Made by a program: the position numbers and the translations under genes
Part shown: one piece after another, positions 1 to 50,700 of the stretch
Layout of the letters: each line of letters begins with the position of its first letter
Numbering within the stretch: position 1 is the stretch's first letter
NCBI GenBank assembly: GCA_030041115.1
Contig: JASHOM010000071.1
Span: 1 to 50,700 of the forward strand
From: Vulcanimicrobiota bacterium
GTDB taxonomy: Bacteria > Vulcanimicrobiota > Vulcanimicrobiia > Vulcanimicrobiales > Vulcanimicrobiaceae
Reading direction: 5' to 3'
DNA: 50,700 nt
Notes under the pieces: generated by a model
Databases searched by the model: none
Told to the model about the DNA's origin: nothing
The model's input: the letters and a program-made list of their open reading frames with translations, nothing else

Positions 1-134
1 AGCGTGGTCTTTCCGGCGCCGGAGGGACCGACGACCGCGACGGTTTTGCCCCGCTCCACGTCGATCGAAACGTTGTCGAGTGCGCGTTGGGCGCAGGCGT
101 TGTACTGGAAAACGAGCTCGCGCGCGGAAAGCAC
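1..134 (-). CDS. ABC transporter ATP-binding protein (N-terminal fragment, truncated by window edge)
   Basis: Minus-strand reading gives VLSARELVFQYNACAQRALDNVSIDVERGKTVAVVGPSGAGKTT with Walker A GPSGAGKTT; GTG start near 134. Confidence 0.75.
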   Translation of the reverse strand, partial: MLSARELVFQYNACAQRALDNVSIDVERGKTVAVVGPSGAGKTT

Positions 135-140
135 CGGCTC

Positions 141-440
141 CTACCGCGCCGCAGGATCGAGCGTGAAATACTCCTCGCGCGCGCCGGCATCGCCCGCGCG
201 CGCGCGCTCGACCACGTCGCGCAGCCAGGTGACGGCGGCATCGTCGGCCTTGCGTCCAGCGAGAACCAAGCGCAAGGCAATGAGCGCGAGATCCGGCGTG
301 CGCGCGCCCAGGCGCTGCATGCCCTCGTAAAAGGGCGGCGCGCCTTCGGCCTCCGGCCGGCTCTCGAGCAGTGCGCGCACGACCTCTGCTTTCGAAGGGG
401 TACCGCCGAGAAGGTAGCCGTCGAGCAACTCGAAGTCCAT
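141..440 (-). CDS. small hypothetical protein, adjacent to the ABC ATPase gene
   Basis: 99-aa ORF ending 7 nt before the ABC ATPase start; no recognised domain. Confidence 0.5.
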   Translation of the reverse strand: MDFELLDGYLLGGTPSKAEVVRALLESRPEAEGAPPFYEGMQRLGARTPDLALIALRLVLAGRKADDAAVTWLRDVVERARAGDAGAREEYFTLDPAAR

Positions 441-445
441 CGTTC

Positions 446-1900
446 ATGGGCTTCGCCACGCGTACCGGTTTGCTCTGCGCGCTCATGTTGGGCGCGCTTG
501 GAGCAAATGGGAGCGAAAACGACGTCGTCCGCCTGCTGGAGCGAATGCGCGCGGCGGCAGGTCCGGTTTGGCAGGCCCACATCGTCTCGGTGTCGAGACT
601 GACGCTGGCAGGAACGGCGAACCTGGTTTCCAGCGACAGCGCCGGGCTGCGGATAACGGTGCGCCATTGCACCGGCGAAGTCTGCAACGGTACCTATTTC
701 GACGGTGAGCACCTCTACTCGATCAATATGAACGGAACGGCGCTGGCCGACTCACTCGAGCCGGAGCCGTTCCTGCGCTCGCTGCGACTCGTCGCGTCGC
801 TCGAATTCCTTTCACCAACCTTCCTGGCGCATGGCGGCGAGGTCGGCGACGCGGGAGCGGGGACGTTCGCCGGCAGACGCTATCGAACCATCGTCGTGGG
901 CGACGTCAATGCCGTTCCGCTCCGTCTCTACGTCGATCCGCAAACCGCGTTGATTCGGCTCGCGCGGGAAGTCGGCGGCAGCGAAACGTTCGAGTATGGC
1001 GACTACCGCCGCGCGGGCATCCTTCGACTGCCGTTTGAAGTGCTTCACGACGGACAGCTCTTCGAGCGGTACGACGATCGTGCCGCGGTCTCGTCGAGCT
1101 TCACGTCTCCGCATGGACCGACTCCATCCTTTCGGGGACGGCCCGACGACGTGCCGACCGATCCGCGCTCGGTCACGCCGATCGTCGCGTGCAGCGTCGG
1201 CGGCATCGCGGTGCGTTGCCTGGTGGACTCGGGGAACTCCGGTCTTTCGATCAGTTCCGAACTCGCGAGCCGGCTCGGAGCACCGGTCGTGGGGAGCTAT
1301 CAAGTGCGCGGATTGGGCGGTTACTCCACCCAGGTCGTGCGCGCCGGACCGCTTCGCATCGGCAACGCCACCTATCCGGAGGCCTATTACGCGGTGCTCA
1401 CGGATCTGCGCCGGTACGGTTACGACGTCGTGCTCGGGGCCGACGTCATCGCCGCAACCGGCGTTGAGATCGACGCGAGCGCGCACGTCATCCGCTTCGC
1501 CGCGCCGATCGAGCAGAGCCCGATCGTTTTGCCGATCTCGTTCCAGACCTTCGTGCCGGTCGTCGACGTGGGTCTCGGCGGCGTCCCGGCAGCACTAGCA
1601 GTAGACACGGGCGACGAGTCGAACATCAATCTCGCGTACGACTTTTATGCCAAACATCCGGGACTCTTCAGCGTCAGCCAACGGCGCTCGGTCAGCGGAA
1701 TCGGAGGAAGCAGCGTCGAGTTGATCGGTGTCATTCCACAGGTGACCCTTGGTGATTACCGCACCGGGCCCCAGGTGATCGGAACGACGCAGACGCTGCG
1801 CGGAACCGCCTTCGGTCATCTCGGTGCCGCGTTCTTGGGACAGTTCGTCGTCCAGTTGAACTACGCCGCGGCCGAGCTGCGATTGATTCCGAAGACGTGA
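446..1900 (+). CDS. secreted retropepsin-like aspartyl protease family protein
   Basis: Signal-like N-terminus from ATG 446 (MGFATRTGLLCALMLGALGANG); two aspartyl-protease-like motifs (CLVDSGNSGLSISSELASRLG and LAVDTGDESNINL). Confidence 0.75.
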   Translation: MGFATRTGLLCALMLGALGANGSENDVVRLLERMRAAAGPVWQAHIVSVSRLTLAGTANLVSSDSAGLRITVRHCTGEVCNGTYFDGEHLYSINMNGTALADSLEPEPFLRSLRLVASLEFLSPTFLAHGGEVGDAGAGTFAGRRYRTIVVGDVNAVPLRLYVDPQTALIRLAREVGGSETFEYGDYRRAGILRLPFEVLHDGQLFERYDDRAAVSSSFTSPHGPTPSFRGRPDDVPTDPRSVTPIVACSVGGIAVRCLVDSGNSGLSISSELASRLGAPVVGSYQVRGLGGYSTQVVRAGPLRIGNATYPEAYYAVLTDLRRYGYDVVLGADVIAATGVEIDASAHVIRFAAPIEQSPIVLPISFQTFVPVVDVGLGGVPAALAVDTGDESNINLAYDFYAKHPGLFSVSQRRSVSGIGGSSVELIGVIPQVTLGDYRTGPQVIGTTQTLRGTAFGHLGAAFLGQFVVQLNYAAAELRLIPKT

Positions 1901-2454
1901 GTGGGCTCGTGGCCCGGCGGCTCGCCGCGTGTGTCGCGTTGGCGGCCTTCGCAAGCGGTCCGCGAGCGAGCGCGATGGCCCTCGACCGCTGTACGGTCGT
2001 CGCCGTCGAGATGATGGACAGCGTCGACTCCTCCGACGCCCGCCCGGGTGATTTCTTCCGGTTCGAAACGGTCAACGCCGTCACGAGCGGAGCGCTGGTC
2101 GTCATTCCGGCGCGCACGATGGGCTACGGCATCGTCACCGTTGCGGCGCCGGCCGGCCGCGACGCACGGCCGGGCACGCTCGTTCTGGAGCCGCTTTATC
2201 TCACGCTGCCCGACGGCAAACGTCTGGGCGTCGTGCTCAATCATAATACGGATTCGCTGGAAAAGTCGGGTCCGAACGACAGCATCCCCGGTTATCTCGG
2301 CGCGATCCCGGTCTTCGGCGTCGGCGCCGCGATCGGCATCTTCAATTACTTTCGAAAAGGGAAGAACATCGTCGTCCCCAGGGGAACCGTCTTCACGATC
2401 TTTCCCAGCGACGACCCGTCGGTCGAACGCTGTCAGGATCATCCAACCTATTGA
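1897..2454 (+). CDS. secreted hypothetical protein
   Basis: GTG start overlaps the upstream stop (GTGA); signal-like N-terminus; 185 aa. Confidence 0.6.
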   Translation: MSGLVARRLAACVALAAFASGPRASAMALDRCTVVAVEMMDSVDSSDARPGDFFRFETVNAVTSGALVVIPARTMGYGIVTVAAPAGRDARPGTLVLEPLYLTLPDGKRLGVVLNHNTDSLEKSGPNDSIPGYLGAIPVFGVGAAIGIFNYFRKGKNIVVPRGTVFTIFPSDDPSVERCQDHPTY

Positions 2455-2457
2455 GAG

Positions 2458-2748
2458 TCAACGACCTACGCCGTGGAGAACGACGCGCCGAGCGCTGGTG
2501 CTGGTGCTGGTGCTGACGCTCAAGCTCACGCTCGTGCTCGTGCTGTCCGATTTCGGCAGCGAGCAATCGACGCCGCTTCGAGCCAGACGGCAGCGTTGGT
2601 CGGTGATTTGATCGACGCGCCAGAGCACGCCGCCGATTCGCTCGTAGCGATATCGCATGAAGGATTGGAATGTGAGTGCGGCGATCGCGCCCGATAGAAC
2701 CGCTACGAGCGCCCACGTCGCGACGTGCAACCATCGAAATTGCAACAC
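2458..2748 (-). CDS. small membrane protein with Ser-X low-complexity C-terminal tail
   Basis: One hydrophobic helix (WALVAVLSGAIAALTF) followed by STSTSVSLSVSTSTSTSA. An antisense ORF covers the same span, so strand is not certain. Confidence 0.45.
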   Translation of the reverse strand: MLQFRWLHVATWALVAVLSGAIAALTFQSFMRYRYERIGGVLWRVDQITDQRCRLARSGVDCSLPKSDSTSTSVSLSVSTSTSTSARRVVLHGVGR

Positions 2749-2981
2749 CGTAATGCTCTCCGCGTACGCAATAAGATTTTGGGATACGGCTAGAATTGTG
2801 CCGGGCGCAACGTTTACCTTCTCGCCGTCGCAAGAAAATCGCGCATGTCTTTAAATAACCTTAACGCGATTAGCAGGCACAACTAACCAGCCATGCAACC
2901 GACGCAACCGTCGTCCACCTATCCGACGCACAAGAGGGCCGCAGGTTGCTTTTTGCCGGCGCTTACCGCGAGGGTCATGCA

Positions 2982-4646
2982 ATGAATAGAACAAGCACGA
3001 TACCGTTAGCCGGCTCGGCCGAGCACGTTTTTCCCGAGCTCACGCCGGCACAGATCGATCGAATCGCTCCTCACGGACGCGTGCGATCGGTTGCGGCCGG
3101 CGAAGTGCTCATCGATCAGGGCGAAAGCGCCATGCCGTTCTTCGTCGTACTCGCCGGAGAGCTCGAATCGGTACGTCCGCTCGAGACGATCGAGACGCTG
3201 ATCATGGCCATCGGTCCGCATCAGTTTACCGGCGAGATCAATACGCTCTCGGGACGGGCGGCGCTCTTTCGGACGCGCGCGACGCAGCCGGGCGAAGTCA
3301 TCGAGCTCGATCACCGGCACTTGCTCGCCTTGTTGCAGACCGACGAAGAGCTCGGCGAGATCGTGACGCGCGCCTTTCTGCTGCGGCGGATCGGGCTCGT
3401 GACCGCCGGCGTCGGCGACGTCGCGCTGATCGGGTCGAAGCATTCGGCCGACACGCTGCGGATCAAGGAATTCCTGGCGAGAAACGGTCATCCGTACGCG
3501 TACATCGATCTCGAGCAAAACGCCGAGGTCGAGGGGCTGATGGGTACGTTTCATTTCGCTCCCGAGGACGTGCCGGTGGTCATTTGCCGGAGCCGCGAAG
3601 TATTGCGCAACCCGAAGAATACGGAGCTCGCGCAATGTTTGGGTTTCAACGAATCGATCGATCCGCGGCAGATTCGCGATCTCGTCGTCATCGGCGCGGG
3701 TCCCTCGGGTCTCGCCGCGGCCGTCTACGGTGCGTCGGAGGGCCTCGACGTTCTCGTCGTCGAGGCCAGCTCGCCCGGCGGTCAGGCCGGCTCGAGCTCG
3801 CGCATCGAAAACTACCTCGGCTTCCCGACGGGCGTGACGGGTTTGGAGTTGGCGGCGCGCGCGTACACGCAGGCCGAGCGGTTCGGCGCTCAGATGCTCG
3901 TCGCCACGGCGACCCGGCTGGAATGCGAGCGTACGCCCTACGTCGTTGCAACCGACAACGGCGAGCAGATACCGGCGCGCAGCATCGTCATCGCGACCGG
4001 CGCGCAGTATCGCCGGCTACCCCTCGAGAATCTCTCCCGCTTCGAGGGCGCCGGCGTTTATTACGCCGCGACCAAAATCGAAGGGCAGCTCTGCGGGGGC
4101 GAGGACGTCATCGTCGTGGGCGCCGGAAATTCGGCGGGCCAGGCGGCGATCTATCTATCGCAAACGTCGCGGGTCCACTTGCTCGTACGCTCGGGCACGC
4201 TTGCCGCGAGCATGTCGCGTTACCTTAGCCGCCGGATCGAGGAGACCGCGCAAATCGAGCTGCATTTGCATACCGAGATCGTCGCGCTGGAGGGAAACGA
4301 TCGACTCGAAACGGTGCGATGGCGGAACAATCAGAGCGGGGCGATCGAGGAGCACGAGATCCGGCACGTCTTCGTGATGACCGGCGGCGTTCCGAACACC
4401 GCCTGGCTGGACGGTTGCCTCGAGCTCGATGACAAAGGGTTCGTCAAAACCGGGCCGAGTCTCTCGCCGGAGGATCTGAATGCCGCGCGCTGGCCGCTCT
4501 TGCGCGCGCCTCAATTGCTCGAAAGCAGCCTCCCGGGAGTCTTTGCCGTCGGCGATGCACGCAGCGGAAGCGTGAAACGCGTCGCGTCGGCGGTTGGCGA
4601 GGGATCGATCGCCATCTCCCTCGTCCACCAAGTTCTCCAGCAATGA
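2982..4646 (+). CDS. cyclic-nucleotide-binding domain + thioredoxin-reductase-like FAD oxidoreductase
   Basis: N-terminal cNMP-like domain, then VVIGAGPSGLAAAVYGASEGLDVLVVEASSPGGQAGSSSRIENYLGFP, VIVVGAGNSAGQAAIYL, GVFAVGDARSGSVKRVASAVGEGS. Confidence 0.85.
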   Translation: MNRTSTIPLAGSAEHVFPELTPAQIDRIAPHGRVRSVAAGEVLIDQGESAMPFFVVLAGELESVRPLETIETLIMAIGPHQFTGEINTLSGRAALFRTRATQPGEVIELDHRHLLALLQTDEELGEIVTRAFLLRRIGLVTAGVGDVALIGSKHSADTLRIKEFLARNGHPYAYIDLEQNAEVEGLMGTFHFAPEDVPVVICRSREVLRNPKNTELAQCLGFNESIDPRQIRDLVVIGAGPSGLAAAVYGASEGLDVLVVEASSPGGQAGSSSRIENYLGFPTGVTGLELAARAYTQAERFGAQMLVATATRLECERTPYVVATDNGEQIPARSIVIATGAQYRRLPLENLSRFEGAGVYYAATKIEGQLCGGEDVIVVGAGNSAGQAAIYLSQTSRVHLLVRSGTLAASMSRYLSRRIEETAQIELHLHTEIVALEGNDRLETVRWRNNQSGAIEEHEIRHVFVMTGGVPNTAWLDGCLELDDKGFVKTGPSLSPEDLNAARWPLLRAPQLLESSLPGVFAVGDARSGSVKRVASAVGEGSIAISLVHQVLQQ

Positions 4647-4653
4647 GTCGCGG

Positions 4654-5202
4654 CTACGACTCTCGGACGGCCTCGGCGTCGATGACGATGTCGATTCGAG
4701 GGCTCACGACGACGCCGCCGTTGGGCATCTCGTCGTTCCAACTCACGTTGAAGTCGTAGCGATCGATGCTGGTCCGGGCGACGAACCCGGCGCGCGTCTT
4801 GGGTCCCTTGTTCACTCCCTCTTCCCACCACGGGGTCTCCCACATCCCGAGATACCGCACGCGAAGCGTCACCGGACGACTGACGTCGCGAATCGTCAGA
4901 TCGCCGGCGACGCGATAGTCGGTCGGACCGACGAGCGAAACGCCGGTGCTCCTGAAGCGAATCTCGGGGTATCGCTCGCACGCGAGAAAATCGGCGCTGC
5001 GGAGATGATCGTCGCGCGCGTCGACGCCGGTCCAGCAGTTCGACGCGGCGATCGCGGCTTCGACGGCCAGGTCGCGGGGATGCTCCGGATCGAACTCGAG
5101 GCTGCCGGTAACGTTCTTGAACGAGCCGCGCACCCACGTCACCATCATATGACGCGCACGAAACTCCGCTGCGGTGTGCCCGGGTTCGAAAAACCACTTC
5201 AT
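4654..5202 (-). CDS. YceI-like family protein
   Basis: ATG 5202; [39 protein letters not shown]...RSTGVSL..YRVAGDLTIRDVSRPVTLRV. Confidence 0.85.
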   Translation of the reverse strand: MKWFFEPGHTAAEFRARHMMVTWVRGSFKNVTGSLEFDPEHPRDLAVEAAIAASNCWTGVDARDDHLRSADFLACERYPEIRFRSTGVSLVGPTDYRVAGDLTIRDVSRPVTLRVRYLGMWETPWWEEGVNKGPKTRAGFVARTSIDRYDFNVSWNDEMPNGGVVVSPRIDIVIDAEAVRES

Positions 5203-6106
5203 GAGGTACCCTTTTAGGCAAGGAATCCGGAACGACCCTGCTCTCGGATGCACCTCGAAAGGTGAAAAAAGTCGGGGGCGAGGAGATAGCTGCCTATGTT
5301 GGTCGCACGTCGGGTGCCGCCGTATTCCTGAGCATGCCGGTTCGCGCCGGCATTTCCGCACGAGCGACGGCGCGGAGATCGCCTTCACGGAAAGCGGCTC
5401 CGGTCAACCGGTCCTTCTCTTCGTCCATGGCTGGCAGGCCGATTCTTCGGTCTGGCGCGACACCGTCGACGCGTTGGGGCCGCGCACGCATGCCGTCACG
5501 GTCGATCTGCGCGGCAGCGCGCAATCGCGCCGGGCGCCCGGACCGTATCGCGTCGAGCGTTTTGCCGCCGATCTTCGCGAGCTGGTCGAGGGTCGCGGCT
5601 GGGCTCCCGTCGTCATCGTCGGACATTCGATGGGCGGCACCGTAGCATTGCGCTTGGCGGTCGACGCACCGGACGCAACGCGGTCGCTCGTCTTGATCGC
5701 ACCGGTGCCGGCAAGCGGCGGCGGATACTCCGCCAAAGGCGCGGCGTACTTGCGGGCGACCGCCGGGGATCCCGCCGCCGCGAGAAGCTGGCTCGCGCGA
5801 ACGCTTGCGAACCCCGCCGGTCCGGCGCTCGAACGATTGTGCGCCGCCGCGGCGCAGAGCGAGCGTTCCGTCGCGCTGCAGTCGTTCGAATCGTGGGCCT
5901 ACGCCGATTTTGCGGAGGAGACCCGCCGCATCGCGGCACCCGCGCTCGTGATCGCACCGCAGCACGACGCTCCCGAGGCGGTCGAACGCAAGGTCGCGGC
6001 GTTGCTGCCCGATGCGCGATGCGTCGTGCTGCCGAACTGCGCGCACTACGCCATCGTCGAGAATCCCGCCGGGATCGCGCAGCTCATACGTGAGTTCGTC
6101 GCGTGA
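5201..6106 (+). CDS. alpha/beta hydrolase (start codon uncertain)
   Basis: [25 protein letters not shown] nucleophile elbow, C-terminal [22 protein letters not shown]. The first ~35 residues from ATG 5201 may be non-coding. Confidence 0.8.
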
Positions 6107-8766
6107 ACGCGGAGCGTAAGCGGCTCGAAAAGGACCGGGAGAAAGCTCTGTGGCATCGCTGGGGACCCTACCTGAGCGAGCGTCAGTGGGGAACCGTACG
6201 CGAGGATTACAGCGCCGGCGGCACGGCGTGGGAGTATTTGCCGCACGATCACGCTCGCTCGCGCGCCTATCGCTGGGGCGAAGACGGCATCGCCGGCATC
6301 TGCGACCGGTATCAGTTGCTCTGTTTCTCGGTGGCGATGTGGAACGGGCGGGATCCGATCGTCAAGGAGCGCCTGTTCGGACTCGGCGGCAACGAGGGCA
6401 ATCACGGCGAGGACGTCAAGGAATATTATTTTTTTCTCGACGCGGTGCCGTCGCATGCCTACATGAAGATGCTCTACCGGTATCCGCAGGGCGGGTTTCC
6501 GTATACGCGACTCGTCGAGGAGAATCGCCGCCGCACGCGGCTCGATCCGGAGTACGAGCTGATCGATACGGGCGCGTTCGATAACGATCGTTTTTTCGAC
6601 GTTTACGTCGAGTACGCCAAAGCCGCGCCCGACGACATTCTGGTCCGCATCACCGTCGTCAATCGCGCGGCGGAGCGGGCTACGCTGACGCTGCTGCCGA
6701 CGCTTTGGTTTCGCAATACGTGGTCGTGGCGTTCCGGCGCGGCGAAACCCACGCTCGAGGCGGAGAGTTTCGAGCCCGACATCAAGGCCGTTCGCGCGCA
6801 CGACGAGCGCCTCGGAACGTTCCGGCTCTACTGCGAAGAGGCCGAGGAACTCCTTTTCACTGAAAACGAGACCAACGCGGCGCGCCTTTTCGGCGCCGCC
6901 GGCGGATCGCCGTACGTGAAGGACGGCATCAACGATTGCGTCGTCGAGGGAAAGCGCGACGCCGTGAATCCGGCCGCCATGGGAACGAAGTGCTCCGCGC
7001 GATACTCGCTCGACGTTCCGCCCGGCCGCAGCCAAGTCGTCCGGCTACGCCTCGCTAACCGCGTGCTCGGCGAGCCCTTCGACGACTTCGAGAAGCTCTT
7101 CGAGCAACGCATCGCCGAGGCAGACGAGTTTTACGGCGAGCTCAACGAGTTTCCCGTTAGCGACGACGAGCGCGCGGTGCAGCGCCAGGCCCTCGCGGGG
7201 CTTCTGTGGAGCAAGCAGTTCTACAATTACGTCATTCACGATTGGCTGACGGGAGATCCGTTGCAGCCCCCGCCGCCCGAGTCGCGCAAGCTCGGCCGTA
7301 ATTCGGGCTGGGATCACTTCTACAGCGATGACGTGCTGGCGATGCCCGACACCTGGGAGTATCCCTGGTTCGCCGCGTGGGATCTCGGGTTTCACTGCGT
7401 CGCTCTCGCGCTGATCGACCCCGAGTTCGCAAAGATTCAGCTCTCGCTGCTGACGCGCGAATACTACATGCATCCCAACGGTCAGATTCCCGCGTACGAG
7501 TGGGCATTCGGCGACGTCAATCCTCCGGTCCAAGCGTGGGCGGCGTACCGCGTCTTCAAAATCGAACGTAAGCGCACGGGAGCCGGCGACCTCTTCTTCC
7601 TCGAACGCGTCTTTCAGAAGCTGCTGCTGAACTTCACCTGGTGGGTGAACCGCAAGGACGTTGCCGGGCGCAACGTCTTCCAGGGCGGCTTTCTCGGACT
7701 CGACAACATCGGGATCTTCGACCGCAGCGCGCCGCTGCCGGACGGCGGACGGCTCGATCAGGCCGACGGCACGAGCTGGATGGGCGTTTTTACCCTGAAC
7801 ATGTTGGTCATCGCGCTCGAACTCGCGCTCGAGATGCCCGTCTACGAAGACATCGCGTCGAAGTTCTTCGAGCACTTCCTGCTGATCGCCGATGCGATGA
7901 ACAAGATCGGCGGAGTCGAGGATCGTGGGCTTTGGGACGACGAGGACGGCTTTTACTACGATTATCTCCACGCAAACGGCCAGGTGATCCCACTGCAGAT
8001 TCGCTCGCTCGTCGGCTTGACGCCCCTGCTCGCGGTCGAAACCTTCGACGGAACGATCCGCGAGAAGCTGCCGAACTTCGCCAAGCGGGTGGAGTGGTTC
8101 GTTCGCAACCGGCCCGATCTCATCGAGAACATCGCGGAGATGAACGTCGGAGGCATCGGCATCCATCACATTCTCGCCATCGCCGATCGCGGCCGGCTGG
8201 AACGTCTGTTGCGCCGCATGCTGGACGAGGCGGAGTTTCTCTCGCCGTACGGCATCCGCTCGCTCTCGCGCGAGCACGCCGTCCATCCGTACTCACTCGT
8301 GCTCGACGACAAGGAGTACCGGATCGACTACGAGCCGGCGGAGTCGACCGGCGGACTCTTCGGCGGCAATTCGAACTGGCGCGGACCGGTGTGGTTTCCG
8401 ATCAACTATCTCATCATCGAGGCCTTGCAGAAGTACCACTACTTTTACGGCGACGATTTCAAGGTCGAGATGCCGACGGGCTCGGGCCGGCTGATGACGC
8501 TGTGGGAAGTGTCGATGGAGCTGTCGCACCGGTTGATGGCGATCTTCACCCGCGACCAGGACGGGCGTCGCGCCGTCTTCGGCGCGAACGAGACCTTCCA
8601 GCGCAGCCCGCTCTGGCGCGACTACGTTCCTTTTTACGAGTATTTTCACGGCGATGACGGGAGCGGACTCGGCGCGAGTCATCAGACCGGCTGGACCGCG
8701 CTGGTCGCCAAATTGATCCAACAGCACGGCGAGTATTGCCGGCAGGGAAAGCACCCGTTTGGCTGA
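6103..8766 (+). CDS. MGH1-like / GH63-type glycoside hydrolase (glucosidase)
   Basis: 887 aa, ATG overlaps previous stop; [46 protein letters not shown]-like and [17 protein letters not shown] motifs. Confidence 0.85.
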
Positions 8767-10699
8767 CGCGGCCGAGCATCCGATTGCGTTCGGGCGCGCG
8801 ATCTGCGGGGACTTGGCACAAGCCGAGCGACGCGAGTGGCTCGTCACCAACGGGTTGGGCGGATTTGCTTCGGGAACGATCGCCGGAACCTTGACGCGGC
8901 GTTACCACGGGCTGCTCGTCGCCGCCTTGCGGCCGCCGCTCGCGCGCACGCTCTTGGTTACGAAATTCGACGAAACCGTCCGGTACCGCGATAGCGCCTA
9001 CGAACTGGCCGCGAATCGCTGGAAGAACGACTACGTCGCGGGGCGCGGCTTCGAACTGATCGAGCGATTCTATCTCGACGCAATGAGCCCGGTTTGGCGT
9101 TACGCGACCGCCGATGCGCTGCTCGAAAAGCGCATCTGGATGACGCGTGGAACCGATGCCACCTTCGTCGCGTACACCGTGCTGCGCGCGGCCGCGCCGC
9201 TCGTGCTGCAACTGCGCGCGCTCGTGAACTACCGCGACTTTCACGCCAACACGCACGCCGCCGACTGGGCAATGACGGTGACGCCGCGGCCGCACGCACT
9301 TCGCGTCGAAGCCTATGACGGCGCCACTGCGTTCTTCGTCGCGGCGGATCGCGGCGAGTGGAGCATCGAGAACGTCTGGTATCGCGATTTCGTTTTGGCC
9401 CGGGAGTCGCTGCGCGGGTTGGACGATCGCGACGACAATCTCTGCGCCGGCAGTCTGGCGGTGACGCTCGCAGAGGGAGAGAGCCTCACGCTGACGGCAG
9501 GCCTCAGCCTCGACGGTCTGGGCACGAGCCCTTCGAAGTCCGCATCGCAGGGCGACCGGCCCTGGTGGATCGTGCAGCTCGAGCGAGCGGCGGAGCAGTT
9601 CATCGTCGCCCGCCCGGCCGCCGGCGAGCCCGACGGATGCTCGATCATTGCCGGCTATCATTGGTTCGGCGACTGGGGACGCGACACGATGATCGCGCTT
9701 CCCGGCTTGACGCTGGCGACCGGACGCGCCGAGGTCGCCAAGAGGATCTTGAGGGCGTTTGCGCCGCTGGTCGACCGCGGCATGCTGCCGAACTGCTTTC
9801 CCGAGACGAACGGCGTTGCGCAGTACAATACCGCCGACGCCGCGCTTTGGTATGTCGAAGCTGCCGCTGCGTACCTCGATGCAACCGGCGACCAGGCGAC
9901 GATGCTGGCGTTATGGCCTTCGCTTTGCGACGTCGTTGCCGGCTATCGCAATGGCACGCGCTACGGCATTCACATGGATGACGACGGCCTCATCGTCGCC
10001 GGCGCACCCGGCGTGCAGCTCACGTGGATGGACGCGAAGATCGGCGATTGGGTGGTGACCCCGCGGATGGGCAAACCCGTCGAGATCGCGGCCCTGTGGT
10101 ACAACGCGCTGGAACGCATGGCGGCAATAGCGGCGCTGCTGCGCGAACCGTGCGAAGAATACGCCGCGCTGGCCAAGCTCGCGCGCGCCGGCTTTGCGAG
10201 ATATTGGAACGCGAGCGCGGGCTTTTGCTACGATGTCATCGACGGACCGGACGGCAACGACCCCGCGCTGCGTCCGAATCAAATCTTTGCCGCTTCGCTG
10301 CCCTATTCACCGCTGCCGCCGGACCGCCAACGGGGCGTCGTCGATGCATGCGCCGCGCAGCTTCTGACGACCAACGGCTTGCGGACGCTCGCGCCCGGCG
10401 ATCCGCGTTTCATTCCGGCGTACGCAGGATCGCCGCGCGAGCGCGACGCGGCCTACCATCAGGGCACCGTCTGGCCCTGGCTGCTCGGACCGTTTGCGAT
10501 CGCGCATGCGCGCGCTCACGGCGACAAGGAGCGCGCGCGTTCGTTTCTGGCGCCGCTGGCGGACCAACTTCTCGATCACGGCTTGGGCAGCATCTCCGAG
10601 ATCGCCGGCGCGACCGCACCGTTTCGTCCGGACGGCGCGATCGCCCAGGCCTGGTCCGTCGCCGAGCTCTTGCGCGCGTGGAAGGCTCTAGCCGACTGA
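8759..10699 (+). CDS. amylo-alpha-1,6-glucosidase / glycogen debranching enzyme (GH133-like)
   Basis: [67 protein letters not shown]. Confidence 0.88.
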
Positions 10700-10713
10700 A
10701 CTCGAGAGCGGGC

Positions 10714-12849
10714 TCACATCCAAATGACGATGGCAAGCGCGACGACGAGCGTCCCGAGCGCATATCCGACGTACGCGGGAAGCCGCCCGTGGTGCATGCG
10801 AGCTAAAAAGGAGGCGAACCTCCGGACGGCCTGGGCAACCGGCTCGGCGAGAACGCGGTCGGCAGAGAACACGTCTTCACGCCGGCGGCGGATCGCGGAG
10901 CGAAAATGCTCGTAGATCGTTTCGCGGTCGTTCTCGACCTCCGTCGGATTGAAGATCGCATTGAAGATCACGCGTACGGGATTCGAGAATCCGGTGGCCG
11001 TGTAGGTCATCTCGGGAAGTAACGACCGCAGGCCGCCGGCCCAGACGCGCGACCGGTCGATGGCGCGCCGGCGGGTCACCAGCGCTACCACGCCATACGT
11101 CACCCCCAGCAACGCGATGATGATGAACGTCAAATAGGTCGTCGACATGGCGAAGACGACCGGGTTGGCGCTTCCGCCGCGCAGCATTGCGACCCAACCG
11201 CGACCGGGCAATCCCATTCCGATTTGCGCGCCCAGCGCATGAAACGTCGCCACGAAATCCGGGGGAAGCGGATTCGGCGGCGCCGCCGGCCTGAAGAACT
11301 GGGGTATGAGGGCGGTCACGATCGTCCCCGACCCGAAGAAATCGGCCGCCGCGCGCCCGATGACGGGCAGCACGTACGTCGGCAGAACTCCGAGCCCGAT
11401 GCATTCGAGCGCGAGCAGCGCCATGCCCAGGCGCATCGTGCTCGGCGCCTCCCCGACTCGCGGCAGCGGCGTGCGCGCCTTTCCCAAGAACGTCATGCCG
11501 AAGGCTTTGACGAAGCAGGTCACGGCAAGCGCCGCCGTCAACGCGAGGATCGCGCCGCAGAGCGCGAAGACTATCCGCAGCCCCAGCGGAGAGAGCTCGA
11601 CCGCGCGCAGCAACGCCTGGAAGGTCAACCACTCGCTGACGAATCCGTTGAGCGGCGGAATGGCCGCAATGGCCAGCACGCCGACGAAAAAGAACGCCGT
11701 CGTCGCCGGCAAAATGCGAATCAATCCTCCGAGGCGATTCATCGAGCGGCCGCCCAACCTTGCGTCGAGCGTCGCGGCGCCGAGAAAGAGCAGTCCCTTG
11801 TACGCCGAGTGATTGGCGACGTGATAGATGCCGGCCGCAAAGCCAAGCGCCGCAAAGACGCTCTGATGCGCGGCCGTGAAGACGAAGGCCACTCCGAGAG
11901 CGGTAACCGCGATGCCCAGGTTCTCGACCGAGCTGTACGCCAGCATCACCTTGAGGTCGTCCTCGATCGTCGCGTAGAGAATTCCGATCAAGGCCGACGC
12001 CGCGCCGATCGCAAGCACGACGATCCCCTCGCCGGCGAACCGCACCGGAACCAACTCGACGTTGACCAGAACGATGCCGTACACGCCGAGATTGAGGATC
12101 ACGCCCGAGAGCAGCGCCGAGACGTTGCCGGGCGCCACCGGATGGGCGCGGGGCAGCCACGAGTTGACCGGCAGCAAGCCGGCCTTTACGCCGAAGCCGA
12201 AGAACGAAAGCATGAAGATCGTCCATGCCGCCACGGCCGAAAGGCCGCCCGCCGGCACGCCGAAGAGCAGCGAGCCGGATCCCGCTCGCGCAAGGAGCAT
12301 CGCGGCCATTGCGGCGATCGTTCCGGCTTCGCTCATCGCGAGCATGATGAACGCGGCTCGAACGTTGCGTTCCCTTCGCCATTCGTAGGCAACCAGCGCG
12401 GCGCTTGCGATCGCGACGACCTCCCATACGATGAAGAACGAAACGATGTCGCGGCAGATGAAGATCGCGATGATCGCGGCGAGCAGCACGCAGTACCAGG
12501 AGCTGAATGCGCGCAGCGAATACTCGTGCCGGTAGCGATCGAGATAGCGCAGCGAGTAGATGGACGTGGGGATGTAGACGAACGCCGCGACGCAGGCAAA
12601 AAGCGCGCCCAACGGCGTGGTGCCGACCGCAATCGGCCCAAGCACCGGAAACGACCAGAGCAAACGATCGCCGCTCGCGCCGCCCAGCAAGACCGCGCCG
12701 CCCGCAACGAGCGCGAGCGTGGCCGCAATGCAGCTCGCGACCAGCAACAGCGCCGGTGCGCGCCGCTCCGGCAGGACGAGCGCTACCACCGCACCGGCCA
12801 GCGCTACCGCAACCGCGATGCCGGTGAGCAGCAGAGGGAGCTGATTCAT
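10714..12849 (-). CDS. Ehr1: NuoL/HyfB-like antiporter-type membrane subunit
   Basis: Many TM helices; IVWEVVAIASAALVAYEW, GFGVKAGLLPVNSWLPRAHPVAPGNVSALLSGV, ANHSAYKGLLFLGA. ATG 12849 overlaps upstream gene. Confidence 0.85.
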   Translation of the reverse strand: MNQLPLLLTGIAVAVALAGAVVALVLPERRAPALLLVASCIAATLALVAGGAVLLGGASGDRLLWSFPVLGPIAVGTTPLGALFACVAAFVYIPTSIYSLRYLDRYRHEYSLRAFSSWYCVLLAAIIAIFICRDIVSFFIVWEVVAIASAALVAYEWRRERNVRAAFIMLAMSEAGTIAAMAAMLLARAGSGSLLFGVPAGGLSAVAAWTIFMLSFFGFGVKAGLLPVNSWLPRAHPVAPGNVSALLSGVILNLGVYGIVLVNVELVPVRFAGEGIVVLAIGAASALIGILYATIEDDLKVMLAYSSVENLGIAVTALGVAFVFTAAHQSVFAALGFAAGIYHVANHSAYKGLLFLGAATLDARLGGRSMNRLGGLIRILPATTAFFFVGVLAIAAIPPLNGFVSEWLTFQALLRAVELSPLGLRIVFALCGAILALTAALAVTCFVKAFGMTFLGKARTPLPRVGEAPSTMRLGMALLALECIGLGVLPTYVLPVIGRAAADFFGSGTIVTALIPQFFRPAAPPNPLPPDFVATFHALGAQIGMGLPGRGWVAMLRGGSANPVVFAMSTTYLTFIIIALLGVTYGVVALVTRRRAIDRSRVWAGGLRSLLPEMTYTATGFSNPVRVIFNAIFNPTEVENDRETIYEHFRSAIRRRREDVFSADRVLAEPVAQAVRRFASFLARMHHGRLPAYVGYALGTLVVALAIVIWM

Positions 12850-13541
12850 GCCGGCGGTTCCTGGCCGCAGAGCGCGCGCAGCGCGCCGATGATCGCCAAC
12901 GGCGGCGGCGGGCATCCGGGCACGGTCAAGTCGACCGGCACCGCATCGGCGGCGCCGCCGGCGGACATGACGGACGGCCCGAAAATGCCGCCGCTGGCGG
13001 CGCAGGCGCCGACGGCAAGCACGCGCTTGGGCGACGGCATCGCCTCGTACGCGACCTTGAGCGGGCCGGCCATCTGCCGAGTGACCGGACCGACGACCAA
13101 AAGAACGTCGGCCTGACGAGGCGTCGGCGTGATGAAGATGCCGAAACGATGGAGATTGTACGAGGGTCCGGTCAGCTGTGCCAGCTCGTTCAAACACGAT
13201 CCGCAGTCGCCGGCGTCGATGATGCGAACGTGAATCGAATGCTTGAAGCGCGAGCCGAATCGTTCGACGGCGTCCGGATGCGCCCAGCGGACGTCATGGC
13301 GCCACTCCTGCGCCGATTTACAGCGCATGCAATCGACGCATCGATCCGGCTGGACGCCGACGACTCGGTCCTGAGCTTCGAGCGCGCCGGTCGGACAGCG
13401 CGCGGCGATCTCCGCGGCCTGCGCCGGCGTCGAAAACTCCGTGGCGCGCGGCAAACCCGGGGACAAGCTCTCCGGCAGCGCCTCGGGCGCGGGGCCTTCG
13501 GTCAAGACGCCGGCGCGCAGACCGCGCCAGAACCAGCTCAT
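12846..13541 (-). CDS. Ehr1: NuoB/HyfI-like small subunit with ferredoxin-like N-terminal segment
   Basis: MSWFWRGL...CPTGAL...CVDCMRC...DAGDCGSCLNE...VGACAASGGIF...VPGCPPPP: all four NuoB-type cluster cysteines retained. Confidence 0.85.
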   Translation of the reverse strand: MSWFWRGLRAGVLTEGPAPEALPESLSPGLPRATEFSTPAQAAEIAARCPTGALEAQDRVVGVQPDRCVDCMRCKSAQEWRHDVRWAHPDAVERFGSRFKHSIHVRIIDAGDCGSCLNELAQLTGPSYNLHRFGIFITPTPRQADVLLVVGPVTRQMAGPLKVAYEAMPSPKRVLAVGACAASGGIFGPSVMSAGGAADAVPVDLTVPGCPPPPLAIIGALRALCGQEPPA

Positions 13542-15097
13542 CGGTCGTTCTCCGCGACCGAAAGATCGAGCGTCGCCAGGACGATCGGGAAATCTTGAAA
13601 GGCGAAACTCTCCGTGGCAACGTGAAACCCGTGCCAATTCCGGAAGGACGGCGGCGTCAATCGATAGCGGCTTACGGTACCGTCCGCCTCGAGCTCGACC
13701 CATGCAAGCGAAGCTCCGCGCGGCGCCTCGCTCCAGCCCAGCCCGCGACCGGCACGCATCGCCGCGTCGATTCGCGTGCCGTCCGCGGGCAGATCGCGAC
13801 AGAGCGCGGCCATGATCCGCACCGACTCTTCCATCTCCGCAAACAGCACGCGTAAGCGGGCGTAGCCGTCGCCTTCCTCTTCGATCGGTACGTTGAACTC
13901 CAGACCGGAGTACGGAGCGTACGGCTGAACGGCGCGCATGTCGGCGGAGATCGCGGCCGCGCGGGCAAAGGGGCCGACCAGCTCGAAGGTTTGCGCGGCC
14001 TCGCGGTCGACGATGCCCACGCGTTCGATGCGGTCCAGAAAGCTGCTCGATCTTTCCAATGCGCCGCGCAGCGCGTCGACCTTCGGCCGCAGCGCGTCGG
14101 CTTTGCGCAGACACGCCTCCAACGCCGGATCGGCAAAGTCGCGCTGCAAGCCGCCGATCGCGAGCACGCCGAACAAATAGCGATGTCCGCAAAGCTCGCC
14201 GGAAATCCGCAGGAACTGCTCTTCCAGCCACAGCGCTTGGCTGGCCGCGACGGACAGCGACGTCGATTCGCAGATTTCACGGATCGACGTCATGTGATGG
14301 CGCAAGCGCTCGAGCTCGGCGAAAAATCCACGCAGCGCCTCGGACCGCCGCGTCAGCGTCGCACCGAGGGCGCGCTCGACGGCGCGGCAATACGCGAGTC
14401 CGTTGCCGATTGCGCTGGTTCCGGCACAACGCTCGGCGAGCAAGAGCGCGTCCGCGGCGGTGCGGCCCTGCGCGATCTTTTCGATCGCGCGATATTTGTA
14501 GAAAAGCCGCGGCGTCGCCCGGACCACGTCTTCGCCGACCGTCTCGAGGAGGAAGAGCGCCGATTCGGCTCCGCCGGAATAGACCGGACCGACCGGCATG
14601 ACGAACGCGCCTTCTTCTTCCAGAACGCGCTTGGGCCGCCATTCGCGCCGCTGCACCGGAAGATCCTCGCCGCTTTGAACGAACGGTCGCATCAAACCGG
14701 CGTTTTCGGCCCATTGATCGTCGTGCAAGACGAAATCTCCCAGGCGGGGATGCTGGGCAAAGCGGACCGAGAACAGATCCTCGATCTCGCGTTCGAACCA
14801 ATCGGCCGCAATCGTCACCGGGGTGAGGCTCGCAATCGTCCGGTCCACGGGATTGAGCGCGATGATCAGCTGCGCCCAACCCGGATGCGCGGTCGCGTAG
14901 AAGCAATAGCGCAGCTCGAGCTCGTGACGACCTTCCGTTGCGACGATCGTGCCCAGCCTCCAGCGTTGCGCGCTAAAATACTTCGCGACCGCCCGCAAGT
15001 CCTCACGCGGCAGTACGGCAACGATCGATCCGTCGTCGACGCGCCACTCGATCGACGGCCAAATGGAACGCAGGACGTTCAAGACGTCGCTCAGCAT
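13538..15097 (-). CDS. Ehr1: NuoCD/HyfG-like large subunit without [NiFe] ligands
   Basis: NuoC-like N-terminus (DWFEREIEDLFSVRFAQHP), then NuoD/HycE-like region; L1 position reads ERCAGTSAIGNGLAYCRAVE, C-terminus LATLDLSVAENDR has no CxxC. Confidence 0.85.
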   Translation of the reverse strand: MLSDVLNVLRSIWPSIEWRVDDGSIVAVLPREDLRAVAKYFSAQRWRLGTIVATEGRHELELRYCFYATAHPGWAQLIIALNPVDRTIASLTPVTIAADWFEREIEDLFSVRFAQHPRLGDFVLHDDQWAENAGLMRPFVQSGEDLPVQRREWRPKRVLEEEGAFVMPVGPVYSGGAESALFLLETVGEDVVRATPRLFYKYRAIEKIAQGRTAADALLLAERCAGTSAIGNGLAYCRAVERALGATLTRRSEALRGFFAELERLRHHMTSIREICESTSLSVAASQALWLEEQFLRISGELCGHRYLFGVLAIGGLQRDFADPALEACLRKADALRPKVDALRGALERSSSFLDRIERVGIVDREAAQTFELVGPFARAAAISADMRAVQPYAPYSGLEFNVPIEEEGDGYARLRVLFAEMEESVRIMAALCRDLPADGTRIDAAMRAGRGLGWSEAPRGASLAWVELEADGTVSRYRLTPPSFRNWHGFHVATESFAFQDFPIVLATLDLSVAENDR

Positions 15098-15099
15098 GC

Positions 15100-16524
15100 C
15101 TACGTACCCAAGACGCGCGCGGCGCTTTGCAGCACCGCGCCCAAGCCGCTGGGCATCCAAACGCCGAGCACGACGACCGGGATCGCTCCCAGAGCCAAGG
15201 CCCACAGACATGGCGCGGGCAACCGGATTCGTCCAGCCTCCGGCTCGCCGCCCACCATGTTCGTCACGTGACGGAGCAATCCGAAAAATGCCAGCACGAT
15301 GAAGACCGCAAGCAGCGCGATCGCGAGATAGAGATGCGCCAGGATTCCCGATTGGAGGATCGCCAGCTCGCTGAGAAAGACCGCGAACGGAGGCGCCCCG
15401 CCGATTGCGAGCGCACCGAGCAACAGGGCGGCCGCGGCCGCGCGGCTCGTTCCCAGCAAGCCTCGCACCCGGGCGATCTCGCGCGTTTCCGTGGCCATGA
15501 GCGCCGCGCCGGCCGCATAGAAACAGAACGATTTCGTAACGGCGTGCGCGAGCAACTGCCAGATGACGGCAACGTCGGCCGCCGGCGTGAAGATGCCCGC
15601 CGCCGCAATCACGATCCCCATGTGCTCGATGGTCGAAAACGCAAAGAGACGCTTGTAGTCGTGCGTTTGCACGATCAGAAATGCGGCGGTTCCGACCGAG
15701 AGCAGCCCGGCAACGAGAAACCAGGAACCGACGTGCAGCGCCGCGTCGCCTGCGAAGACGTCGCGCAGCCGGAGCAGCACGTAAAGAACCACGCTCGTTT
15801 CGATTCCGGAGAGCATGGCGCAAACGGGCGAGGGAGCTTGGCTGTGCGCGTCCGGCAGCCAGGTGTGCAGCGGCACGAGCCCGATCTTCGCTCCGTAGCC
15901 GACGAGCAGCAGCGCGAAGGCAACGCCCAGCAGCGCGTGCGGCATCCGGGCGGACGCTTCGCGCAGCCCGGTCCACGTGAAGTCGGTGCTTCCCGTGACG
16001 TGCAGTGCCCAGAAGAGCAACAGCACGCCCAATACGGCGATCGTCGCTCCCAGCAGCGTCAGCACCATGTACTTCCACGCCGCCTCGAGCGCTTCCACGC
16101 TCAACGCGTAGCTGACGAGCAGCACCGAGAGCAGCGTCGTCAGCTCGACGAAGATCCAGACGACGCCGATCTCGCTCAAGAGCGGGATGCACAGCATCGA
16201 GAACGCAAAGAAATTGAAATTCGCGTAATAGAGCCGGATGCGCTCGCCCGGCTCGCCTTTGAGATATCCCCACGAAAAGAGCGAAGCGGTCAGGTAAACG
16301 AGCGCGATCAACGCAAGGAAGAACGCCGCCAGCGAGTCGAGGCTGACCCAGTTGCGGACGAACACGATCGTGCCGCCGGCGCGTAGCGCGGTCAGCGGGA
16401 TCAGCGAAAATCCAAAGGTCAGCACCGAAGCGACGAACGTCACCCACGGCGCGGCCCGGTCGCTTCGTGGAACGGCACACCACAGCGCGGCGACCAGCGC
16501 GAGCAGCGGGGTGAACGCGATCAT
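15100..16524 (-). CDS. Ehr1: NuoN/HyfF-like antiporter-type membrane subunit
   Basis: VELTTLLSVLLVSYALSVEALEAAWKY; YGAKIGLVPLHTWLPDAHSQAPSPVCAMLSG; ATG 16524 in ATGA overlap with the upstream gene. Confidence 0.87.
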   Translation of the reverse strand: MIAFTPLLALVAALWCAVPRSDRAAPWVTFVASVLTFGFSLIPLTALRAGGTIVFVRNWVSLDSLAAFFLALIALVYLTASLFSWGYLKGEPGERIRLYYANFNFFAFSMLCIPLLSEIGVVWIFVELTTLLSVLLVSYALSVEALEAAWKYMVLTLLGATIAVLGVLLLFWALHVTGSTDFTWTGLREASARMPHALLGVAFALLLVGYGAKIGLVPLHTWLPDAHSQAPSPVCAMLSGIETSVVLYVLLRLRDVFAGDAALHVGSWFLVAGLLSVGTAAFLIVQTHDYKRLFAFSTIEHMGIVIAAAGIFTPAADVAVIWQLLAHAVTKSFCFYAAGAALMATETREIARVRGLLGTSRAAAAALLLGALAIGGAPPFAVFLSELAILQSGILAHLYLAIALLAVFIVLAFFGLLRHVTNMVGGEPEAGRIRLPAPCLWALALGAIPVVVLGVWMPSGLGAVLQSAARVLGT

Positions 16525-17189
16525 CGGATCCACTCCCGCAACGCCGCGAGGCCGCCCACTTCGGTCGTGCCGATGCGGCGATAGGCGGTTCGCGCGAGCA
16601 ATGCAACGATGAACGCGAGCAGCGGCACGTCGAACGCGATCGCGAGTTCGGCAATCAGAGGAAAGTCGGGCGCAACGGCGATTCCGGCGAGAAACGCCGC
16701 GTTCTCCATCGCGAGAATCCCGAGCAGCTGCGGCACGGCCTCCACGCGAACCGCAAGCAGAAACAGACCGACCAACAGACCGGCGACGCCCATCGCGAGG
16801 TTCCCCGCGGAGAGACTCGGCGCCGCGTGGATCAGCGGCTGCGCGAAGGCGTAGCCCACCAGCGTCAGCCCGAGCGAGATCAGCAGCGCGGCGGGGACGT
16901 CGATCGTCTGAGCGAGCTCGCGCCGTTGATTGATCTCACCCGGAACGAGCGCCCGGATCACCCACGGTATGATCACCACCTTGCTGAGCACCGTCACGCA
17001 CCCGAGCGCGACCAAGTGCCACGAAAGCGGCGAGGCACCCAGCAGAAAGGCCGATGCCGCCAGCAGCAGGGATTGCACGATGAACAACTGCATGCACGCG
17101 CCGATCTGACGCGTAACCGTCATTGCGATCGTCGCAATGATGAACAGGCCCAAGACCAGCGCGTTGAGCTCGACGATGATTCCGTTCAC
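16521..17189 (-). CDS. Ehr1: HyfE-like membrane subunit
   Basis: Hydrophobic ~222 aa protein; GTG 17189 (GTGA overlap); position in C-E-F-CD-I-B order; AMENAAFLAGI resembles the conserved LEN/MEN motif of NuoK/HyfE-type subunits. Confidence 0.8.
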   Translation of the reverse strand: MNGIIVELNALVLGLFIIATIAMTVTRQIGACMQLFIVQSLLLAASAFLLGASPLSWHLVALGCVTVLSKVVIIPWVIRALVPGEINQRRELAQTIDVPAALLISLGLTLVGYAFAQPLIHAAPSLSAGNLAMGVAGLLVGLFLLAVRVEAVPQLLGILAMENAAFLAGIAVAPDFPLIAELAIAFDVPLLAFIVALLARTAYRRIGTTEVGGLAALREWIR

Positions 17190-18136
17190 AGCCGCAGGAG
17201 CTCCGTTACCATCGCCGTCACCGAAACCACGAAGGCGGCGCCGAGAAACTCCGAGATTCGGAAGAGCCTCAGCTTCGCATACGACGACTCCACGACGACC
17301 ACGGCGACCACGAGCGCTACGATCTTGAGCGACACGGCTGCCGCGGCGCCGACGATCGCCACGATGCTCCCAGTGCTCGCCAACCCCCACGGTGTCGTGA
17401 GCACGTTGAGAAAGATGATCGCGAGCACCGTGAACTTCATGTAGCCGCCGTACTTCACCAGCGCGGCGGAGCGGCCGGAGAGCTCCAACGCCTTCGATTC
17501 GTCGATCATCGCGAGTTCGAAGTGCCCGCTGGGATTGTCGACCGGGATGCGCCCGGTTTCCGCTAAGATGATCATGAAAAAGGCGATCAGCAGCAGGATG
17601 TGAGACGGCGCGAAAAAGTTGGCGATCGGATGAACCCAGTGCTGCTGCACGATATACGGGATCGTCGAGTTCGCGATGAAGGAAACGGTAAAGAGCACGA
17701 CGATGATGACCGGCTCGGCGAGAAAGCCGACCATGCGCGTGCGGCTGGCTCCCATCGCGCCGTACGGATTGCCGGCATCGATCGCCGCCAGCGTAAAGAA
17801 GAGCCCGGACACGGCGAAAATGAAGCCGGCGGCCAGCATGTCTCCGGCGAAGGCGAGAAAGAGCGGGAAATCGGTCAATACCGGAATCAGCAGCGTGATG
17901 ATCAACGGCACGATGAAAATCAGATAGGGCGCCGTGCGGAAAAGCCAACTGCTCTCGGCCGATATTCGTTCGTCCTTGCCGAACAGCTTGCGAAGGTCCC
18001 GATACGGCTGAAAGATGCTCGGACCGCGCTTCGATTGGACGATCTCTTTGAGGCGCGCCAAGATGCCCGCAAAAAGCGGTGAAAGCAGCAGCACGAACGC
18101 AAGCTGCGCTAAATTGAGAGCGATGGACTCGGCCAT
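17186..18136 (-). CDS. Ehr1: NuoH/HyfC-like membrane subunit
   Basis: ARLKEIVQSKRGPSIFQPYRDLRKLFGKD; ILAETGRIPVDNPSGHFELAMIDE. ATG 18136 chosen because the upstream in-frame sequence (MELASAQAG...) is the riboswitch. Confidence 0.87.
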   Translation of the reverse strand: MAESIALNLAQLAFVLLLSPLFAGILARLKEIVQSKRGPSIFQPYRDLRKLFGKDERISAESSWLFRTAPYLIFIVPLIITLLIPVLTDFPLFLAFAGDMLAAGFIFAVSGLFFTLAAIDAGNPYGAMGASRTRMVGFLAEPVIIVVLFTVSFIANSTIPYIVQQHWVHPIANFFAPSHILLLIAFFMIILAETGRIPVDNPSGHFELAMIDESKALELSGRSAALVKYGGYMKFTVLAIIFLNVLTTPWGLASTGSIVAIVGAAAAVSLKIVALVVAVVVVESSYAKLRLFRISEFLGAAFVVSVTAMVTELLRL

Positions 18137-18171
18137 TGTATCGAGAGAGTTTCTCCTAGCGAGCGCCGTCG

Positions 18172-18219
18172 ACCTAGGAGCCATCATCCCTGCCTGGGCG
18201 CTCGCGAGCTCCATCGCGT
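18172..18219 (-). promoter_or_regulatory. fluoride riboswitch (crcB motif), copy A, upstream of Ehr1 operon
   Basis: Minus strand CGCGATGGAGCTCGCGAGCGCCCAGGCAGGGATGATGGCTCCTAG: P1 CGCG/CGCG, pseudoknot GGAGC/GCTCC, P3 CCC/GGG followed by ATGATGGC. Confidence 0.82.
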
Positions 18220-18229
18220 GTGATCAGGT

Positions 18230-19003
18230 GTGAGTATACAGAATCCGCCGCTATGCGGGCAAGAAGGAATAGCCGCCCGTAGGGAAGGATTAGCGCCATC
18301 CGGTGTCAACGGTCCGAGCGTGCCGCACAACGTTGGGGACTTTGCGAAGACAATCGACGTGCTCACGCACGATCTTCCCGGATCCGCACGAAGCCTTCTG
18401 GCGCACGCTCCCGATTCGGCAAACGTAACCGCTGACGTAACGGCATGCCTTCTCGGTCGCGATCTTTGGTATCCGCAATTAGCGGCCTTTCGCGATTGGC
18501 TGCTCGAAAGCGGCGAGCGGCCGCACTTGTGGACTTTCGATTTTTGTCCGTCCGGCGCGTGGAACTCCGCGCCTTGGAATGCCCTGTCGCTGCCGGCGCG
18601 AATCTTGCGAGCGCGAGCCGGCGCGGTGGATCGCGAAGTGCAGGGGCACGTGTCGCCGGTGAGCCTCGCGATGAAGCGCCGCGAATTCGAAGCCGGGCTC
18701 GCCGAGCTGGAGCGAGCCGGAGGCTACGGCGCGGATGCGCGAAGGTTTGCAGCGGTCGCCGCGCACGCCGATTTGCGGACCGACCTCTCGTTGATCGAAA
18801 TTCTGTCGCACTGGCTGGCCATGCTGAAGCACCGCGAAAAAGTGCTTGCGGACCGGCACGCCACCGGCTTTGAAGTGCACGGGTATCGCGAGGCGTGCTC
18901 CGCGTGCAAGACGCGTTGGGGCATTCGGCCGTTCGAGCCTCGATGGGCTCCGCCGTTCCACCCGGGATGCCGTTGCTTCTCACAACCACGATTCACGAAC
19001 TAG
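18230..19003 (+). CDS. hypothetical protein with C-terminal CxxC...HPGCRC motif (start uncertain)
   Basis: 257-aa ORF ending YREACSACKTRWGIRPFEPRWAPPFHPGCRCFSQPRFTN, divergent from Ehr1. Confidence 0.6.
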   Translation: MSIQNPPLCGQEGIAARREGLAPSGVNGPSVPHNVGDFAKTIDVLTHDLPGSARSLLAHAPDSANVTADVTACLLGRDLWYPQLAAFRDWLLESGERPHLWTFDFCPSGAWNSAPWNALSLPARILRARAGAVDREVQGHVSPVSLAMKRREFEAGLAELERAGGYGADARRFAAVAAHADLRTDLSLIEILSHWLAMLKHREKVLADRHATGFEVHGYREACSACKTRWGIRPFEPRWAPPFHPGCRCFSQPRFTN

Positions 19004-19440
19004 GGAAGCGTCGTGAACCCGTCGATGAGAAGAACCGGACAGTGCGCGTACCGCGCGATCCGGTCGGAAACGCTGCCGATCAAGAACCTCGTCATGCCCG
19101 ACAACCCGCGCCTCCCTACGATGATCAAATCGGCCCCGACCTTTCGAGCGGTGTCGACGACCGCTTCCGCCGGATGTCCGCCCTCGACGACGACCAGCTC
19201 GCTTTGTATTCCGTTTTGCGCCGCGGACTCAAGCAGATCTCGAGCTGCCGCTTCGTAAAACTGGCGAGCGTCTCGACGCGAGCTGTGACGCTCGTCCTGC
19301 GTCTCGGCGTGCTCGGCGTGCCGGGCCACCGAGATTAGCTGTAGCCGTGCGCCAAAGCGCTTGGCGATCTCGGCTCCGTAACTGAACGCGCGCCGCGCGT
19401 GATCGGAGCCGTCCCAAGCCACGATGATATGAGAGAACAT
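19000..19440 (-). CDS. universal stress protein, UspA family
   Basis: MFSHIIVAWDGSDHARRAFSYGAEIAKRFGARLQLISV ... DLIIVGRRGLSGMTRFLIGSVSDRIARYAHCPVLLI. Confidence 0.93.
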   Translation of the reverse strand: MFSHIIVAWDGSDHARRAFSYGAEIAKRFGARLQLISVARHAEHAETQDERHSSRRDARQFYEAAARDLLESAAQNGIQSELVVVEGGHPAEAVVDTARKVGADLIIVGRRGLSGMTRFLIGSVSDRIARYAHCPVLLIDGFTTLP

Positions 19441-19446
19441 ATGTAC

Positions 19447-21366
19447 CTACCAATGTCGAATCGACGGGTAAAGAGCGAGTAACAGAATCGTGAATACCAA
19501 GATGTACGTGAGGTACGCGGCGATGACTCCGGATTGCGTCGCGCGGATGAGGTCCGAAATCCGCAGAATCGCCGCGAACATGCGCCGATAAAAGGGAAGA
19601 CCGATGCGCTCCTTGGCGTTGAGGATGACTTGCGTCGGATGAGCGTAGCCGGTTCCGCTGTACTGCGTCCACGCCCGATATCGCTCGCCCGACGTCCAGA
19701 CCGCCGCGCGGGCCGCCGGCGGACGAGCGAACAGCCGCGACAGCACCCAGAACAAGGCCGTGAATCCGGCAATGACTGCGGCCAAGCCGGGCGCGGATAT
19801 GGATGAGAAGCCGCTGAAGGCAGGTTGAACGAGCGGGACGGTTCCGACGATCGCCCGCATGACGCCGGTTCGGGCGATTGACGCGACGGCCGGCCCGAGG
19901 CGATCGAGGATCGGGCTCGAGAAAATTCCGGCTCCGACGATCGCCGACGATCCCGCCGCTAACGCCGTCAATCGCCATGGCGAACGGGTTTCGCGCGCTT
20001 GGGCGGCCTGCGGCGACCTCGGCGCGCCCAGCAATCCGGCGCCGAGCAGCTTCGTGACCGCGACGACGGCAACGCCGGCGGTGATACCGATGAGCGCACC
20101 GGCCACCGCAAAGATCACTTCGAAGGTAACGTTGCCGGTACGAAAGGCCTGCATGAACGACTCCAGCACAAGCCATTCCGCAACGAAGCCGGCCGTGGGC
20201 GGCAGCGCCGCGAGCGACATTGCACACAGCAGAACCGCAATCGTCGTCACCGGCATGACCCGCCCCAGACCTCCCAAACGATCGATCGACGCCGTCGAAC
20301 AGGCGCTCGATATCGAGCTGATCGCGAGAAAGAGCGTGGACTTGGCGAGCGCGTGGGCGAGAATCTGCGCGTATGCCGCCGCGATGCCCAGCCCAACGAG
20401 CACGTCCAAGTGCAGGATTTTTGCCGCTACCGCCACTCCCAGCGCCGCAAGGATGACGCCGCCGTTTTCGACGCTCGAATAGGCTGCCAATCGCCGCATG
20501 TCGCGTTGAATGACCGCCCACGAGATCCCGAGGAACGCCGAAAGCGCTCCGAGGACGATGGCGAGAACGGCGAACCATACCGGCGGATCCGGAAAGCCCA
20601 CGATGAATCGCACGACCCCATAGAAGCCGACGTTCAACGCACCTCCGGCCATGAGAGCCGCGACCAAAGAGGGCGCGGCGCGATAGCCGTACGGCATCCA
20701 GACCTGCAGCGGCAGCAAGCCGAACTTCGCGCCGAAGCCGATCAGCAAGAGCAGCAAGAGCACGCCGCGCACCGCGGCGTCGAGCGTCGCTCCGCTGGCG
20801 ACGACCGGACCGACGCCGAAGCCGTGTGCCGCATTTGCCAAGAAGAGCAGCGCGCCGATGAGGCACGCTCCGGCAACGTGAGTGATGCCGATCGTGAGAT
20901 ACGCAGCCGTGGCCGAATCGGAGTCGGTGCCGCAATATGCGATGGCCCAGAAAAAGACGAGCGCGAGAAGCTCCCACGCAAAGACGAAGAACAGCACGTC
21001 CCCGGCGCAGCAACACAACAGCGAAGCAAAGGCAATGGCGTTTGCCGTGGCGCTCGTCGTCCGGCCCGTGCCGCGTTCGTCCTTCGTCGCGGGACCTAGC
21101 CCGAAGATCGCGACGAGCGCCGCCACGACGCCGATGGTTCCGGCGAAAAAGGCCGCGGTGCCGTCGAAGTAGAGGACCGTATGAAGGTTCGCATCGCCGA
21201 ACGCAAGCGGAGTTGCGCCGAGCTGCCGAATGGACGCATCGCAGGTTGCTAGTGCTCCGAAGCCGAGAAAGACGAAGCCGGCGGTTCGTCCGGCGCGGCC
21301 GGGTAGAACGATGGCTGCCGCCGTTCCGACGAGATAGCACGCGAACGCAGCGATCAGGACGATCAC
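19447..21366 (-). CDS. Ehr2: NuoL/HyfB-like antiporter-type membrane subunit
   Basis: GTG 21366 (GTGA overlap); FVFAWELLALVFFW; GFGAKFGLLPLQVWMPYGYRAAPSLVAALMAG; HALAKSTLFLA. Confidence 0.83.
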   Translation of the reverse strand: MIVLIAAFACYLVGTAAAIVLPGRAGRTAGFVFLGFGALATCDASIRQLGATPLAFGDANLHTVLYFDGTAAFFAGTIGVVAALVAIFGLGPATKDERGTGRTTSATANAIAFASLLCCCAGDVLFFVFAWELLALVFFWAIAYCGTDSDSATAAYLTIGITHVAGACLIGALLFLANAAHGFGVGPVVASGATLDAAVRGVLLLLLLIGFGAKFGLLPLQVWMPYGYRAAPSLVAALMAGGALNVGFYGVVRFIVGFPDPPVWFAVLAIVLGALSAFLGISWAVIQRDMRRLAAYSSVENGGVILAALGVAVAAKILHLDVLVGLGIAAAYAQILAHALAKSTLFLAISSISSACSTASIDRLGGLGRVMPVTTIAVLLCAMSLAALPPTAGFVAEWLVLESFMQAFRTGNVTFEVIFAVAGALIGITAGVAVVAVTKLLGAGLLGAPRSPQAAQARETRSPWRLTALAAGSSAIVGAGIFSSPILDRLGPAVASIARTGVMRAIVGTVPLVQPAFSGFSSISAPGLAAVIAGFTALFWVLSRLFARPPAARAAVWTSGERYRAWTQYSGTGYAHPTQVILNAKERIGLPFYRRMFAAILRISDLIRATQSGVIAAYLTYILVFTILLLALYPSIRHW

Positions 21367-22103
21367 GAACGGCCTCTTGCCGCCGCATACCCGAGCGCGA
21401 CCCAAAGACCGTGTAGAATGGTCAGGGGCGACGGCGGCGTCCCGGGGATGAACACGTCGACGGGCAGCACGTCGCTGACCGGACCCAAAACGGCGATGCT
21501 GCGCGAAAAGATGCCGCCCGAACATGCCGACGTTCCCAGCGCAACGACCAGCTTGGGCTGCGGCATGGCCTCGTGGGCCGCAAGCAACGGCTGGGCCATC
21601 GCCCGGGTGACGACCCCGGTGACCACGAGCACGTCGGCATGGCGAGGCGTCGCGGTCAGGAAAATTCCCAACCGGTTTGCATCGTAGAACGGGTTGAAGA
21701 TTGCTTGAAGCTCCTGCTCCTCCGAGCCGTCACTGCCGGCGTCGACGTGACGAAGATGAACGGAGCGGCCCAACCCGCGCACTCGTTCGCGCAGCAGGGA
21801 TCGCACCTCGTCCGGGTTGCCCGCCACTTCGGCCAACTCGAACTCGTTTCGCATGCCGAACGCCTCGGGCGACCGGCGCGCGCACTCCCCGCATTGAAAG
21901 CAACGCTTGCGATCGACGCGCGCTCGCGCGCCGGCCGCGGTGAGCGCGCTCGACAGGCAGGCGCCGGCACCGAGAGCCTGCGCTTCGACGTTCGCCGGCA
22001 GGCTCTCGACCGCGCCGCGATAGGCGGGCGCCATCGAATCGGCCCGCAGCGGGTAACGCGTGCTGAGGATGCCGCGACGCAGACTATATCCGATCCAACT
22101 CAT
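21363..22103 (-). CDS. Ehr2: NuoB/HyfI-like small subunit lacking the four NuoB-type cluster cysteines
   Basis: MSWIGYSLRRG...CFQCGEC...HVDAGSDGSEEQEL...NRLGIFLTATPRHADVLVVTGVVTRAMAQPLL...ALGTSACSGGIF...VFIPGTPPSP. Confidence 0.83.
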   Translation of the reverse strand: MSWIGYSLRRGILSTRYPLRADSMAPAYRGAVESLPANVEAQALGAGACLSSALTAAGARARVDRKRCFQCGECARRSPEAFGMRNEFELAEVAGNPDEVRSLLRERVRGLGRSVHLRHVDAGSDGSEEQELQAIFNPFYDANRLGIFLTATPRHADVLVVTGVVTRAMAQPLLAAHEAMPQPKLVVALGTSACSGGIFSRSIAVLGPVSDVLPVDVFIPGTPPSPLTILHGLWVALGYAAARGRS

Positions 22104-23464
22104 CGGTCGACCTCGGACTGGCTGGCGGCAAACGAGTGCTCGATGAAGGAAAAGTCGGTAAAGATATTTCCCGGTAACGACGGGACGAAGAGCGGCCAGT
22201 TCGCGTACGACGGCGGTCGAATCGCTACCCGCATCAGGCGGCCGCCCTCGATTCGAACGAAGTAGATGAGCTCGCCCTGGGGAGCCTCCACTCGCGCGAA
22301 TCCGCAGCCGTCGCGCGGCGCGGCCTTCGCGAGCCAATCGCCCGGCGGATTGGCGCTGAGCGCATTTCGAATCAGCTGAAACGAGCGCTGAATTTCGGCC
22401 GCCCGTACGAGTGCTCGCGCGGCGGCGTCGCCGTTGCTTTCCAGCACCTCTTCGCCGGTCAGCGGCGTGTAGAAGTAATCGTCCCCGGTGCGAGCGTCGC
22501 ACGAAACGCCGCTGCCGCGCGCGACCGGACCCACCGCGCCGAAGCGAACGACCTGCTCGTAGGTGAGCTTGCCGGCTCCAATCAAACGATCGAGCAAGGA
22601 CTGCGTCGAAACGAGAGTTTGCACGACGCTGCGCGCATGTCGTTCGACCTCTTCCAATTCCCGGTCGCATGCTTCGCGCAGCGACGCGAGCACGTCGAAG
22701 CGAGTGCCGCCGACGCAGCAAACGCCGCGGCCGAAACGATGCCCCGTCCCGGCGGCGAGCAGACGATGCACCCGTTCCTTCGCGGCAAACGTTTGCGCCG
22801 AGCCGACCGACAGCGAACCGTCGTCGGCAAGCTTTCCTAACGAGTCGAGATGCTGCGCTACGCGTTCGAGCTCGACGAGCACCGAGCGGGCGGCGCGGGC
22901 GCGCTCGGGCACGTGCACGTCGGCCACCGTTTCGACCGCCCGGCAAAACGCGGCGGCGTGACTGGAGGCGGTCGCCCCGGAAACGTGCTCGGCGACGAAC
23001 GGCGCCAGTTCGAGCTCGACGCCCACGAAACGTTCCTCCAACCCACGATGCTTGAAGAACATCGACGGCGCCACTTCGACGAAGGTCTCGCCCGCCGTGT
23101 CGATCGTCCAACGCGCCGACTCGACGATCCCGGAGCGGATCGGCCCGTACAACACGGTCGAGATTTCCGGCGACTCCCGCTTTCGCAGTTCGTCCGGCGG
23201 CTCGACGCGGACCAGCGGCCGGTCGTCGCTCAGGTTTTCGAACTCGAGTCCGAAACGGTCGCGTATCTCCCGCTCGTACCACTCCGCCGCGGGCGTCACC
23301 GGAGTCAACGATTGTACGCTGCCGGCCGCATCGCTGCCGACGTCAACGAGCGAAGCACCGTTGGCGAAAACGTAGTGCAGTCGCGTCTGCCGACCGATCC
23401 GGTCGGCGAATATCCAGGCTAATCGCTCGCCTCCGGCAACGCGGCTGCGCGCTTGCGCGCTCAT
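22100..23464 (-). CDS. Ehr2: NuoCD/HyfG-like large subunit without [NiFe] ligands
   Basis: ATG 23464; AEWYEREIRDRFGLEFENLSDDRPL (NuoC-like); L1 position EHVSGATASSHAAAFCRAVE; C-terminus DFSFIEHSFAASQSEVDR with no CxxC. Confidence 0.83.
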   Translation of the reverse strand: MSAQARSRVAGGERLAWIFADRIGRQTRLHYVFANGASLVDVGSDAAGSVQSLTPVTPAAEWYEREIRDRFGLEFENLSDDRPLVRVEPPDELRKRESPEISTVLYGPIRSGIVESARWTIDTAGETFVEVAPSMFFKHRGLEERFVGVELELAPFVAEHVSGATASSHAAAFCRAVETVADVHVPERARAARSVLVELERVAQHLDSLGKLADDGSLSVGSAQTFAAKERVHRLLAAGTGHRFGRGVCCVGGTRFDVLASLREACDRELEEVERHARSVVQTLVSTQSLLDRLIGAGKLTYEQVVRFGAVGPVARGSGVSCDARTGDDYFYTPLTGEEVLESNGDAAARALVRAAEIQRSFQLIRNALSANPPGDWLAKAAPRDGCGFARVEAPQGELIYFVRIEGGRLMRVAIRPPSYANWPLFVPSLPGNIFTDFSFIEHSFAASQSEVDR

Positions 23465-24906
23465 TGCCGCCCCGCAAAGATAGCCGCCGCGTTCGTCAGG
23501 AGAACCCGCAAGGGCGGCGGCACGAACAATCCGAGGCCGAGCACGACGGCAAATGCCAGAAACATCGAAGCGATCGCTCCGACGTCGCGCTCGCCGCACG
23601 GCATGTCCGCGGGCGGCGACCCGACGGTTACTCGCGTCGTCCAGCGCATCAGACCCGCAAATGCCGTAACGAGCAATCCCAGGACGACCGCCGCCACGAC
23701 CCATCTGCCGCTGTCGAAGCCGCCGGAGAGCACCATGAGTTCGCTGCGGAACAATCCGAAAGGCGGAAGTCCCGCGAGGGCGAGCCCCGCAAAGGCGAAG
23801 AGCGTTCCCGACGCCGGAAGCACCGCAACGCCCCCGCTGATCTTCGAGATCTCGCGCGTGTCGAAGCGCGCGGCGAGGCGCCCGGCTCCGAAGAACGCCA
23901 GCGCTTTGGTCGCGGCGTGATTGATCACGTGGAGCAATGCGCCGGTCACGGCGAGCCGGGCACCGAAGGCGAGGCCGCAGGCAATGAGCCCCATGTGCTC
24001 GATGCTCGAATAGGCGAGCATTCGTTTCAGATCGCGCTGCTGCAGCAGGAAGAACGCGCCGACGAAAAGCGAGAGCAGGCCGACGACGAAGAACAAGTGG
24101 AGCGTCAATCCGCTGCCGGCCGCGGCGTTCGCGATGGCGGCAAAACGAACGATGACGTACAAAGCATCGGATAGCAGCACGCCGGAGAGCATGGCGCTGG
24201 TGGGCGTCGGCCCGGCACCGTGGGCATCGGGAAGCCAGGTGTGCATGGGCGCCAAGCCGGCCTTGGTTCCGAAGCCGATGAGCGCCAGCATGAAGGCGAG
24301 CCGCACGGCGTCCTGATTCAGTTTGCCGGCAACGCTCATGTACGCGGTCCAGCTCGGCGCGTAGTGTGCCGGGAGGACCCCGGTTCCGGCCGCATACATC
24401 ACCACGACTCCGAGCAAGCCGATCGCCAACCCGCACGAAGCGATCAAGATGTACTTCCAGGCCGCTTCGAGCGCATTTTCGGTGCCCTGAAGCCGGACGA
24501 GAAGTGCGGCCACGATCGTGGTGACTTCGAGCGCGACCCACATGCCGGCCAGATTCGTCAGCAGCGGAACGACCGTTTCGGCGCATGCGAAGGCGTTCGT
24601 GAGCGCGAGAAATTCGCGACGGTACGCCTCGTCTCCGTCGACCCCTATCGCCTCGACGCGCACGTACCACGTGCCGTAGAGCCCGACGGTGCCGTAGACG
24701 ATCGCAACCGGCAGCAGAAAAACGGCCGAAAGCGCGTCGAGAGGCCCCGCACCCGCGGCGGTGCGCACGACGGCCGCCAGTATGCAACCGGCGGTGACGA
24801 GACCGCCGGCGGCCGTGCAGACGCGTCCTATGCGCGAGGGAACGAGCAGCGTCACGAACGCGAGCACGAGAGGAACGGCGATCGCCGTTGCGATGATTGC
24901 GTTCAT
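23461..24906 (-). CDS. Ehr2: NuoN/HyfF-like antiporter-type membrane subunit
   Basis: GFGTKAGLAPMHTWLPDAHGAGPTPTSAMLSGVLLSDALYVIVRF; YSSIEHMGLIACGLAFG. Confidence 0.87.
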   Translation of the reverse strand: MNAIIATAIAVPLVLAFVTLLVPSRIGRVCTAAGGLVTAGCILAAVVRTAAGAGPLDALSAVFLLPVAIVYGTVGLYGTWYVRVEAIGVDGDEAYRREFLALTNAFACAETVVPLLTNLAGMWVALEVTTIVAALLVRLQGTENALEAAWKYILIASCGLAIGLLGVVVMYAAGTGVLPAHYAPSWTAYMSVAGKLNQDAVRLAFMLALIGFGTKAGLAPMHTWLPDAHGAGPTPTSAMLSGVLLSDALYVIVRFAAIANAAAGSGLTLHLFFVVGLLSLFVGAFFLLQQRDLKRMLAYSSIEHMGLIACGLAFGARLAVTGALLHVINHAATKALAFFGAGRLAARFDTREISKISGGVAVLPASGTLFAFAGLALAGLPPFGLFRSELMVLSGGFDSGRWVVAAVVLGLLVTAFAGLMRWTTRVTVGSPPADMPCGERDVGAIASMFLAFAVVLGLGLFVPPPLRVLLTNAAAIFAGRQ

Positions 24907-25574
24907 CCGCGCAACCGTTGGAAGACGGCGATGCCGGCGGCGTCATGCCGCTCGACCAGCGCCCGCACGAGCACGCCGAAGACCACGACGGCAACGAGCG
25001 CGTCCAAGAGCAGCAACACGCCGATGATGAACGGCAGGCCCGGAGCCAAAGTAACGGTCCCGAAGAACAGTCCGTCCTCGAGCGTGAGGAAGGCGATGAC
25101 TTGGGCCAGCGCGTTGGGCCGCAAGATGGCGACGAGGAAGCCGACGAAGACCATCGACAGCGCCGTTGCCAAGTCGGCCTGCGGCAAAAATGCCCCTTGA
25201 TGAAGCGGAAGCTGAATCGAGGTCAGTACGGCCAGGCCGATGAGCGCGCCGGCGAGCAAAAGCGACGCGAGCACGTTGATTCGAGCGGGAAGCTCGACGC
25301 GCGACGATATGTTGCGAACCAGTCCTTGCATGTAACGCGGCAACAGCGTCCCCTTGAAAACGATGGTGAGAACGGCCAAGAGCAAGAGATCCCAGGCCCA
25401 TCCCTCCGTCACGCCCACTCCAAAGCAGATGGCGGCTACGAGCCACGCTTGAATCGCATACACGCGAATGAACTCGGCGATGACCATCGATCGAAAAAGC
25501 GAAAGCTGCACGAGCAGCAAGAGCATCGCTATGGTTCCGGCAAAGGCTTCCGGAACGGTCAGCTGGTGCAGCAT
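24903..25574 (-). CDS. Ehr2: HyfE-like membrane subunit
   Basis: Hydrophobic 223 aa; FLTLEDGLFFGTV near the conserved LEN position; ATGA overlaps on both sides. Confidence 0.78.
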   Translation of the reverse strand: MLHQLTVPEAFAGTIAMLLLLVQLSLFRSMVIAEFIRVYAIQAWLVAAICFGVGVTEGWAWDLLLLAVLTIVFKGTLLPRYMQGLVRNISSRVELPARINVLASLLLAGALIGLAVLTSIQLPLHQGAFLPQADLATALSMVFVGFLVAILRPNALAQVIAFLTLEDGLFFGTVTLAPGLPFIIGVLLLLDALVAVVVFGVLVRALVERHDAAGIAVFQRLRG

Positions 25575-26533
25575 CAGCCGACGCCCACGACATAGGCGAA
25601 GATGGCTATCAGCGCCACGAGAAGCCCGGTCCCGATGAATTCGGTGATCTTGTAAAGCCGCAGCTTGGCGAAGGTCGTCTCGATGGCGGCGACCACGACG
25701 CCCAGGGCCAGCATCTTCGCAAAAAGACTAACGATCGCGAATGCCACCGATGCCACGCTGCCGCTCGACGAAAGGCCCATCGGCAGCAGCAACACGTTGA
25801 GGAAGACGGTGTAAAGCAAGAACTGCTTCATCGAGCCGCCCCATTTGTAGAGCGCCATCCAGGGGCCCGAATGCTCGAAGAGCCGCGCGTCGTCGATCAT
25901 TCCGAACTCGATCGTCGCGGACGAGCTCTCGATCGGAATCCGTCCGGTGTCGACCAGCAGCATCATGAAAAAGGCGGCGGCGGCCAGAACGTGCGCGGGG
26001 CGCAGTACGTCGGCGGCGGAATGTCGCAACGCGGCGTTCAGTGCGTACGGCAGGTCGGTGCCGGTAATGAAAGCAACCGAAAAGAAGACGAAAATGAGCG
26101 TCGGCTCGACCAAGACGCCGACCATGACCGCGCGACTGCTGCCGATGTGTGCGTACTGCGAGCCGGAATCCAACGCCGCGAGCGCCGTCGCAAAGCCGGC
26201 GAGCGCCAGAACGAACGCGCCGCCGAGAATATCCCCGTAGGTCGCGCCCGGAAGCGGATACGTCGTAAGAACCGGAATGAGCGTTGCAACCGTCGCGTAG
26301 CAGCCGCACGCGACGAACGGCGCCGCTCGAAAAATCCAAGACGACGGTTCCGGAATGATCGCCTGCTTCCGAAAGAGCTTGAGGATGTCCCGGTACACCT
26401 GAAATATCGACGGCCCGTAACGCCCCTGAATTATCGCTTCGAGCCGAGCGATGCAGCCGGTAAGCAACGGCGAAAGCAGCAGCAGGCACAAAACCTGCGC
26501 GGCTTGGACCAAAATCGGACTTAGGGTTGCCAC
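25574..26533 (-). CDS. Ehr2: NuoH/HyfC-like membrane subunit
   Basis: GTG 26533; ARLEAIIQGRYGPSIFQVYRDILKLFRKQ; LLVDTGRIPIESSSATIEFGMIDD. Confidence 0.87.
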   Translation of the reverse strand: MATLSPILVQAAQVLCLLLLSPLLTGCIARLEAIIQGRYGPSIFQVYRDILKLFRKQAIIPEPSSWIFRAAPFVACGCYATVATLIPVLTTYPLPGATYGDILGGAFVLALAGFATALAALDSGSQYAHIGSSRAVMVGVLVEPTLIFVFFSVAFITGTDLPYALNAALRHSAADVLRPAHVLAAAAFFMMLLVDTGRIPIESSSATIEFGMIDDARLFEHSGPWMALYKWGGSMKQFLLYTVFLNVLLLPMGLSSSGSVASVAFAIVSLFAKMLALGVVVAAIETTFAKLRLYKITEFIGTGLLVALIAIFAYVVGVG

Positions 26534-26562
26534 GGCGATCTACTCGACGTTGGACAATCTGT

Positions 26563-26606
26563 CTTCACGAATGCTCCGACAAAAGCGGTTGCTTTGTCAG
26601 GAGCCA
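26563..26606 (-). promoter_or_regulatory. putative expression-platform hairpin of copy C
   Basis: Minus strand GCTCC-TGACAAAGC-AACC-GCTTTTGTC-GGAGC; its 5' arm is the aptamer pseudoknot strand. Confidence 0.6.
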
Positions 26607-26663
26607 TTGGCCTTTGCAGCAGTTTGCGCTGCCGAAAGCAGCTCCGGCGGACTCCTCCGCCGC
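26597..26663 (-). promoter_or_regulatory. divergent fluoride riboswitch (crcB motif), copy C, upstream of Ehr2 operon
   Basis: Minus strand GGCGGAGGAGTCCGCC ... AAAGGCCAATGGCTCCTG: P1 GGCGG/CCGCC, AGGAG/CTCCT pseudoknot; extra internal hairpin GCTGC-TTTCG-GCAGC; P3 not canonical. Confidence 0.6.
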
Positions 26664-26706
26664 TATTGCCTTTCGAGTGCTTTGCGAGCGATACCTTTGC
26701 AATCCG

Positions 26707-27009
26707 TCAACGTTTCGATCGCCGCGACCTCATTCCAAATCCAAGCATCAAGGACGCCATCGCCAACGCAAGCGGAACTTCTGCGATCAGGATAAAGCGC
26801 AGCAGCATCGCGTCGTGGCGTAAGGCTGCGCCGAATGCGATCCCGAGCAACATGAGGCCAAACGTGGAAATCGCTCGAACGGTAAGACGTCCGGCCGCGC
26901 GACCTCCGTCGAGATGCTTGCAGTCGGGTGCGTCGCACAGCTCCCAGCTATCGGGGCTTCGCAAATGCGGGCGCGGCGGCGTGACGCCGTGCAATGAGTC
27001 CTGCTTCAT
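26707..27009 (-). CDS. small membrane protein (~2 TM) preceded by fluoride riboswitch copy D
   Basis: SD GGAGGAATC-ATG; AISTFGLMLLGIAFGAAL and LLRFILIAEVPLALAMASLMLGFGMRSRR hydrophobic segments; not CrcB-like by eye. Confidence 0.7.
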   Translation of the reverse strand: MKQDSLHGVTPPRPHLRSPDSWELCDAPDCKHLDGGRAAGRLTVRAISTFGLMLLGIAFGAALRHDAMLLRFILIAEVPLALAMASLMLGFGMRSRRSKR

Positions 27010-27020
27010 GATTCCTCCAC

Positions 27021-27073
27021 GCAGGAGCCATCAGCCGCAGCCTGCGACCAATCACGGCGAGCCCCATCGCCCG
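27021..27073 (-). promoter_or_regulatory. fluoride riboswitch (crcB motif), copy D
   Basis: Minus strand GGGCGATGGGGCTCGCCGTGATTGGTCGCAGGCTGCGGCTGATGGCTCCTGCG: P1 GGCG/CGCC, pseudoknot GGGGC/GCTCC, P3 GTCGC/GCGGC. Confidence 0.87.
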
Positions 27074-27169
27074 ATCGGTCGCACTTCGCACAAGGTTGAG
27101 CGGGTCCTCTACGTAACGCCGCTTCGACGAACAGGTTTGCGCGATATCGACGCAAATATAAAGGACCGT

Positions 27170-27222
27170 ACGGCGATGGAGCTCGCCCGCGAGCGTCGCA
27201 AACCGGCGACTAACGGCTCCTG
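27170..27222 (+). promoter_or_regulatory. fluoride riboswitch (crcB motif), copy E, upstream of MutS-like pair
   Basis: CGGCGATGGAGCTCGCCCGCGAGCGTCGCAAACCGGCGACTAACGGCTCCTGG: P1 GGCG/CGCC, P3 GTCGC/GCGAC, pseudoknot GGAGC/GCTCC. Confidence 0.85.
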
Positions 27223-27241
27223 GATTACGGGGACACCATCG

Positions 27242-28771
27242 ATGACTTTCCACAGCATCCTTTACGACCGATCGGCTCCTGCGGTCGCCGACATGGGCGC
27301 GACGCCCGAGTGCATTCGCGACCTCAACATCGATCAGATCATCGATGCGATCGTGCGGGGAAGGGAGGAGTACGATCTCGCGCCCTTCTTTCTGATGCCG
27401 CTGGCCACGATGGAAGCCGTCGGCTACCGGCACGAAGTCATGCGCGATCTCCAAGAAGGCGCCGTGCTCGAGTGCGTCGCCGAGTTCGCCGATGCGATGC
27501 GATCGACGCGGAAGATCCTCGCGCACTCCGCCAAGCTCCGAACTCACCAACAGACGCGCTTGTTTCTCGATGCCGTGCGTGCGTACGACGCGGCCGTCGT
27601 TCGTTTGTGCGAGAAACTCGAGCGCTCCAGCGCCAAATCGGCGGGGCTTCGCGCTTTCTGTGCGTTCCTCGCCGCGTACGTGCAGTCCGAGCAATTTCGG
27701 GCTCGAACTTCGGCTTCCGGCGCGCTGCTCCGGGAGCTCGATGCGATTCGCTATTCCGTTCGCATCAAGGAAAACACCGTCACGGTGGGGCGCTACGAGG
27801 ACCGTCCCGACTATAGCGACGAGGTCGCGCGGACGTTCGAGAAATTCAATCAAGGGGAAGTGCGCGACTACCTCGTCGCCGGCCGCGATTCCATCGAGAT
27901 GAATCACGTCGAGGAACGCATCCTCGCGCTGGTGGCGCGGCTGTTTCCGGCGACGTTTGCGAAATTGACGGAATTCGAAGAGCATCATCGCAGTTTCGTC
28001 GACGCGACCGTGACGCGGTTCGACCGCGAGATACAATTCTACCTCGCGTACCTCGAATACATGAACGAATTTGCGGCCTCGGGCTTGTCGTTTTGTTATC
28101 CGCACGTCTCGACCGACGGCGGCGACAGCGCCGTTCGGGACACCTTCGATGCGGCTCTCGCCAAGAGGCTGCGCGACGCCGGGCGTGAGGTCGTGGTCAA
28201 CGACTTCGCACTGACCGGCGGGGAACGCGTCCTCATCGTATCGGGGCCGAACCAAGGGGGCAAGAGCACCTTCGCTCGCACGTTCGGTCAGGTGCACCAT
28301 TTTGCAAGCATCGGTTGCCCGGTCGCAGGCAGCGCGGCGCGGATCGCCCTGTTCGACCGGATCTTCACGCATTTCGAGCGGGAGGAGCGGGTCGAAAGCC
28401 TTCGCAGCAAGCTGGAGGACGATCTGCTCCGGATGCGCGACATTTTGCGCGACGCAAGCGAACGCAGCATCGTCATCTTGAATGAAATCTTTGCATCGAC
28501 GACGCGCAGCGACGCCTATTGGCTCGGACGGCAGATGCTGGCCAAGATCTTGAGGATCGGAGCGCGTTGCGTCTGCGTTACGTTCCTCAACGAGCTGGCG
28601 CACGGAGACGATCGGATCGTCAACATGGTGAGCACGGTGGTTGCGGACAACCCCGCTGTGCGAACGTTCAAGGTGGTCCGGCGCGCCGCGGGCGAACCTT
28701 CGTATGCCGCCACGCTCGCGGAAAAGCACCGGCTGACGCACGATTTGGTAAAAGCTAGAATACGATCATGA
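27242..28771 (+). CDS. MutS-like ATPase (MutS domain V type), first of pair
   Basis: ATG 27242 (MTFHSILYD); Walker A GPNQGGKSTFARTFGQ, Walker B SIVILNEIFASTTRSD. Confidence 0.88.
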   Translation: MTFHSILYDRSAPAVADMGATPECIRDLNIDQIIDAIVRGREEYDLAPFFLMPLATMEAVGYRHEVMRDLQEGAVLECVAEFADAMRSTRKILAHSAKLRTHQQTRLFLDAVRAYDAAVVRLCEKLERSSAKSAGLRAFCAFLAAYVQSEQFRARTSASGALLRELDAIRYSVRIKENTVTVGRYEDRPDYSDEVARTFEKFNQGEVRDYLVAGRDSIEMNHVEERILALVARLFPATFAKLTEFEEHHRSFVDATVTRFDREIQFYLAYLEYMNEFAASGLSFCYPHVSTDGGDSAVRDTFDAALAKRLRDAGREVVVNDFALTGGERVLIVSGPNQGGKSTFARTFGQVHHFASIGCPVAGSAARIALFDRIFTHFEREERVESLRSKLEDDLLRMRDILRDASERSIVILNEIFASTTRSDAYWLGRQMLAKILRIGARCVCVTFLNELAHGDDRIVNMVSTVVADNPAVRTFKVVRRAAGEPSYAATLAEKHRLTHDLVKARIRS

Positions 28772-30294
28772 CGCTCAAGGCGCACCTGATGTACGCCGAC
28801 CGCGATTTTTCATTTCGCAGCGTCGTGCCGATCACCGAGGGCGAGGTCGCTGCGGATCTCGAGCGAGATGCGCTCGTCTCGGCGATGGCCGCCGGCGATC
28901 CCGTCGTTGCGGAAGTCGCGACCGAGGCGCTCTGGAACGGCCTGACCGATTTGGCCGCGATCCGGTACCGTCAAGCTGCGCTCGGCGACGCCGTCGCGAA
29001 TTCCGCCGCGGTTCGAGAGCTGTACGAACTTGCCGTCGAGGCGCTCGAAGCCGAACGCCGCGCGTTTCTGCTCGGGCTCGTCGGGCGAACGCCGGGCTCG
29101 GTACTCTTCCGGGCGGTGGAGCTGCTCGAATTATTGGAGGAGCGGCTGCGCCGGCTACGGGCCTTCGCCGACAAAAATGCGGCCCGGTTCGGGTCGGTTG
29201 CCTTCACCAATTTGTTCGACATGCTCCGGCGCGAGCTCGGCGACGATTACCTGGGAATCGTTCGAGAGCACTTGGGAGACTTGCGATTTACCGACGGCGT
29301 GTTGTCGAGCGCGCGCTTGGGTCCCGGCAACAAGGGAGTGGACTACGAGCTTCACCGCATCGTCCAGTCGGAGGGCTGGCTTCGCCGCGCGTTTGGGGCC
29401 CGCGGGCAGCAGGCGTATTCGTTTAGGATTCCGGATCAGGACGAGGGCGGCGCGCGCGCGCTGGCAGCCCTCAAGGATCGAGGAATAGCGCGCGTCGCCG
29501 ACGCGCTCGCGCGCTCGATGGATCACATCCTGTCGTTCTTCAAGATGCTCAGGACGGAGCTCGCCTTCTACGTCGGATGCCTCAACATCCGCGAAGCGCT
29601 CGCCGCGGCGGGCGCACCGGCCTGCACGCCTACGCCGTGCTCCGCGGCCGACGCAAAGCGCAACGCCACCGGACTCTACGATCCGTCGCTGGCGCTGACC
29701 CTGGGACGCTCCGTCGTGCGAAACGATCTCGCGGCCGACGGTAAGGCGCTCGTGCTCGTCACCGGAGCAAATCGCGGCGGGAAATCGACGTTTTTGCGCA
29801 GCCTCGGGCTTGCCCAGCTAATGATGCAGTGCGGAATGTTCGTCGCGGCCGAACGCTTCGAGGCCAGCGTCTGCCGGGGAGTCTTCACGCACTACAAACG
29901 TCAGGAAGACCCGACGATGCAAAGCGGTAAATTCGACGAAGAGCTCGTTCGAATGAGCGCGATCGTCGATGCCGTGGTGCCGGGTTCGCTCGTGCTCCTC
30001 AACGAGTCCTTCGCCGCGACCGACGAACGCGAAGGCGCGGAGATCGCTCATCAGGTCGTCACCGGGCTGATCGATTGCGGCGTCATCGCGTGCTTCGTAA
30101 CGCATCAGTACGAACTAGCCGAACGCTTCATGACCGAGGGCCGCACGGACGTCCTCTTCCTGTTGGCCGAGCGGCGAGACGACGGATCGCGCACGTTCCG
30201 AATCAAACCCGGACGCCCGCTGGAGACGAGCTACGGCAAAGACATTTACGATCGCATCTTCGACGACGCCGGCGCGACGACGGTCCCGCCCTGA
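28768..30294 (+). CDS. MutS-like ATPase, second of pair
   Basis: ATGA overlap with the first; Walker A GANRGGKSTFLRSLGLAQLMMQCGMFV, Walker B GSLVLLNESFAATDEREGAEI, CFVTHQYELA. Confidence 0.88.
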   Translation: MTLKAHLMYADRDFSFRSVVPITEGEVAADLERDALVSAMAAGDPVVAEVATEALWNGLTDLAAIRYRQAALGDAVANSAAVRELYELAVEALEAERRAFLLGLVGRTPGSVLFRAVELLELLEERLRRLRAFADKNAARFGSVAFTNLFDMLRRELGDDYLGIVREHLGDLRFTDGVLSSARLGPGNKGVDYELHRIVQSEGWLRRAFGARGQQAYSFRIPDQDEGGARALAALKDRGIARVADALARSMDHILSFFKMLRTELAFYVGCLNIREALAAAGAPACTPTPCSAADAKRNATGLYDPSLALTLGRSVVRNDLAADGKALVLVTGANRGGKSTFLRSLGLAQLMMQCGMFVAAERFEASVCRGVFTHYKRQEDPTMQSGKFDEELVRMSAIVDAVVPGSLVLLNESFAATDEREGAEIAHQVVTGLIDCGVIACFVTHQYELAERFMTEGRTDVLFLLAERRDDGSRTFRIKPGRPLETSYGKDIYDRIFDDAGATTVPP

Positions 30295-30908
30295 CTTCGT
30301 CCGATCGCAGCGGCCCGGCGTACCGCGATCGAGGTCCGCGCAAGACTGACCGCGCCGCGACCGATCAAGCTGCGCATCGCGCGCTCGACGTGCTCCACCA
30401 GCGCCGAGCGCAAGCGCTGCTCGAGCTCGGCGATCCATCCGTCGATCTCCGCAAAGGAGCAGGCCGCGTCCGGAAGGATCTCCCGCTCGTCGTCCACCTC
30501 TATCCGCGGCAACGCAATTCTTCGCGGCGGGCGGGGCGGCTTCGCGAGATCGCCGGCTCCTTGCGCGGCGGCTCGGACGAAGCGCTCCTGCGCTGCGAGC
30601 AAGGCTTCCGCATAGAATCCAAAGCGCGCCCGGAACCGCACGCCGGCATTTTCGAACGCCATCTGAGCGCAACGCATGGCCACCAGCTCCGAATGGCTGC
30701 GGGTCAGAGCCGCGCTCAAGTCCGGAGCGAGCGTGCCCAGCGAGAGGAAATGGTCCGCGAGCTCTTCGCGCGCCCGCCGCACGGGCTTCGCAACGAAACG
30801 ATCGAGCGTCGAAAGATCGGTTCGACAGCCGGACTCGAGCACCACGCGCGCCGCGGCTTCATCGTCGCGAAGGATCTGCCAGGCGGCGTTGACACGGTCA
30901 GCCGTCAT
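30246..30908 (-). CDS. helical hypothetical protein, second gene under riboswitch copy B
   Basis: 220 aa; ATG 30908 overlaps the upstream gene end by 11 nt; convergent with MutS-like 2 (49-nt overlap). Confidence 0.65.
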   Translation of the reverse strand: MTADRVNAAWQILRDDEAAARVVLESGCRTDLSTLDRFVAKPVRRAREELADHFLSLGTLAPDLSAALTRSHSELVAMRCAQMAFENAGVRFRARFGFYAEALLAAQERFVRAAAQGAGDLAKPPRPPRRIALPRIEVDDEREILPDAACSFAEIDGWIAELEQRLRSALVEHVERAMRSLIGRGAVSLARTSIAVRRAAAIGRSQGGTVVAPASSKMRS

Positions 30909-31230
30909 CGAGAACGATCGCCGCGTCGTCGAAGAACAGGTCCTCTACGGTTTCGTGCTGACGCAAGCGAGTTTTGAGCTCGGCAATTCGCGCTTGCAGC
31001 TCCTTGGCCCGGCCCAAAATGACCTCGCGGCCGGCAAAGGCGCCCGCGTTGCGCATGCGCTCCGTTTTGAGCTTGCGCATCGATTCCTGGAGCTCGAAAT
31101 GCTCGCTGGCATAATGGCGCTCGATTTCGTAAAGCCTGCCGCTGCGCTCTTGGAGTTTCTCGTTCGCCCACTGCAGCCGAGCCTCGAGATCTCGGCAACG
31201 CTCCTGCAGTTCGGCGACTTGATCGGCCAC
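30898..31230 (-). CDS. coiled-coil protein, first gene under riboswitch copy B
   Basis: GTG 31230; MADQVAELQERCRDLEARLQWANEKLQERSGRLYEIERHYASEHFELQESMRKLK heptad-rich. Confidence 0.65.
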   Translation of the reverse strand: MADQVAELQERCRDLEARLQWANEKLQERSGRLYEIERHYASEHFELQESMRKLKTERMRNAGAFAGREVILGRAKELQARIAELKTRLRQHETVEDLFFDDAAIVLDDG

Positions 31231-31248
31231 GACCTAACCTCACTCTCG

Positions 31249-31299
31249 TTGAGGAGCCATCAGCCTTTTTGGCGCTTGTTCGGCGAGCTCCATCGCCCT
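31249..31299 (-). promoter_or_regulatory. fluoride riboswitch (crcB motif), copy B, upstream of coiled-coil pair
   Basis: Minus strand AGGGCGATGGAGCTCGCCGAACAAGCGCCAAAAAGGCTGATGGCTCCTCAA: P1 GGCG/CGCC, P3 GCC-AAAAA-GGC, pseudoknot GGAGC/GCTCC; very close to the canonical aptamer. Confidence 0.9.
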
Positions 31300-31361
31300 C
31301 GGAAACGTTGCTTCGCGGAGGAATAGAGAACGATCCTGCGAATTTCGTTCGTGTTAGTTTA

Positions 31362-31446
31362 CGGGCGATGGAGCGCCGCCTTCGACCGCCGCGTCAGAAG
31401 CGTCGTCCCCGACGGGACGATGCGGCGATGCGGCTAATGGCTCCTT
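31362..31446 (+). promoter_or_regulatory. fluoride riboswitch (crcB motif) with extended P3, copy F, upstream of NUDIX-dynamin operon
   Basis: CGGGCGATGGAGCGCCGCC ... CGCCGC[GTCAG...CCCGACGGGACGAT]GCGGCGATGCGGCTAATGGCTCCT: P1, long P3, GGAGC/GCTCC pseudoknot. Confidence 0.78.
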
Positions 31447-31475
31447 TCTCGAGATGCGATCTTGGGAGGAACCTT

Positions 31476-31937
31476 TTGAATCAATACGTGGTTCGGATCA
31501 GCGCGGCGATTCTACGCCCCGGTGACGAGGTATTGGTGGTTCGACAGTTGGATCGCGGTCTCGAACGCATCAACCTCCCGGGCGGGATGGCGCATTTCAA
31601 CGAGTCGCTGAAGGAGGCACTCGTGCGCGAAGTTCGCGAGGAGACCGGCTTCGAGGTCGTTCCGACCGAGATCGCATTCGTTGCGGAGGGGTACAACGAC
31701 CGGTGGCCCGATCCCACTTTGGAAATCTGTTTCTACGCGACGGCCGTACGGCAGATCGAGCCGCCCGACCGGATGGGCGAGCAAATTCTTTCCGTCGAAT
31801 GGGTCGCGTTGGACGACCCGCGGCTTCTGCGCTCCGCCCCGCAGGCCGAGAATTTTCGAATTAGCAAGCGCGGTCTTTACGTCGACCAAACGAGCGCGAC
31901 CGCGCGCAAGATCAAGAAACGCTCCAAGCAATCATGA
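31476..31937 (+). CDS. NUDIX hydrolase
   Basis: TTG start with SD GGGAGGA; GGMAHFNESLKEALVREVREETGFEV matches the Nudix box pattern GX5EX7REUXEEXGU. Confidence 0.92.
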   Translation: MNQYVVRISAAILRPGDEVLVVRQLDRGLERINLPGGMAHFNESLKEALVREVREETGFEVVPTEIAFVAEGYNDRWPDPTLEICFYATAVRQIEPPDRMGEQILSVEWVALDDPRLLRSAPQAENFRISKRGLYVDQTSATARKIKKRSKQS

Positions 31938-33634
31938 TCGAATCCGCCCTCGAGCGAATCCAAGCCCTCGCCGAGTGGGTCGGTGACGCGACCGCCGCGG
32001 GACTCGCTCGCGAACTTTCCGAACAAATACCTCGCGGCGAGCTGAACCTGCTCGTGCTCGGGCAATTCAAGCGCGGGAAGAGCTCGCTGGTCAACGCGTT
32101 GCTCGGCGACGACGTCATGCCGACCGGAGCCTTGCCGCTCACCGGCGTCACGACGACCATACGATACGGCGACGAAGGGCGGATCGAAGTTTCGCTCGGA
32201 AGCTCGCCGCAAAAACGGCTGATCGCCGTGGACGAGTTGCCGAACTACGTCACCGAAAAATGCAATCCCGCGAACCGGCTCGGCGTCGAGCGCGTGGAGA
32301 TTCTTTGGCCTTCGGAAAGGATTCGCGGCTTCGCGCTCTTCGACACGCCGGGCATCGGTTCGACATACGCTCACAATACCGCCGCCGCTCACGCCGCCTT
32401 GCCCCGCGCCGACGTGGCCGTGCTGGTCGTCGGCCCGGAGCCCCCGATCGGAGCGGAGGAGCTGCAATACGCGCGCGACGTGATCTCTTCGTCCGAACGG
32501 CTTTTCGTCGTGCTCAACAAGAGCGACATTGCAGGCGAGGCTTTGCCCGAGATCCTGAGCTTCACGCGAGATGCCCTGCGCAACGTGCTTGGACCGGACA
32601 ACGAGGTCGACGTCGTGCCGCTCAGCGTGACTCGAGCCCGCGAAGCCCAGCGCGACGGACGCCGAGACTCGGCTTTCGAATCGTTCGTCGAGTCGCTGCG
32701 CCGGCTTGCGGATCACCAAGGCGATGCGGTGCGCGAGCAGTCAACTCGGCGGCGCGCGGTCGCAATCGTCGAGCGGCTCGATGCGCTCGCGGCAATGCGA
32801 GTGGCCGCACTGGAACTTCCGCGCGAGGAACGAGAACGGCGCAAAGCGATGATGGAAGGCGCTTTGCAGCTCATTGCCGACCGTGCCCGCGCGCTCGAGC
32901 TGGTCGTCGACGATGACGTGAATCGCCTAAGCCAAGAGATGGAGGCGGAGTTCGGACGGTGGTACGACCGCGATGTGCCGCTTCTTCGCGCGATGGCGGC
33001 GGAGCTGTCCGAAGAGTCGTCGTCCGAACGCCGCACGGAGCGCTTGGAGAGCGCGATCGCCGCGCGAGCGTCGGCTTGGCGTCAAGCCGCCGTCGAAGAT
33101 GCGACCGCTCAACTGAACGCGCACGCGGCCAAGTACGGACGTCTTCTCGGCGAGATCGAAACGTCGGCGCTCCAGACCGGATGCGAAATATTACGCATCG
33201 ATGCCGGCTCCCTCATCGCCCGCAACATCGAGTTTTCGCCTGCGAAGCTCGATCTGGCCACATCGGTCATGCCGACGACCGGCTTGGAGATCGTCGTCAC
33301 CGCGGCACTTCAAGCGCTGCCGGGGCCGCTTCGCAAGCCGTTGCTCAAACGGCGCTACGACGACGTGCTGGCACGCGAGCTCGACGCTCTGCGCGGAAGG
33401 TTGCGCTATGGCGTCGCACGCGATCTCGAGCCGTGGCGAAAATCGGTGCGCGCCAAGATCGTCTCGTCGATCGAGTCGATCCGTCACGCGATCCTTGCCG
33501 GGTTCACCAGCGCCGGCGAACCGTCCGACCCCGAAGCGCCCGAGCTCGAACGAGCGAGAGGGCTTCGGCGGGAGCTCCACGATTTACGCTCGACGTTGGC
33601 GACACGCGAGGAGACGAACGCGCTGGCTCCGTAG
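31934..33634 (+). CDS. dynamin-like GTPase
   Basis: ATGA overlap with nudix gene; P-loop GQFKRGKSSLVNALLG, switch TGVTTT, G3 DTPGIGS, G4 NKSD. Confidence 0.9.
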   Translation: MIESALERIQALAEWVGDATAAGLARELSEQIPRGELNLLVLGQFKRGKSSLVNALLGDDVMPTGALPLTGVTTTIRYGDEGRIEVSLGSSPQKRLIAVDELPNYVTEKCNPANRLGVERVEILWPSERIRGFALFDTPGIGSTYAHNTAAAHAALPRADVAVLVVGPEPPIGAEELQYARDVISSSERLFVVLNKSDIAGEALPEILSFTRDALRNVLGPDNEVDVVPLSVTRAREAQRDGRRDSAFESFVESLRRLADHQGDAVREQSTRRRAVAIVERLDALAAMRVAALELPREERERRKAMMEGALQLIADRARALELVVDDDVNRLSQEMEAEFGRWYDRDVPLLRAMAAELSEESSSERRTERLESAIAARASAWRQAAVEDATAQLNAHAAKYGRLLGEIETSALQTGCEILRIDAGSLIARNIEFSPAKLDLATSVMPTTGLEIVVTAALQALPGPLRKPLLKRRYDDVLARELDALRGRLRYGVARDLEPWRKSVRAKIVSSIESIRHAILAGFTSAGEPSDPEAPELERARGLRRELHDLRSTLATREETNALAP

Positions 33635-33706
33635 GGTCTACCCCAAAATGAGGGCAGCTGGCTGAAAGCCGGACTTTATTTAACCGATCCGTTCGCCTAT
33701 CTGGGG

Positions 33707-35824
33707 ATGCATTCCGGCGACGACGGCATCGTCGTGCGTGCCTCGCTGCCCCACGCCGCGCGCGCCTTCGTGCGCGAACGCGGTGCCGCAACGCTCGCCG
33801 AGATGCGCCGGGTCGACGGCGAGGGTCTCTTCGAGCTTCGCATGCCCGAGCGACGCGAGGCCTTCGACTACGTGCTTGCGCTCGAGAATGCCGGCGGCAA
33901 CGAGGAGATCGAAGACGCCTATCGCTTCGGTCCCATTCTCGGCGACGTCGACGTCTATCTCATCGCCGAGGGCACGCACCTGCGCCTGTGGGACGTGCTC
34001 GGCTCGCACGTTCGCACGATCGACGGCGTTTCCGGCGTAACTTTTGCGCTGTGGGCACCGAACGCGCAGCGAGTCAGCGTCGTCGGCGATTTCAACGGTT
34101 GGGACGGCCGGCGTCATCCGATGCGCAAACGCGTGGAGTGCGGAGTTTGGGAGATCTTCGTTCCGGCGGCGAGCGAAGGAGCGCGTTACAAGTACGAAAT
34201 CCTGGGCGCTCGCGGCGATCTGCTGCCGCTCAAAGCCGATCCGCTCGCGCGCCACGCGGAGGTGCGGCCCGCAAACGCCTCGATCGTGTGGAAGGAAAGC
34301 GCGCCGCCGTGGCACGACGACTCCTGGATGCGCGAGCGGCACGAGCGCAATCGCCGCGATGCTCCCATCTCGATCTACGAGGTGCATCCGGGCTCCTGGC
34401 GCCGGCACGGCGACGGACGTGTCTTGAACTACCGCGAACTCGCCGGCCGGCTTCTGCCGTACGTTTGCGAGATGGGCTTTACGCACGTCGAGCTGCTGCC
34501 CATCACGGAGCATCCGTTCGACGGGTCGTGGGGTTATCAGCCGACCGGGATGTTCGCGCCGACAAGCCGCTACGGAACGCCCGATGACTTCCGTGCGTTC
34601 GTCGAGCGCGCGCACGAACTGAAGATCGGCGTGATCCTCGATTGGGTACCCGGTCATTTTCCCGACGATCCGCACGGTCTGGCCTTCTTCGACGGAACGC
34701 ATCTCTACGAGCACGGGGACCCGCGTCAAGGCTTCGCTCCCGATTGGAACACGCTGATCTACAACTACGGACGGCGGGAGGTCGCAAATTTCTTGCTTGC
34801 AAGCGCGCTCTACTGGCTCGAGGAGTTCCACGCCGACGGCTTGCGGGTCGACGCGGTCGCCTCCATGCTCTATCTCGACTACAGCCGCCGCCCCGGCGAA
34901 TGGGTGCCCAACGCAGCCGGCGGCAACGAGAACCTCGAGGCAATCGCGTTTCTGCGGCGCCTGAACGAAACGCTCTACGGACGTTACGACGGCAGCGTGA
35001 CGATTGCCGAAGAATCGACGGCGTGGCCGATGGTCTCGATGCCGGTGAGCGACGGCGGCCTGGGCTTCGGTTATAAATGGAACATGGGCTGGATGCACGA
35101 CACCCTCGAGTATTTCGGCTACGATCCCCTCTACCGGCGCTACCATCAAAACCGCTTGACCTTCGGGCTCGTCTACGCCTACAGCGAGAACTACGTTCTC
35201 CCGCTCTCACACGACGAAGTGGTCCACGCAAAGCGCTCGCTGCTGCTCAAGATGCCCGGCGACCGCTGGCAGCGTTTCGCAAACCTACGCCTGCTCCTCG
35301 CCTTGACCTTCACGCACCCCGGAAAGAAGTTGCTCTTCATGGGCAGCGAACTCGCCCCCGAGTCCGAATGGAACCATGACGCGCAGCTCGATTGGAGCAT
35401 CCTCGCCGACCCACAGCACTCCGGGGTGAAACGCTTGGTGCGCGATTGCAACGCGCTGTACGTCAGCTCGCCGGCGCTCTACCGCCTCGACGCGCAGCCG
35501 CCGGGTTTCGAATGGATCGACTTTGCCGACGCCATTCAAAGCGTACTCGCCTTTGCGCGCAAAGGCATCAATGAAGCCGACGGCCTATTCGTGGTGGCGA
35601 TCAACGCCACTCCCGTCGTCCATCACGGCTATCGCATCGGCGCACCGCGCCCCGGCGTCTATCGCGAGGCGCTCAACACCGATTCGCAATACTACGGCGG
35701 CAGCAACGTCGGAAACTGCGGTCTGATCGAAACGCGGCCGATCGCGTCGCACGGCCGCCCGCACTCACTGACGCTGACGCTGCCTCCGCTGGCGGCGGTC
35801 GTGCTTTCCCTCGGGACGCCGTGA
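33707..35824 (+). CDS. glgB: 1,4-alpha-glucan branching enzyme
   Basis: TFALWAPNAQRVSVVGDFNGWDGRRHPM, GTWRR-like SWRRHGDGR, SWGYQPTGMFAPTSRYGTPDDFRAFV, DGLRVDAVASMLYLDYSR. Upstream in-frame TDPFAYLGMH suggests the true start may be slightly earlier. Confidence 0.95.
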   Translation: MHSGDDGIVVRASLPHAARAFVRERGAATLAEMRRVDGEGLFELRMPERREAFDYVLALENAGGNEEIEDAYRFGPILGDVDVYLIAEGTHLRLWDVLGSHVRTIDGVSGVTFALWAPNAQRVSVVGDFNGWDGRRHPMRKRVECGVWEIFVPAASEGARYKYEILGARGDLLPLKADPLARHAEVRPANASIVWKESAPPWHDDSWMRERHERNRRDAPISIYEVHPGSWRRHGDGRVLNYRELAGRLLPYVCEMGFTHVELLPITEHPFDGSWGYQPTGMFAPTSRYGTPDDFRAFVERAHELKIGVILDWVPGHFPDDPHGLAFFDGTHLYEHGDPRQGFAPDWNTLIYNYGRREVANFLLASALYWLEEFHADGLRVDAVASMLYLDYSRRPGEWVPNAAGGNENLEAIAFLRRLNETLYGRYDGSVTIAEESTAWPMVSMPVSDGGLGFGYKWNMGWMHDTLEYFGYDPLYRRYHQNRLTFGLVYAYSENYVLPLSHDEVVHAKRSLLLKMPGDRWQRFANLRLLLALTFTHPGKKLLFMGSELAPESEWNHDAQLDWSILADPQHSGVKRLVRDCNALYVSSPALYRLDAQPPGFEWIDFADAIQSVLAFARKGINEADGLFVVAINATPVVHHGYRIGAPRPGVYREALNTDSQYYGGSNVGNCGLIETRPIASHGRPHSLTLTLPPLAAVVLSLGTP

Positions 35825-37947
35825 AACGCGCGGCGGTGCTGCCGGGGCGGCCCTACCCGCTGGGCGCGACCTGGAACGGCGCCGGCGTAAACTTTGCGCT
35901 GTTCTCCGCGCACGCCGAAAAAGTCGAGCTCTGCCTCTTCGATCCGCGCGGCCGGCGCGAGGTGCAACGCATCGTTCTCCCCGAGTATACGGATTTGGTC
36001 TGGCACGGTTATCTCCCGGATGCGCGGCCGGGCCTGCTCTACGGATACCGGGTGTACGGGCCCTACGATCCCGCAAACGGACACCGGTTCAACCATCACA
36101 AGTTGCTGATCGATCCGTATGCAGCGATGATCGCAGGCACGCTGCAGTGGAGCGACGCGCAGTTCGGCTACCGGATCGGCTCGCCGCGCGGCGATCTCTC
36201 CTTCGACCGGCGCGACGACGCCGCGGGAATGCCGAAGTGCGTCGTCGTCGATACCGCGTTCACCTGGGGAAATGACCGGCTTCTCCACACGCGCTGGCAC
36301 GAGCTGATCGTTTACGAGCTGCACGTGCGCGGCTTCACCATGAAACATCCCGGAATACCGGCGAATCTCCGAGGAACGGTCGCGGGCCTCTCGTCGCCGG
36401 CGGCAATCGAGCATCTGACCCGACTCGGCGTCACCGCGGTCGAGCTGCTCCCGGTCAACTACTTCGCCGACGACCGGCATCTCGTCGAGCGCGGCTTGCG
36501 CAATTATTGGGGTTACAGCCCGATTTCTTTTTTCGCCCCGCAACCGCGTTACCTCGCCGAGCCGAATCTCGGCGAATTCAAAACGATGGTGTCACGCTTG
36601 CACGATGCCGGAGTCGAGGTCATCCTCGACGTCGTGTTCAATCATACGGCCGAGGGAAACGAGCTCGGACCGACGCTAAGTTTGCGGGGCATCGACAACA
36701 AATCGTACTACGCGCTCGCCGAAGACCCGCGCTACTACCTCGATTACACGGGATGCGGAAACTCGCTCGACTTCGATCGCGCACACGTGCTCGCCCTCGT
36801 CACCGATGCGCTGCGCTACTGGGTTCGCGAGATGCACGTCGACGGTTTCCGCTTCGATCTCGCGACGACGCTCGCCCGTCGCGACGGGCGGTTCACGACG
36901 CACGGCAACTTCCTCACCGCCGTCGCCGCGGATCCGGCGCTCTCTCGAGTCAAGCTCATCGCCGAGCCGTGGGACCTTGGCCCCGACGGCTATCGCGCCG
37001 GCGATTTTCCGGCGGGATGGTCGGAGTGGAACGATCGTTTCCGCGACGGCGTCCGGCGCTTTTGGCGCGGCGACGGCAGCACGCCCGACATGGCGACGCG
37101 GCTGACCGGTTCGAGCGATCTCTTCGATCGCCGCGGCCGGCGCCCGCGCGCGAGCTTGAACTTCGTCACCGCGCACGACGGACTCACGCTGACCGACCTC
37201 GTCTCGTACGACGGCAAGCACAACGAGGCGAACCTCGATGACAATCGGGACGGAATTCAAGAGAACTTTAGCTGGAACTGCGGCGTCGAAGGGGAGACGC
37301 TCGACCCGCAGATTCTCGCCCTGCGAGGCAAACAGCGGCGTAACTTTTTGGCGACGCTGCTCCTGTCACAAGGCACACCGATGCTGCTGGCCGGCGACGA
37401 GTTGGCCCGGACCCAGCACGGAAACAACAACGCGTACTGCCAGGACAACGAGCTGAGCTGGGTCGATTGGTCGTCGACGAGCGACGCTCACGACGGCGCG
37501 CTGATCGAATACGTGCGGGAGCTCATCGCCTTGCGGCGCGCACATCCGGTCTTCCGGCGCCCGCGGTTCTTCCGCGGCGTCGAGGCGGAGCCGTCGCCCC
37601 TCAAGGACATCACCTGGTTTGCGCCCGACGGTCGCGAAATGACTCGCGACGACTGGAACGACGGCGGACGCCGCTGCTTCGGCGCGCTGCTCGGCGGCGA
37701 CGTCGGCGATCGTTTCATCAGTCTCCAAGGCTATCCCGAGCTCGACGACAGCTTCTTGATGATCCTCAACGCCCACGCGACGTCGGTCGAGTTCGTCCTG
37801 CCTCTGATTGCGCCGGTACGCCGCTGGACGCATCTGCTCGATACGGCGCGCTTGGGCGCAACGCCGAGGCTGCCGATCGCGCCGGGTTCGCGGCTGACGG
37901 TCGCGGATCATTCGTTCTCGCTCTTCGCCGGACGGCTGACGGAGTGA
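35821..37947 (+). CDS. glgX: glycogen debranching enzyme GlgX/TreX type
   Basis: PYPLGATWNGAGVNFALFSAHAEKVELCLFD, GLRNYWGYSPISFFAPQPRYL, DGFRFDLATTLARR, GDELARTQHGNNNAYCQDNELSWVDW. Confidence 0.95.
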   Translation: MKRAAVLPGRPYPLGATWNGAGVNFALFSAHAEKVELCLFDPRGRREVQRIVLPEYTDLVWHGYLPDARPGLLYGYRVYGPYDPANGHRFNHHKLLIDPYAAMIAGTLQWSDAQFGYRIGSPRGDLSFDRRDDAAGMPKCVVVDTAFTWGNDRLLHTRWHELIVYELHVRGFTMKHPGIPANLRGTVAGLSSPAAIEHLTRLGVTAVELLPVNYFADDRHLVERGLRNYWGYSPISFFAPQPRYLAEPNLGEFKTMVSRLHDAGVEVILDVVFNHTAEGNELGPTLSLRGIDNKSYYALAEDPRYYLDYTGCGNSLDFDRAHVLALVTDALRYWVREMHVDGFRFDLATTLARRDGRFTTHGNFLTAVAADPALSRVKLIAEPWDLGPDGYRAGDFPAGWSEWNDRFRDGVRRFWRGDGSTPDMATRLTGSSDLFDRRGRRPRASLNFVTAHDGLTLTDLVSYDGKHNEANLDDNRDGIQENFSWNCGVEGETLDPQILALRGKQRRNFLATLLLSQGTPMLLAGDELARTQHGNNNAYCQDNELSWVDWSSTSDAHDGALIEYVRELIALRRAHPVFRRPRFFRGVEAEPSPLKDITWFAPDGREMTRDDWNDGGRRCFGALLGGDVGDRFISLQGYPELDDSFLMILNAHATSVEFVLPLIAPVRRWTHLLDTARLGATPRLPIAPGSRLTVADHSFSLFAGRLTE

Positions 37948-39887
37948 TCGAGTCGCATTACTTCGACTACTGGGGCAATCGAGTGGAGGCACCGCCGTCC
38001 ACGCGCGCGGCCCTGCTCGCGGCGATGGGCTACGACGCCGGCGAGCCGCAGGGCGATGCGACCAGGACCGGTTTGCCTGCGGTGATCGTCGTGCGCCAAG
38101 GCGAGAACGCGACGCTCCCGCCCGGCGTCCGCGGCCGAGTCGTTCTCGAAGACGGCACGGAGTTCGCCGGCGAGCGCAGCGGCTTGCCCTTGGGCTATCA
38201 CCGCCTAACGGCCGGCCGCGGTCGAGCGGCGCAATCGTGCGTGCTGATCGTCGCGCCGCCGCGCTGTTATCTCTCGCCCGCGATGCGCAACCGCCGGTCG
38301 TGGGCACTCGCAACGCAGCTCTACGCGCTGCGCTCGCGGCGCAACTGGGGCATCGGCGATTTCACCGATCTGTCGGCGTTCGCACGACAGGCCGCGGTCG
38401 CCGGCGCCGACGCGGTCGCGCTCAACCCGCTGCACGCGCTCCATCTCGATAATCCGGACTCGCCGAGTCCGTACAGCCCTTCGAGCCGCCTCTTTCTCAA
38501 CGCCTTGTACATCGACGTCGAAGGCATTGACGAATTCGCGCGGTCGCGCGAGCTGCAGGCGGAGGTCGCCGGCGCCGGCTTCCAAGAGCGGCTCGCAGCC
38601 TTGCGCCGTTGCGAGCTCGTCGATTACGCCGGCGTCGCGCGGCTCAAACTCGAAATGCTCGCCCGGCTGCATCGCATCTTTCGCGCGAATCGCGGCGATC
38701 GCCGCGACCACGCTTTCCGGCGATTCGTGCGCGCCGGAGGGAGCGCGCTGCAACGCTGGGCGGCCTACGAGGCGCTATCGGAGTTTTTTCGGGCGCGCGA
38801 CTCCCGGTGCTACGGCTGGCGGCAATGGCCGCACGAGTACCGCTCGCCGGAGTCGCCGCAGGTCGCACGCTTCGTCGACGAACGCGGCGAACGAGTCGAG
38901 TTCTATCTTTTCTTGCAGTGGCTGGCACACGGACAGCTCGCGACTGCCGCCCGCGCCGGTGCAAAGCTCTACTGCGATCTGGCGGTCGGCGTTGACGTCA
39001 ACGGAGCCGATGCGTGGGCCGATCAACATGCGATCGTGGCCGAGGCCTCGCTCGGCGCACCGGGCGACCCGCTCAACGCACGCGGCCAGAACTGGGGACT
39101 CGCGCCGTTCTCGCCACGGGCGTTGCGCGAACGCGCCTATGCACCGTTCGTCGCGCTGCTGCGCGCCGGCATGCGCCGGGCGGGCATCCTGCGTATCGAT
39201 CACGTCATGGCGTTGCGACGCGCATTTTGGATTCCGCGCGGCGCGCCCGCGTCGGAAGGCGCCTACGTGCGATACCCCTTCGACGAGATGCTTGCCGTCC
39301 TCGCGCTCGAGAGCGTCCGCAACCGGTGCACGGTCGTCGGCGAAGATCTCGGAACCGTCCCCGAGGGATTTCGCGAACGAATGCAGGCGGAAGCGGCGCT
39401 CTCATCGCGAGTCTTTTACTTCGAGCGAGATTGGAACGACGGCTCCTTTCTGGCGCCGCAGCGCTATCCGGGCTTCGCCGCGGCGAGCGTCGGCACGCAC
39501 GACCTTCCGACGTTGGCCGGATGGTGGACCGGGGATCGCAGCGCAAACGAGGACCGCTTCCGCGATCGCTTCCTGGTCGTCGATGCGCTCGAGCGCGCCG
39601 GCGCGATCGACCCGCAGGTCGCGGCGCGTCTGCGCGACGACGCCGGCGCCGGCGGAAGTCTGCGCGTGGTGCCCGAGCTCGTGGACGCAGTCCACCGTTT
39701 CCTCGCCAAGACGCCCAGCGCGCTCAAGGTCGTCGCAATCGAGGACGTGCTCTACGAAACCGGAGCGATCAACGTCCCAGGAACGTTCGACGAGCATCCG
39801 AACTGGCGCCGTAAACGCTCGATCTCGCTCGAAAGATTCGAAGCCGAACAACGGCTCGCGCAAACCGCTAGGAGCCTGTACCGATGA
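37944..39887 (+). CDS. malQ: 4-alpha-glucanotransferase
   Basis: GTG start overlapping glgX stop; [86 protein letters not shown]. Confidence 0.95.
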
Positions 39888-42385
39888 AAGCCGTTCTGAT
39901 GGCCGGTGGCGAGGGCTCGCGGCTGCGTCCTTTGACTTCCAGCCGTCCCAAGCCCCTCGTCCCCGTCGCCAACAAGCCGGTGATGCACCATATCGTGGAT
40001 CTGTTGCGCCGTCACGGCATCGAGCAGATCGTGTCGACGCTCCACTACCGCGCCGACGAAATCGAGAACTACTTCGGCGACGGGTCGGAGCTGCGCATCG
40101 CGATGGAGTACGTCGTCGAAGATACGCCCCTGGGTACGGCGGGCGCCGTCAAGCTCGCGCACCGGCTTCTCGAAGACGAGCGCTTCATCGTCGTTTCGGG
40201 CGACGCGCTGACCGACATCGATCTCGACGAGCTGGTCGCCGCGCACGAGCGCAGCGGTGCAATAGCCACGATCGCGCTGCACCGCGTCGCCAATCCGCTC
40301 GAGTTCGGCGTCGTCGTCACCGCGGACGACGGACGCATCACTCGCTTCTTGGAGAAACCGTCCTGGGGCGAGATATTCTCCGATACGATCAACACGGGAA
40401 TTTACGTGCTCGAACCCGAGGTCTTGGAGTACATGGAGGAGGGGCAGAACTACGACTTCGCCCGCGACATCTTTCCGCGCATGCTACGCGACGGTCGCGC
40501 GCTTCACGGCCACGTCACCGGCGGCTACTGGAGCGACATCGGCAACCTGCAGCAGTACGTTCAGGCGAACTACGACGCGCTGCGCGGCGCGGTTCGCCTC
40601 GAGATTCCGGGAACCCAAATCGCACCGGGGGTTTGGGTTGGCGACAACGCGCGCATTTCACCCGATGCCCACGTGCACGGGCCGGTCTGCATCGGCAAGA
40701 ACGTCACGATCGAGCGCGATGCCGTCGTCGAGGAGCTGACTTGTCTCGGCGATTCGACGATCGTCGCGGCCAATGCCCGGCTGCACCGGACCATCGGGTG
40801 GGAGGACGTCTACGTCGGCGAAGGCTCGTCGCTCTCCGGTTGCACCTTGGCCGACCGAGTGATCGTGAAGGACCGAGTAACGGTCATGGAAGGTGCCGTG
40901 ATCGGCCGCGGCAGCACGCTCGGCAGCGGGGCGACGGTGCCCTCGAACATCAAGCTTTGGCCCGACAAGTCCGTCGCGTCGGGCTCGATCGTTTCGATGT
41001 CGCTCGTTTACGGAATCAAGTGGCCCGGCTCGCTCTTCGGCGGCGACGGCGTGAGCGGTTTGGCTAACATCGAGATCACGCCGGAGTTCGCGCTGAAGCT
41101 CGGGCAGGCGTTGGGATCCGTGCTGCGCCCCGGCCAGAACGTGATGACCAGCCGAGACGCGCATCCGGCGTCGCGACTGGCGAATCGTTGCATCATCGCC
41201 GGGCTGCTTTCAGTCGGCACCAACGTACACGATCTTCGGGAGACGCCGATGCCCGTCTCGCGGTACGCGGTGCGAATGTCGGGAGACGCCGGCGTGCACG
41301 CCGGAATCTCGCCGCACTATCCCGATCAGTTCCTGCTCGAGTTTTTCGACGCGCACGGCGTCAACGTGGACAAAACCATCGAACGCAAGATCGAGAACAT
41401 CTTCTTCCGCGAGGACTTTCGACGCACGCCGATGGAGGCCGTCGGTCTACTCGACTTTCCGGAACGAGTAACGGAGGCATACAGCAGCGGATTCTTGACG
41501 GCGTTGGCGCCCGAAGCGATCGGCACCGCAAACGTGCGCGTGGCGATCGACTACGCGTACGGCAACGCTTCGCTCATTCTGCCGCGGATTCTGAGCAATC
41601 TGGGCATCGAAATGATCGCACTCAACGCCTTCTTCGACAATGCGAAGGTGCTCACGTTCGCGGCGAATCGCAGGCGCCATCTGGAGCAGCTCGCCAACGC
41701 GACGACCTCGCTGGGCGCCGCGCTCGGGGTGCTGCTCGACCAGCGCGGCGAGTCGCTCGCGCTGGTGGACGACCGAGGGCGAATCATCGAGGGCAGCCGG
41801 CTGCTCGCGCTCTTGACCGTGCTCGTCGCAAGCGTCGTGCCGCACGCGCGCATCGCCGTGCCGGTGATGGCGCCCAGTGCAATCGAGCGCGTCGCCGGAC
41901 AATACGGCGCGACGGTCGTTCGCACTCGTACCGATCGCCGCTCGCTCATGGCGCTGGCCGCCCGCGAGGGGTCCTCGCTTGCCTTTGCGGGCGGCGCGAA
42001 CTACGAACTGATCTTCCCGGAGTTTGCGCCGGTCTTCGACTCGCTGTACGGCACGGCTAAGATCATGGAGCTCCTCGCCGCGCAGGGGCGCCCGCTCAGC
42101 ACGATCGTCGACGAGCTGCCGTCGTCGCATCTCGCGTCGCGGCGCGATCGATGCCCCTGGGAACGCAAGGGCCAAATCATGCGCAAGCTCCTGGAGGAAA
42201 CCGACGGCCGGACCGTCGAGCTCACGGACGGCATCCGCGTTAGCCGCGAGGGGGGATGGGTCTTGGTGCTTCCCGACGCGTCCGACCCACTCTTCAACGT
42301 GTATGCCGAAGGACGCTCGGAGGACGAAGCCAACCGCTACGCCGACGAAATCGCCGGCCGAATCGATGAACTCGCGCGCGGCTAG
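39884..42385 (+). CDS. nucleotidyltransferase (mannose-1-P guanylyltransferase-like) fused to LbH and phosphomannomutase-like domain
   Basis: [41 protein letters not shown]; hexapeptide-repeat region; C-terminal PMM-like fold with degenerate motifs. Confidence 0.88.
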
Positions 42386-42394
42386 CGCGGCTGC

Positions 42395-43642
42395 TCACCG
42401 CAGCATGATTACCTTGCGCCCGAGCACTTCGAGCACTCGCTCCCAAACGTAACGACTCGCCGTTGCCGCGGCGGCATCGCGCAGCCTCCGGCCGAGATCC
42501 GGATCGGCGATGAGTTGCTCGAGGTATGCGGACAGCTCGCGCGGGTCCGCGGTGTCGCAGACGATCGCGTTGTCAAAAGGTGCCGCGTAATCTTCTCCGG
42601 TCGATCCGGTGACCGCGACCCCGCCGGCCGCCATCACCTCGAGTCCGACCAAGCCGAACGGCTCGCGCACGCTGTTGGCGAGAACCGCGTCGGCAACGCG
42701 GTAGAGTGCGACCAATGCCGGCTGGGGAATGAAGCTGCGCACGTTGACGACCGGCCCGCGCACGGCGGCGATTGCTTCGATCACGTCGCACGGCTCGCGC
42801 GCATCGATCGTCAACGCGTCGACGCCCAAGCCTAACTCGTTCGCCCGTTCGAAGATGGTTTCGCCGTACGGCTCCCGGCCGCCGCGCACGACGAGCATCG
42901 CCTCGGCGTGACGGGCGTGAAGAGCCGCAAAAGCCTCGATGACCGGCATCCAGCCCTTGTCCTCCTCGAAGCGCGCCACTTTGACGAACAGCGGGCGCCG
43001 TAGCCCTTTGGCAGCGACTCGCACCAGCTCGTTCGACGGACCCTCCAGCAGTCGCGCGGGAATGCCGTTGGGAACGACCAGCGATTCGACTCCGCGAGCT
43101 TGCAGCTCGAACTTCATGTAGCGGCTGACCGTCGTGATCCGCGCCGCGCGCGACAGCGCATCCCAGTCGATCGCGTCGAAACCATAGGTGTTGTTTGCGT
43201 TCCACACGAGGATCGTACGATCGCGCAGATTCCGTTTGCGCAGGGCGGCGTCGAGCGCGACGGCGCAAGGCGCGGTTTGCCAATCCTCCGCGATGATCAT
43301 GACGCGGCCGCCATGGCGTGACGCGGGCTCGACGATCGTCTCGGCGACGAAGGGCGGCACGCTGACGGCGTAGTCGTCGCGCTTGCCGAGCTCGCCGTCG
43401 TACACCCCATCGGGATGATAGGCTGAAATCCACTGGCACCAGCGCCGATACTCTAGAGTAGGGGACGCCCGCTCGACCGGTGGGCGTGCAGGATCCCCCA
43501 CGAAAACGAGCGTGGTGTCGACGCCCGCTTGCGCGAGCGCGGCGCTCAGCCCGGTCACGCGAGTTCCAAGACCCCCGACCGTCGAATACGGATCGGGACC
43601 TTCGAATGAAAGGAGTACGGCACTCTGCGGCAGAGGAAGCAT
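42395..43642 (-). CDS. glycosyltransferase (starch-synthase/GT4-GT5-like)
   Basis: STVGGLGTRVTGLSAALAQAGVDTTLVFVG; FVKVARFEEDKGWMPVIEAFAAL; SVREPFGLVGLEVMAAGGVAVTGSTGED. Confidence 0.85.
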   Translation of the reverse strand: MLPLPQSAVLLSFEGPDPYSTVGGLGTRVTGLSAALAQAGVDTTLVFVGDPARPPVERASPTLEYRRWCQWISAYHPDGVYDGELGKRDDYAVSVPPFVAETIVEPASRHGGRVMIIAEDWQTAPCAVALDAALRKRNLRDRTILVWNANNTYGFDAIDWDALSRAARITTVSRYMKFELQARGVESLVVPNGIPARLLEGPSNELVRVAAKGLRRPLFVKVARFEEDKGWMPVIEAFAALHARHAEAMLVVRGGREPYGETIFERANELGLGVDALTIDAREPCDVIEAIAAVRGPVVNVRSFIPQPALVALYRVADAVLANSVREPFGLVGLEVMAAGGVAVTGSTGEDYAAPFDNAIVCDTADPRELSAYLEQLIADPDLGRRLRDAAAATASRYVWERVLEVLGRKVIMLR

Positions 43643-43683
43643 CCGAACCGCACTTTGCAGAAGGCGCACAAAGTCCCGCAACC

Positions 43684-44334
43684 ATGGGTACCATTGCTTC
43701 AATGCACGTTGGCAAGGGCGCCGTCGCCGGCGGCGCGTCGTTGATATTGCTTGCGGTTGCCGCACCGGCCCGCGCGAACTCGACCGTGCCGGCGCAAGCA
43801 ACGCTCTTCGCGCGAAGCTTGGCACCGCCCAGCTACACCTTTCATCTCGACGTCGCAATGGCAATGCGCCACTTTCCGTGGCTGCACTTCCGGCTGGAAG
43901 GTACGGGCGTTTACGATCCGGGCGAGAGTTACGTGGTTCACTTCAGCTCGGTACCGTGGTTCATTCCCCGTCAGCAGCATAGCTGCGATCTTTCGATGCT
44001 CGACCCGCTGATGTGGCCGAATCGGTACACCTATCAAGAAGTTGGCCAGCGCGACGACGAGACGCTCTTTGCGCTGCAGGCGATCGACGATCCCTCGCTC
44101 AAAGGAGCAACCGTGGCCATCGGACCCAAAGGGAGAGCGCGCGAGATCGACGCCACCTACAGCGACGGAACGCACATCGAAACGCGAGTCAACTCGAGCG
44201 ACGTCGACGGCTTCTTCCTACCGGCGACGATGACGGCGGATATCGACGAGCCGCATCTCTCGCTCTCGGCGGACGCCGACTTCAAGGATTACGACTTCGC
44301 CGCGCAAGAACTGCCGCAGAGCAGCTCGCCTTGA
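43684..44334 (+). CDS. secreted hypothetical protein
   Basis: Signal-like N-terminus GAVAGGASLILLAVAAPARA; ~216 aa. Confidence 0.65.
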   Translation: MGTIASMHVGKGAVAGGASLILLAVAAPARANSTVPAQATLFARSLAPPSYTFHLDVAMAMRHFPWLHFRLEGTGVYDPGESYVVHFSSVPWFIPRQQHSCDLSMLDPLMWPNRYTYQEVGQRDDETLFALQAIDDPSLKGATVAIGPKGRAREIDATYSDGTHIETRVNSSDVDGFFLPATMTADIDEPHLSLSADADFKDYDFAAQELPQSSSP

Positions 44335-44738
44335 GCGAGCTCGCGCAACGCACGTGCATCCCGTGTCGCGGCGGCGTTCCTCCTCTCGACGACGAAGCGA
44401 TCGCTCCGCTTCTCGCGCAGTTGAGCCCCGGTTGGCGCGTCGTCGAGCGCGCTGACCCCAGACGCGGGAGCATCACGATCCTCGCCGGCAGCTACGAGTT
44501 CGAGAATTTCGCGGCTGCGATGCGCGCCGCGCTCCGAATCGGCGAGATGGCCGAAGCGCAGCAACATCACCCCGATCTTCACGTTTCGTGGGGACGGCTG
44601 GGCGTGGACGTTTGGACGCATAAGATCGGCGGCTTGACCGAGAGCGACTTCGTTTTCGCCGCCAAGTGCGATGCATTGGCCGGCGGCGAAGTGACGCCGG
44701 CGGATCGGCCGGGCCGGAGCCTCTCATCGACGGCCTGA
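44331..44738 (+). CDS. pterin-4a-carbinolamine dehydratase (PCD)
   Basis: TTG start; [69 protein letters not shown]. Confidence 0.9.
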
Positions 44739-45721
44739 CGCTTCCCAAAGCAGAGCTTCACCTCCACATCGAAGGAACGTTCGAGCCGGAACTCATCTTC
44801 GCCATTGCGCGGCGTAACGGAGTTCGCCTCGGTTACGCCGGCGTGGAAGCTCTGCGCAAAGCCTACGACTTCACCAGTTTGCAGTCGTTCCTCGACCTGT
44901 ATTACCACGGCATGGAGGCGCTGCGCGTCGAGCGGGATTATTACGATCTCACGAGTGCGTACCTACGACGGGTGCAACCCCAAGGTGTGCGGCATGCGGA
45001 GATCTTTTTCGATCCGCAGGCGCACGTCAAGCGCGGGGTCGAGCTTTCGGCGGTCGTGCGGGGCATCTCGAGCGCGCTCGCCGACGGCCGCCGGGACCTG
45101 GGAATCACATCGCAGCTAATCATGTGCTTCCTGCGCGACCTCTCCGCCGAATCGGCGATGGCGACGCTGGAGGCTGCTCTGCCTTTCAAGCAAGAGATCG
45201 TCGGCGTCGGACTCGACTCGGCCGAACTCGGTAACCCACCTTCGAAGTTCAAGGCCGTCTTCGACCGCGCGCGCGCCGAAGGTTTCCTCACCGTCGCACA
45301 CGCCGGCGAAGAGGGCGGCCCCGAGTACGTTTGGGAAGCGCTCGATCAGCTGAAGGTTTCGCGCGTGGACCACGGAGTGCGCAGCCTGGAGGATCCGAAC
45401 TTGGTCGCGCGCTTACGGGACGAGCGGATACCGCTGACGGTATGCCCCCTCTCGAACGTCCGGCTGCGCGTCGTTCCAACGCTCGCGGCACATCCGCTCA
45501 AGCGAATGATGGACGCGGGGTTGATGTGCACGGTGAACTCCGACGATCCGGCGTACTTCGGCGGTTACGTCGGCGAGAATTTCCGCGAAACCGGCGCGGC
45601 GCTGGCACTGACCCGCGCCGAGCTCCTGGATCTCGCCCGCAACTCCTTCGAAGCGTCGTTCATCGACGACGGCGCAAAGCGGCGCTACCTCGCCGAAATC
45701 GAAGAAACTTCCTCGGAATAG
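44666..45721 (+). CDS. adenosine deaminase family protein (start uncertain)
   Basis: [73 protein letters not shown]. Confidence 0.92.
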
Positions 45722-45968
45722 ACCAGCGCGACGCGCACATCGGCGCTCACCGCGAGGCCCGGTTAATGCCCGCTCATAGGGACTCATGCCCGCTCTAAGG
45801 TCCTCCCTGCGGCAAGGTCCCAAGAGGGAACCGGCTCGCACCGGTCCCCTCCCCTCGCTACACGGGGCCTTGGCTGACTCCGTGAAGCGCCTTAATAGTA
45901 CGACAATCTCGCGGCAGGACTTTCTCTTCAGCCCGTCCAGCCGGCATTTTGCGGCGGGGCTCGCGGCG

Positions 45969-48053
45969 TCAAGGTCGCAGAGCAGCCCTCGCGACGGCAA
46001 CCGCATTCACGATGCGCGCGTACCCGCTGCGAATCGTCGTCTCGTTCGCGCCGGCGAAGACGATCTCGGGAAAGCTCGTGAAGACCCGGTCGATCGTGTG
46101 ATAGTAGGCGTTCTGCAACAAGCCGCCCGAGACGTAGAAAGCGTCGCGTGAAGCCTGCTCCCGTTGCGCGATCGCTTCCATTGCCGCCGCGTCGCCGCTC
46201 GCCTCGGCTTGCCGCATCGCGACGTCGGTCGCGTGCGCGACGGCTCGATATTCATCCAGAGCCTGGCGCAGTGCGCCGAACGTCTCGGTGCCCTTGCTCC
46301 GTTCGAACGCCGCAAGCTGCACCGGCATCAGATCGGCAAGCATCTGCGCGGGAATCTCTTCGATGCGCAGCGGCTGGACCGTCGCGCCGGCTGCGCGCAT
46401 CGCCTGGATGCCGGTCACCTGCGCGGTGACGACGGCCTCGCGCATGCCGGGATCGTAGGTGCGCAAACCGTCGAGATTATCTTCGGCGGTGTGGTGGGCC
46501 CCGAACGGACCGTAATAGCCGTTCGAGGTGCTGAGCACGCCCAGCATGTACGCGAAGTTTTGGTGATCCGAACCGCCGACGATCGGATTGAGCAGCGGAC
46601 GACCACGCTCGTCGCGCGCTCCCAGCGTGCCTTTCCCGTCGGCTGCCGGCACGACGTCGCAAATCTGCTTCATGAACGCGTACAGTCCGGGCGACGCGCT
46701 CACGACGAAAGGATCGCCGGTCGTCAGTTGATCGGTGTTGATGTACTGAAAGACGTTTTTGCGCAGCTGGGGACCGTACTGGTAGATGTAGGCCGCCGAG
46801 CCGTAGAGACCGAGCTCGTGGCCATCCCAGGAGGCGATCTCGATCGTGCGATTCGGCTTCCAGCCGGCTTGCGCGAGCGCGTGGAAGGCGTCGGCGTCCT
46901 GGAGCAGTACCGTCGTGCCGCTTCCCGGATCGATCGCGCCAAAGGTCATGGCATCGCGATGGCTCCCGATCATGACGATCGAGTCGGGTTGTTGCGCGCC
47001 CTTCATGTCCCCGAAAACGAGCCAAATCGTCTTGAGCTCGCGTTCGAACCTCGTGTGGACCCGCACGATCTCGTTTCCGCCGAAGTGCTGGACGAACTCG
47101 AACATCGGATGCCACGACTCCGGCACGACTTGACCGGTCATCGCGGCCAGTAGCGTTCGCGCGCTGCGTTGGGTGTTGCTCAGCTCGGGAATCGTCGCGT
47201 GCGGGATTTCGTTCCAGCTCTTGTGCGGCGCGCCGGCCACCGGTGCTTGCCCGGCACTCGTCGGATCGCCGGGCGGAAACATCATGAATCCGCGCGGCGA
47301 CATCCCGCCCATGCGCTCGGCCATATTCGTGTTCTTGTAGTTGCCGCTTGGCCACATGGCGCCGCCGCCGTAACCGGTGGTGGCCGGATCCATGAACTCC
47401 AAGATCCCGACGACGCCACGTTTGCGCAGCTCGTTATAGGCAACCCAGCTCGGATCGACGCTACGAAAGAAACTCGGACCGGGCGCGCCGAGGCGCACGA
47501 GCGCGATCGCGCCTTTGAGGCTGACGTGGCCGGCGTCGATCTCCGCGAGGTCGTCCCGGCTCGCCGTGTTGACGTAGACGACGGGCGCCGTTACGTCGCC
47601 GTCACCCGACTCTTCGAGAAACGGCTGACCGGCCATGAGCTCCCAGCGCGTGTGACGCCCCGGCGTTCCTTCGATGAGATCGAAAGCGACGTGCCGCGGC
47701 GAGAGCATCGTCAGGCTCTGCTGCAGCGGACCGGTAAACTCGACCCGGTACTCTTGGATGCGCGTGGCGAAGCCGTCGCGCTCCAGGCGTTGCTTGACGT
47801 AGAGCGCGGTCGCGTAATCGGCCGCCGAACCTGCGCGATGCGGTACGGACGACAGATGGCGCTCGATCTCCATCGCATTCGCGCTGCTGGGCACGCGCAT
47901 CATCGTTTTCTCGGCTTCGAGCTCGGCGCTAACGGCCGGCCCGGCCGCCCACCCGACCAACGCGGTGCCGGACGAGACCGGCGCCGGCGTCGCCGCCCCG
48001 ATCCAGGCAAAAACGAACGCGGGGATAAGAGGCAGTCGGATCATCTGACGCAT
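45969..48053 (-). CDS. secreted M28-family metallopeptidase (glutamate carboxypeptidase II-like)
   Basis: GSHRDAMTFGAIDPGSGTTVLLQ, ASWDGHELGLYGSAAYI, GGSDHQNFAYMLGVLSTSNGYYGPFGAHHTAEDN. Confidence 0.9.
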   Translation of the reverse strand: MRQMIRLPLIPAFVFAWIGAATPAPVSSGTALVGWAAGPAVSAELEAEKTMMRVPSSANAMEIERHLSSVPHRAGSAADYATALYVKQRLERDGFATRIQEYRVEFTGPLQQSLTMLSPRHVAFDLIEGTPGRHTRWELMAGQPFLEESGDGDVTAPVVYVNTASRDDLAEIDAGHVSLKGAIALVRLGAPGPSFFRSVDPSWVAYNELRKRGVVGILEFMDPATTGYGGGAMWPSGNYKNTNMAERMGGMSPRGFMMFPPGDPTSAGQAPVAGAPHKSWNEIPHATIPELSNTQRSARTLLAAMTGQVVPESWHPMFEFVQHFGGNEIVRVHTRFERELKTIWLVFGDMKGAQQPDSIVMIGSHRDAMTFGAIDPGSGTTVLLQDADAFHALAQAGWKPNRTIEIASWDGHELGLYGSAAYIYQYGPQLRKNVFQYINTDQLTTGDPFVVSASPGLYAFMKQICDVVPAADGKGTLGARDERGRPLLNPIVGGSDHQNFAYMLGVLSTSNGYYGPFGAHHTAEDNLDGLRTYDPGMREAVVTAQVTGIQAMRAAGATVQPLRIEEIPAQMLADLMPVQLAAFERSKGTETFGALRQALDEYRAVAHATDVAMRQAEASGDAAAMEAIAQREQASRDAFYVSGGLLQNAYYHTIDRVFTSFPEIVFAGANETTIRSGYARIVNAVAVARAALRP

Positions 48054-48237
48054 CGTGGGACGATTCGCCGCGCCGCGCGAAACGCACTGCGATCGTCAGG
48101 CCCGGCTCCTTCTGCGGCGCTTGATAATTTGCTTGATCCGAGCCGGGTGCTCGCGCGTCCGGCGCGGATGGACTTCGCGCGTTCGGCGCGAATTCTCTCG
48201 CGGCGTCGCGCCTTCGGCGGAGCGAAAGGAGGGTTGC

Positions 48238-49884
48238 TTGCCTACCGGAGATTCGAGTGCGCCCTTCAACGTTGCGGCAAAGCATCTTTTCCGCCATCTG
48301 CACGAACCGCACGTCTTGCGTAAGAATCGCTTGGTGCGGCACTTCTTCTTCCAGGCGCCGAGTCGACACGACCCCGCAGAAGGCTCCGAAAGCGACGCGC
48401 TCGAGCGAATCCACGAGCTCGTCCGCGCCGGCGCGGCATACTGCCGCGACACCGACGTCGCGGCCGGCAAGGAGGAACGCGCGCTGCGTCAACATGCGAT
48501 CGTCACGCAGCAATGCCTCGGCCGCCGTCCGATCGCCGCGGTCGCGGCCGAGCTTGGAATATCGTACTATCACTGCTATCGCGAACGTGCCGAGATATGC
48601 CGGCGAATAGCGCGCTATATCTGCGAGCGCGACGAGGCGCATGCGCTCGAGCCCTCTCCCGTTCTCGACGAGTTCGCCGTGCTCATGGATCGAGCGATGC
48701 ATCGCGCCGCCTGCTGCAGCGCGAAGCTCGCCTTCGCCGAGCTCGACGGCATCGTCGAATCCGCGGCGACCGCTCAGCAGCGAATCGAAGCGCTTCGGCT
48801 CGGTGCGCTGGTTTCCGCGCGCTTCGGCGACCTCGGGCGCGCCGAGTCGATCCACCGTGAGGCGCAGGCGTTGTGGGACCGGGAGTTGCGCGTCTGCGAG
48901 TCGCCGTCGCGCGAGATCGCGCAAGCCTGCATCGACCTCATCGGCGCGAAGCTCGCCTTCCAGCAGGCGGCCCCGGCGCAGGCGTTGCGCAGCGCGCAGC
49001 GTGCGGCCTCGCGACTCCACCGCGTTGCGGCTCAAGCGCCGGAGCGCATCGCGCAGCTCTACGTCGAAAGCCTCTACGAGCTGGGAGCGGCATTTTGGAA
49101 CGCGGGGAATTTTGAAACAGGCTACGAGTACGTGGAGCAAGCCGAAGCGAAGCTGCGCGGCCTTCGCTCCGTCTCGCCCCGCATTCGCACGCGAATCATG
49201 GTGGAGATTTGGCAGCTCCGCAATTATCTGCTAATGAACTCGAAGAGCTGGTATCCTTCGTGGCAACGGTTGAAGGGCTTGACCGCCGCGTTCGAGCAGG
49301 CCTACGCGTCGGGCGCGTTCTTTGAGGCCGCGACGGCGCTCGTCGCGTTAACCGAGCATCACGCGTTTGCGGGAGACGACGACGAGACCCTCCGTCACGC
49401 TCGTTTCGCGGTCTTGCTGGCCAAGAGCGAGCCCAGCGAGCGCCTGCGAGCGCATATCTCCATACAAGTCGCGATGATGCTGCTCTGGACTCGCCATTGG
49501 AGCGCGGCATTCTCGTTCCTCCCCGGTCCGCAGACTGCCGGCGAGTGCGATCCATACGATCGCGCACTCGCTTCCTATTTCGCCGCCGAACGGGCGTTCC
49601 GGCTGCATCAATTCCAGCGCGCATGGGATCTGGCCAAGGACGAGCGCGATACCACGCAGTACGTCGCCCTCACGTTGCGCAGGACGGTCATCGCGGCGGC
49701 AGCCGCGCACGAGCTGCAACGCCGGCGCGACGCCGGGGCGCTGATCGAAGCAACGATTCCGACGGCCAAACGGCTCGGATCGGCACCCATCCTGCGCGAC
49801 ACTTATAGCGTCGCCGCGCAAATTACCGGAGATTCCCGATTCAAAAAACAGGCCAGCGAGCTCGCACGTCTCCTAACCGCATGA
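48238..49884 (+). CDS. HTH/TPR-like regulatory protein
   Basis: TTG 48238 with SD AAAGGAGGG; N-terminal possible HTH (RRPIAAVAAELGISYYHCYRERAEICRRIARYI) and C-terminal helical repeats. Confidence 0.6.
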   Translation: MPTGDSSAPFNVAAKHLFRHLHEPHVLRKNRLVRHFFFQAPSRHDPAEGSESDALERIHELVRAGAAYCRDTDVAAGKEERALRQHAIVTQQCLGRRPIAAVAAELGISYYHCYRERAEICRRIARYICERDEAHALEPSPVLDEFAVLMDRAMHRAACCSAKLAFAELDGIVESAATAQQRIEALRLGALVSARFGDLGRAESIHREAQALWDRELRVCESPSREIAQACIDLIGAKLAFQQAAPAQALRSAQRAASRLHRVAAQAPERIAQLYVESLYELGAAFWNAGNFETGYEYVEQAEAKLRGLRSVSPRIRTRIMVEIWQLRNYLLMNSKSWYPSWQRLKGLTAAFEQAYASGAFFEAATALVALTEHHAFAGDDDETLRHARFAVLLAKSEPSERLRAHISIQVAMMLLWTRHWSAAFSFLPGPQTAGECDPYDRALASYFAAERAFRLHQFQRAWDLAKDERDTTQYVALTLRRTVIAAAAAHELQRRRDAGALIEATIPTAKRLGSAPILRDTYSVAAQITGDSRFKKQASELARLLTA

Positions 49885-50498
49885 GGATGAGCAGAATGAA
49901 GTTTTCAGCGATCGTAGCGCTCTTGACGCTCGCGCTTGCCGGTTGCGCCGGTGCCGCAAAGGAAGCGTCGTCGCAAGCCGCGCCGCCCGGTACCTACCGC
50001 GTCCTGCTCGACACCAGCAAAGGACCCGTCGTCATCGAAGTGGACCGGAGTCTCGCGCCCCACGGTGCGCAGCGTTTCTACGAGCTGGTCAAAGCGAAGT
50101 ACTTTGACGGCGCCCGCTTCTATCGCGTCGTGCCGGGTTTCGTGGTGCAATGGGGCGCCGCGGCCGATGCCGCCGTCACCAAAAAGTGGGACGTCACGAT
50201 TCCCGACGATCCCGTGAAGGCATCGAATACGCGCGGAACCGTGACGTTTGCGGCGGCGCAGGAGCCCAACAGCCGTACGACCCATTTGTTCATCAACCTC
50301 GGCGACGACGCGCGGCTCGATGCGATGGGGTTCGCACCGATCGGACGGGTTACCAGCGGCATGCGGGCCGTCGACGGCATCTACTCCGGCTACGGCGAAG
50401 AGCCCGATCAGACCCTGATCGCGGCGCAGGGCAACGCATATCTCGAAAAGGCGTTCCCGCGGTTGGATTACATCAAGAGCGCCCGCATCGAACCGTAG
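49881..50498 (+). CDS. peptidyl-prolyl cis-trans isomerase (cyclophilin), lipoprotein
   Basis: Lipobox LALAGCAG; YRVLLDTSKGPVVIEVDRSLAPHGAQRFYELVKAKYFDGARFYRVVPGFVVQWG. Confidence 0.93.
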   Translation: MRMSRMKFSAIVALLTLALAGCAGAAKEASSQAAPPGTYRVLLDTSKGPVVIEVDRSLAPHGAQRFYELVKAKYFDGARFYRVVPGFVVQWGAAADAAVTKKWDVTIPDDPVKASNTRGTVTFAAAQEPNSRTTHLFINLGDDARLDAMGFAPIGRVTSGMRAVDGIYSGYGEEPDQTLIAAQGNAYLEKAFPRLDYIKSARIEP

Positions 50499-50513
50499 CT
50501 CTGGCCGTTTTCA

Positions 50514-50700
50514 TCAGGGATAGACTCCGGAGAAGACGGCGGAGGTAGTGACGTCGGCTTGTCCGTTAGGTCCGGTGATGCGCGGCAGTTGCGAGAGATT
50601 CTCGGGATAGGCGGCTTCGTAGAGCGGCCAGTCCACGCCGGCGGCGTAGACGTAGTAGCTGCCCTTGGGACAGATCGAGGGGGTTTTCTCACCCGATTGG
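50514..50700 (-). CDS. C-terminal fragment of a hypothetical protein (truncated by window edge)
   Basis: Minus-strand open frame QSGEKTPSICPKGSYYVYAAGVDWPLYEAAYPENLSQLPRITGPNGQADVTTSAVFSGVYP*; absent from the ORF track because its start is outside the window. Confidence 0.55.
   Translation of the reverse strand, partial: QSGEKTPSICPKGSYYVYAAGVDWPLYEAAYPENLSQLPRITGPNGQADVTTSAVFSGVYP

Follow-up and report, generated by a model that had tools for sequence, protein, structure and literature searches.

A 13.3 kb region of the 50,700-nucleotide stretch of DNA analyzed here (the window) is, in our assessment, very probably a fluoride-response island, in which six leaders with fluoride (crcB-motif) aptamers would switch on about 20 genes by releasing the Shine-Dalgarno (SD) sequence, in support of ion and pH balance and of enzyme and membrane repair. 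Accounts of fluoride resistance usually feature a single exporter gene together with a handful of enzymes that fluoride inhibits. What we describe is a kit spread over several operons, whose recurring core comprises a MutS-like ATPase pair, dynamin, an energy-converting-hydrogenase-related (Ehr) complex, DUF190 and universal stress protein (Usp), with a switch at the head of most operons and a distribution over several phyla, and this recurrence gives poorly understood core genes a testable role.

Detection and Placement of the Riboswitch Elements

Positions 17000-33000 were scanned with cmscan against all Rfam families, and RF01734, with a gathering score of 34 bits, matched all six elements at 39.4 to 20.5 bits, while no other family reached an E value better than 1.5 in this interval. 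The elements are as follows, with aptamer cores assigned by inspection and cmscan scores against RF01734.

18168..18227, minus strand: element A (core 18176-18218), fluoride riboswitch of the CGCGAUGGAGCUCGCG form with C37 replaced by A, preceding the A-type Ehr operon; 26.2 bits, E 0.0011
26591..26670, minus strand: element C (core 26599-26661), assigned to the G6-C38 sub-type and carrying an additional P2-like hairpin, in front of the C-type Ehr operon; 20.5 bits, E 0.078
27015..27080, minus strand: element D (core 27023-27071), fluoride riboswitch, RF01734; 32.2 bits, E 1.2e-5
27163..27229, plus strand: element E (core 27172-27221), fluoride riboswitch with U41 replaced by C; 22.9 bits, E 0.013
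31244..31306, minus strand: element B (core 31252-31297), canonical fluoride riboswitch; 39.4 bits, E 5e-8
31355..31453, plus strand: element F (core 31364-31445), fluoride riboswitch in which P3 has a long insert; 28.6 bits, E 1.8e-4

Element B is the sole window copy above the gathering score, the other five lying below it, and element C, the lowest of the six, is marginal by its Rfam score alone. When RF01734 alone was searched against the organism's own genome, five elements had E values of at most 5e-4 and element C one of 0.003, and a seventh copy (G000:C132:1183-1248, 34.7 bits) also exceeded the gathering score. Under uniform placement, the probability that six of seven copies would fall within 13.3 kb of a 2.6 Mb genome is about 1e-10. 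The original prediction had placed the six elements at these positions and on these strands, with limits no more than 4 nt from the cores given above, and the Rfam covariance-model search that it had named as a check matched RF01734 in six of six cases, one of them above the gathering score; its reading of these elements as fluoride riboswitches is supported, and the sequences of the six RNAs point to a response to fluoride.

The likeness to RF01734 extends to P1, P3, the pseudoknot, the A40-U48 linchpin and the 5' leader position. The differences lie in the G6-C38 pair of the element C sub-type, in the presence of six window copies in 13 kb, and in a pseudoknot strand predicted to pair directly with the SD.

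Aptamer Structure and Covariation

Structure and covariation were assessed in an alignment of 56 sequences, picked by a pattern that fixes A40 and U48. The P1 pairs and the pseudoknot are kept in 100% of these sequences, with two-sided changes in two of four and two of five pairs, respectively, P3 is paired in 84% of cells, and over all cells 95.8% are paired, with a score of 0.300 compared to 0.148 in shuffles. Among the compensatory substitutions claimed earlier, one needs correction: the GGGGC of element D forms a G-U wobble with CUCC and no compensatory pair. The linchpin is A-U in 56 of 56 sequences, a figure that is no independent evidence of conservation, as the picking pattern fixed both bases; it is also present in all six window copies. 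At the A6-U38 position, 31 of the 56 sequences have A-U, 24 have G-C and one has another combination. Within the window, elements A, B, D, E and F carry A6/U38 and element C carries G6/C38.

A fluoride regulon normally includes CrcB or CLC. Neither of these known exporters was found in the assembly (95% complete), and in two relatives (G007 and G017) CrcB adjoins the dynamin gene, which it does not in the window. Together with window scores of 20-39 bits compared to about 45-59 bits for the best sister-genome copies, this would fit elements that are decayed remnants or constitutive leaders, in an island being lost with CrcB already gone. We consider this very unlikely, however, since the pseudoknots, P1 stems and linchpin pairs are all intact, and no downstream reading frame is interrupted, the Walker A, P-loop and NUDIX motifs being intact as well. 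The lower scores are probably due in part to the G6-C38 change and to inserted hairpins, rather than to broken pairs.

A G6·C38 Sub-Type Represented by Element C

The A6-U38 contact is a long-range reversed Watson-Crick pair (PMC11586693). A new observation, based on sequence comparison, is that element C belongs to a widespread sub-type in which A6·U38 is replaced by G6·C38, found at seven other loci of Eremiobacterota and, in other genomes, in no fewer than 115 stretches; it is because of this comparison with other loci that element C is kept despite its marginal score. The sub-type model (R1) scores element C at 59.2 bits, element C itself being one of the eight sequences from which the model was built. 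Variant elements also lie upstream of hyfC in three loci of relatives (L036, L038 and L040), and as they precede the same gene there, we rejected a false positive or a different RNA as explanations of element C. In other genomes, G6-C38 elements precede genes for CrcB, CLC and Na+/H+ antiporters. Among 94 first genes downstream there are 25 Na+/H+ exchangers, 10 CrcB, 7 CLC, 7 HyfC-like, 1 enolase and 1 Usp, which are the genes of the known fluoride regulon.

The G6-C38 change affects a long-range pair that adjoins the ligand pocket, all members of the sub-type share it, and element C has the lowest Rfam score of the six, both of which would be expected if the crcB fold had been kept but the ligand changed in some elements, above all in this sub-type, to another anion or a pH-dependent state. 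We nevertheless judge such a change of ligand to be very unlikely, as A or G at position 6 tracks U or C at position 38 in 55 of the 56 sequences, which is expected of an unchanged reversed Watson-Crick pair, as the genes behind G6-C38 elements are those listed above, and as Mg2+ is held by backbone oxygens with no need for a particular base (PMC11586693). The sub-type shows both bases of a tertiary pair changed in nature, in an ion riboswitch that has been studied well, and is directly comparable with the A6·U38 form.

Expression Platform

No T-run of five or more lies within 60 nt of any of the six window elements, and therefore there is no intrinsic terminator at these elements; a transcription terminator as their expression platform was rejected on this basis. 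Some sister elements do carry such a run. According to the published mechanism for transcriptional members, the pseudoknot strand is exchanged into a hairpin that lies downstream (PMC13273304). New here is the predicted ability of the CUCCU pseudoknot strand to pair with the downstream SD in most island elements, implying a translational ON switch. Downstream CUCCU pairing is found in 31 of 33 elements, compared to 16.9 expected from dinucleotide shuffles, and in element A the arrangement CUCCUAG...CUAGGAG provides a perfect 7-nt complement to the SD. Element F, unlike most elements, has fewer than four downstream CUCCU pairs, and the anti-SD pairing energies of elements A, B, D and E are no better than those of shuffles.

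We infer the following sequence of events. In the absence of fluoride, the 3' CUCCU strand would fold onto the SD a few nucleotides downstream, blocking translation. With fluoride and Mg2+ bound, CUCCU would be held by GGAG(C/U) in the P1 loop as one strand of the pseudoknot, leaving the ribosome site free and allowing the operon to be expressed.

We note that the five copies below the gathering score, the marginal element C, the missing CrcB and CLC, and the uneven anti-SD signal were all counted against the island reading.

Operons and Cargo Genes

Each of the six elements has an operon directly behind it, and the figure of about 20 controlled genes given in the original prediction was recovered as 6 (A), 7 (C), 1 (D), 2 (E), 2 (B) and 2 (F):

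10714..18136, minus strand: A-type Ehr operon, under element A (Pfam)
17186-18136, minus strand: A-type hyfC-like, NADHdh
16521-17189, minus strand: A-type hyfE-like, in the A-type Ehr operon
15100-16533, minus strand: A-type hyfF-like, antiporter
13538-15103, minus strand: A-type hyfG-like, 49/30 kDa
12846-13541, minus strand: A-type hyfI-like, NuoB-like with a ferredoxin-like motif
10714-12849, minus strand: A-type hyfB-like, antiporter
18230..19003, plus strand: conserved island protein, divergent from operon A, with no riboswitch of its own here
19000..26533, minus strand: C-type Ehr operon, under element C (Pfam)
25574-26533, minus strand: C-type hyfC
24903-25574, minus strand: C-type hyfE
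23461-24906, minus strand: C-type hyfF
22100-23464, minus strand: C-type hyfG
21363-22103, minus strand: C-type hyfI
19447-21366, minus strand: C-type hyfB
19000-19440, minus strand: universal stress protein, last gene of the C-type operon
26707..27009, minus strand: predicted small membrane protein of 100 aa, under element D
27242-28771 and 28768-30294, plus strand: MutS-like ATPase pair, under element E (Pfam, NCBIfam)
30898-31230, minus strand: cc1, coiled coil, island protein without a family, under element B
30246-30908, minus strand: cc2, under element B, forming with cc1 a conserved island pair without a family
31476-31937, plus strand: NUDIX hydrolase, NUDIX box intact, under element F
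31934-33634, plus strand: dynamin-like GTPase, P-loop intact, under element F

The elements stand in leader position before fluoride-regulon genes, which are MutS and formate-hydrogenlyase-like here, while related islands have genes for CrcB, DUF190 and antiporters. The crcB motif was first reported in 2010 upstream of mutS, ion-transport and formate-hydrogenlyase-like genes (PMC2864571), in agreement with the associations with mutS and formate hydrogenlyase named in the original prediction.

Both MutS-like proteins have an intact Walker A motif and, of the MutS domains, matched Pfam only in domain V (MutS_V). They resemble the MutS family and the KamC reactivase ATPase (NF052383) in having a MutS domain V ATPase and a length of about 500 aa, and differ in that no mismatch-recognition domain (domain I) was found. 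NCBIfam MutS scores 82 bits against a cut-off of 480, and for the second protein of the pair KamC scores about as high as MutS or MutS2, all below their own cut-offs; a literature search on KamB/KamC returned nothing relevant. The protein at 18230..19003 has an invariant C..C...PFHPGCRC motif and no Pfam or NCBIfam match, and the membrane protein at 26707..27009 has no family match, and no homolog of it was found in other islands.

As for the role of this cargo, the two complex-I-like Ehr complexes may move ions, restoring pH and membrane potential, and the MutS-like pair, NUDIX hydrolase, dynamin and universal stress protein may serve to repair membranes damaged by fluoride and to substitute for, or reactivate, enzymes of phosphoryl transfer that it affects.

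Loss of Cluster Ligands in the Ehr Complexes

Both Ehr types combine a hydrogenase-like core without NiFe ligands with Mrp-like antiporter subunits. CxxC Ni ligands are absent from both HyfG proteins and from six orthologs, and on these grounds we rejected the reading as a genuine hydrogenase or formate hydrogenlyase. N2 [4Fe-4S] cysteines in the NuoB/HyfI subunit are expected for redox coupling; they are kept in the A-type HyfI and lost in the C-type HyfI (five genera aligned, and two more by motif). The window complexes share with described Ehr complexes (PMC6349859) the complex-I/group-4-hydrogenase subunits, the Mrp-like antiporters and the lack of NiFe ligands, from which the C-type departs in also lacking the N2 cysteines and in its predicted fluoride-riboswitch control. 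An Ehr complex with neither NiFe nor N2 cluster ligands, as the C-type appears to be from its sequence, is new here.

A doubtful proposal is that the C-type complex is a complex-I-like machine without N2 electron transfer, acting as a dedicated fluoride-stress ion transporter that moves H+/Na+ or F- itself and stands in for FluC/CLC, both apparently missing from this genome. We observe that its NiFe and N2 ligands are gone and its transport subunits kept. A fluoride-controlled complex-I relative of this kind would be a rare test case for ion transport uncoupled from redox chemistry.

Related Islands and Known Systems

In GI3, a fluoride-resistance genomic island of Enterobacter cloacae FRM (PMC5533749), genes induced by fluoride likewise form a cluster controlled by RF01734, and one of them encodes a universal stress protein. 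One riboswitch is reported there, with an operon of ppaC, eno, gpmA and crcB, whereas the window island has six switches, its genes are of the Ehr, MutS-like, dynamin and NUDIX kinds, and the search for an exporter gave none. Streptomyces cattleya and Methylobacterium DM4 (PMC11139923) show extensive fluoride-riboswitch regulation in one genome, as here, but make or degrade fluorinated compounds; no genes for such compounds were recognized among the window proteins scanned. The number and density of copies, considered unusual in the original prediction, are less so than claimed, given these many-switch genomes (PMC11139923) and fluoride islands (PMC5533749).

In the host phylum, the largely uncultured Candidatus Eremiobacterota, 16 of 149 genomes have at least three copies. 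Most of these copies lie in clusters, and the cargo overlaps between genomes: it includes the MutS-like ATPase pair, dynamin, NUDIX, coiled-coil proteins, universal stress protein and Ehr complexes. The island is thus conserved in relatives. Copy counts outside the phylum come from 40 genomes, a biased set, all found through the G6·C38 pattern. Genomes with more copies than this one exist, and a related island in Hephaestia caeni holds 13 switches in 37 kb. Related islands are also found in Binataceae, Spirochaetales and others, and hold the known fluoride genes CrcB, DUF190 and CPA2-type antiporter.

Within the genus, part of the gene order is retained, as it would be if the riboswitches were real but were clustered merely because genes around Ehr operons keep their order, without forming a functional unit. 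This is hardly likely at all, as the genes differ in order and orientation from one genus to another and the cargo recurs with riboswitches in other phyla: the MutS pair, dynamin, DUF190, Ehr and Usp do so in varying combinations in Alphaproteobacteria, Binataceae and Spirochaetales. The islands with the same core genes in several phyla suggest a shared fluoride-survival kit. Compared by eye, MutS1 orthologs (E ≤ 1e-105) lie on a contig with fluoride riboswitches in 14 of 14 cases, and C-type hyfG has a riboswitch at the head of its operon, a few kb upstream of the gene, in 12 of 13, the thirteenth lying on a different contig from its genome's riboswitch match.

Six Riboswitches within 13.3 kb

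A search of 17000–33000 against the whole of Rfam bears out the original prediction of six fluoride riboswitches (elements A–F, within 18172–31446) on the strands given, with no family other than RF01734 reaching an E-value below 1.5. In searches with RF01734 alone, all six elements have E ≤ 0.003, and the gathering score is passed only by element B and by the seventh copy in the genome. With operon limits taken from gene spacing, 20 genes lie behind the six elements, matching the anticipated figure of about 20.

Riboswitches (strand, RF01734 bits against whole Rfam) with the genes behind them, and two further features
Element A, −, 26.2 bits: hyfC-E-F-G-I-B-like genes
Element C, −, 20.5 bits: second, divergent hyfC-E-F-G-I-B set and a universal stress protein (Usp)
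Element D, −, 32.2 bits: 100-aa membrane protein
Element E, +, 22.9 bits: two MutS-domain-V ATPases (MutS1, MutS2)
Element B, −, 39.4 bits: coiled-coil protein and partner
Element F, +, 28.6 bits: NUDIX protein and dynamin-like GTPase
L046:1183-1248, +: seventh fluoride riboswitch, on another contig (G000:C132) than the window
18230-19003, +: conserved island protein, with homologs in loci L036, L043, L044, L045, L212-L214 and L218

Six of the seven genome copies thus fall inside 13.3 kb of 2.6 Mb, a clustering that is not due to chance (probability about 1e-10 under uniform placement). The seventh precedes the genes of an ABC transporter (SBP_bac_11 binding protein, permease and ATPase), an unusual partner.

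The copy number and density, originally considered unusual, are so only in part, as fluoride islands (PMC5533749) and many-switch genomes (PMC11139923) are already known, and the associations with mutS and formate hydrogenlyase have been on record since 2010 (PMC2864571). As far as the literature searched shows, what is new is a dense multi-switch island in Eremiobacterota, together with a gene core recurring across phyla, a description of the G6·C38 sub-type, and an Ehr (energy-converting-hydrogenase-related) complex lacking N2.

Conservation within and beyond the Phylum

In the window's phylum, Candidatus Eremiobacterota, 77 of 149 genomes have at least one fluoride riboswitch match; 16, each of them in the window's family, have no fewer than three. 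Single-contig clusters reach eight copies in 16 kb (genome G029), with six in 16, 18 and 26 kb in G022, G103 and G025, respectively. Gene order and orientation vary between genera; the gene set stays together, and operon heads keep their switches. When coordinate lists were compared by eye, all MutS1 orthologs (14/14) were on contigs carrying fluoride riboswitches, and 12 of 13 hyfG genes of the C-type complex (that encoded behind element C) had one a few kb upstream. Further Ehr-like complexes in the phylum have no nearby riboswitch match, and the association is thus one of particular Ehr types.

Beyond the phylum, 40 genomes, all found via the G6·C38 pattern, carry 1–13 copies each, including 12 in a Binataceae MAG and 11 in a Bryobacteraceae MAG. 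Hephaestia caeni DSM 25527 (loci L202-L203), a named isolate well suited to experiments, packs 13 copies into 37 kb, their P1 stems being of several sequences. Parts of the same gene core are common to the fetched regions. Hephaestia, Binataceae and Spirochaetales have both MutS1/MutS2 and Ehr genes, Castellaniella has MutS1/MutS2 and a Deltaproteobacteria MAG has Ehr genes; dynamin, DUF190, CrcB and Usp occur in several of the regions.

The G6·C38 Sub-type

At positions 6 and 38 (numbered as in T. petrophila), element C carries G and C in place of the canonical reversed Watson–Crick pair A6·U38 (PMC11586693). Among 56 aligned aptamers, picked with a pattern that restricted position 6 to A/G and position 38 to C/T in any combination, with A40 and U48 fixed, this pair is A-U in 31, G-C in 24 and otherwise in 1. 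Such an exchange is permitted in a reversed Watson–Crick pair, as at the tRNA Levitt pair. The sub-type further shares a change from C11·G43 to U11·A43, and may therefore stem from one ancestral change; its Eremiobacterota members insert an additional hairpin between P1 and P3. A genome-wide search found it in at least 115 stretches, a count that demonstrates spread rather than covariation, since the pattern required both bases. Judging by the kinds of first genes behind it elsewhere (n = 94: Na+/H+ exchangers 25, CrcB 10, CLC 7, HyfC-like 7, dynamin 3, DUF190 2, enolase 1, Usp 1), fluoride is very probably still its ligand. We found no description of this sub-type in the literature searched, although it may nonetheless have been described.

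Proposed Switching Mechanism

The 3′ pseudoknot strand CUCCU pairs downstream through four or more of its bases in 31 of 33 island elements, as against an expectation of 16.9 under dinucleotide shuffling (mean energy z = −2.2), the partner being mostly AGGAG or GGGAG directly before the start codon. The elements would then act as translational ON switches, with the pseudoknot and the Shine–Dalgarno sequence competing for CUCCU; pseudoknot strand exchange is the published mechanism of transcriptional fluoride riboswitches (PMC13273304). Pairing within the window is uneven, being strong in C (z −3.2), moderate in energy with fewer than four pairs in F, and no better than shuffles in energy in A, B, D and E. 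No T-runs were found after the window's six elements; they are present after the four sister elements checked, which may thus terminate transcription as well.

Ehr Complexes and Other Cargo

Neither hyfG of the window, nor any of six orthologs, has the CxxC Ni ligands, and we therefore reject a hydrogenase identity for both complexes. The hyfI of the A-type complex (behind element A) keeps the N2 cysteines (CGSC, GAC, PGCPP). C-type hyfI, aligned from five genera, has lost them in each (GSDGSEE, PGTPP and the like instead); the same replacements show against solved subunits of FHL and Mbh, and a motif check of two more genera found neither the CxxC pair nor PGCPP. The antiporter-type subunits align across the conserved core, and C-type HyfF, as read from the alignment, keeps the TM5 Glu and TM7 Lys. 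Among riboswitch-linked genes, Na+/H+ antiporters rank directly behind exporters in frequency, and fluoride depresses both pH and proton-motive force as it enters the cell (PMC11139923), which makes an ion or pH role the likeliest one for these complexes.

Searches of the window's assembly with PF02537 and PF00654 found no CrcB or CLC exporter. CrcB adjoins dynamin in two congeners (L044:18416-18757, L043:10635-10979) and is absent from the matching place in the window (33634-33707), where a 72-nt gap follows dynamin, and then glgB. An exporter copy could lie elsewhere in the genome, missing from this 95% complete assembly.

The Walker A, P-loop and NUDIX box motifs are all intact in the cargo proteins. 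The MutS-like pair (27242-30294, +) has no mismatch domain, and its second member is about equally similar to the reactivase ATPase KamC and to MutS; it may be an enzyme reactivase instead of a repair protein. The island protein at 18230-19003 has no Pfam or NCBIfam match and shares an invariant C..C...PFHPGCRC motif with its homologs; in G029 (L036:17066-18109), this domain's homolog makes up the C-terminal half of a fusion protein with DUF190. Carbohydrate genes border the island on either side (6103-10699, 33707-42385), encoding GH63-like, glycogen debranching, GlgB and MalQ enzymes and a nucleotidyltransferase-phosphomannomutase fusion.

Follow-up and report, generated by a model that had tools for sequence, protein, structure and literature searches.

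The window (the whole stretch of DNA analysed, 50,700 nucleotides of contig JASHOM010000071.1 from a Vulcanimicrobiota bacterium) contains an island with fluoride-riboswitch matches and two operons for complex-I-like membrane complexes, Ehr1 and Ehr2, Ehr having reportedly been defined in Marreiros 2013 and Coppi 2005. The genome to which it belongs is 2.6 Mb in 222 contigs and 95% complete. Six genes on the minus strand, spanning 19447-26533, encode the Ehr2 complex. The features of the island are as follows.

10714..18136, minus strand: Ehr1 operon, the second complex of the island, six genes; N2 ligands intact, [NiFe] ligands lost
18168..18227, minus strand: fluoride-riboswitch match, 26.2 bits, sub-threshold; directly upstream of the Ehr1 operon
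19000..19440, minus strand: universal stress protein (Pfam PF00582), last gene of the Ehr2 operon; recurs in related islands
19447..21366, minus strand: Ehr2 antiporter-like subunit 2, HyfB/NuoL-like; E132, K214, H338 and K342 invariant
21363..22103, minus strand: Ehr2 small subunit, NuoB/HycG-like (Pfam PF01058) with a fused N-terminal single-cluster ferredoxin domain (Fer4_13)
22100..23464, minus strand: Ehr2 large subunit, NuoC/D, HycE-like; S162, T165, S448 and E451 at the [NiFe] ligand positions; R110
23461..24906, minus strand: Ehr2 antiporter-like subunit 1, HyfF/NuoM/N-like; E127, K215 and K334 invariant
24903..25574, minus strand: Ehr2 HyfE-like (NuoK-like) subunit; E166 invariant
25574..26533, minus strand: Ehr2 NuoH-like subunit, first gene of the operon
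26591..26670, minus strand: fluoride-riboswitch match, 20.5 bits, sub-threshold; directly upstream of the Ehr2 operon, a position that recurs in other Ehr2 operons
27015..27080, minus strand: fluoride-riboswitch match, 32.2 bits, just sub-threshold; upstream of a 100-aa ORF and the Ehr2 operon
27163..27229, plus strand: fluoride-riboswitch match, 22.9 bits, sub-threshold; 12 nt before the MutS-like pair
27242..28771, plus strand: MutS-like ATPase A (Pfam MutS_V)
28768..30294, plus strand: MutS-like ATPase B (Pfam MutS_V)
30246..31230, minus strand: two conserved island proteins of 110 aa and 220 aa, no Pfam family
31244..31306, minus strand: fluoride riboswitch, 39.4 bits, above the gathering score
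31355..31453, plus strand: fluoride-riboswitch match, 28.6 bits, sub-threshold; upstream of the NUDIX and dynamin-like genes
31419..31937, plus strand: NUDIX hydrolase; start uncertain, overlapping the riboswitch match as drawn
31934..33634, plus strand: dynamin-family GTPase

The small subunit of Ehr2 is an open reading frame of 246 aa that aligns with HycG (7z0s) and MbhJ (6cfw) free of gaps across the motif regions. The HycG motifs GGCNGCE, GACGNSGG and PGCPP correspond in Ehr2 to GSDGSEE, GTSACSGG and PGTPP, placing D125, E128, S192 and T222 at the cysteine positions of the N2-type [4Fe-4S] cluster. None of the four is a cysteine, and the alignment bears out the earlier note, which had read all four NuoB-type ligands as lost. 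The protein thereby lacks the conserved cysteines of the NuoB/HycG family and retains the PF01058 fold (Pfam, 82 bits). The AF2 model is confident (pLDDT 87, pTM 0.85) and Foldseek matches it to MbhJ at 1.4 Å over 131 columns, the nearest solved structures being those of formate hydrogenlyase (FHL), Mbh and complex I. NCBIfam named no Ehr2 protein above its cut-off.

Within the small subunit Cys49, Cys68, Cys71 and Cys74 are invariant among orthologs and form a CP...CxxCxxC motif for one [4Fe-4S] cluster. This arrangement, combining the last cysteine of the first ferredoxin motif with the CxxCxxC of the second, is the pattern of complex I cluster N6b. The CFQCGEC reported earlier as remaining is indeed present, although as described it is incomplete and belongs to this four-cysteine set. 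Calling Ehr2 'redox-dead' was too strong for a protein with an invariant N6b-like [4Fe-4S] motif. Two candidates for replacement N2 ligands were rejected: the 'shifted' Cys194, because it is not conserved in orthologs, and CFQCGEC, where Cys68/71/74 with Cys49 already constitute a complete set.

The [NiFe] site is missing from the large subunit, as had been proposed. S162, T165, S448 and E451 occupy the positions of the four cysteines of a group 4 [NiFe] hydrogenase, and these positions are non-cysteine in essentially all of 80 orthologs. Arg110 is of the Ehr2 type in all 79 of 79 large subunits, where hydrogenases and NuoD have His. The [NiFe] cysteines are also missing from the large subunits of Ehr1, of a further copy on contig C105 of the same genome, and of a relative in Caballeronia. 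A search for the [NiFe] maturation protein HypD found none in the window's own genome (at its 95% completeness) and none in 11 of 22 Ehr2 genomes.

The membrane arm, by contrast with Ehr2's lost ligands, is intact. Residues of the ion path align to those of solved antiporter-like subunits and are invariant or nearly so across 43-76 orthologs per subunit: E132, K214, H338 and K342 of the NuoL-like subunit, E127, K215, K294 and K334 of the HyfF-like subunit, E166 of the HyfE-like subunit, and E202, E209 and E220 of the NuoH-like subunit. The Glu/Lys ion path typical of Mrp-type subunits is therefore present twice, as E132/K214/K342 and E127/K215/K334.

The ligand loss recurs in homologs, the parallel loss for which the earlier note had suggested looking. 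A search of the phylum recovered 13 Ehr2 orthologs in Eremiobacterota genomes that share at least 56% identity, whereas Ehr1-type genes reach about 40%; ligand 1 is Asp in 13/13, nine have no ligand cysteine and four have the second cysteine only. Scanning of genome contigs yielded 117 confirmed relatives, 80 of which were kept; these come from Eremiobacterota, one Chloroflexi and mostly Actinomycetota, including Streptomyces, Amycolatopsis, Micromonospora and Aciditerrimonas. No ligand cysteine is present in 78 of the 80 loci and one of four in the other 2, with Asp/Glu/Asp/Ser at the ligand positions in most Actinomycetota. Between close relatives dN/dS is 0.18-0.24. The absence of the cysteines from a single metagenome-type contig might have reflected a sequencing, assembly or pseudogene artefact; since about 80 independent loci, drawn from isolates and MAGs in three phyla, show like loss, and since frames are intact and selection is purifying (dN/dS ~0.2), that explanation is refuted and its residual probability is negligible.

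When the ligand columns were excluded from tree building, the Eremiobacterota Ehr2 sequences (100/99) and the Actinomycetota sequences (99/97) fell into separate clades, whose junction is moderately supported (85/76). Parsimony requires at least three losses of the N2 ligands, and graded states were observed, with 3/4 cysteines in L155, 2/4 in L150-L153, 1/4 in L012-L015, and 0/4. Loci L150-L153, from Actinomycetota, have fluoride riboswitches nearby; of the N2 cysteines they retain the first two, and they read CGPACGGG, with the cysteine shifted, and PGSPP. A distant Ehr small subunit from another family of the phylum (L033 / L164, G131:C9, 1318-2085) has independently lost all four ligands, reading PGHPP and AGASAISG, and has two intact ferredoxin-type motifs; a fluoride riboswitch was not found on its 10.9-kb contig.

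The Rfam fluoride-riboswitch model RF01734 (gathering score 34) has six matches in the window, one above the curated threshold and five that score lower yet preserve the greater part of the conserved core. All six immediately precede a gene or operon: the Ehr1 and Ehr2 operons, the MutS-like pair, the NUDIX/dynamin genes and two small ORFs. Searching with an aptamer-core pattern gave three matches against none in shuffled sequence. The matches at 26591-26670 and 27015-27080, neither of which reaches the Rfam threshold, stand directly 5' of the Ehr2 operon as expected for a member of the regulon. The 100-aa ORF directly behind the latter (26707-27009, minus strand) appears membrane-like by eye and has no Pfam family, and no homolog of it was seen in annotated islands.

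Linkage was quantified with Rfam's own model in a phylum sample of 149 Eremiobacterota genomes. RF01734 has a match no more than 10 kb from 12/13 Ehr2 genes, 10/15 Ehr1-type genes and 1/122 other NuoB-type genes, the single Ehr2 gene lacking it being on a 4.7-kb contig; within 20 kb the counts are 12/13, 12/15 and 2/122 (Ehr2 versus others, Fisher p = 2.5e-14). At the level of genomes it is present in 13/13 with Ehr2, 12/12 with Ehr1-type genes and 53/128 others. A strict hand-made regular expression modelled on the Eremiobacterota aptamer failed to find most of those in Actinomycetota, and a covariance model built from Eremiobacterota and window aptamers was used instead. Its E-values are rough because its structure, an RNAalifold consensus, has pseudoknot pairing in place of P1. 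On the 80 loci this model gave a match at E <= 0.01 in 42, and 22 matches directly before the Ehr2 operon where 1.5 were expected (P ~1e-19); some long-flanked Actinomycetota loci gave no match. Whole-genome searches placed RF01734 in 44/52 Ehr2 genomes (16/16 and 28/36, being undetected in 8 of the latter set), against a background of 82/346 in an Actinomycetota sample. The 10.7-Mb genome of Amycolatopsis sp. 2-2 has four detected riboswitches, every one of them no more than ~9 kb from Ehr2. Membership of Ehr2 in the fluoride-riboswitch regulon is nearly certain.

Riboswitches were also found by cmsearch in plasmid islands of Caballeronia and of Mycobacterium branderi, whose small subunit is annotated only as 'ferredoxin'. 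The latter plasmid, pJCM12687 (L144, 864 kb, linear), carries a complete island with a MobF relaxase gene nearby, which suggests that the whole set can move.

Recurrent neighbours were identified by ORF clustering over the 80 loci and assigned to families by Pfam. They comprise two MutS-domain-V ATPases, the universal stress protein, DUF190, two CrcB, enolase, a histidine-phosphatase (phosphoglycerate-mutase-like), a dynamin-like GTPase, NUDIX, DegV and an MFS protein, several of which are gene kinds known from fluoride-riboswitch operons. Neither a formate dehydrogenase nor a partner oxidoreductase recurs in these 80 loci or in annotated islands. A functional precedent for the neighbourhood is the fluoride-riboswitch operon of Enterobacter cloacae FRM (ppaC-uspA-eno-gpmA-crcB), in which uspA, eno, gpmA and crcB are induced by fluoride and were shown by knockout to be needed for resistance (PMC5533749). 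The Ehr2 islands share with it RF01734, uspA, enolase, a phosphoglycerate-mutase-like gene and crcB; that operon is without complex-I-like genes, whereas the islands add these together with the MutS-like pair, dynamin and NUDIX. Three window proteins with no Pfam family, of 257 aa (18230-19003, plus strand), 220 aa (30246-30908, minus strand) and 110 aa (30898-31230, minus strand), recur in other Eremiobacterota fluoride islands. Glycosidase and branching/debranching-like ORFs, recognised by eye, flank the island at 6103-10699 and 33707-37947, and it looks as though the island was inserted between genes of glycogen/starch type.

Ehr2 has the subunit set by which Ehr complexes are defined, that of group 4 hydrogenases with antiporter-like subunits and without the [NiFe] CxxC motifs (PMC6349859, PMC10284858), and differs in the additional loss of the N2-type ligands and in its tie to fluoride riboswitches. 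The proximal/N2 cluster retained in Ehr1 is lost in Ehr2. With respiratory complex I, Ehr2 shares the PF01058 small-subunit fold, a NuoD-like large subunit and the antiporter residues, but it has no N2 ligands, no NADH module and only two antiporter-like subunits. Mrp Na+/H+ antiporters, which work without redox, have membrane subunits of the same family with conserved ion-path residues; unlike them, Ehr2 still possesses hydrophilic NuoB/NuoD-like subunits.

Since there is neither a [NiFe] site nor an N2-type cluster, the usual electron route in Ehr2 is closed. Conventional electron transfer to the membrane arm via N2 is not possible, in line with the earlier note's view that it looks impossible, and electrons are left without the usual path to the membrane-adjacent site. 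Because the complex is free of these cofactors, yet conserved in more than 100 loci and placed under fluoride-sensing RNA switches, it is probably an ion transporter for fluoride survival and not a hydrogen- or electron-processing enzyme. Rather likely, in our judgement, is that Ehr2 acts as a fluoride-induced ion-translocating complex of the Mrp/complex-I type, not driven by N2 electrons, that protects pH and ion balance. Fluoride riboswitches would switch on the operon together with the fluoride-stress regulon, and a six-subunit complex with an intact membrane arm would assemble lacking both redox sites. It would translocate ions (H+, probably against a monovalent cation) unpowered by N2 redox chemistry, and would restore cytoplasmic pH and ion balance once HF has entered and dissociated. 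The vacated N2 pocket is now oxygen-rich and acidic, with D/E/S/T in the window and D/E/D/S in most Actinomycetota; it may bind protons or a metal, or act as a gate, and fluoride would select for the ion-translocating arm. Assembly, redox-independent ion movement and the role of the pocket are what we infer from the genes. Redox-independent translocation, one of several options raised earlier, has thus become the leading idea, with ligand loss under purifying selection and membrane-arm residues intact. A 2024 review places Na+/H+ antiporters as the next-commonest riboswitch-linked class after exporters, because HF acidifies the cytoplasm (PMC11139923).

N2-intact and N2-less forms occupy like islands and the loss is graded and repeated; N2 therefore seems dispensable for the task common to both, which favours ion translocation without N2 electron flow. 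By the same token, the family may have a redox role, since neither Ehr1 nor the relative in Caballeronia has lost any N2 ligand, although both belong to riboswitch islands of this kind. Counting against ion transport, the invariant four-cysteine [4Fe-4S] motif needs a reason if no electrons are transferred. The sub-threshold scores of five of the six window matches, and the loci and genomes in which no riboswitch was detected, weigh on the same side. The main rival accordingly holds that Ehr2 is still redox-active, handing electrons on to some acceptor, from either the N6b-like cluster or a new non-[4Fe-4S] metal centre held in the Asp/Glu/Asp/Ser pocket, and pumping ions as it does so. The invariance of Cys49/68/71/74, the strong conservation of acidic replacements at ligands 1-3 (D/E/D/S in most Actinomycetota) and the N2-intact relatives in the same islands speak for such a role. 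It is nevertheless somewhat unlikely, given that no partner oxidoreductase recurs, that, on the established geometry of complex I, an N6b-type cluster would sit a long way from the former active site, and that ligand 4 varies (T/A/S/M) as a metal ligand would not. A bolder form of the ion-transport reading, which we consider doubtful, would make the former N2 site, with its Asp/Glu/Asp/Ser residues, a metal-fluoride or proton-sensing pocket gating a redox-free, complex-I-shaped ion transporter widespread in soil actinobacteria; if true, this would be a complex-I-family machine driven by ion gradients and fluoride and not by electrons.

Databases and reviews name such genes as formate hydrogenlyase or hydrogenase. 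Weinberg et al. reported in 2010 that the motif precedes mutS and genes for formate hydrogen lyase (PMC2864571), and the 2024 review lists formate hydrogen lyase among the commonest riboswitch-associated enzymes, tied to anaerobic formate metabolism (PMC11139923). E. coli formate hydrogenlyase (Hyc) and P. furiosus Mbh are indeed the best or near-best sequence and fold matches for the small, large and antiporter-like subunits, and FHL subunits are the closest solved relatives. Ehr2 differs from them in having no [NiFe] site, no proximal cluster and no formate dehydrogenase among its recurring neighbours. With the [NiFe] ligands and, in Ehr2, the four proximal-cluster ligands missing, and HypD not found in half of the genomes tested, the island complexes cannot be formate hydrogenlyases, and we regard a true formate hydrogenlyase or hydrogenase as extremely improbable. 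The riboswitch-linked 'formate hydrogen lyase' complexes of the examined islands are thus without a hydrogenase site, and a large clade is also without the last iron-sulfur cluster, which points to ion and pH homeostasis under fluoride. Ehr2 would represent a natural relative of complex I in which selection went on maintaining the membrane arm once the redox core had been lost, giving a direct way to ask what the arm does alone; cultured hosts include Streptomyces, Amycolatopsis and Micromonospora.

A structural or regulatory partnership with Ehr1, or an inactive duplicate of it, had also been considered. The two complexes lie side by side in the window under common riboswitch regulation, and the Ehr1 small subunit (12846-13541) retains 4/4 N2 cysteines, in agreement with the first description. 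However, no Ehr1-type gene was seen in 9 of the 13 Ehr2 genomes of the phylum sample, Ehr2 of Actinomycetota sits in islands of the same type, the two proteins are distant (43% identity, separate clades), and each complex has a full set of membrane subunits. The partnership is rejected on this distribution and is now quite improbable.

Retained N2 cysteines were likewise found in the genome's true NuoB and in its third Ehr-type complex (L157, G000:C105, 1-6997), which is followed by two tandem NuoL-like genes on a 10.7-kb contig where a riboswitch was not found. On a Rhizobium leguminosarum plasmid (L146), a Hyf-like operon without the ferredoxin domain keeps the N2 ligands and has largely lost the [NiFe] ligands; it adjoins YcaO and TfuA genes, and a fluoride riboswitch was not found there. 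The Chloroflexi locus (L042) contains at 18417-19260 a second NuoH-like gene with its own upstream riboswitch, probably a second complex truncated by the contig end.

Follow-up and report, generated by a model that had tools for sequence, protein, structure and literature searches.

The element at positions 26670-26591 on the minus strand of the window (the whole stretch of DNA analysed, 50,700 nucleotides long), hereafter copy C, is very probably a fluoride riboswitch that represents a distinct natural subtype and acts as a translational ON switch for the genes of the Ehr2 complex. This appears to be the best explanation on the basis of its homology, its subtype, the covariation at positions 6 and 38, an added hairpin and a stem predicted to trap the Shine-Dalgarno sequence. 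Copy C varies a familiar switch and is no sensor of something new. Fluoride riboswitches, including translational ones, are already known, and so is their link to hydrogen-lyase-like operons.

Homology and architecture of copy C

The Rfam fluoride model (RF01734) aligns with copy C from end to end at 20.5 bits, which lies under the gathering cut-off of 34 bits and does not make it a member by threshold, with an E-value of 0.25 over the whole window and of 0.0013 over a stretch of 261 bases. The original prediction had proposed to compare this score with those of the other copies, and among the six fluoride matches in the window (39.4, 32.2, 28.6, 26.2, 22.9 and 20.5 bits) copy C comes out lowest, its score being dragged down by an insertion of 18 nucleotides. 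With a second covariance model, built from 30 related leaders and leaving copy C out, copy C is the top match in the window at 51.3 bits (E-value 4.9e-14). Since this leave-one-out model recovers it, copy C is homologous and no chance match, and the non-homology that the low Rfam score might suggest is ruled out.

In the numbering of the T. petrophila aptamer and on the minus strand, the stem P1 of copy C consists of CGGCG (26662-26658) and CGCCG (26649-26645), with 100% standard pairs in 31 relatives. Inside P1 lie G at position 6 (26657), A at position 7 (26656) and the 5' strand of the pseudoknot, GGAGUC (26655-26650). The inserted hairpin GCUGC-UUUCG-GCAGC (arms 26642-26638 and 26632-26628) is located between P1 and P3 and is followed by AAAC and by P3 itself, which has three pairs including one U·G (GCU, 26620-26618, with GGC, 26612-26610). 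The 3' junction reads GGCCAAUGGC (26612-26603), the 3' arm of P3 through U48 reads GGCCAAUGGCUCCU (26612-26599), and the region holds C38 (26609), A39, A40 and U41, with U48 at 26599. The 3' strand GGCUCC (26605-26600) completes a pseudoknot of six pairs. Both the hairpin (GCTGC-TTTCG-GCAGC in the DNA, 26642-26628) and the atypical junction are present as the original prediction had described them. G6 with C38 stands in for the canonical A6·U38 tertiary pair, and copy C keeps A40, U41 and U48 along with the 6·38 pair in its G·C form. The odd 3' junction is accounted for in this way, because it is one half of a compensatory swap from A6·U38 to G6·C38.

Pairing in P1, P3 and the pseudoknot is standard in 96.9% of cases over the 31 relatives, with a covariation score of 0.328 compared to 0.135 in shuffles, and the four pairs of the homologous hairpin are standard in 94% of cases compared to 48% after shuffling and no more than 57% when the partners are shifted, in alignments fitted to the model structure, which favours such pairing figures. 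The hairpin columns contain 48 cells changed on both sides, that is, they co-vary, and in the pseudoknot one side only varies within the subtype. For these counts, a model-based alignment replaced the MAFFT alignment, which had misplaced the hairpin of one genome (G025). The published Rfam-based covariation motif for the fluoride riboswitch lists P1, pseudoknot and P3 (PMC13273304), and the swap at positions 6 and 38 provides covariation support beyond this listing.

Orthologues of the Ehr2 hyfC gene with 73-80% identity occur in four genomes of the family. In three of their four leaders, G replaces A6, C replaces U38 and an added hairpin of other sequence is present; in the fourth genome (G034), the variant adjoins hyfC in opposite orientation. 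The claim of a divergent aptamer upstream of Ehr2 is borne out by the orthologous leaders, which share P1, the pseudoknot, the hairpin and the alternative stem described below.

A subtype with G·C at positions 6 and 38

The solved structure of the T. petrophila aptamer shows a reversed Watson-Crick pair between A6 and U38 (PMC11586693). We searched 149 genomes of the phylum with a pattern in which positions 6 and 38 were left free and obtained 68 aptamers, with A-U in 36, G-C in 30, A-C in one and U-U in one, counts that are not independent, as kinship among the genomes inflates these and the class counts below. Both exceptions represent a third aptamer form, in which the junction is shifted. 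This form is found in the leaders of Ehr1 hyfC (window 18227-18168, minus strand, and loci L015, L016 and L017), has a short P1 and carries the junction GGGAUGAUGG or GGGACGAUGG with A at position 37. Pair 12/43 is U12 with A43 in 29 of the 30 members of the G-C class, copy C being alone in having G43, and mostly C12 with G43 in the A-U class. The gap between P1 and P3 spans 26-35 nucleotides in all 30 G6·C38 members versus 13-21 nucleotides in the A-U class. Judged by these sequence features, copy C belongs to a discrete subtype characterised by G6·C38, a U12-R43 pseudoknot pair and an extra hairpin between P1 and P3. This subtype, with swapped tertiary pair and added hairpin, is conserved in Eremiobacterota.

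A pattern scan across many phyla found at least 118 stretches with G-C at positions 6 and 38. Few of these aptamers have the added hairpin, about four in 108 among the matches listed according to a simple length test, and the G6·C38 members of Eremiobacterota are longer throughout than those of other phyla. An aptamer of Paracidobacterium acidisoli (L099:6320-6385) has G6·C38 and an apparent added hairpin outside Eremiobacterota. U-A at positions 6 and 38 is also present in loci of other phyla, and L171:4945 (plus strand), L172:4008 (minus strand) and further loci show U6·A38, which adds another compensatory combination for this tertiary pair.

The A6·U38 tertiary pair beside the fluoride pocket, which has been described from structures, is hence interchangeable with G·C in nature. 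Such a G:C pair of reversed Watson-Crick geometry is known from the Levitt pair 15-48 of tRNA (PMC3902895). The two are alike in being reversed Watson-Crick tertiary pairs of the G-C kind, in different RNAs, and by this analogy the geometry of G6·C38 would be of the Levitt type. We know of no structure of a G6·C38 fluoride aptamer.

Hairpin-bearing relatives score up to 34.3-38.4 bits on the Rfam model. As these relatives are of the same kind as copy C, the cut-off splits one class and is a matter of threshold, not of any structural feature. The subtype explains many real fluoride riboswitches of Eremiobacterota that lie under the Rfam cut-off. In the literature searched, which took in few subscription journals, we found neither the G6·C38 class nor the added hairpin described.

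Predicted expression platform

Downstream of the aptamer, GCTCCTGACAAAGC (26604-26591), AACC and GCTTTTGTCGGAGC (26586-26573) form an alternative stem of 13 bp with two bulged bases, which as a whole reads GCUCCUGACAAAGC-AACC-GCUUUUGUCGGAGC (26604-26573, minus strand). The 13-bp stem capturing the pseudoknot strand had been proposed before and holds up, with one bulged base per side. Its stability is -15.9 kcal/mol (z = -3.85), matched by none of 200 shuffles, and it takes up the 3' strand of the pseudoknot (26605-26600). The earlier description lacked a Shine-Dalgarno-like GGAG (26577-26574) which pairs with the captured CUCC. The best nested fold has CUCC engaged with a GGAG-like sequence downstream in 29 of 31 leaders, compared to downstream pairing of CUCC in 46% of shuffles, and in most leaders this partner lies 5-10 nucleotides ahead of the start codon. 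Sequestration of the Shine-Dalgarno sequence and the ligand-bound fold are mutually exclusive in 29 of the 31 leaders as well as in copy C. Since the pseudoknot and the alternative stem share CUCC, fluoride binding should free the Shine-Dalgarno sequence.

The stem could also be read as mainly a transcription terminator or attenuator instead of a translational device. It is long and, at -15.9 kcal/mol, stable, and terminators are a common platform of fluoride riboswitches (PMC13273304). However, no U tract follows the stem (ATTCGTGAAGACAG), and its 3' arm is an AGGAG or GGAG 5-10 nucleotides before a start codon in nearly all relatives. We consider a terminator very unlikely and reject it on the missing U tract.

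In copy C, GGAG lies about 40 nucleotides ahead of hyfC, which is an unusual spacing. A putative leader ORF of 15 codons (GTG...TAA, 26521-26568, minus strand) bridges this distance, starting 5 nucleotides past GGAG and ending 12 nucleotides inside hyfC; its sequence is not conserved. Three species from a different genus (L038, L039 and L041) have an ORF of the same layout, 12 codons long and ending in GTGA on hyfC. This arrangement suggests translational coupling from the leader ORF to hyfC. For the translational switch, we thus propose that without fluoride the CUCC strand would pair with the GGAG Shine-Dalgarno sequence and block it, and that with Mg2+-fluoride the pseudoknot would claim CUCC and release GGAG. 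The short putative leader ORF would then be translated, and ribosomes finishing it could start on hyfC, leading to production of the Ehr2 complex. Copy C probably turns on this complex-I-like membrane complex at high fluoride.

Strength of the copy C aptamer

The original prediction had suspected a weakened aptamer, and the computed features agree with this for copy C only. Its Rfam score is the lowest among the members scored, its P3 has the three pairs with U·G mentioned above, and the U12·G43 wobble in its pseudoknot is found in one of the 30 G6·C38 members, copy C itself. In addition, its competing nested fold surpasses the binding-competent one by 17.6 kcal/mol, which is the worst value among 32 members (median 4.7 kcal/mol, second worst 10.0 kcal/mol), in folding sums that do not include the pseudoknot and Mg2+ and ignore co-transcriptional folding. 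Taken further, the same features, i.e. the unique wobble, the short P3, the large gap to the next worst competing fold and the place at the bottom of the class, could mean that copy C is a decaying riboswitch which folds too poorly for good fluoride binding, leaving Ehr2 effectively off or constitutive in this genome. Nevertheless, copy C has P1, the pseudoknot, G6·C38, U41, A40·U48 and the SD-trapping stem in intact form, the Ehr2 operon retains open reading frames, and the folding energies disregard the pseudoknot, Mg2+ and co-transcriptional folding. Moreover, a working aptamer has a wobble at one end of its pseudoknot (PMC8004769). We therefore regard decay as unlikely; according to the folding models, copy C is probably weaker than its orthologues, among which L043 and L048 are examples of good folding, yet not dead.

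Fluoride as the probable ligand

The genes following 26 hairpin-bearing members of the subtype encode HyfC (11), Na+/H+ exchangers (nine), DUF190 proteins (five) and a phosphoesterase (one), and crcB lies downstream, directly or behind DUF190, in five loci. For 70 G6·C38 aptamers of other phyla among the matches listed, the following genes include Na+/H+ exchangers (19), dynamin-like proteins (11), CrcB (nine), CLC (four), HyfC (four), SAM synthetase (two) and enolase (one). Members of the subtype thus adjoin genes for fluoride resistance, and because it precedes crcB, DUF190-crcB, Na+/H+ exchangers and, outside the phylum, CLC and enolase, fluoride is almost certainly its ligand. In G034, a canonical aptamer stands before the orthologous hyfC and the variant controls a phosphoesterase gene on the other strand, so that canonical and variant aptamers look interchangeable.

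An altered specificity had been considered for copy C. Other riboswitches have variant classes with changed ligands, and positions 6, 38 and often 39 depart from the Rfam consensus, so the junction changes might be changes of specificity. The changes at 6 and 38 are, however, compensatory (A6·U38 to G6·C38), and A40, U41 and U48 are retained. Hairpin-bearing leaders with the same swap stand directly before crcB or DUF190-crcB, G6·C38 aptamers in other phyla are followed by genes for CrcB, CLC, enolase or exchangers, and the two aptamer types swap before hyfC. The subtype displays neither uncompensated pocket changes nor a new gene context. A ligand other than fluoride is extremely unlikely and is rejected on the compensatory change and the fluoride-regulon context, and this part of the original prediction finds no support. 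A more speculative and fairly unlikely idea is that hairpin-bearing G6·C38 aptamers are a functionally separate sensor, in which the hairpin or the Levitt-type pair would shift the fluoride threshold or make the RNA respond to a second input as well, be it pH, temperature or a protein. A single genome could then distinguish two levels of fluoride by means of its two kinds of aptamer.

The Ehr2 operon and its surroundings

The first gene of the complex under copy C encodes a HyfC/NuoH-like membrane subunit (PF00146, 25574-26533). It is followed in the operon, all on the minus strand, by genes for HyfE-like (24903-25574), HyfF (23461-24906), NuoC/D-like (22100-23464), NuoB-like with a ferredoxin remnant (about 21363-22094) and HyfB (19447-about 21400) subunits. 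The complex had been called cysteine-depleted, which is true of the NuoB-like subunit: all four NuoB-type cluster cysteines are gone in the window (DAGSDGSEE, GTSAC, PGTPP), at odds with a hydrogenase of the Ech/Hyf type, whereas the Ehr1 paralogue (12849-13541) retains them (DCGSC, GAC, PGC). In the NuoB-like subunits of the four Ehr2 orthologues, the cysteine set is incomplete, with most missing. Because the cluster cysteines are missing, Ehr2 can hardly pass electrons via the NuoB cluster. Our supposition is that, under fluoride stress, it transports ions or serves in regulation; it may be a complex-I-like assembly that is redox-silent and controlled by fluoride. Fluoride stress is in this way tied to a complex-I-like complex whose NuoB cluster is not usable.

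The region 18168-31453, about 13 kb long, contains six fluoride aptamers, which control two Ehr complexes, one MutS-like pair, NUDIX-dynamin genes and a small ORF of coiled-coil type, and the same gene set around fluoride aptamers recurs in related genomes (L028, L030 and L032-L034). Upstream of copy C lies a unit (27080-26707, minus strand) that combines a fluoride aptamer of the canonical A6·U38 type (27080-27015) with a membrane-like ORF of 100 aa (27009-26707). Another canonical copy is located at 31306-31244. The aptamer before the MutS-like pair (27163-27229, plus strand) has C for the pocket U41, a broken P3 and an added hairpin, and is possibly degenerate. A coiled-coil-like ORF of 110 aa (30898-31230, minus strand), for which the Pfam search gave no match, directly follows the best fluoride aptamer, and in L028 and L030 its homologues immediately precede the leader of Ehr2.

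Comparison with known systems

'Formate hydrogen lyase' operons associated with fluoride riboswitches are known (PMC11139923; PMC8004769). They resemble the Ehr2 operon in placing genes for a hydrogen-lyase-type membrane complex under a fluoride aptamer, but the NuoB-like subunit of Ehr2 lacks the four cysteines and makes a working hydrogenase unlikely. We found no treatment of fluoride riboswitches together with ribosome binding sites and hydrogenases in the literature searched. Translational fluoride riboswitches from Pseudomonas syringae and Burkholderia pseudomallei are cited in PMC13273304 and, as far as described there, share with copy C a control without intrinsic terminator. Copy C would differ from them in that the CUCC of its pseudoknot is itself the anti-Shine-Dalgarno sequence and in that a putative leader ORF precedes hyfC. 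With the crcB motif of RF01734, the subtype has in common P1, P3, the six-pair pseudoknot, A40·U48 and U41, a platform that competes for the pseudoknot strand, and a regulon of crcB, CLC, exchangers, enolase, HyfC and MutS. It differs from this motif by G6·C38 in place of A6·U38 and by the hairpin between P1 and P3, the members bearing this hairpin scoring mostly near or under the Rfam cut-off (20.5-38.4 bits).

Follow-up and report, generated by a model that had tools for sequence, protein, structure and literature searches.

A candidate gene for a lineage-specific two-helix membrane protein, behind a predicted fluoride riboswitch and beside a hydrogenase-like operon, in a Vulcanimicrobiota genome

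The genome of a Vulcanimicrobiota bacterium carries, within the 50,700-nt stretch analysed here (contig JASHOM010000071.1; hereafter the window, G000:C148), a 100-codon reading frame, orf100, for which sequence analysis finds a fluoride riboswitch, a Shine-Dalgarno (SD) sequence, two hydrophobic segments and a riboswitch-Ehr1 neighbourhood, and which belongs to no known family. The reading we favour, at a probability of about 0.4, is that orf100 encodes a lineage-specific, fluoride-induced accessory or adaptor protein, which serves either the Ehr1 complex or the membrane when the cell is stressed by fluoride. The product probably assists a hydrogenase-like membrane complex and is probably not a new exporter, and we regard the gene as an orphan addition to an already known fluoride-riboswitch regulon. 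A first-pass annotation of this DNA had drawn attention to the small protein; the surrounding regulon and the genome's apparent lack of known exporters lay outside its finding.

Six fluoride riboswitches lie in the window between 18 and 31.5 kb, and a seventh is found elsewhere in the genome, on contig C132. The features of the locus are as follows.

10714-18136 (-): Ehr2 operon, a second hyf-like set, by sequence without Ni-Fe ligands and with the N2-type cysteines kept
18168-18227 (-): fluoride riboswitch of the Ehr2 operon, 26.2 bits
19447-26533 (-): Ehr1 operon with hyfC, E, F, G, I and B-like genes, by sequence without Ni-Fe ligands
26591-26670 (-): second fluoride riboswitch, between orf100 and hyfC1, 20.5 bits and weak taken alone; a riboswitch stands upstream of 13 of 13 hyfC1-type operons
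26707-27009 (-): orf100, two-helix protein of 100 aa, ATG start
26914-26937 (-): codons for CDAPDCKH (residues 25-32), a possible metal-binding C-x4-C-x-H
27014-27027 (-): 3' pseudoknot strand of the aptamer, CTCC (27027-27024), a 5-nt loop and the complementary GGAG of the SD; a like arrangement recurs over the regulon
27015-27080 (-): fluoride riboswitch aptamer (RF01734) of orf100
27163-27229 (+): divergent fluoride riboswitch of the MutS-like pair, 22.9 bits
27242-30294 (+): two MutS-like ATPases, MutS domain V only, from profile matches
30246-31230 (-): orf110 (coiled-coil-like) and orf220, regulon genes
31244-31306 (-): fluoride riboswitch of orf110 and orf220, 39.4 bits
31355-31453 (+): fluoride riboswitch of the NUDIX and dynamin-like genes, 28.6 bits
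31476-33634 (+): NUDIX hydrolase and dynamin-like GTPase

The aptamer of orf100 scores 32.2 bits against RF01734 (E 3.9e-6 in a 5.2-kb search, 4.6e-7 over the whole genome), just below the curated gathering threshold of 34 bits, and a search at the default threshold therefore reported only the 31244-31306 copy. The aptamer can form P1 (GGCG/CGCC), a 6-bp P2 (GGUCGC/GCGGCU) and a pseudoknot (GGGGCU/GGCUCC, with G.U pairs), and all three, together with the conserved core, are present in the covariance-model alignment. The P1 and pseudoknot pairs covary across 46 family copies of the aptamer, and its GGGGC loop variant is common to many relatives. From its fold and conservation we take it to be a fluoride riboswitch, with fluoride binding as the predicted property. 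The first-pass annotation had described a canonical fluoride riboswitch directly upstream of the gene; the RF01734 fold and the E-value bear this out, although the score falls short of the threshold and the switch is not a lone one but one of six.

The SD, GGAGG, occupies positions 27018-27014, 4 nt upstream of the ATG at 27009. No other riboswitch-proximal ATG of the window has an SD of 5 bases, and the earlier description of the gene as having the best SD/aptamer geometry in the window is a fair one. The distance from aptamer to start is 13 nt, within the range of the regulon (median 31 nt). The candidate SD-masking helix in this leader (CUCC/GGAG) has only 4 bp, and free-energy folding of the leader was ambiguous, with the switch not clearly seen. 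Over 81 riboswitches the 3' strand of the aptamer (CUCCU...) can pair with downstream sequence over a mean of 6.5 bp, compared with 3.7 in shuffled sequence, and the downstream partner often carries the SD. Inverted repeats of up to 11 bp between this strand and the downstream SD were also seen, for example at L045 5989(+) and L046 7825(+). A scan for promoters and terminators was empty. Across the regulon there is an apparent translational ON switch acting through SD masking. Fluoride entering the cell would bind the orf100 aptamer, the pseudoknot would capture the CUCC strand that could otherwise pair with GGAG of the ribosome-binding site, and the freed SD would turn on translation of orf100.

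The translated product is MKQDSLHGVTPPRPHLRSPDSWELCDAPDCKHLDGGRAAGRLTVRAISTFGLMLLGIAFGAALRHDAMLLRFILIAEVPLALAMASLMLGFGMRSRRSKR (100 aa). Its hydropathy maxima fall at residues ~44-62 (1.7) and ~72-90 (2.1), and the segment C25-D-A-P-D-C30-K-H32 (in its wider form LCDAPDCKH) lies N-terminal to helix 1, which confirms the two-helix protein with a CDAPDC motif originally described. The C-terminus is basic, which suggests that both ends are cytoplasmic; the protein would then cross the membrane with two helices, and the short CDAPDCKH tail may bind metal. A structure prediction, one of the checks first proposed, gave a poor AlphaFold model (mean pLDDT 61, pTM 0.25), with which Foldseek found no match.

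The product was rightly said not to look like the four-helix CrcB/Fluc. Both are small membrane proteins, and CrcB/Fluc is commonly found behind fluoride riboswitches, but orf100 has two helices rather than four and gives no match to PF02537 (Pfam, E 0.1). To our knowledge the cysteine motif is no part of the Fluc signature. The CLC-F antiporter (PF00654) resembles orf100 in being a case of riboswitch-controlled fluoride resistance, and differs from it entirely in size and fold.

Searches of Pfam, NCBIfam, PHROGs, PADLOC and PDB sequences returned no match to orf100, and hence no homology to an unrelated known family that would speak against the first description. No clear homologue was found in 149 genomes of the phylum, either with the single sequence or with a two-row profile, and none in a contig collection from 85k genomes, viral contigs, plasmids or phages. 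Weak matches in G067, G047, G063 and G026 were rejected on reading as chance frames.

The nearest candidate relative is a 58-aa protein with one helix, MPSRRPHLTDKGTLCDQDWPCVHARYELETRLVGALGDIATGAFVALTAAILVFALGK, encoded in a genome of another genus (G044). Its gene has its own riboswitch (31.5 bits) and lies, in convergent orientation, at the 3' end of an Ehr1 operon. The two proteins have RPHL..LCD..C.H in common, the G044 form of the motif being LCDQDWPCVH. Their similarity reaches a BLAST E of 0.006 (for one comparison), a shuffle p of 0.0018 and rank 6 among 5,468 ORFs; the value of 1e-23 in the two-row profile search arises because the G044 protein is part of that profile. Since both setting and motif are shared, we count this marginal likeness as suggestive, though not as proof of homology. 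A further 103-aa hydrophobic protein, in G001 (L046 6620-6928(+)), is preceded by a fluoride riboswitch of its own, lies two genes before Ehr1 and has no Pfam match. We weighed it as a possible relative and rejected it, since it lacks the motif and its alignment was forced. A protein with a similar motif thus stands beside Ehr1 in only one of the 12 other Ehr1 genomes. The scans made found no comparable small gene at 10 of 13 Ehr1 operons; orf100 is therefore not a core subunit.

The evidence that orf100 is coding is moderate. Its frame scores +9.9 in a codon model and is the top frame of the region, where competing frames are mostly negative and the sole large same-strand competitor is antisense to a MutS gene. 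The score exceeds that of 94% of wrong-frame 100-codon segments and is below that of 99% of main-gene segments of the window, in a model trained on the very main genes with which orf100 was compared. With this window-trained model low scores are also given to true regulon genes elsewhere, such as a metallophosphatase in G044 (6.7 over 244 codons) and a Usp gene in G050 (7.7 over 142 codons).

It might be argued from the low codon score, the lack of a clear homologue and the second riboswitch before hyfC1 that orf100 is not a gene, both riboswitches acting in tandem on Ehr1 and the 100-codon frame being a chance or decaying remnant. We consider this unlikely. A GGAGG-ATG stands exactly behind the aptamer, the frame is the best of its region and outscores most wrong-frame segments, the encoded protein has two clear hydrophobic stretches and a basic terminus, and a protein with a similar motif occurs in the same setting in G044; the codon score itself is matched by low values in some true regulon genes of relatives, though the model is trained on the window.

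The Ehr1 operon next to orf100 encodes hydrogenase-4/complex-I-like subunits, as expected of an Ehr complex. Operons of this hyfC1 type occur in 13 of 99 family genomes (relatives' loci L043, L046, L047, L050, L052, L061, L067, L068, L083, L086 and L089), and a fluoride riboswitch precedes every one of the 13, immediately in 11 cases and with orf110 in between in two. No CxxC Ni-Fe motif was found in HyfG1, HyfG2 or 22 homologous large-subunit ORFs; DRVCGIC of HycE aligns to EHVSGAT in the Ehr large subunit. At the four N2-type cysteine positions of the Ehr1 NuoB-like subunit, three never hold a cysteine among 14 rows and the fourth retains it in five, whereas Ehr2 keeps four of four in 10 of 10 rows, the rows of this alignment including some overlapping loci of one genome. 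With the Ni-Fe ligands and most N2-type cysteines gone, Ehr1 looks like an ion pump minus its usual redox sites; we regard it as a hydrogenase-like, probably ion-moving membrane complex that has lost the hydrogenase site.

Ehr complexes in the literature are also without Ni-Fe ligands and their function is unknown (PMC10284858). The operons described here share with them hydrogenase-4-like subunits that lack the CxxC Ni-Fe ligands, and differ from them in being preceded by fluoride riboswitches and in the loss of most N2-type cysteines from the Ehr1 small subunit; orf100 is no known Ehr subunit.

Ehr1 is found in one of 18 genomes of the same genus, G000 itself, and is missing from the other 17. 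In one of these, G015, a 227-aa gene is all that separates the riboswitch of the MutS pair from that of Ehr2. The interval from the 227-aa gene to the MutS riboswitch is about 8 kb longer in the window than in G015, the extra DNA comprising a riboswitch, orf100, a riboswitch and Ehr1. As orf100 and Ehr1 share this extra segment, we infer that they arrived together. The 227-aa protein (ACLLGRDLW... motif) is encoded beside the cluster in the window (18320-19003(+)) and at L049 17823-18494(-) and L070 9674(+). In G076 and G083 fluoride riboswitches are immediately followed by genes for similar-looking proteins, of which the G076 copy has no Pfam match.

A pattern for the aptamer core matches 20 of 149 phylum genomes and, read backwards as a control, none of the 149; RF01734 itself has matches in 54 of 99 family genomes, often clustered. 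The regulon across this Eremiobacterota family includes the two Ehr operons, the MutS-like pair, NUDIX, dynamin-like and coiled-coil genes. DUF190, Na/H exchanger, metallophosphatase, Usp and HAD genes are further found behind fluoride riboswitches in relatives. In many family genomes orf110 and orf220, neither of which has a clear Pfam assignment, again follow fluoride riboswitches. That fluoride riboswitches control mutS and genes for formate hydrogen lyase has been published (Weinberg 2010, PMC2864571; PMC11139923). Measured against that RF01734 (crcB motif) regulon, the aptamer here is the same, and the MutS pair and hyf-like operons fit the published targets; the differences are that orf100 is in no family searched and that six switches are packed into one 13-kb stretch of a genome in which neither crcB nor a CLC gene is found.

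Neither CrcB (PF02537, searched to E 1) nor CLC (PF00654) was matched in the genome, and because its completeness is 95.15% the absence of these exporters is likely, not certain. Both searches were positive in most control genomes. CrcB occurs in 51 of 99 family genomes and CLC, of any type, fluoride or other, in 35 of 99; eight of the 13 Ehr1 genomes are without CrcB. Other genomes of the family, G079 and G067 among them, have fluoride riboswitches and lack both exporters as well as orf100. Genes of the Na/H-exchanger type stand behind fluoride riboswitches at L072 (PF00999), L076, L077, L081 and L082, and since some of their host genomes are without CrcB and CLC, they are candidate fluoride or proton antiporters.

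The proposal that orf100 is a fluoride-resistance or membrane-adaptor protein fares differently in its two parts. A role in general resistance is disfavoured, as the protein has no clear homologue in a phylum where riboswitches and CrcB are each found in about half of the family genomes, whereas a role as an adaptor of Ehr1 fits the context better. We therefore prefer, from gene context, a model in which orf100 serves the Ehr1 complex, or the membrane, as an accessory or adaptor in fluoride and acid stress.

The cysteine motif allows another reading, in which orf100 is a fluoride-induced metal- or redox-sensing membrane protein unrelated to Ehr1, which might for example handle divalent metals disturbed by fluoride or regulate another transporter. 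CDAPDCKH stands just N-terminal to helix 1 and CDQDWPCVH is found in the G044 protein; fluoride disturbs divalent metals, and operons with fluoride exporters are enriched in divalent cation transporters (PMC11139923). The motif is shared by two sequences only, of marginal similarity, and orf100 matches no known metal-site profile, so that this reading appears doubtful.

That orf100 is itself a fluoride channel or transporter, an oligomerising two-helix protein that exports fluoride in place of CrcB and CLC-F, would suit its own riboswitch, the strongest SD in the window, its two membrane helices and a genome in which working searches show neither exporter, but is very improbable given the want of a clear homologue in the phylum and of a Fluc profile match, the family genomes that have riboswitches yet neither exporters nor orf100, the other transport candidates of the regulon (the Ehr complexes here, the Na/H-exchanger-family gene in relatives) and an assembly in which a known exporter may be missed.

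A bolder reading takes orf100 and the G044 protein as the first members of a new family: very small membrane proteins, induced by fluoride and bearing a cytoplasmic C-x4/5-C-x-H site, which would work with a redox-depleted hydrogenase-like complex and keep fluoride or acid out of CrcB-less bacteria; we hold this to be a long shot.

Fluoride riboswitches mark genes that a cell requires when fluoride is present. Such switches were linked to 'formate hydrogen lyase' and mutS genes as early as 2010, with the rationale not settled. Within this locus, orf100 would be the simplest single gene to put to the test, but the Ehr1 operon is the better bet; the apparent lack of exporters and the twofold loss of redox sites in Ehr1 are more interesting leads than orf100 itself. 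How such a bacterium survives fluoride becomes a testable question at this locus, which brings together six switches, two Ehr complexes that lack the hydrogenase site, a pair of MutS-like genes and a membrane protein of no known family, in a genome where neither CrcB nor CLC is found.

Follow-up and report, generated by a model that had tools for sequence, protein, structure and literature searches.

The window, by which we mean the whole stretch of 50,700 nucleotides analysed here, carries at 27242-30294 two neighbouring genes, called A and B below, with an ATGA overlap between the end of A and the start of B (Table 1). The first-pass annotation had described them as a pair of MutS-like reading frames with the Walker A motifs GPNQGGKST (A) and GANRGGKST (B), and its coordinates and motifs proved exact. 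Both products contain a domain V with a GxNxGGKS/T Walker A and so belong to the MutS superfamily of ABC ATPases in the broad sense. MutS_V is their sole Pfam MutS domain (A 3e-20, 73.4 bits; B 2.1e-20, 73.9 bits; cut-off 30.2), while MutS_I, II, III and IV have no Pfam match in either protein. A profile comparison against domains I-V, which the annotation had proposed, thus recovers V only, and a complete MutS1 architecture is absent.

At a distance of 20 nt, a fluoride aptamer precedes A. The pair had been placed behind a fluoride riboswitch; the aptamer is indeed present, and the pseudoknot GAUGGAGC/GCUCC is found in it, but by Rfam it scores under the curated gathering score of 34. In the two nearest orthologous loci, L036 and L037, the aptamer is equally placed (-69 versus -70). 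Other fluoride riboswitches, alluded to earlier, are real as well: six fluoride-aptamer sites are found in the window by a relaxed Rfam search, one of them above the gathering score. R1, our own covariance model built from 20 sites that lie mostly upstream of A, detects five of the six at E<1e-8 and one more in the rest of the 2.6-Mb genome. RNA folding of the aptamer region in the window gave a z of -1.0, a measure that is uninformative for a pseudoknotted aptamer, and a promoter and terminator scan revealed nothing close to the riboswitch before A.

Table 1. Genes, fluoride-aptamer sites and ATP-site motifs in the window (R1, own covariance model; Rfam, RF01734)
Feature	Position	Strand	Evidence and remarks
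MutS-like protein A	27242-28771	+	ATG start, 509 aa + stop; core/lever-clamp-ATPase, domains I/II absent
MutS-like protein B	28768-30294	+	ATG start, 508 aa + stop; architecture as in A
Fluoride aptamer before A	27169-27222 (Rfam alignment 27163-27229)	+	RF01734 22.9 bits, E=0.041; R1 49.6 bits, site in R1 training set
Divergent fluoride riboswitch before 100-aa ORF (26707-27009, -)	27015-27080	-	Rfam 32.2 bits, E=3.8e-5; R1 48 bits, in training set
Weak fluoride-aptamer candidate before HyfC-like gene (25574-26533, -)	26591-26670	-	Rfam 20.5 bits, E=0.25; R1 18 bits
Fluoride riboswitch before coiled-coil gene (30898-31230, -) and unknown gene (30246-30908, -)	31244-31306	-	Rfam 39.4 bits, above gathering score
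Fluoride riboswitch before NUDIX (31476-31937), dynamin-like GTPase (31934-33634) and GlgB/GlgX-type genes	31355-31453	+	Rfam 28.6 bits, E=5.7e-4; genes by Pfam
Fluoride riboswitch ahead of formate-hydrogenlyase-like membrane genes	18168-18227	-	Rfam 26.2 bits, E=0.0033; R1 44.5 bits, in training set
A Walker A GPNQGGKST, residues 335-343	28244-28270	+	GPNxGGK invariant in 86 A proteins
A Walker B Asn-Glu, N414-E415 (Asp to Asn)	28481-28486	+	100% of 86 A
A F448 replacing H-loop His (VTF)	28583-28585	+	100% of 86 A
B Walker A GANRGGKST, residues 333-341	29764-29790	+	GANxGGK invariant in 79 B proteins
B Walker B Asn-Glu, N412-E413	30001-30006	+	Asn 98%, Glu 100% of 79 B
B H-loop His H446 kept	30103-30105	+	98% of 79 B

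AlphaFold2 models of A and B, built on our own alignments of 60 and 62 orthologs (mean pLDDT 87.5 and 85.3, respectively), match solved structures of MutS, MSH2/3/6 and MutS2 over approximately their full length, with best Z of about 28-30. The alignment begins near E. coli MutS residue 260. By the models, A and B thus each consist of a MutS core, made up of core/lever, clamp and ATPase, minus the mismatch-binding and connector domains. The expectation that a mismatch-binding N-terminal domain is missing is in this way borne out by both Pfam and the models. The description of the proteins as 'domain-V-type ATPases' was right as to the presence of MutS_V, but their N-terminal half has the core/lever fold and they are not isolated domains V. 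The MutS2 cores 7vuk and 9a5o (Z about 28) are among the nearest folds; 7vuk_B aligns with the A model at Z 28.5 (417 aligned, rmsd 5.1) and with the B model at Z 27.6 (357 aligned, rmsd 4.2). KOW and Smr have no Pfam match in A or B, and both proteins terminate at the ATPase domain.

We placed the pair among its relatives with a tree of ATPase domains that includes A, B and 46 domains of MutS1, MutS2 and other MutS proteins. All A proteins form one clade and all B proteins another, and A and B together are split from the 46 other domains with an SH-aLRT of 98. The tree is a quick one with long stems, so that A and B are only tentatively sister groups. Cut-offs of the curated models are unreached: TIGR01070 (MutS1, cut-off 641.7 bits) gives 68.8 for A and 62.3 for B in the ATPase domain only, TIGR01069 (MutS2, 400 bits) gives 63.3 and 68.7, and NF052383 (KamC, 300 bits) gives 37.7 and 67.9, again in the ATPase domain only. 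All 62 B proteins compared match NF052383 merely as distant relatives (best E 1e-23). Classical MutS1 is ruled out by the missing domains I/II, and MutS2 or a truncated MutS2 by the separate clade and the absent KOW and Smr; for KamB/KamC the similarity is confined to the ATPase and lies far under the cut-off. One KamC-like protein close to the cut-off (L125) carries DE in Walker B and sits in a glycine-cleavage context. By sequence, A and B stand apart from MutS1 and MutS2 as a lineage of their own whose catalytic motifs are changed.

One of these alterations concerns Walker B, which is Asn-Glu in A and B versus DE in the 46 other MutS domains compared, two of which the automated pattern search misread. 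The D693N variant of E. coli MutS has been crystallised (3k0s). The catalytic Glu that follows is found in 100% of both subunits (86 A and 79 B proteins), and the status of the H-loop is complementary, with Phe in 100% of A and His in 98% of B. The Walker-B Asp contributes to holding Mg2+, and its loss may blunt metal-fluoride trapping; alternatively, the change could signify an ATPase that is slow or has a regulatory role.

Elsewhere in the host genome, which is 95% complete at 2.6 Mb in 222 contigs, there are a MutS1-type gene, a MutS2-type gene (L002), a third MutS-like gene and MutL; A and B therefore come in addition to these. Among the genomes searched of the host family, Vulcanimicrobiaceae, A is found in 10 of 61. 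A scan with one genome per species returned at least 543 relatives, of which the best 80 share 41-58% identity and represent some twenty phyla, with Bathyarchaeota, Thermoplasmata and Woesearchaeota among them. The nearest named record is 'Candidatus Eremiobacterota' (L045). Several phyla are split into multiple parts on the A tree, a pattern which by sequence is compatible with frequent transfer. A is also present on 45 plasmids, 21 of them typed as conjugative, in hosts that include Klebsiella, Citrobacter, Enterobacter, Burkholderia and Rhodococcus; in E. coli, 1 of 5,426 genomes has it.

Wherever there is room for it, B is the next gene after A and has the same orientation (87 of 87 distinct loci; L079 ends at a contig end, and L045 and L052 duplicate L037 and L039). 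Over 77 pairs the mirror-tree correlation between A and B is 0.87, which speaks for co-inheritance of the two and not for contact. The suggestion of a heterodimer is made plausible by this adjacency and correlation together with the complementary H-loops, and we infer that A and B probably do form one.

Control of the pair by fluoride, which had been proposed from the single locus, is supported by comparison of relatives. A sense-strand R1 site is found not more than 500 bp upstream of the A start in 61 of 87 eligible loci (median distance 109 bp), where about 2 would be expected from the rate of R1 sites in the rest of the same loci; several further loci have a site farther up the operon. It should be noted that some of the R1 training sites lie upstream of A, which makes its scores partly circular, so 19 loci and five plasmids were re-checked with the Rfam model. 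The site before A exceeds the Rfam cut-off in 15 of these 19, which were chosen among R1-positive loci. Another scan, with filters off, of ten loci that lack an R1 hit showed no convincing sense-strand site before A. On plasmids, the Rfam model places a riboswitch immediately ahead of A in Burkholderia cenocepacia and Mycobacterium branderi, and in Enterobacteriaceae the order is riboswitch-antiporter-usp-A-B. At the level of whole genomes, four or more fluoride riboswitches are present in 10/10 A-bearing genomes of the host family versus 1/51 of the others (Fisher test, 1.2e-10). We are confident that A and B are an obligate pair induced by fluoride.

The surroundings of the pair, defined as clustered ORFs around A (several clusters named by Pfam, the rest recognised from sequence), consist of fluoride targets and exporters and not of repair genes. 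The most frequent neighbours are a dynamin-like GTPase (27 loci, 14 riboswitch-led; immediately upstream of A in 5), enolase (21 loci, 11 riboswitch-led), MFS (19 loci), formate-hydrogenlyase-like subunits (10-17 loci, with the HyfC-like gene riboswitch-led in 12 of 12) and CrcB (12 loci). They are followed by a Na/H exchanger (8 loci, 6 riboswitch-led), CLC (7 loci, 5 riboswitch-led), pyrophosphatase (7 loci, 4 riboswitch-led) and USP (6 loci); NUDIX proteins and phosphatases also recur. There is no DNA-repair gene among the recurrent neighbours in the 87 loci, and none of the target genes accompanies the pair throughout.

Plasmids of Citrobacter and, in part, of Enterobacter have next to the pair a set consisting of DHHA2 phosphatase (ppaC), usp, eno, gpmA and crcB, to which corresponding genes exist in the GI3 operon of E. 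cloacae. That operon was shown experimentally to confer fluoride resistance (PMC5533749). Unlike the plasmids, GI3 has no MutS gene in its published gene table (PMC5533749); therefore the pair is not essential for resistance, and it appears to supplement fluoride tolerance without being its foundation. MutS goes unmentioned in a 2024 review on fluoride resistance (PMC11139923). The association itself is nevertheless known, as had been stated: Weinberg et al. in 2010 described mutS genes that follow the crcB motif and suspected DNA damage (PMC2864571). Theirs and the A and B of this study are very probably the same genes, though they were noted only as DNA repair, and the literature examined has no description of the obligate two-gene family, fold and motif changes.

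Is the pair then a repair system? MutL is present in 33 of 38 hosts and below cut-off in five, some of which are MAGs and possibly incomplete (two actinobacterial MAGs of 6.7-7.0 Mb, a Bathyarchaeon, a Woesearchaeon and one Chloroflexi). Given the missing mismatch-reading domains and these five hosts, mismatch repair is unlikely, and we hold it very likely that A and B do something else. The early opinion that they are not classical mismatch-repair MutS is supported by the lack of domains I/II, the fold and the separate clade. With MutS1 and the MSH2-MSH6 and MSH2-MSH3 pairs they have in common the core and ATPase fold (Z about 28-30) and, in the eukaryotic case, the heterodimeric state that is probable for A and B, but they differ in the absent mismatch-binding and connector domains, the fluoride riboswitch control and the hosts with MutL below cut-off.

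Two other relatives may be compared. MutS2 of B. subtilis splits stalled ribosomes through ATP hydrolysis (PMC10897456); like A and B it has a core/lever, clamp and ABC ATPase fold and lacks domains I and II, but it is encoded by one gene for a homodimer and not by an obligate pair, it carries KOW and Smr, and it belongs to a separate clade without the Walker B Asn and without the loss of the H-loop His seen in A. KamC, whose role is known to us from the model name only, is called a MutS-like lysine 5,6-aminomutase reactivase ATPase in NCBIfam (NF052383). It is likewise a short MutS-like ATPase of about 508 aa, and in A and B its model hits the ATPase domain; the two differ from it in gene context and in scores far under the 300 cut-off. 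Because one of these relatives splits stalled ribosomes and the other is named an enzyme reactivase, we suggest that A and B may remodel jammed complexes.

In the explanation that we tentatively favour, while rating it as a whole somewhat short of even, A and B would together make up a MutS-core ATPase, an obligate heterodimer with two unlike subunits, that is produced when the fluoride riboswitch is activated. ATP-driven opening and closing of the lever and clamp would dismantle or reset fluoride-jammed complexes, the targets being enzymes or NTPases caught in dead-end states with Mg-F or nucleotide-metal-fluoride. The Asp-to-Asn change in Walker B would weaken Mg2+ coordination, and the machine may for this reason continue cycling in fluoride. 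Taken by themselves, remodelling of fluoride-jammed protein or RNP targets by A-B is possible, and an ATP site hardened against fluoride is somewhat doubtful. We judge the fluoride-induced remodelling heterodimer to be the most likely reading because enolase, pyrophosphatase and other fluoride-inhibited enzymes recur nearby.

We rank next a DNA-directed heterodimer, which would clamp branched or damaged DNA and protect or channel it when fluoride disturbs replication or repair. MSH4-MSH5, a eukaryotic recombination clamp that acts on DNA as a heterodimer without the mismatch-binding domain I, resembles the proposed pair in being two MutS cores that do not read mismatches, a likeness by description only. 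MutS and MSH proteins are the nearest to A and B in fold and ATPase, heterodimeric MutS proteins that act on DNA are known, and DNA damage was the proposal made for the crcB-mutS link (PMC2864571). We nevertheless consider a DNA clamp unlikely in view of the hosts with MutL below cut-off, the lack of a recurrent repair gene among the neighbours and the altered ATP-site motifs of both proteins. Clamp charge did not tell DNA binding from protein binding; by a crude cut A has no clear positive charge there (median +0.5, versus +4 in B and roughly 0 to +4 in other MutS), at most a weak argument. Third comes a fluoride-specific counterpart of MutS2, splitting ribosomes that are stalled by metal-fluoride-locked GTPases or by energy depletion. 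The nearness of the MutS2 cores in fold and the known ribosome splitting by MutS2 agree with this, but A and B lack the KOW and Smr by which MutS2 is recruited to collided ribosomes and fall outside its clade, and the host already has a MutS2-type gene, all of which makes ribosome rescue improbable.

The altered ATP sites of both proteins also bring to mind a slow nucleotide switch, regulatory or scaffolding, through which partners like the dynamin-like GTPase or the membrane complex would be gated, in place of a machine for remodelling. The Walker B change in both subunits, the loss of the H-loop His in A and the dynamin-like gene next to or near A in a part of the loci fit such a switch; the invariance of the catalytic Glu and Walker A in both proteins, the H-loop His kept in B and the 60 of 87 loci that have no dynamin-like gene within the DNA examined speak against it, and we regard it as likewise improbable. 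Finally, A-B could be a passenger that hitch-hikes on fluoride islands and has no role in fluoride. Its patchy and mobile distribution, conjugative plasmids included, is what one would see in a passenger, but the riboswitch leads the pair itself in most loci, including those of about 50% identical proteins from different phyla, and the paired order is strongly conserved; a mere passenger is thus very improbable.

If the remodelling reading is true, cells actively cure their fluoride-jammed machinery, beyond exporting the ion and overproducing the targets. The heterodimer could even be the first ATP-driven machine dedicated to fluoride damage, derived from MutS, resetting enzymes or NTPase complexes frozen by Mg-fluoride and having an ATP site of its own that evolved resistance, though so specific a picture is quite unlikely. 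What we did not find in the literature examined is the obligate two-gene family, its fold, its separation from MutS1 and MutS2, the motif changes and its presence on conjugative plasmids. The link between mutS and the fluoride riboswitch has been public, and unexplained, since 2010; the recognition of a distinct MutS-core family, obligately paired and with changed ATP-site motifs, that occurs in fluoride islands and on conjugative plasmids of readily handled bacteria makes that puzzle a testable one. The annotation still follows mismatch repair: most of the A records listed are named DNA mismatch repair protein MutS or hypothetical protein, and that of E. coli is a MutS-related protein.

Neither CrcB/Fluc (PF02537) nor CLC (PF00654) was found anywhere in the host genome (G000, 95% complete), yet a scan of the same whole genome returned six fluoride riboswitch matches, so that the exporter is either absent, located in an assembly gap, or of a different type. 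The sixth match lies outside the window and heads an ABC transporter composed of an SBP_bac_11 binding protein, a permease and an ATPase, which is adjoined by a divergent histidine phosphatase. A binding-protein transporter under a fluoride riboswitch, in a genome from which the known exporters are missing, is an odd combination.

Riboswitch-led features in the host genome
Feature	Position	Strand	Context
Hydrogenase-large-subunit-like protein	window 22103-23482	-	fluoride-led 'formate hydrogenlyase' cluster
100-aa ORF	window 26707-27009	-	directly behind own fluoride riboswitch, divergent from MutS pair
Gene of unknown protein	window 30246-30908	-	behind window's strongest fluoride riboswitch
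Coiled-coil protein gene	window 30898-31230	-	behind window's strongest fluoride riboswitch
NUDIX to GlgX-type series	window 31476-37947	+	one fluoride riboswitch, then genes
Dynamin-like GTPase	window 31934-33634	+	
ABC transporter	L147:1189-3789 (G000:C132)		sixth riboswitch match

Our data suggest that glycogen metabolism is under fluoride regulation in this Vulcanimicrobiota host, since GlgB and GlgX-type genes closely follow a single riboswitch, on the same strand and close-spaced with the NUDIX and dynamin genes that precede them. The dynamin-like GTPase is present in 27 of the 87 MutS-pair loci compared, in five of them immediately upstream of A, the first gene of the pair; no description of fluoride-regulated dynamins was found in the literature searched. 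The 'formate hydrogenlyase' cluster, in turn, may encode a non-hydrogenase (Ehr-like) ion-pumping complex, because its large-subunit-like protein, as read by eye, carries HVSGATASSH at the place of the hydrogenase CxxC nickel motif.

The product of the 100-aa ORF has no match in Pfam and a membrane-like C-terminus. The coiled-coil protein, which also belongs to no Pfam family, has similar counterparts in six related loci. Elsewhere among the related loci, L103, L122, L068, L051, L044 and L081 are very dense fluoride regulons, with 7-10 aptamers per locus within ∼20 kb.

Follow-up and report, generated by a model that had tools for sequence, protein, structure and literature searches.

The window, that is, the whole 50,700-nt stretch of DNA analysed here, belongs to a draft genome of 2.6 Mb that is 95% complete (G000). 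Eremiobacterota is used below as the phylum name for this genome and its relatives. At the locus under study, a fluoride-riboswitch aptamer (copy F) is followed by a NUDIX hydrolase gene and by a gene for a fluoride-associated dynamin-like GTPase, fDLP (Table 1).

The NUDIX and fDLP reading frames overlap by ATGA, and the TTG start of the NUDIX gene lies 30 nt from the 3' end of the aptamer. The sequence-only reading had described two such overlapping genes downstream of copy F, and this was borne out by the coordinates and the domain matches. Both reading frames were intact. The Nudix box (GX5EX7REUXEEXGU) was preserved in the window protein, as were the G1, G3 and G4 motifs of fDLP (GQFKRGKS, DTPG and NKSD), which are conserved among its relatives. 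The TTG start was also kept in three related genomes (G007, G015 and G017).

Table 1. Features of the copy F operon and of the surrounding fluoride island (positions in the window)
Feature	Positions	Strand	Basis
Aptamer ahead of second complex-I-like operon 10714-18139 (-)	18168-18227	-	RF01734 26.2 bits; R1 42.3 bits
DUF190-related gene	18230-19003	+	hmmsearch E 7.8e-46, profile from two DUF190 proteins
Degenerate aptamer ahead of complex-I-like operon 21363-26533 (-)	26591-26670	-	RF01734 20.5 bits; R1 11.7 bits, E 0.3
Aptamer ahead of small gene 26707-27009 (-)	27015-27080	-	RF01734 32.2 bits
Aptamer ahead of MutS-like gene pair 27242-30294	27163-27229	+	RF01734 22.9 bits; R1 35.2 bits; U41C
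Divergent fluoride riboswitch of coiled-coil genes 30898-31230 and 30246-30908 (-)	31244-31306	-	RF01734 39.4 bits, passes cut-off
Fluoride-riboswitch aptamer copy F	31364-31446 (model match 31355-31453)	+	RF01734 28.6 bits, E 5.7e-4; model R1 33.5 bits, E 3e-8
Pseudoknot 5' strand GGAGC, pairing with GCTCC 31440-31444	31370-31374	+	covariation over the 17 seed copies
Alternative hairpin, aptamer 3' strand GGCTCCT with Shine-Dalgarno region GGGAGGAACC, predicted OFF state	31439-31473	+	minimum-energy fold
Likely Shine-Dalgarno GGGAGG of NUDIX gene	31464-31469	+	sequence; 6 nt 5' of TTG
NUDIX hydrolase gene	31476-31937	+	153 aa, TTG start; PF00293 62 bits, E 5.6e-17
fDLP gene	31934-33634	+	566 aa; PF00350 78.5 bits (cut-off 27), E 7.9e-22

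Copy F and its expression platform

The score of copy F fell below the Rfam gathering cut-off for RF01734 (34 bits), a shortfall that the length of an insert in its P2 loop probably explains. Both helices, the pseudoknot and the conserved ion-site letters of the RF01734 structure were present. The insert, of about 34 nt, is self-complementary, lies within 31390-31430 (+) and is missing in relatives. The aptamers ahead of the orthologous NUDIX genes lack it and are otherwise nearly identical to copy F; they scored 41.8 (G007), 37.3 (G015) and 35.7 bits (G017), above the cut-off.

At the fluoride site, copy F retains A6, U7, G8, U38, A40, U41, G42 and U48, in a numbering that we take from the T. 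petrophila aptamer structure. Its single unusual letter there is G39A. The possibility that this change breaks the aptamer was rejected when the pattern was compared over 105 cross-phylum copies, since 19 of them carry it.

Of the 17 seed copies of a covariance model (R1), relatives within the phylum or family supplied 14, and the others came from the window (three copies, not F) and other phylum members; copy F was outside the seed. In the seed alignment, 98.6% of cells were paired, 23 cells had changes on both sides, and the pseudoknot, too, showed covariation. Covarying helices and pseudoknot were likewise seen in the 105 cross-phylum copies. A search of the window with R1 recovered copy F and four more copies clearly, and the 26591 copy weakly. 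At the strict Rfam cut-off five of the six window copies were missed, so that the custom model was needed. Copy F is a real fluoride-riboswitch match, and fluoride control of the operon appears well supported by these comparisons.

The alternative hairpin overlies the Shine-Dalgarno sequence of the NUDIX gene. In copy F, the hairpin was borderline against shuffled sequences (z -1.83, p 0.055). In 37 Eremiobacterota leaders, which include related ones and hence are not independent, the GGCUCCU strand paired downstream better than in shuffles (mean z -1.73, combined p 3e-13). Seventeen leaders reached p 0.05 singly, some pairing being expected by chance because GGCUCCU is inherently complementary to a Shine-Dalgarno site. 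The partner sequences varied between leaders with complementarity kept, and several sister-leader hairpins ended in terminator-like U-runs.

This arrangement suggested how the switch may act. Without fluoride, the GGCUCCU strand would pair with the downstream ribosome-binding site. Fluoride-Mg binding would hold the strand in the aptamer pseudoknot, and expression would be released. The helices, pseudoknot, ion-site letters and proposed ON-switch logic are those of the fluoride riboswitch (crcB RNA motif, RF01734).

The fluoride island in the window and in relatives

Copy F is one of six fluoride aptamers that lie in the window within a span of 13 kb. The neighboring riboswitch at 31244-31306 points away from the NUDIX-fDLP operon, and the 26591 copy has lost core letters. 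The island shares mutS-like and formate-hydrogenlyase-like genes with the targets described for the motif in 2010 (PMC2864571). It differs from the cases described in the literature examined in its dynamin-like and NUDIX targets, in the six copies in 13 kb and in the P2-loop insert of copy F.

Each of the two complex-I/formate-hydrogenlyase-like operons (10714-18139 and 21363-26533, both -) has its own aptamer and encodes NuoH, antiporter, 49-kDa- and 20-kDa-type subunits. The tandem proteins of about 509 aa at 27242-30294 (+) had MutS domain V as their sole Pfam match. Their NCBIfam matches include a KamC-like ATPase, so that 'DNA repair' may misname the fluoride-riboswitch mutS genes. The two small coiled-coil-like genes at 30246-31230 (-), which follow the strongest riboswitch copy, had no Pfam match; homologs occur in most islands. 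For the DUF190-related protein, a Pfam search alone gave no match. Outside the window, another strong fluoride aptamer (L056, G000:C132, 1192-1241) lies about 150 nt before a gene for an SBP_bac_11 extracellular solute-binding protein.

The islands of relatives contain three to eight clustered riboswitch matches. Common to them are a complex-I/formate-hydrogenlyase-like operon, a MutS-domain-V gene pair, coiled-coil genes, a DUF190 relative, NUDIX and dynamin. In G007 and G017 the operon runs riboswitch-NUDIX-fDLP-DUF190-CrcB, the last being the known fluoride channel. Neither CrcB (PF02537) nor CLC (PF00654) was found in the 95% complete draft of G000. The absence of CrcB from G000, yet not from the same operon of these close relatives, may reflect loss of the exporter or a gap in the assembly.

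Recurrence of the riboswitch upstream of fDLP genes

The dynamin alignment was scanned against 84,980 species genomes, and 80 loci were retained, the RNA being ignored in the choice. A same-strand riboswitch was present within 600 nt upstream, mostly at about 100 nt, in 54 of the 77 loci that had upstream sequence. The pairing spans about ten phyla, archaea included, and fDLP is mostly the first gene after the aptamer. The sequence-only reading had named a lack of recurrence in such a survey as one part of what would count against a dynamin under a fluoride riboswitch; the result was the opposite. As to the fluoride-linked NUDIX-dynamin pair that it proposed, the dynamin half stood on these loci, and the NUDIX link recurred in Eremiobacterota only. 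Outside that phylum, no NUDIX gene was found beside fDLP among the loci surveyed.

An enlarged set of 112 fDLP homologs was made up of the survey loci, 27 homologs from the class of Desulfacinum (by Pfam search) and a few island members. A riboswitch was found upstream of 75 of them. On the other hand, none of 25 control dynamins of related genomes had one (Fisher p 9e-11, which is optimistic because some rows are identical or related), and an association of the riboswitch with dynamin genes in general was rejected. Within the Desulfacinum class alone, the counts were 17/27 for the fDLP subfamily and 0/20 for the other dynamin subfamily (p 5e-6). Judged by these gene neighborhoods, the riboswitch is specific to one dynamin subfamily.

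Rfam's own model at its curated cut-off was positive at 18 of 19 rechecked loci, with 16 matches directly ahead of the dynamin gene; these loci were drawn from the model-positive ones, so the check bears on the model and not on the rate. No switch was found for the other 37 of the 112 homologs, among them one 15-member Syntrophobacteraceae clade. A switchless subclade, mainly of this family (L119, L129, L131, L137, L202, L208, L210, L211 and L213-L216), offers a natural comparison group.

The fDLP homologs formed a single group in the tree, separate from the control dynamins. Rows with a switch belonged to Eremiobacterota, Acidobacteriota, Planctomycetota, Omnitrophota, Actinomycetota, Nitrospirota, Thermodesulfobacteriota, Bacillota and archaea (names as in the draft-genome records). 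The switch label required 17 changes on the tree, compared with 37-41 in shuffles. Deep placements are unsure because of long branches.

At fDLP loci, neighboring riboswitches stand ahead of genes for CrcB, a Na+/H+ exchanger, DUF190, HAD and Usp proteins. Genes for exporters, Na+/H+ antiporters and HAD proteins are established targets (PMC11139923). In a Nitrospirota sample, fDLP followed only 1 of 22 riboswitches, and fDLP as the main riboswitch target was rejected for that phylum. The dynamin is usually behind a switch, but the switch is rarely before a dynamin.

Fold and likely role of fDLP

The AF2 model of fDLP, built with 58 homologs, had a pLDDT of 90 and a pTM of 0.84. A long helical neck and trunk follows the GTPase domain, as in dynamin-like proteins. 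The model aligned with IniA at Z 23.8 over 506 residues and with BDLP at Z 18.7 over 517. Both matches run along the whole protein, and their large rmsd comes from a different bend between the domains. IniA was also the best solved-structure match by sequence (E 8e-13). No transmembrane helix was seen in fDLP. Residues 430-470 form a candidate tip segment that could contact lipid, in a region that was weakly predicted (pLDDT 62-66 around 441-460).

IniA binds anionic lipid, severs membrane tubes by GTP-driven fission and is induced by drug stress (PMC6715688). Mycobacterial IniA and fDLP are alike in whole-length fold, in size (about 600 aa) and in having a single GTPase domain, and the IniA gene, too, is stress-induced. 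They differ in sequence (17% identity) and in the inducer, which for IniA is cell-wall drugs. The BDLP of Nostoc and the LeoA family share the GTPase with helical neck and trunk, and the LeoA profile matched fDLP; the tip of fDLP is weakly predicted. We know of no fluoride riboswitch control of IniA and of no fluoride link for BDLP or the LeoA family. A role of fDLP in membrane remodelling or protection is suggested by its IniA/BDLP-like predicted fold.

The aptamer, the operon and its recurrence were established at the level of sequence, and the fold is a prediction. Taken together, we consider it probable that copy F acts on the NUDIX-fDLP operon as a fluoride ON switch and that fDLP is a membrane-remodelling GTPase induced in fluoride/HF stress. 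The protein would most likely work as an IniA/BDLP-type GTPase, mending or reshaping the cytoplasmic membrane during HF entry and stress on the proton gradient. The NUDIX enzyme would probably remove nucleotides altered or accumulated under fluoride. Induction by fluoride in vivo, like the substrate and housekeeping role of the NUDIX enzyme, is what we infer.

It is also conceivable, though unlikely, that fDLP is under fluoride control without being a membrane-repair enzyme, and that it serves a partner, for instance CrcB, DUF190 or the neighboring complex-I-like proton pumps, by assembling, clustering or protecting it. The operon that it shares with DUF190 and CrcB in G007 and G017, and the transport or proton-pump genes of the islands, would fit such a role. 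However, an adjacent exporter is missing at most fDLP loci (CRCB profile matches in 12 of the 101 searched), and the fold is of the membrane-remodelling dynamin type.

Decay of copy F in G000, which would leave the window operon out of fluoride control with the family still under it, seems rather improbable. The P2-loop insert and the lower score of copy F are what decay might produce. No CrcB or CLC was found in G000 and one or two other copies look degenerate, the 26591 copy having lost core letters, so the window island may be decaying. Against this, copy F has kept its ion-site core letters, with G39A common enough elsewhere; P2 loops vary across the aptamer family; and the NUDIX and fDLP frames and motifs are intact.

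Least probable is that only the neighborhood is shared, fDLP being a general membrane-stress or anti-phage (LeoA-like) dynamin that borrows the island switch: the PADLOC LeoA profile match (E 1.8e-17) makes a defence role possible, and bacterial DynA delays phage lysis (PMC8844932), but the association holds across about ten phyla with fDLP mostly first after the aptamer.

The Enterobacter cloacae FRM fluoride-resistance operon likewise places several defence genes, crcB included, under a fluoride riboswitch; it differs in containing eno, ppaC, uspA and gpmA, and no dynamin or NUDIX is named among its six genes (PMC5533749). In the literature examined, NUDIX was not named as a fluoride-riboswitch target, and no link was found between the fluoride riboswitch or crcB and bacterial dynamins; this literature did not cover the target list of Baker et al. 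2012, so the link may have been noticed earlier.

Descriptions of fluoride defence name export, pH control and the replacement of enzymes that fluoride inhibits. That the riboswitch-dynamin pairing recurs in about ten phyla suggests a branch of this defence in microbes that has been overlooked. Whether fDLP represents a dedicated family of dynamin-like GTPases that is induced by fluoride and spans both domains, with membrane remodelling as a general, unrecognised arm of fluoride defence, perhaps even without CrcB or CLC, is a proposal on which we are evenly divided. If fluoride-switched dynamins do extend from archaea to Actinomycetota, membrane remodelling would join the list of fluoride defences. 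Bacterial dynamins, whose triggers are to our knowledge mostly unknown, would gain a natural inducing signal and hence an assay.
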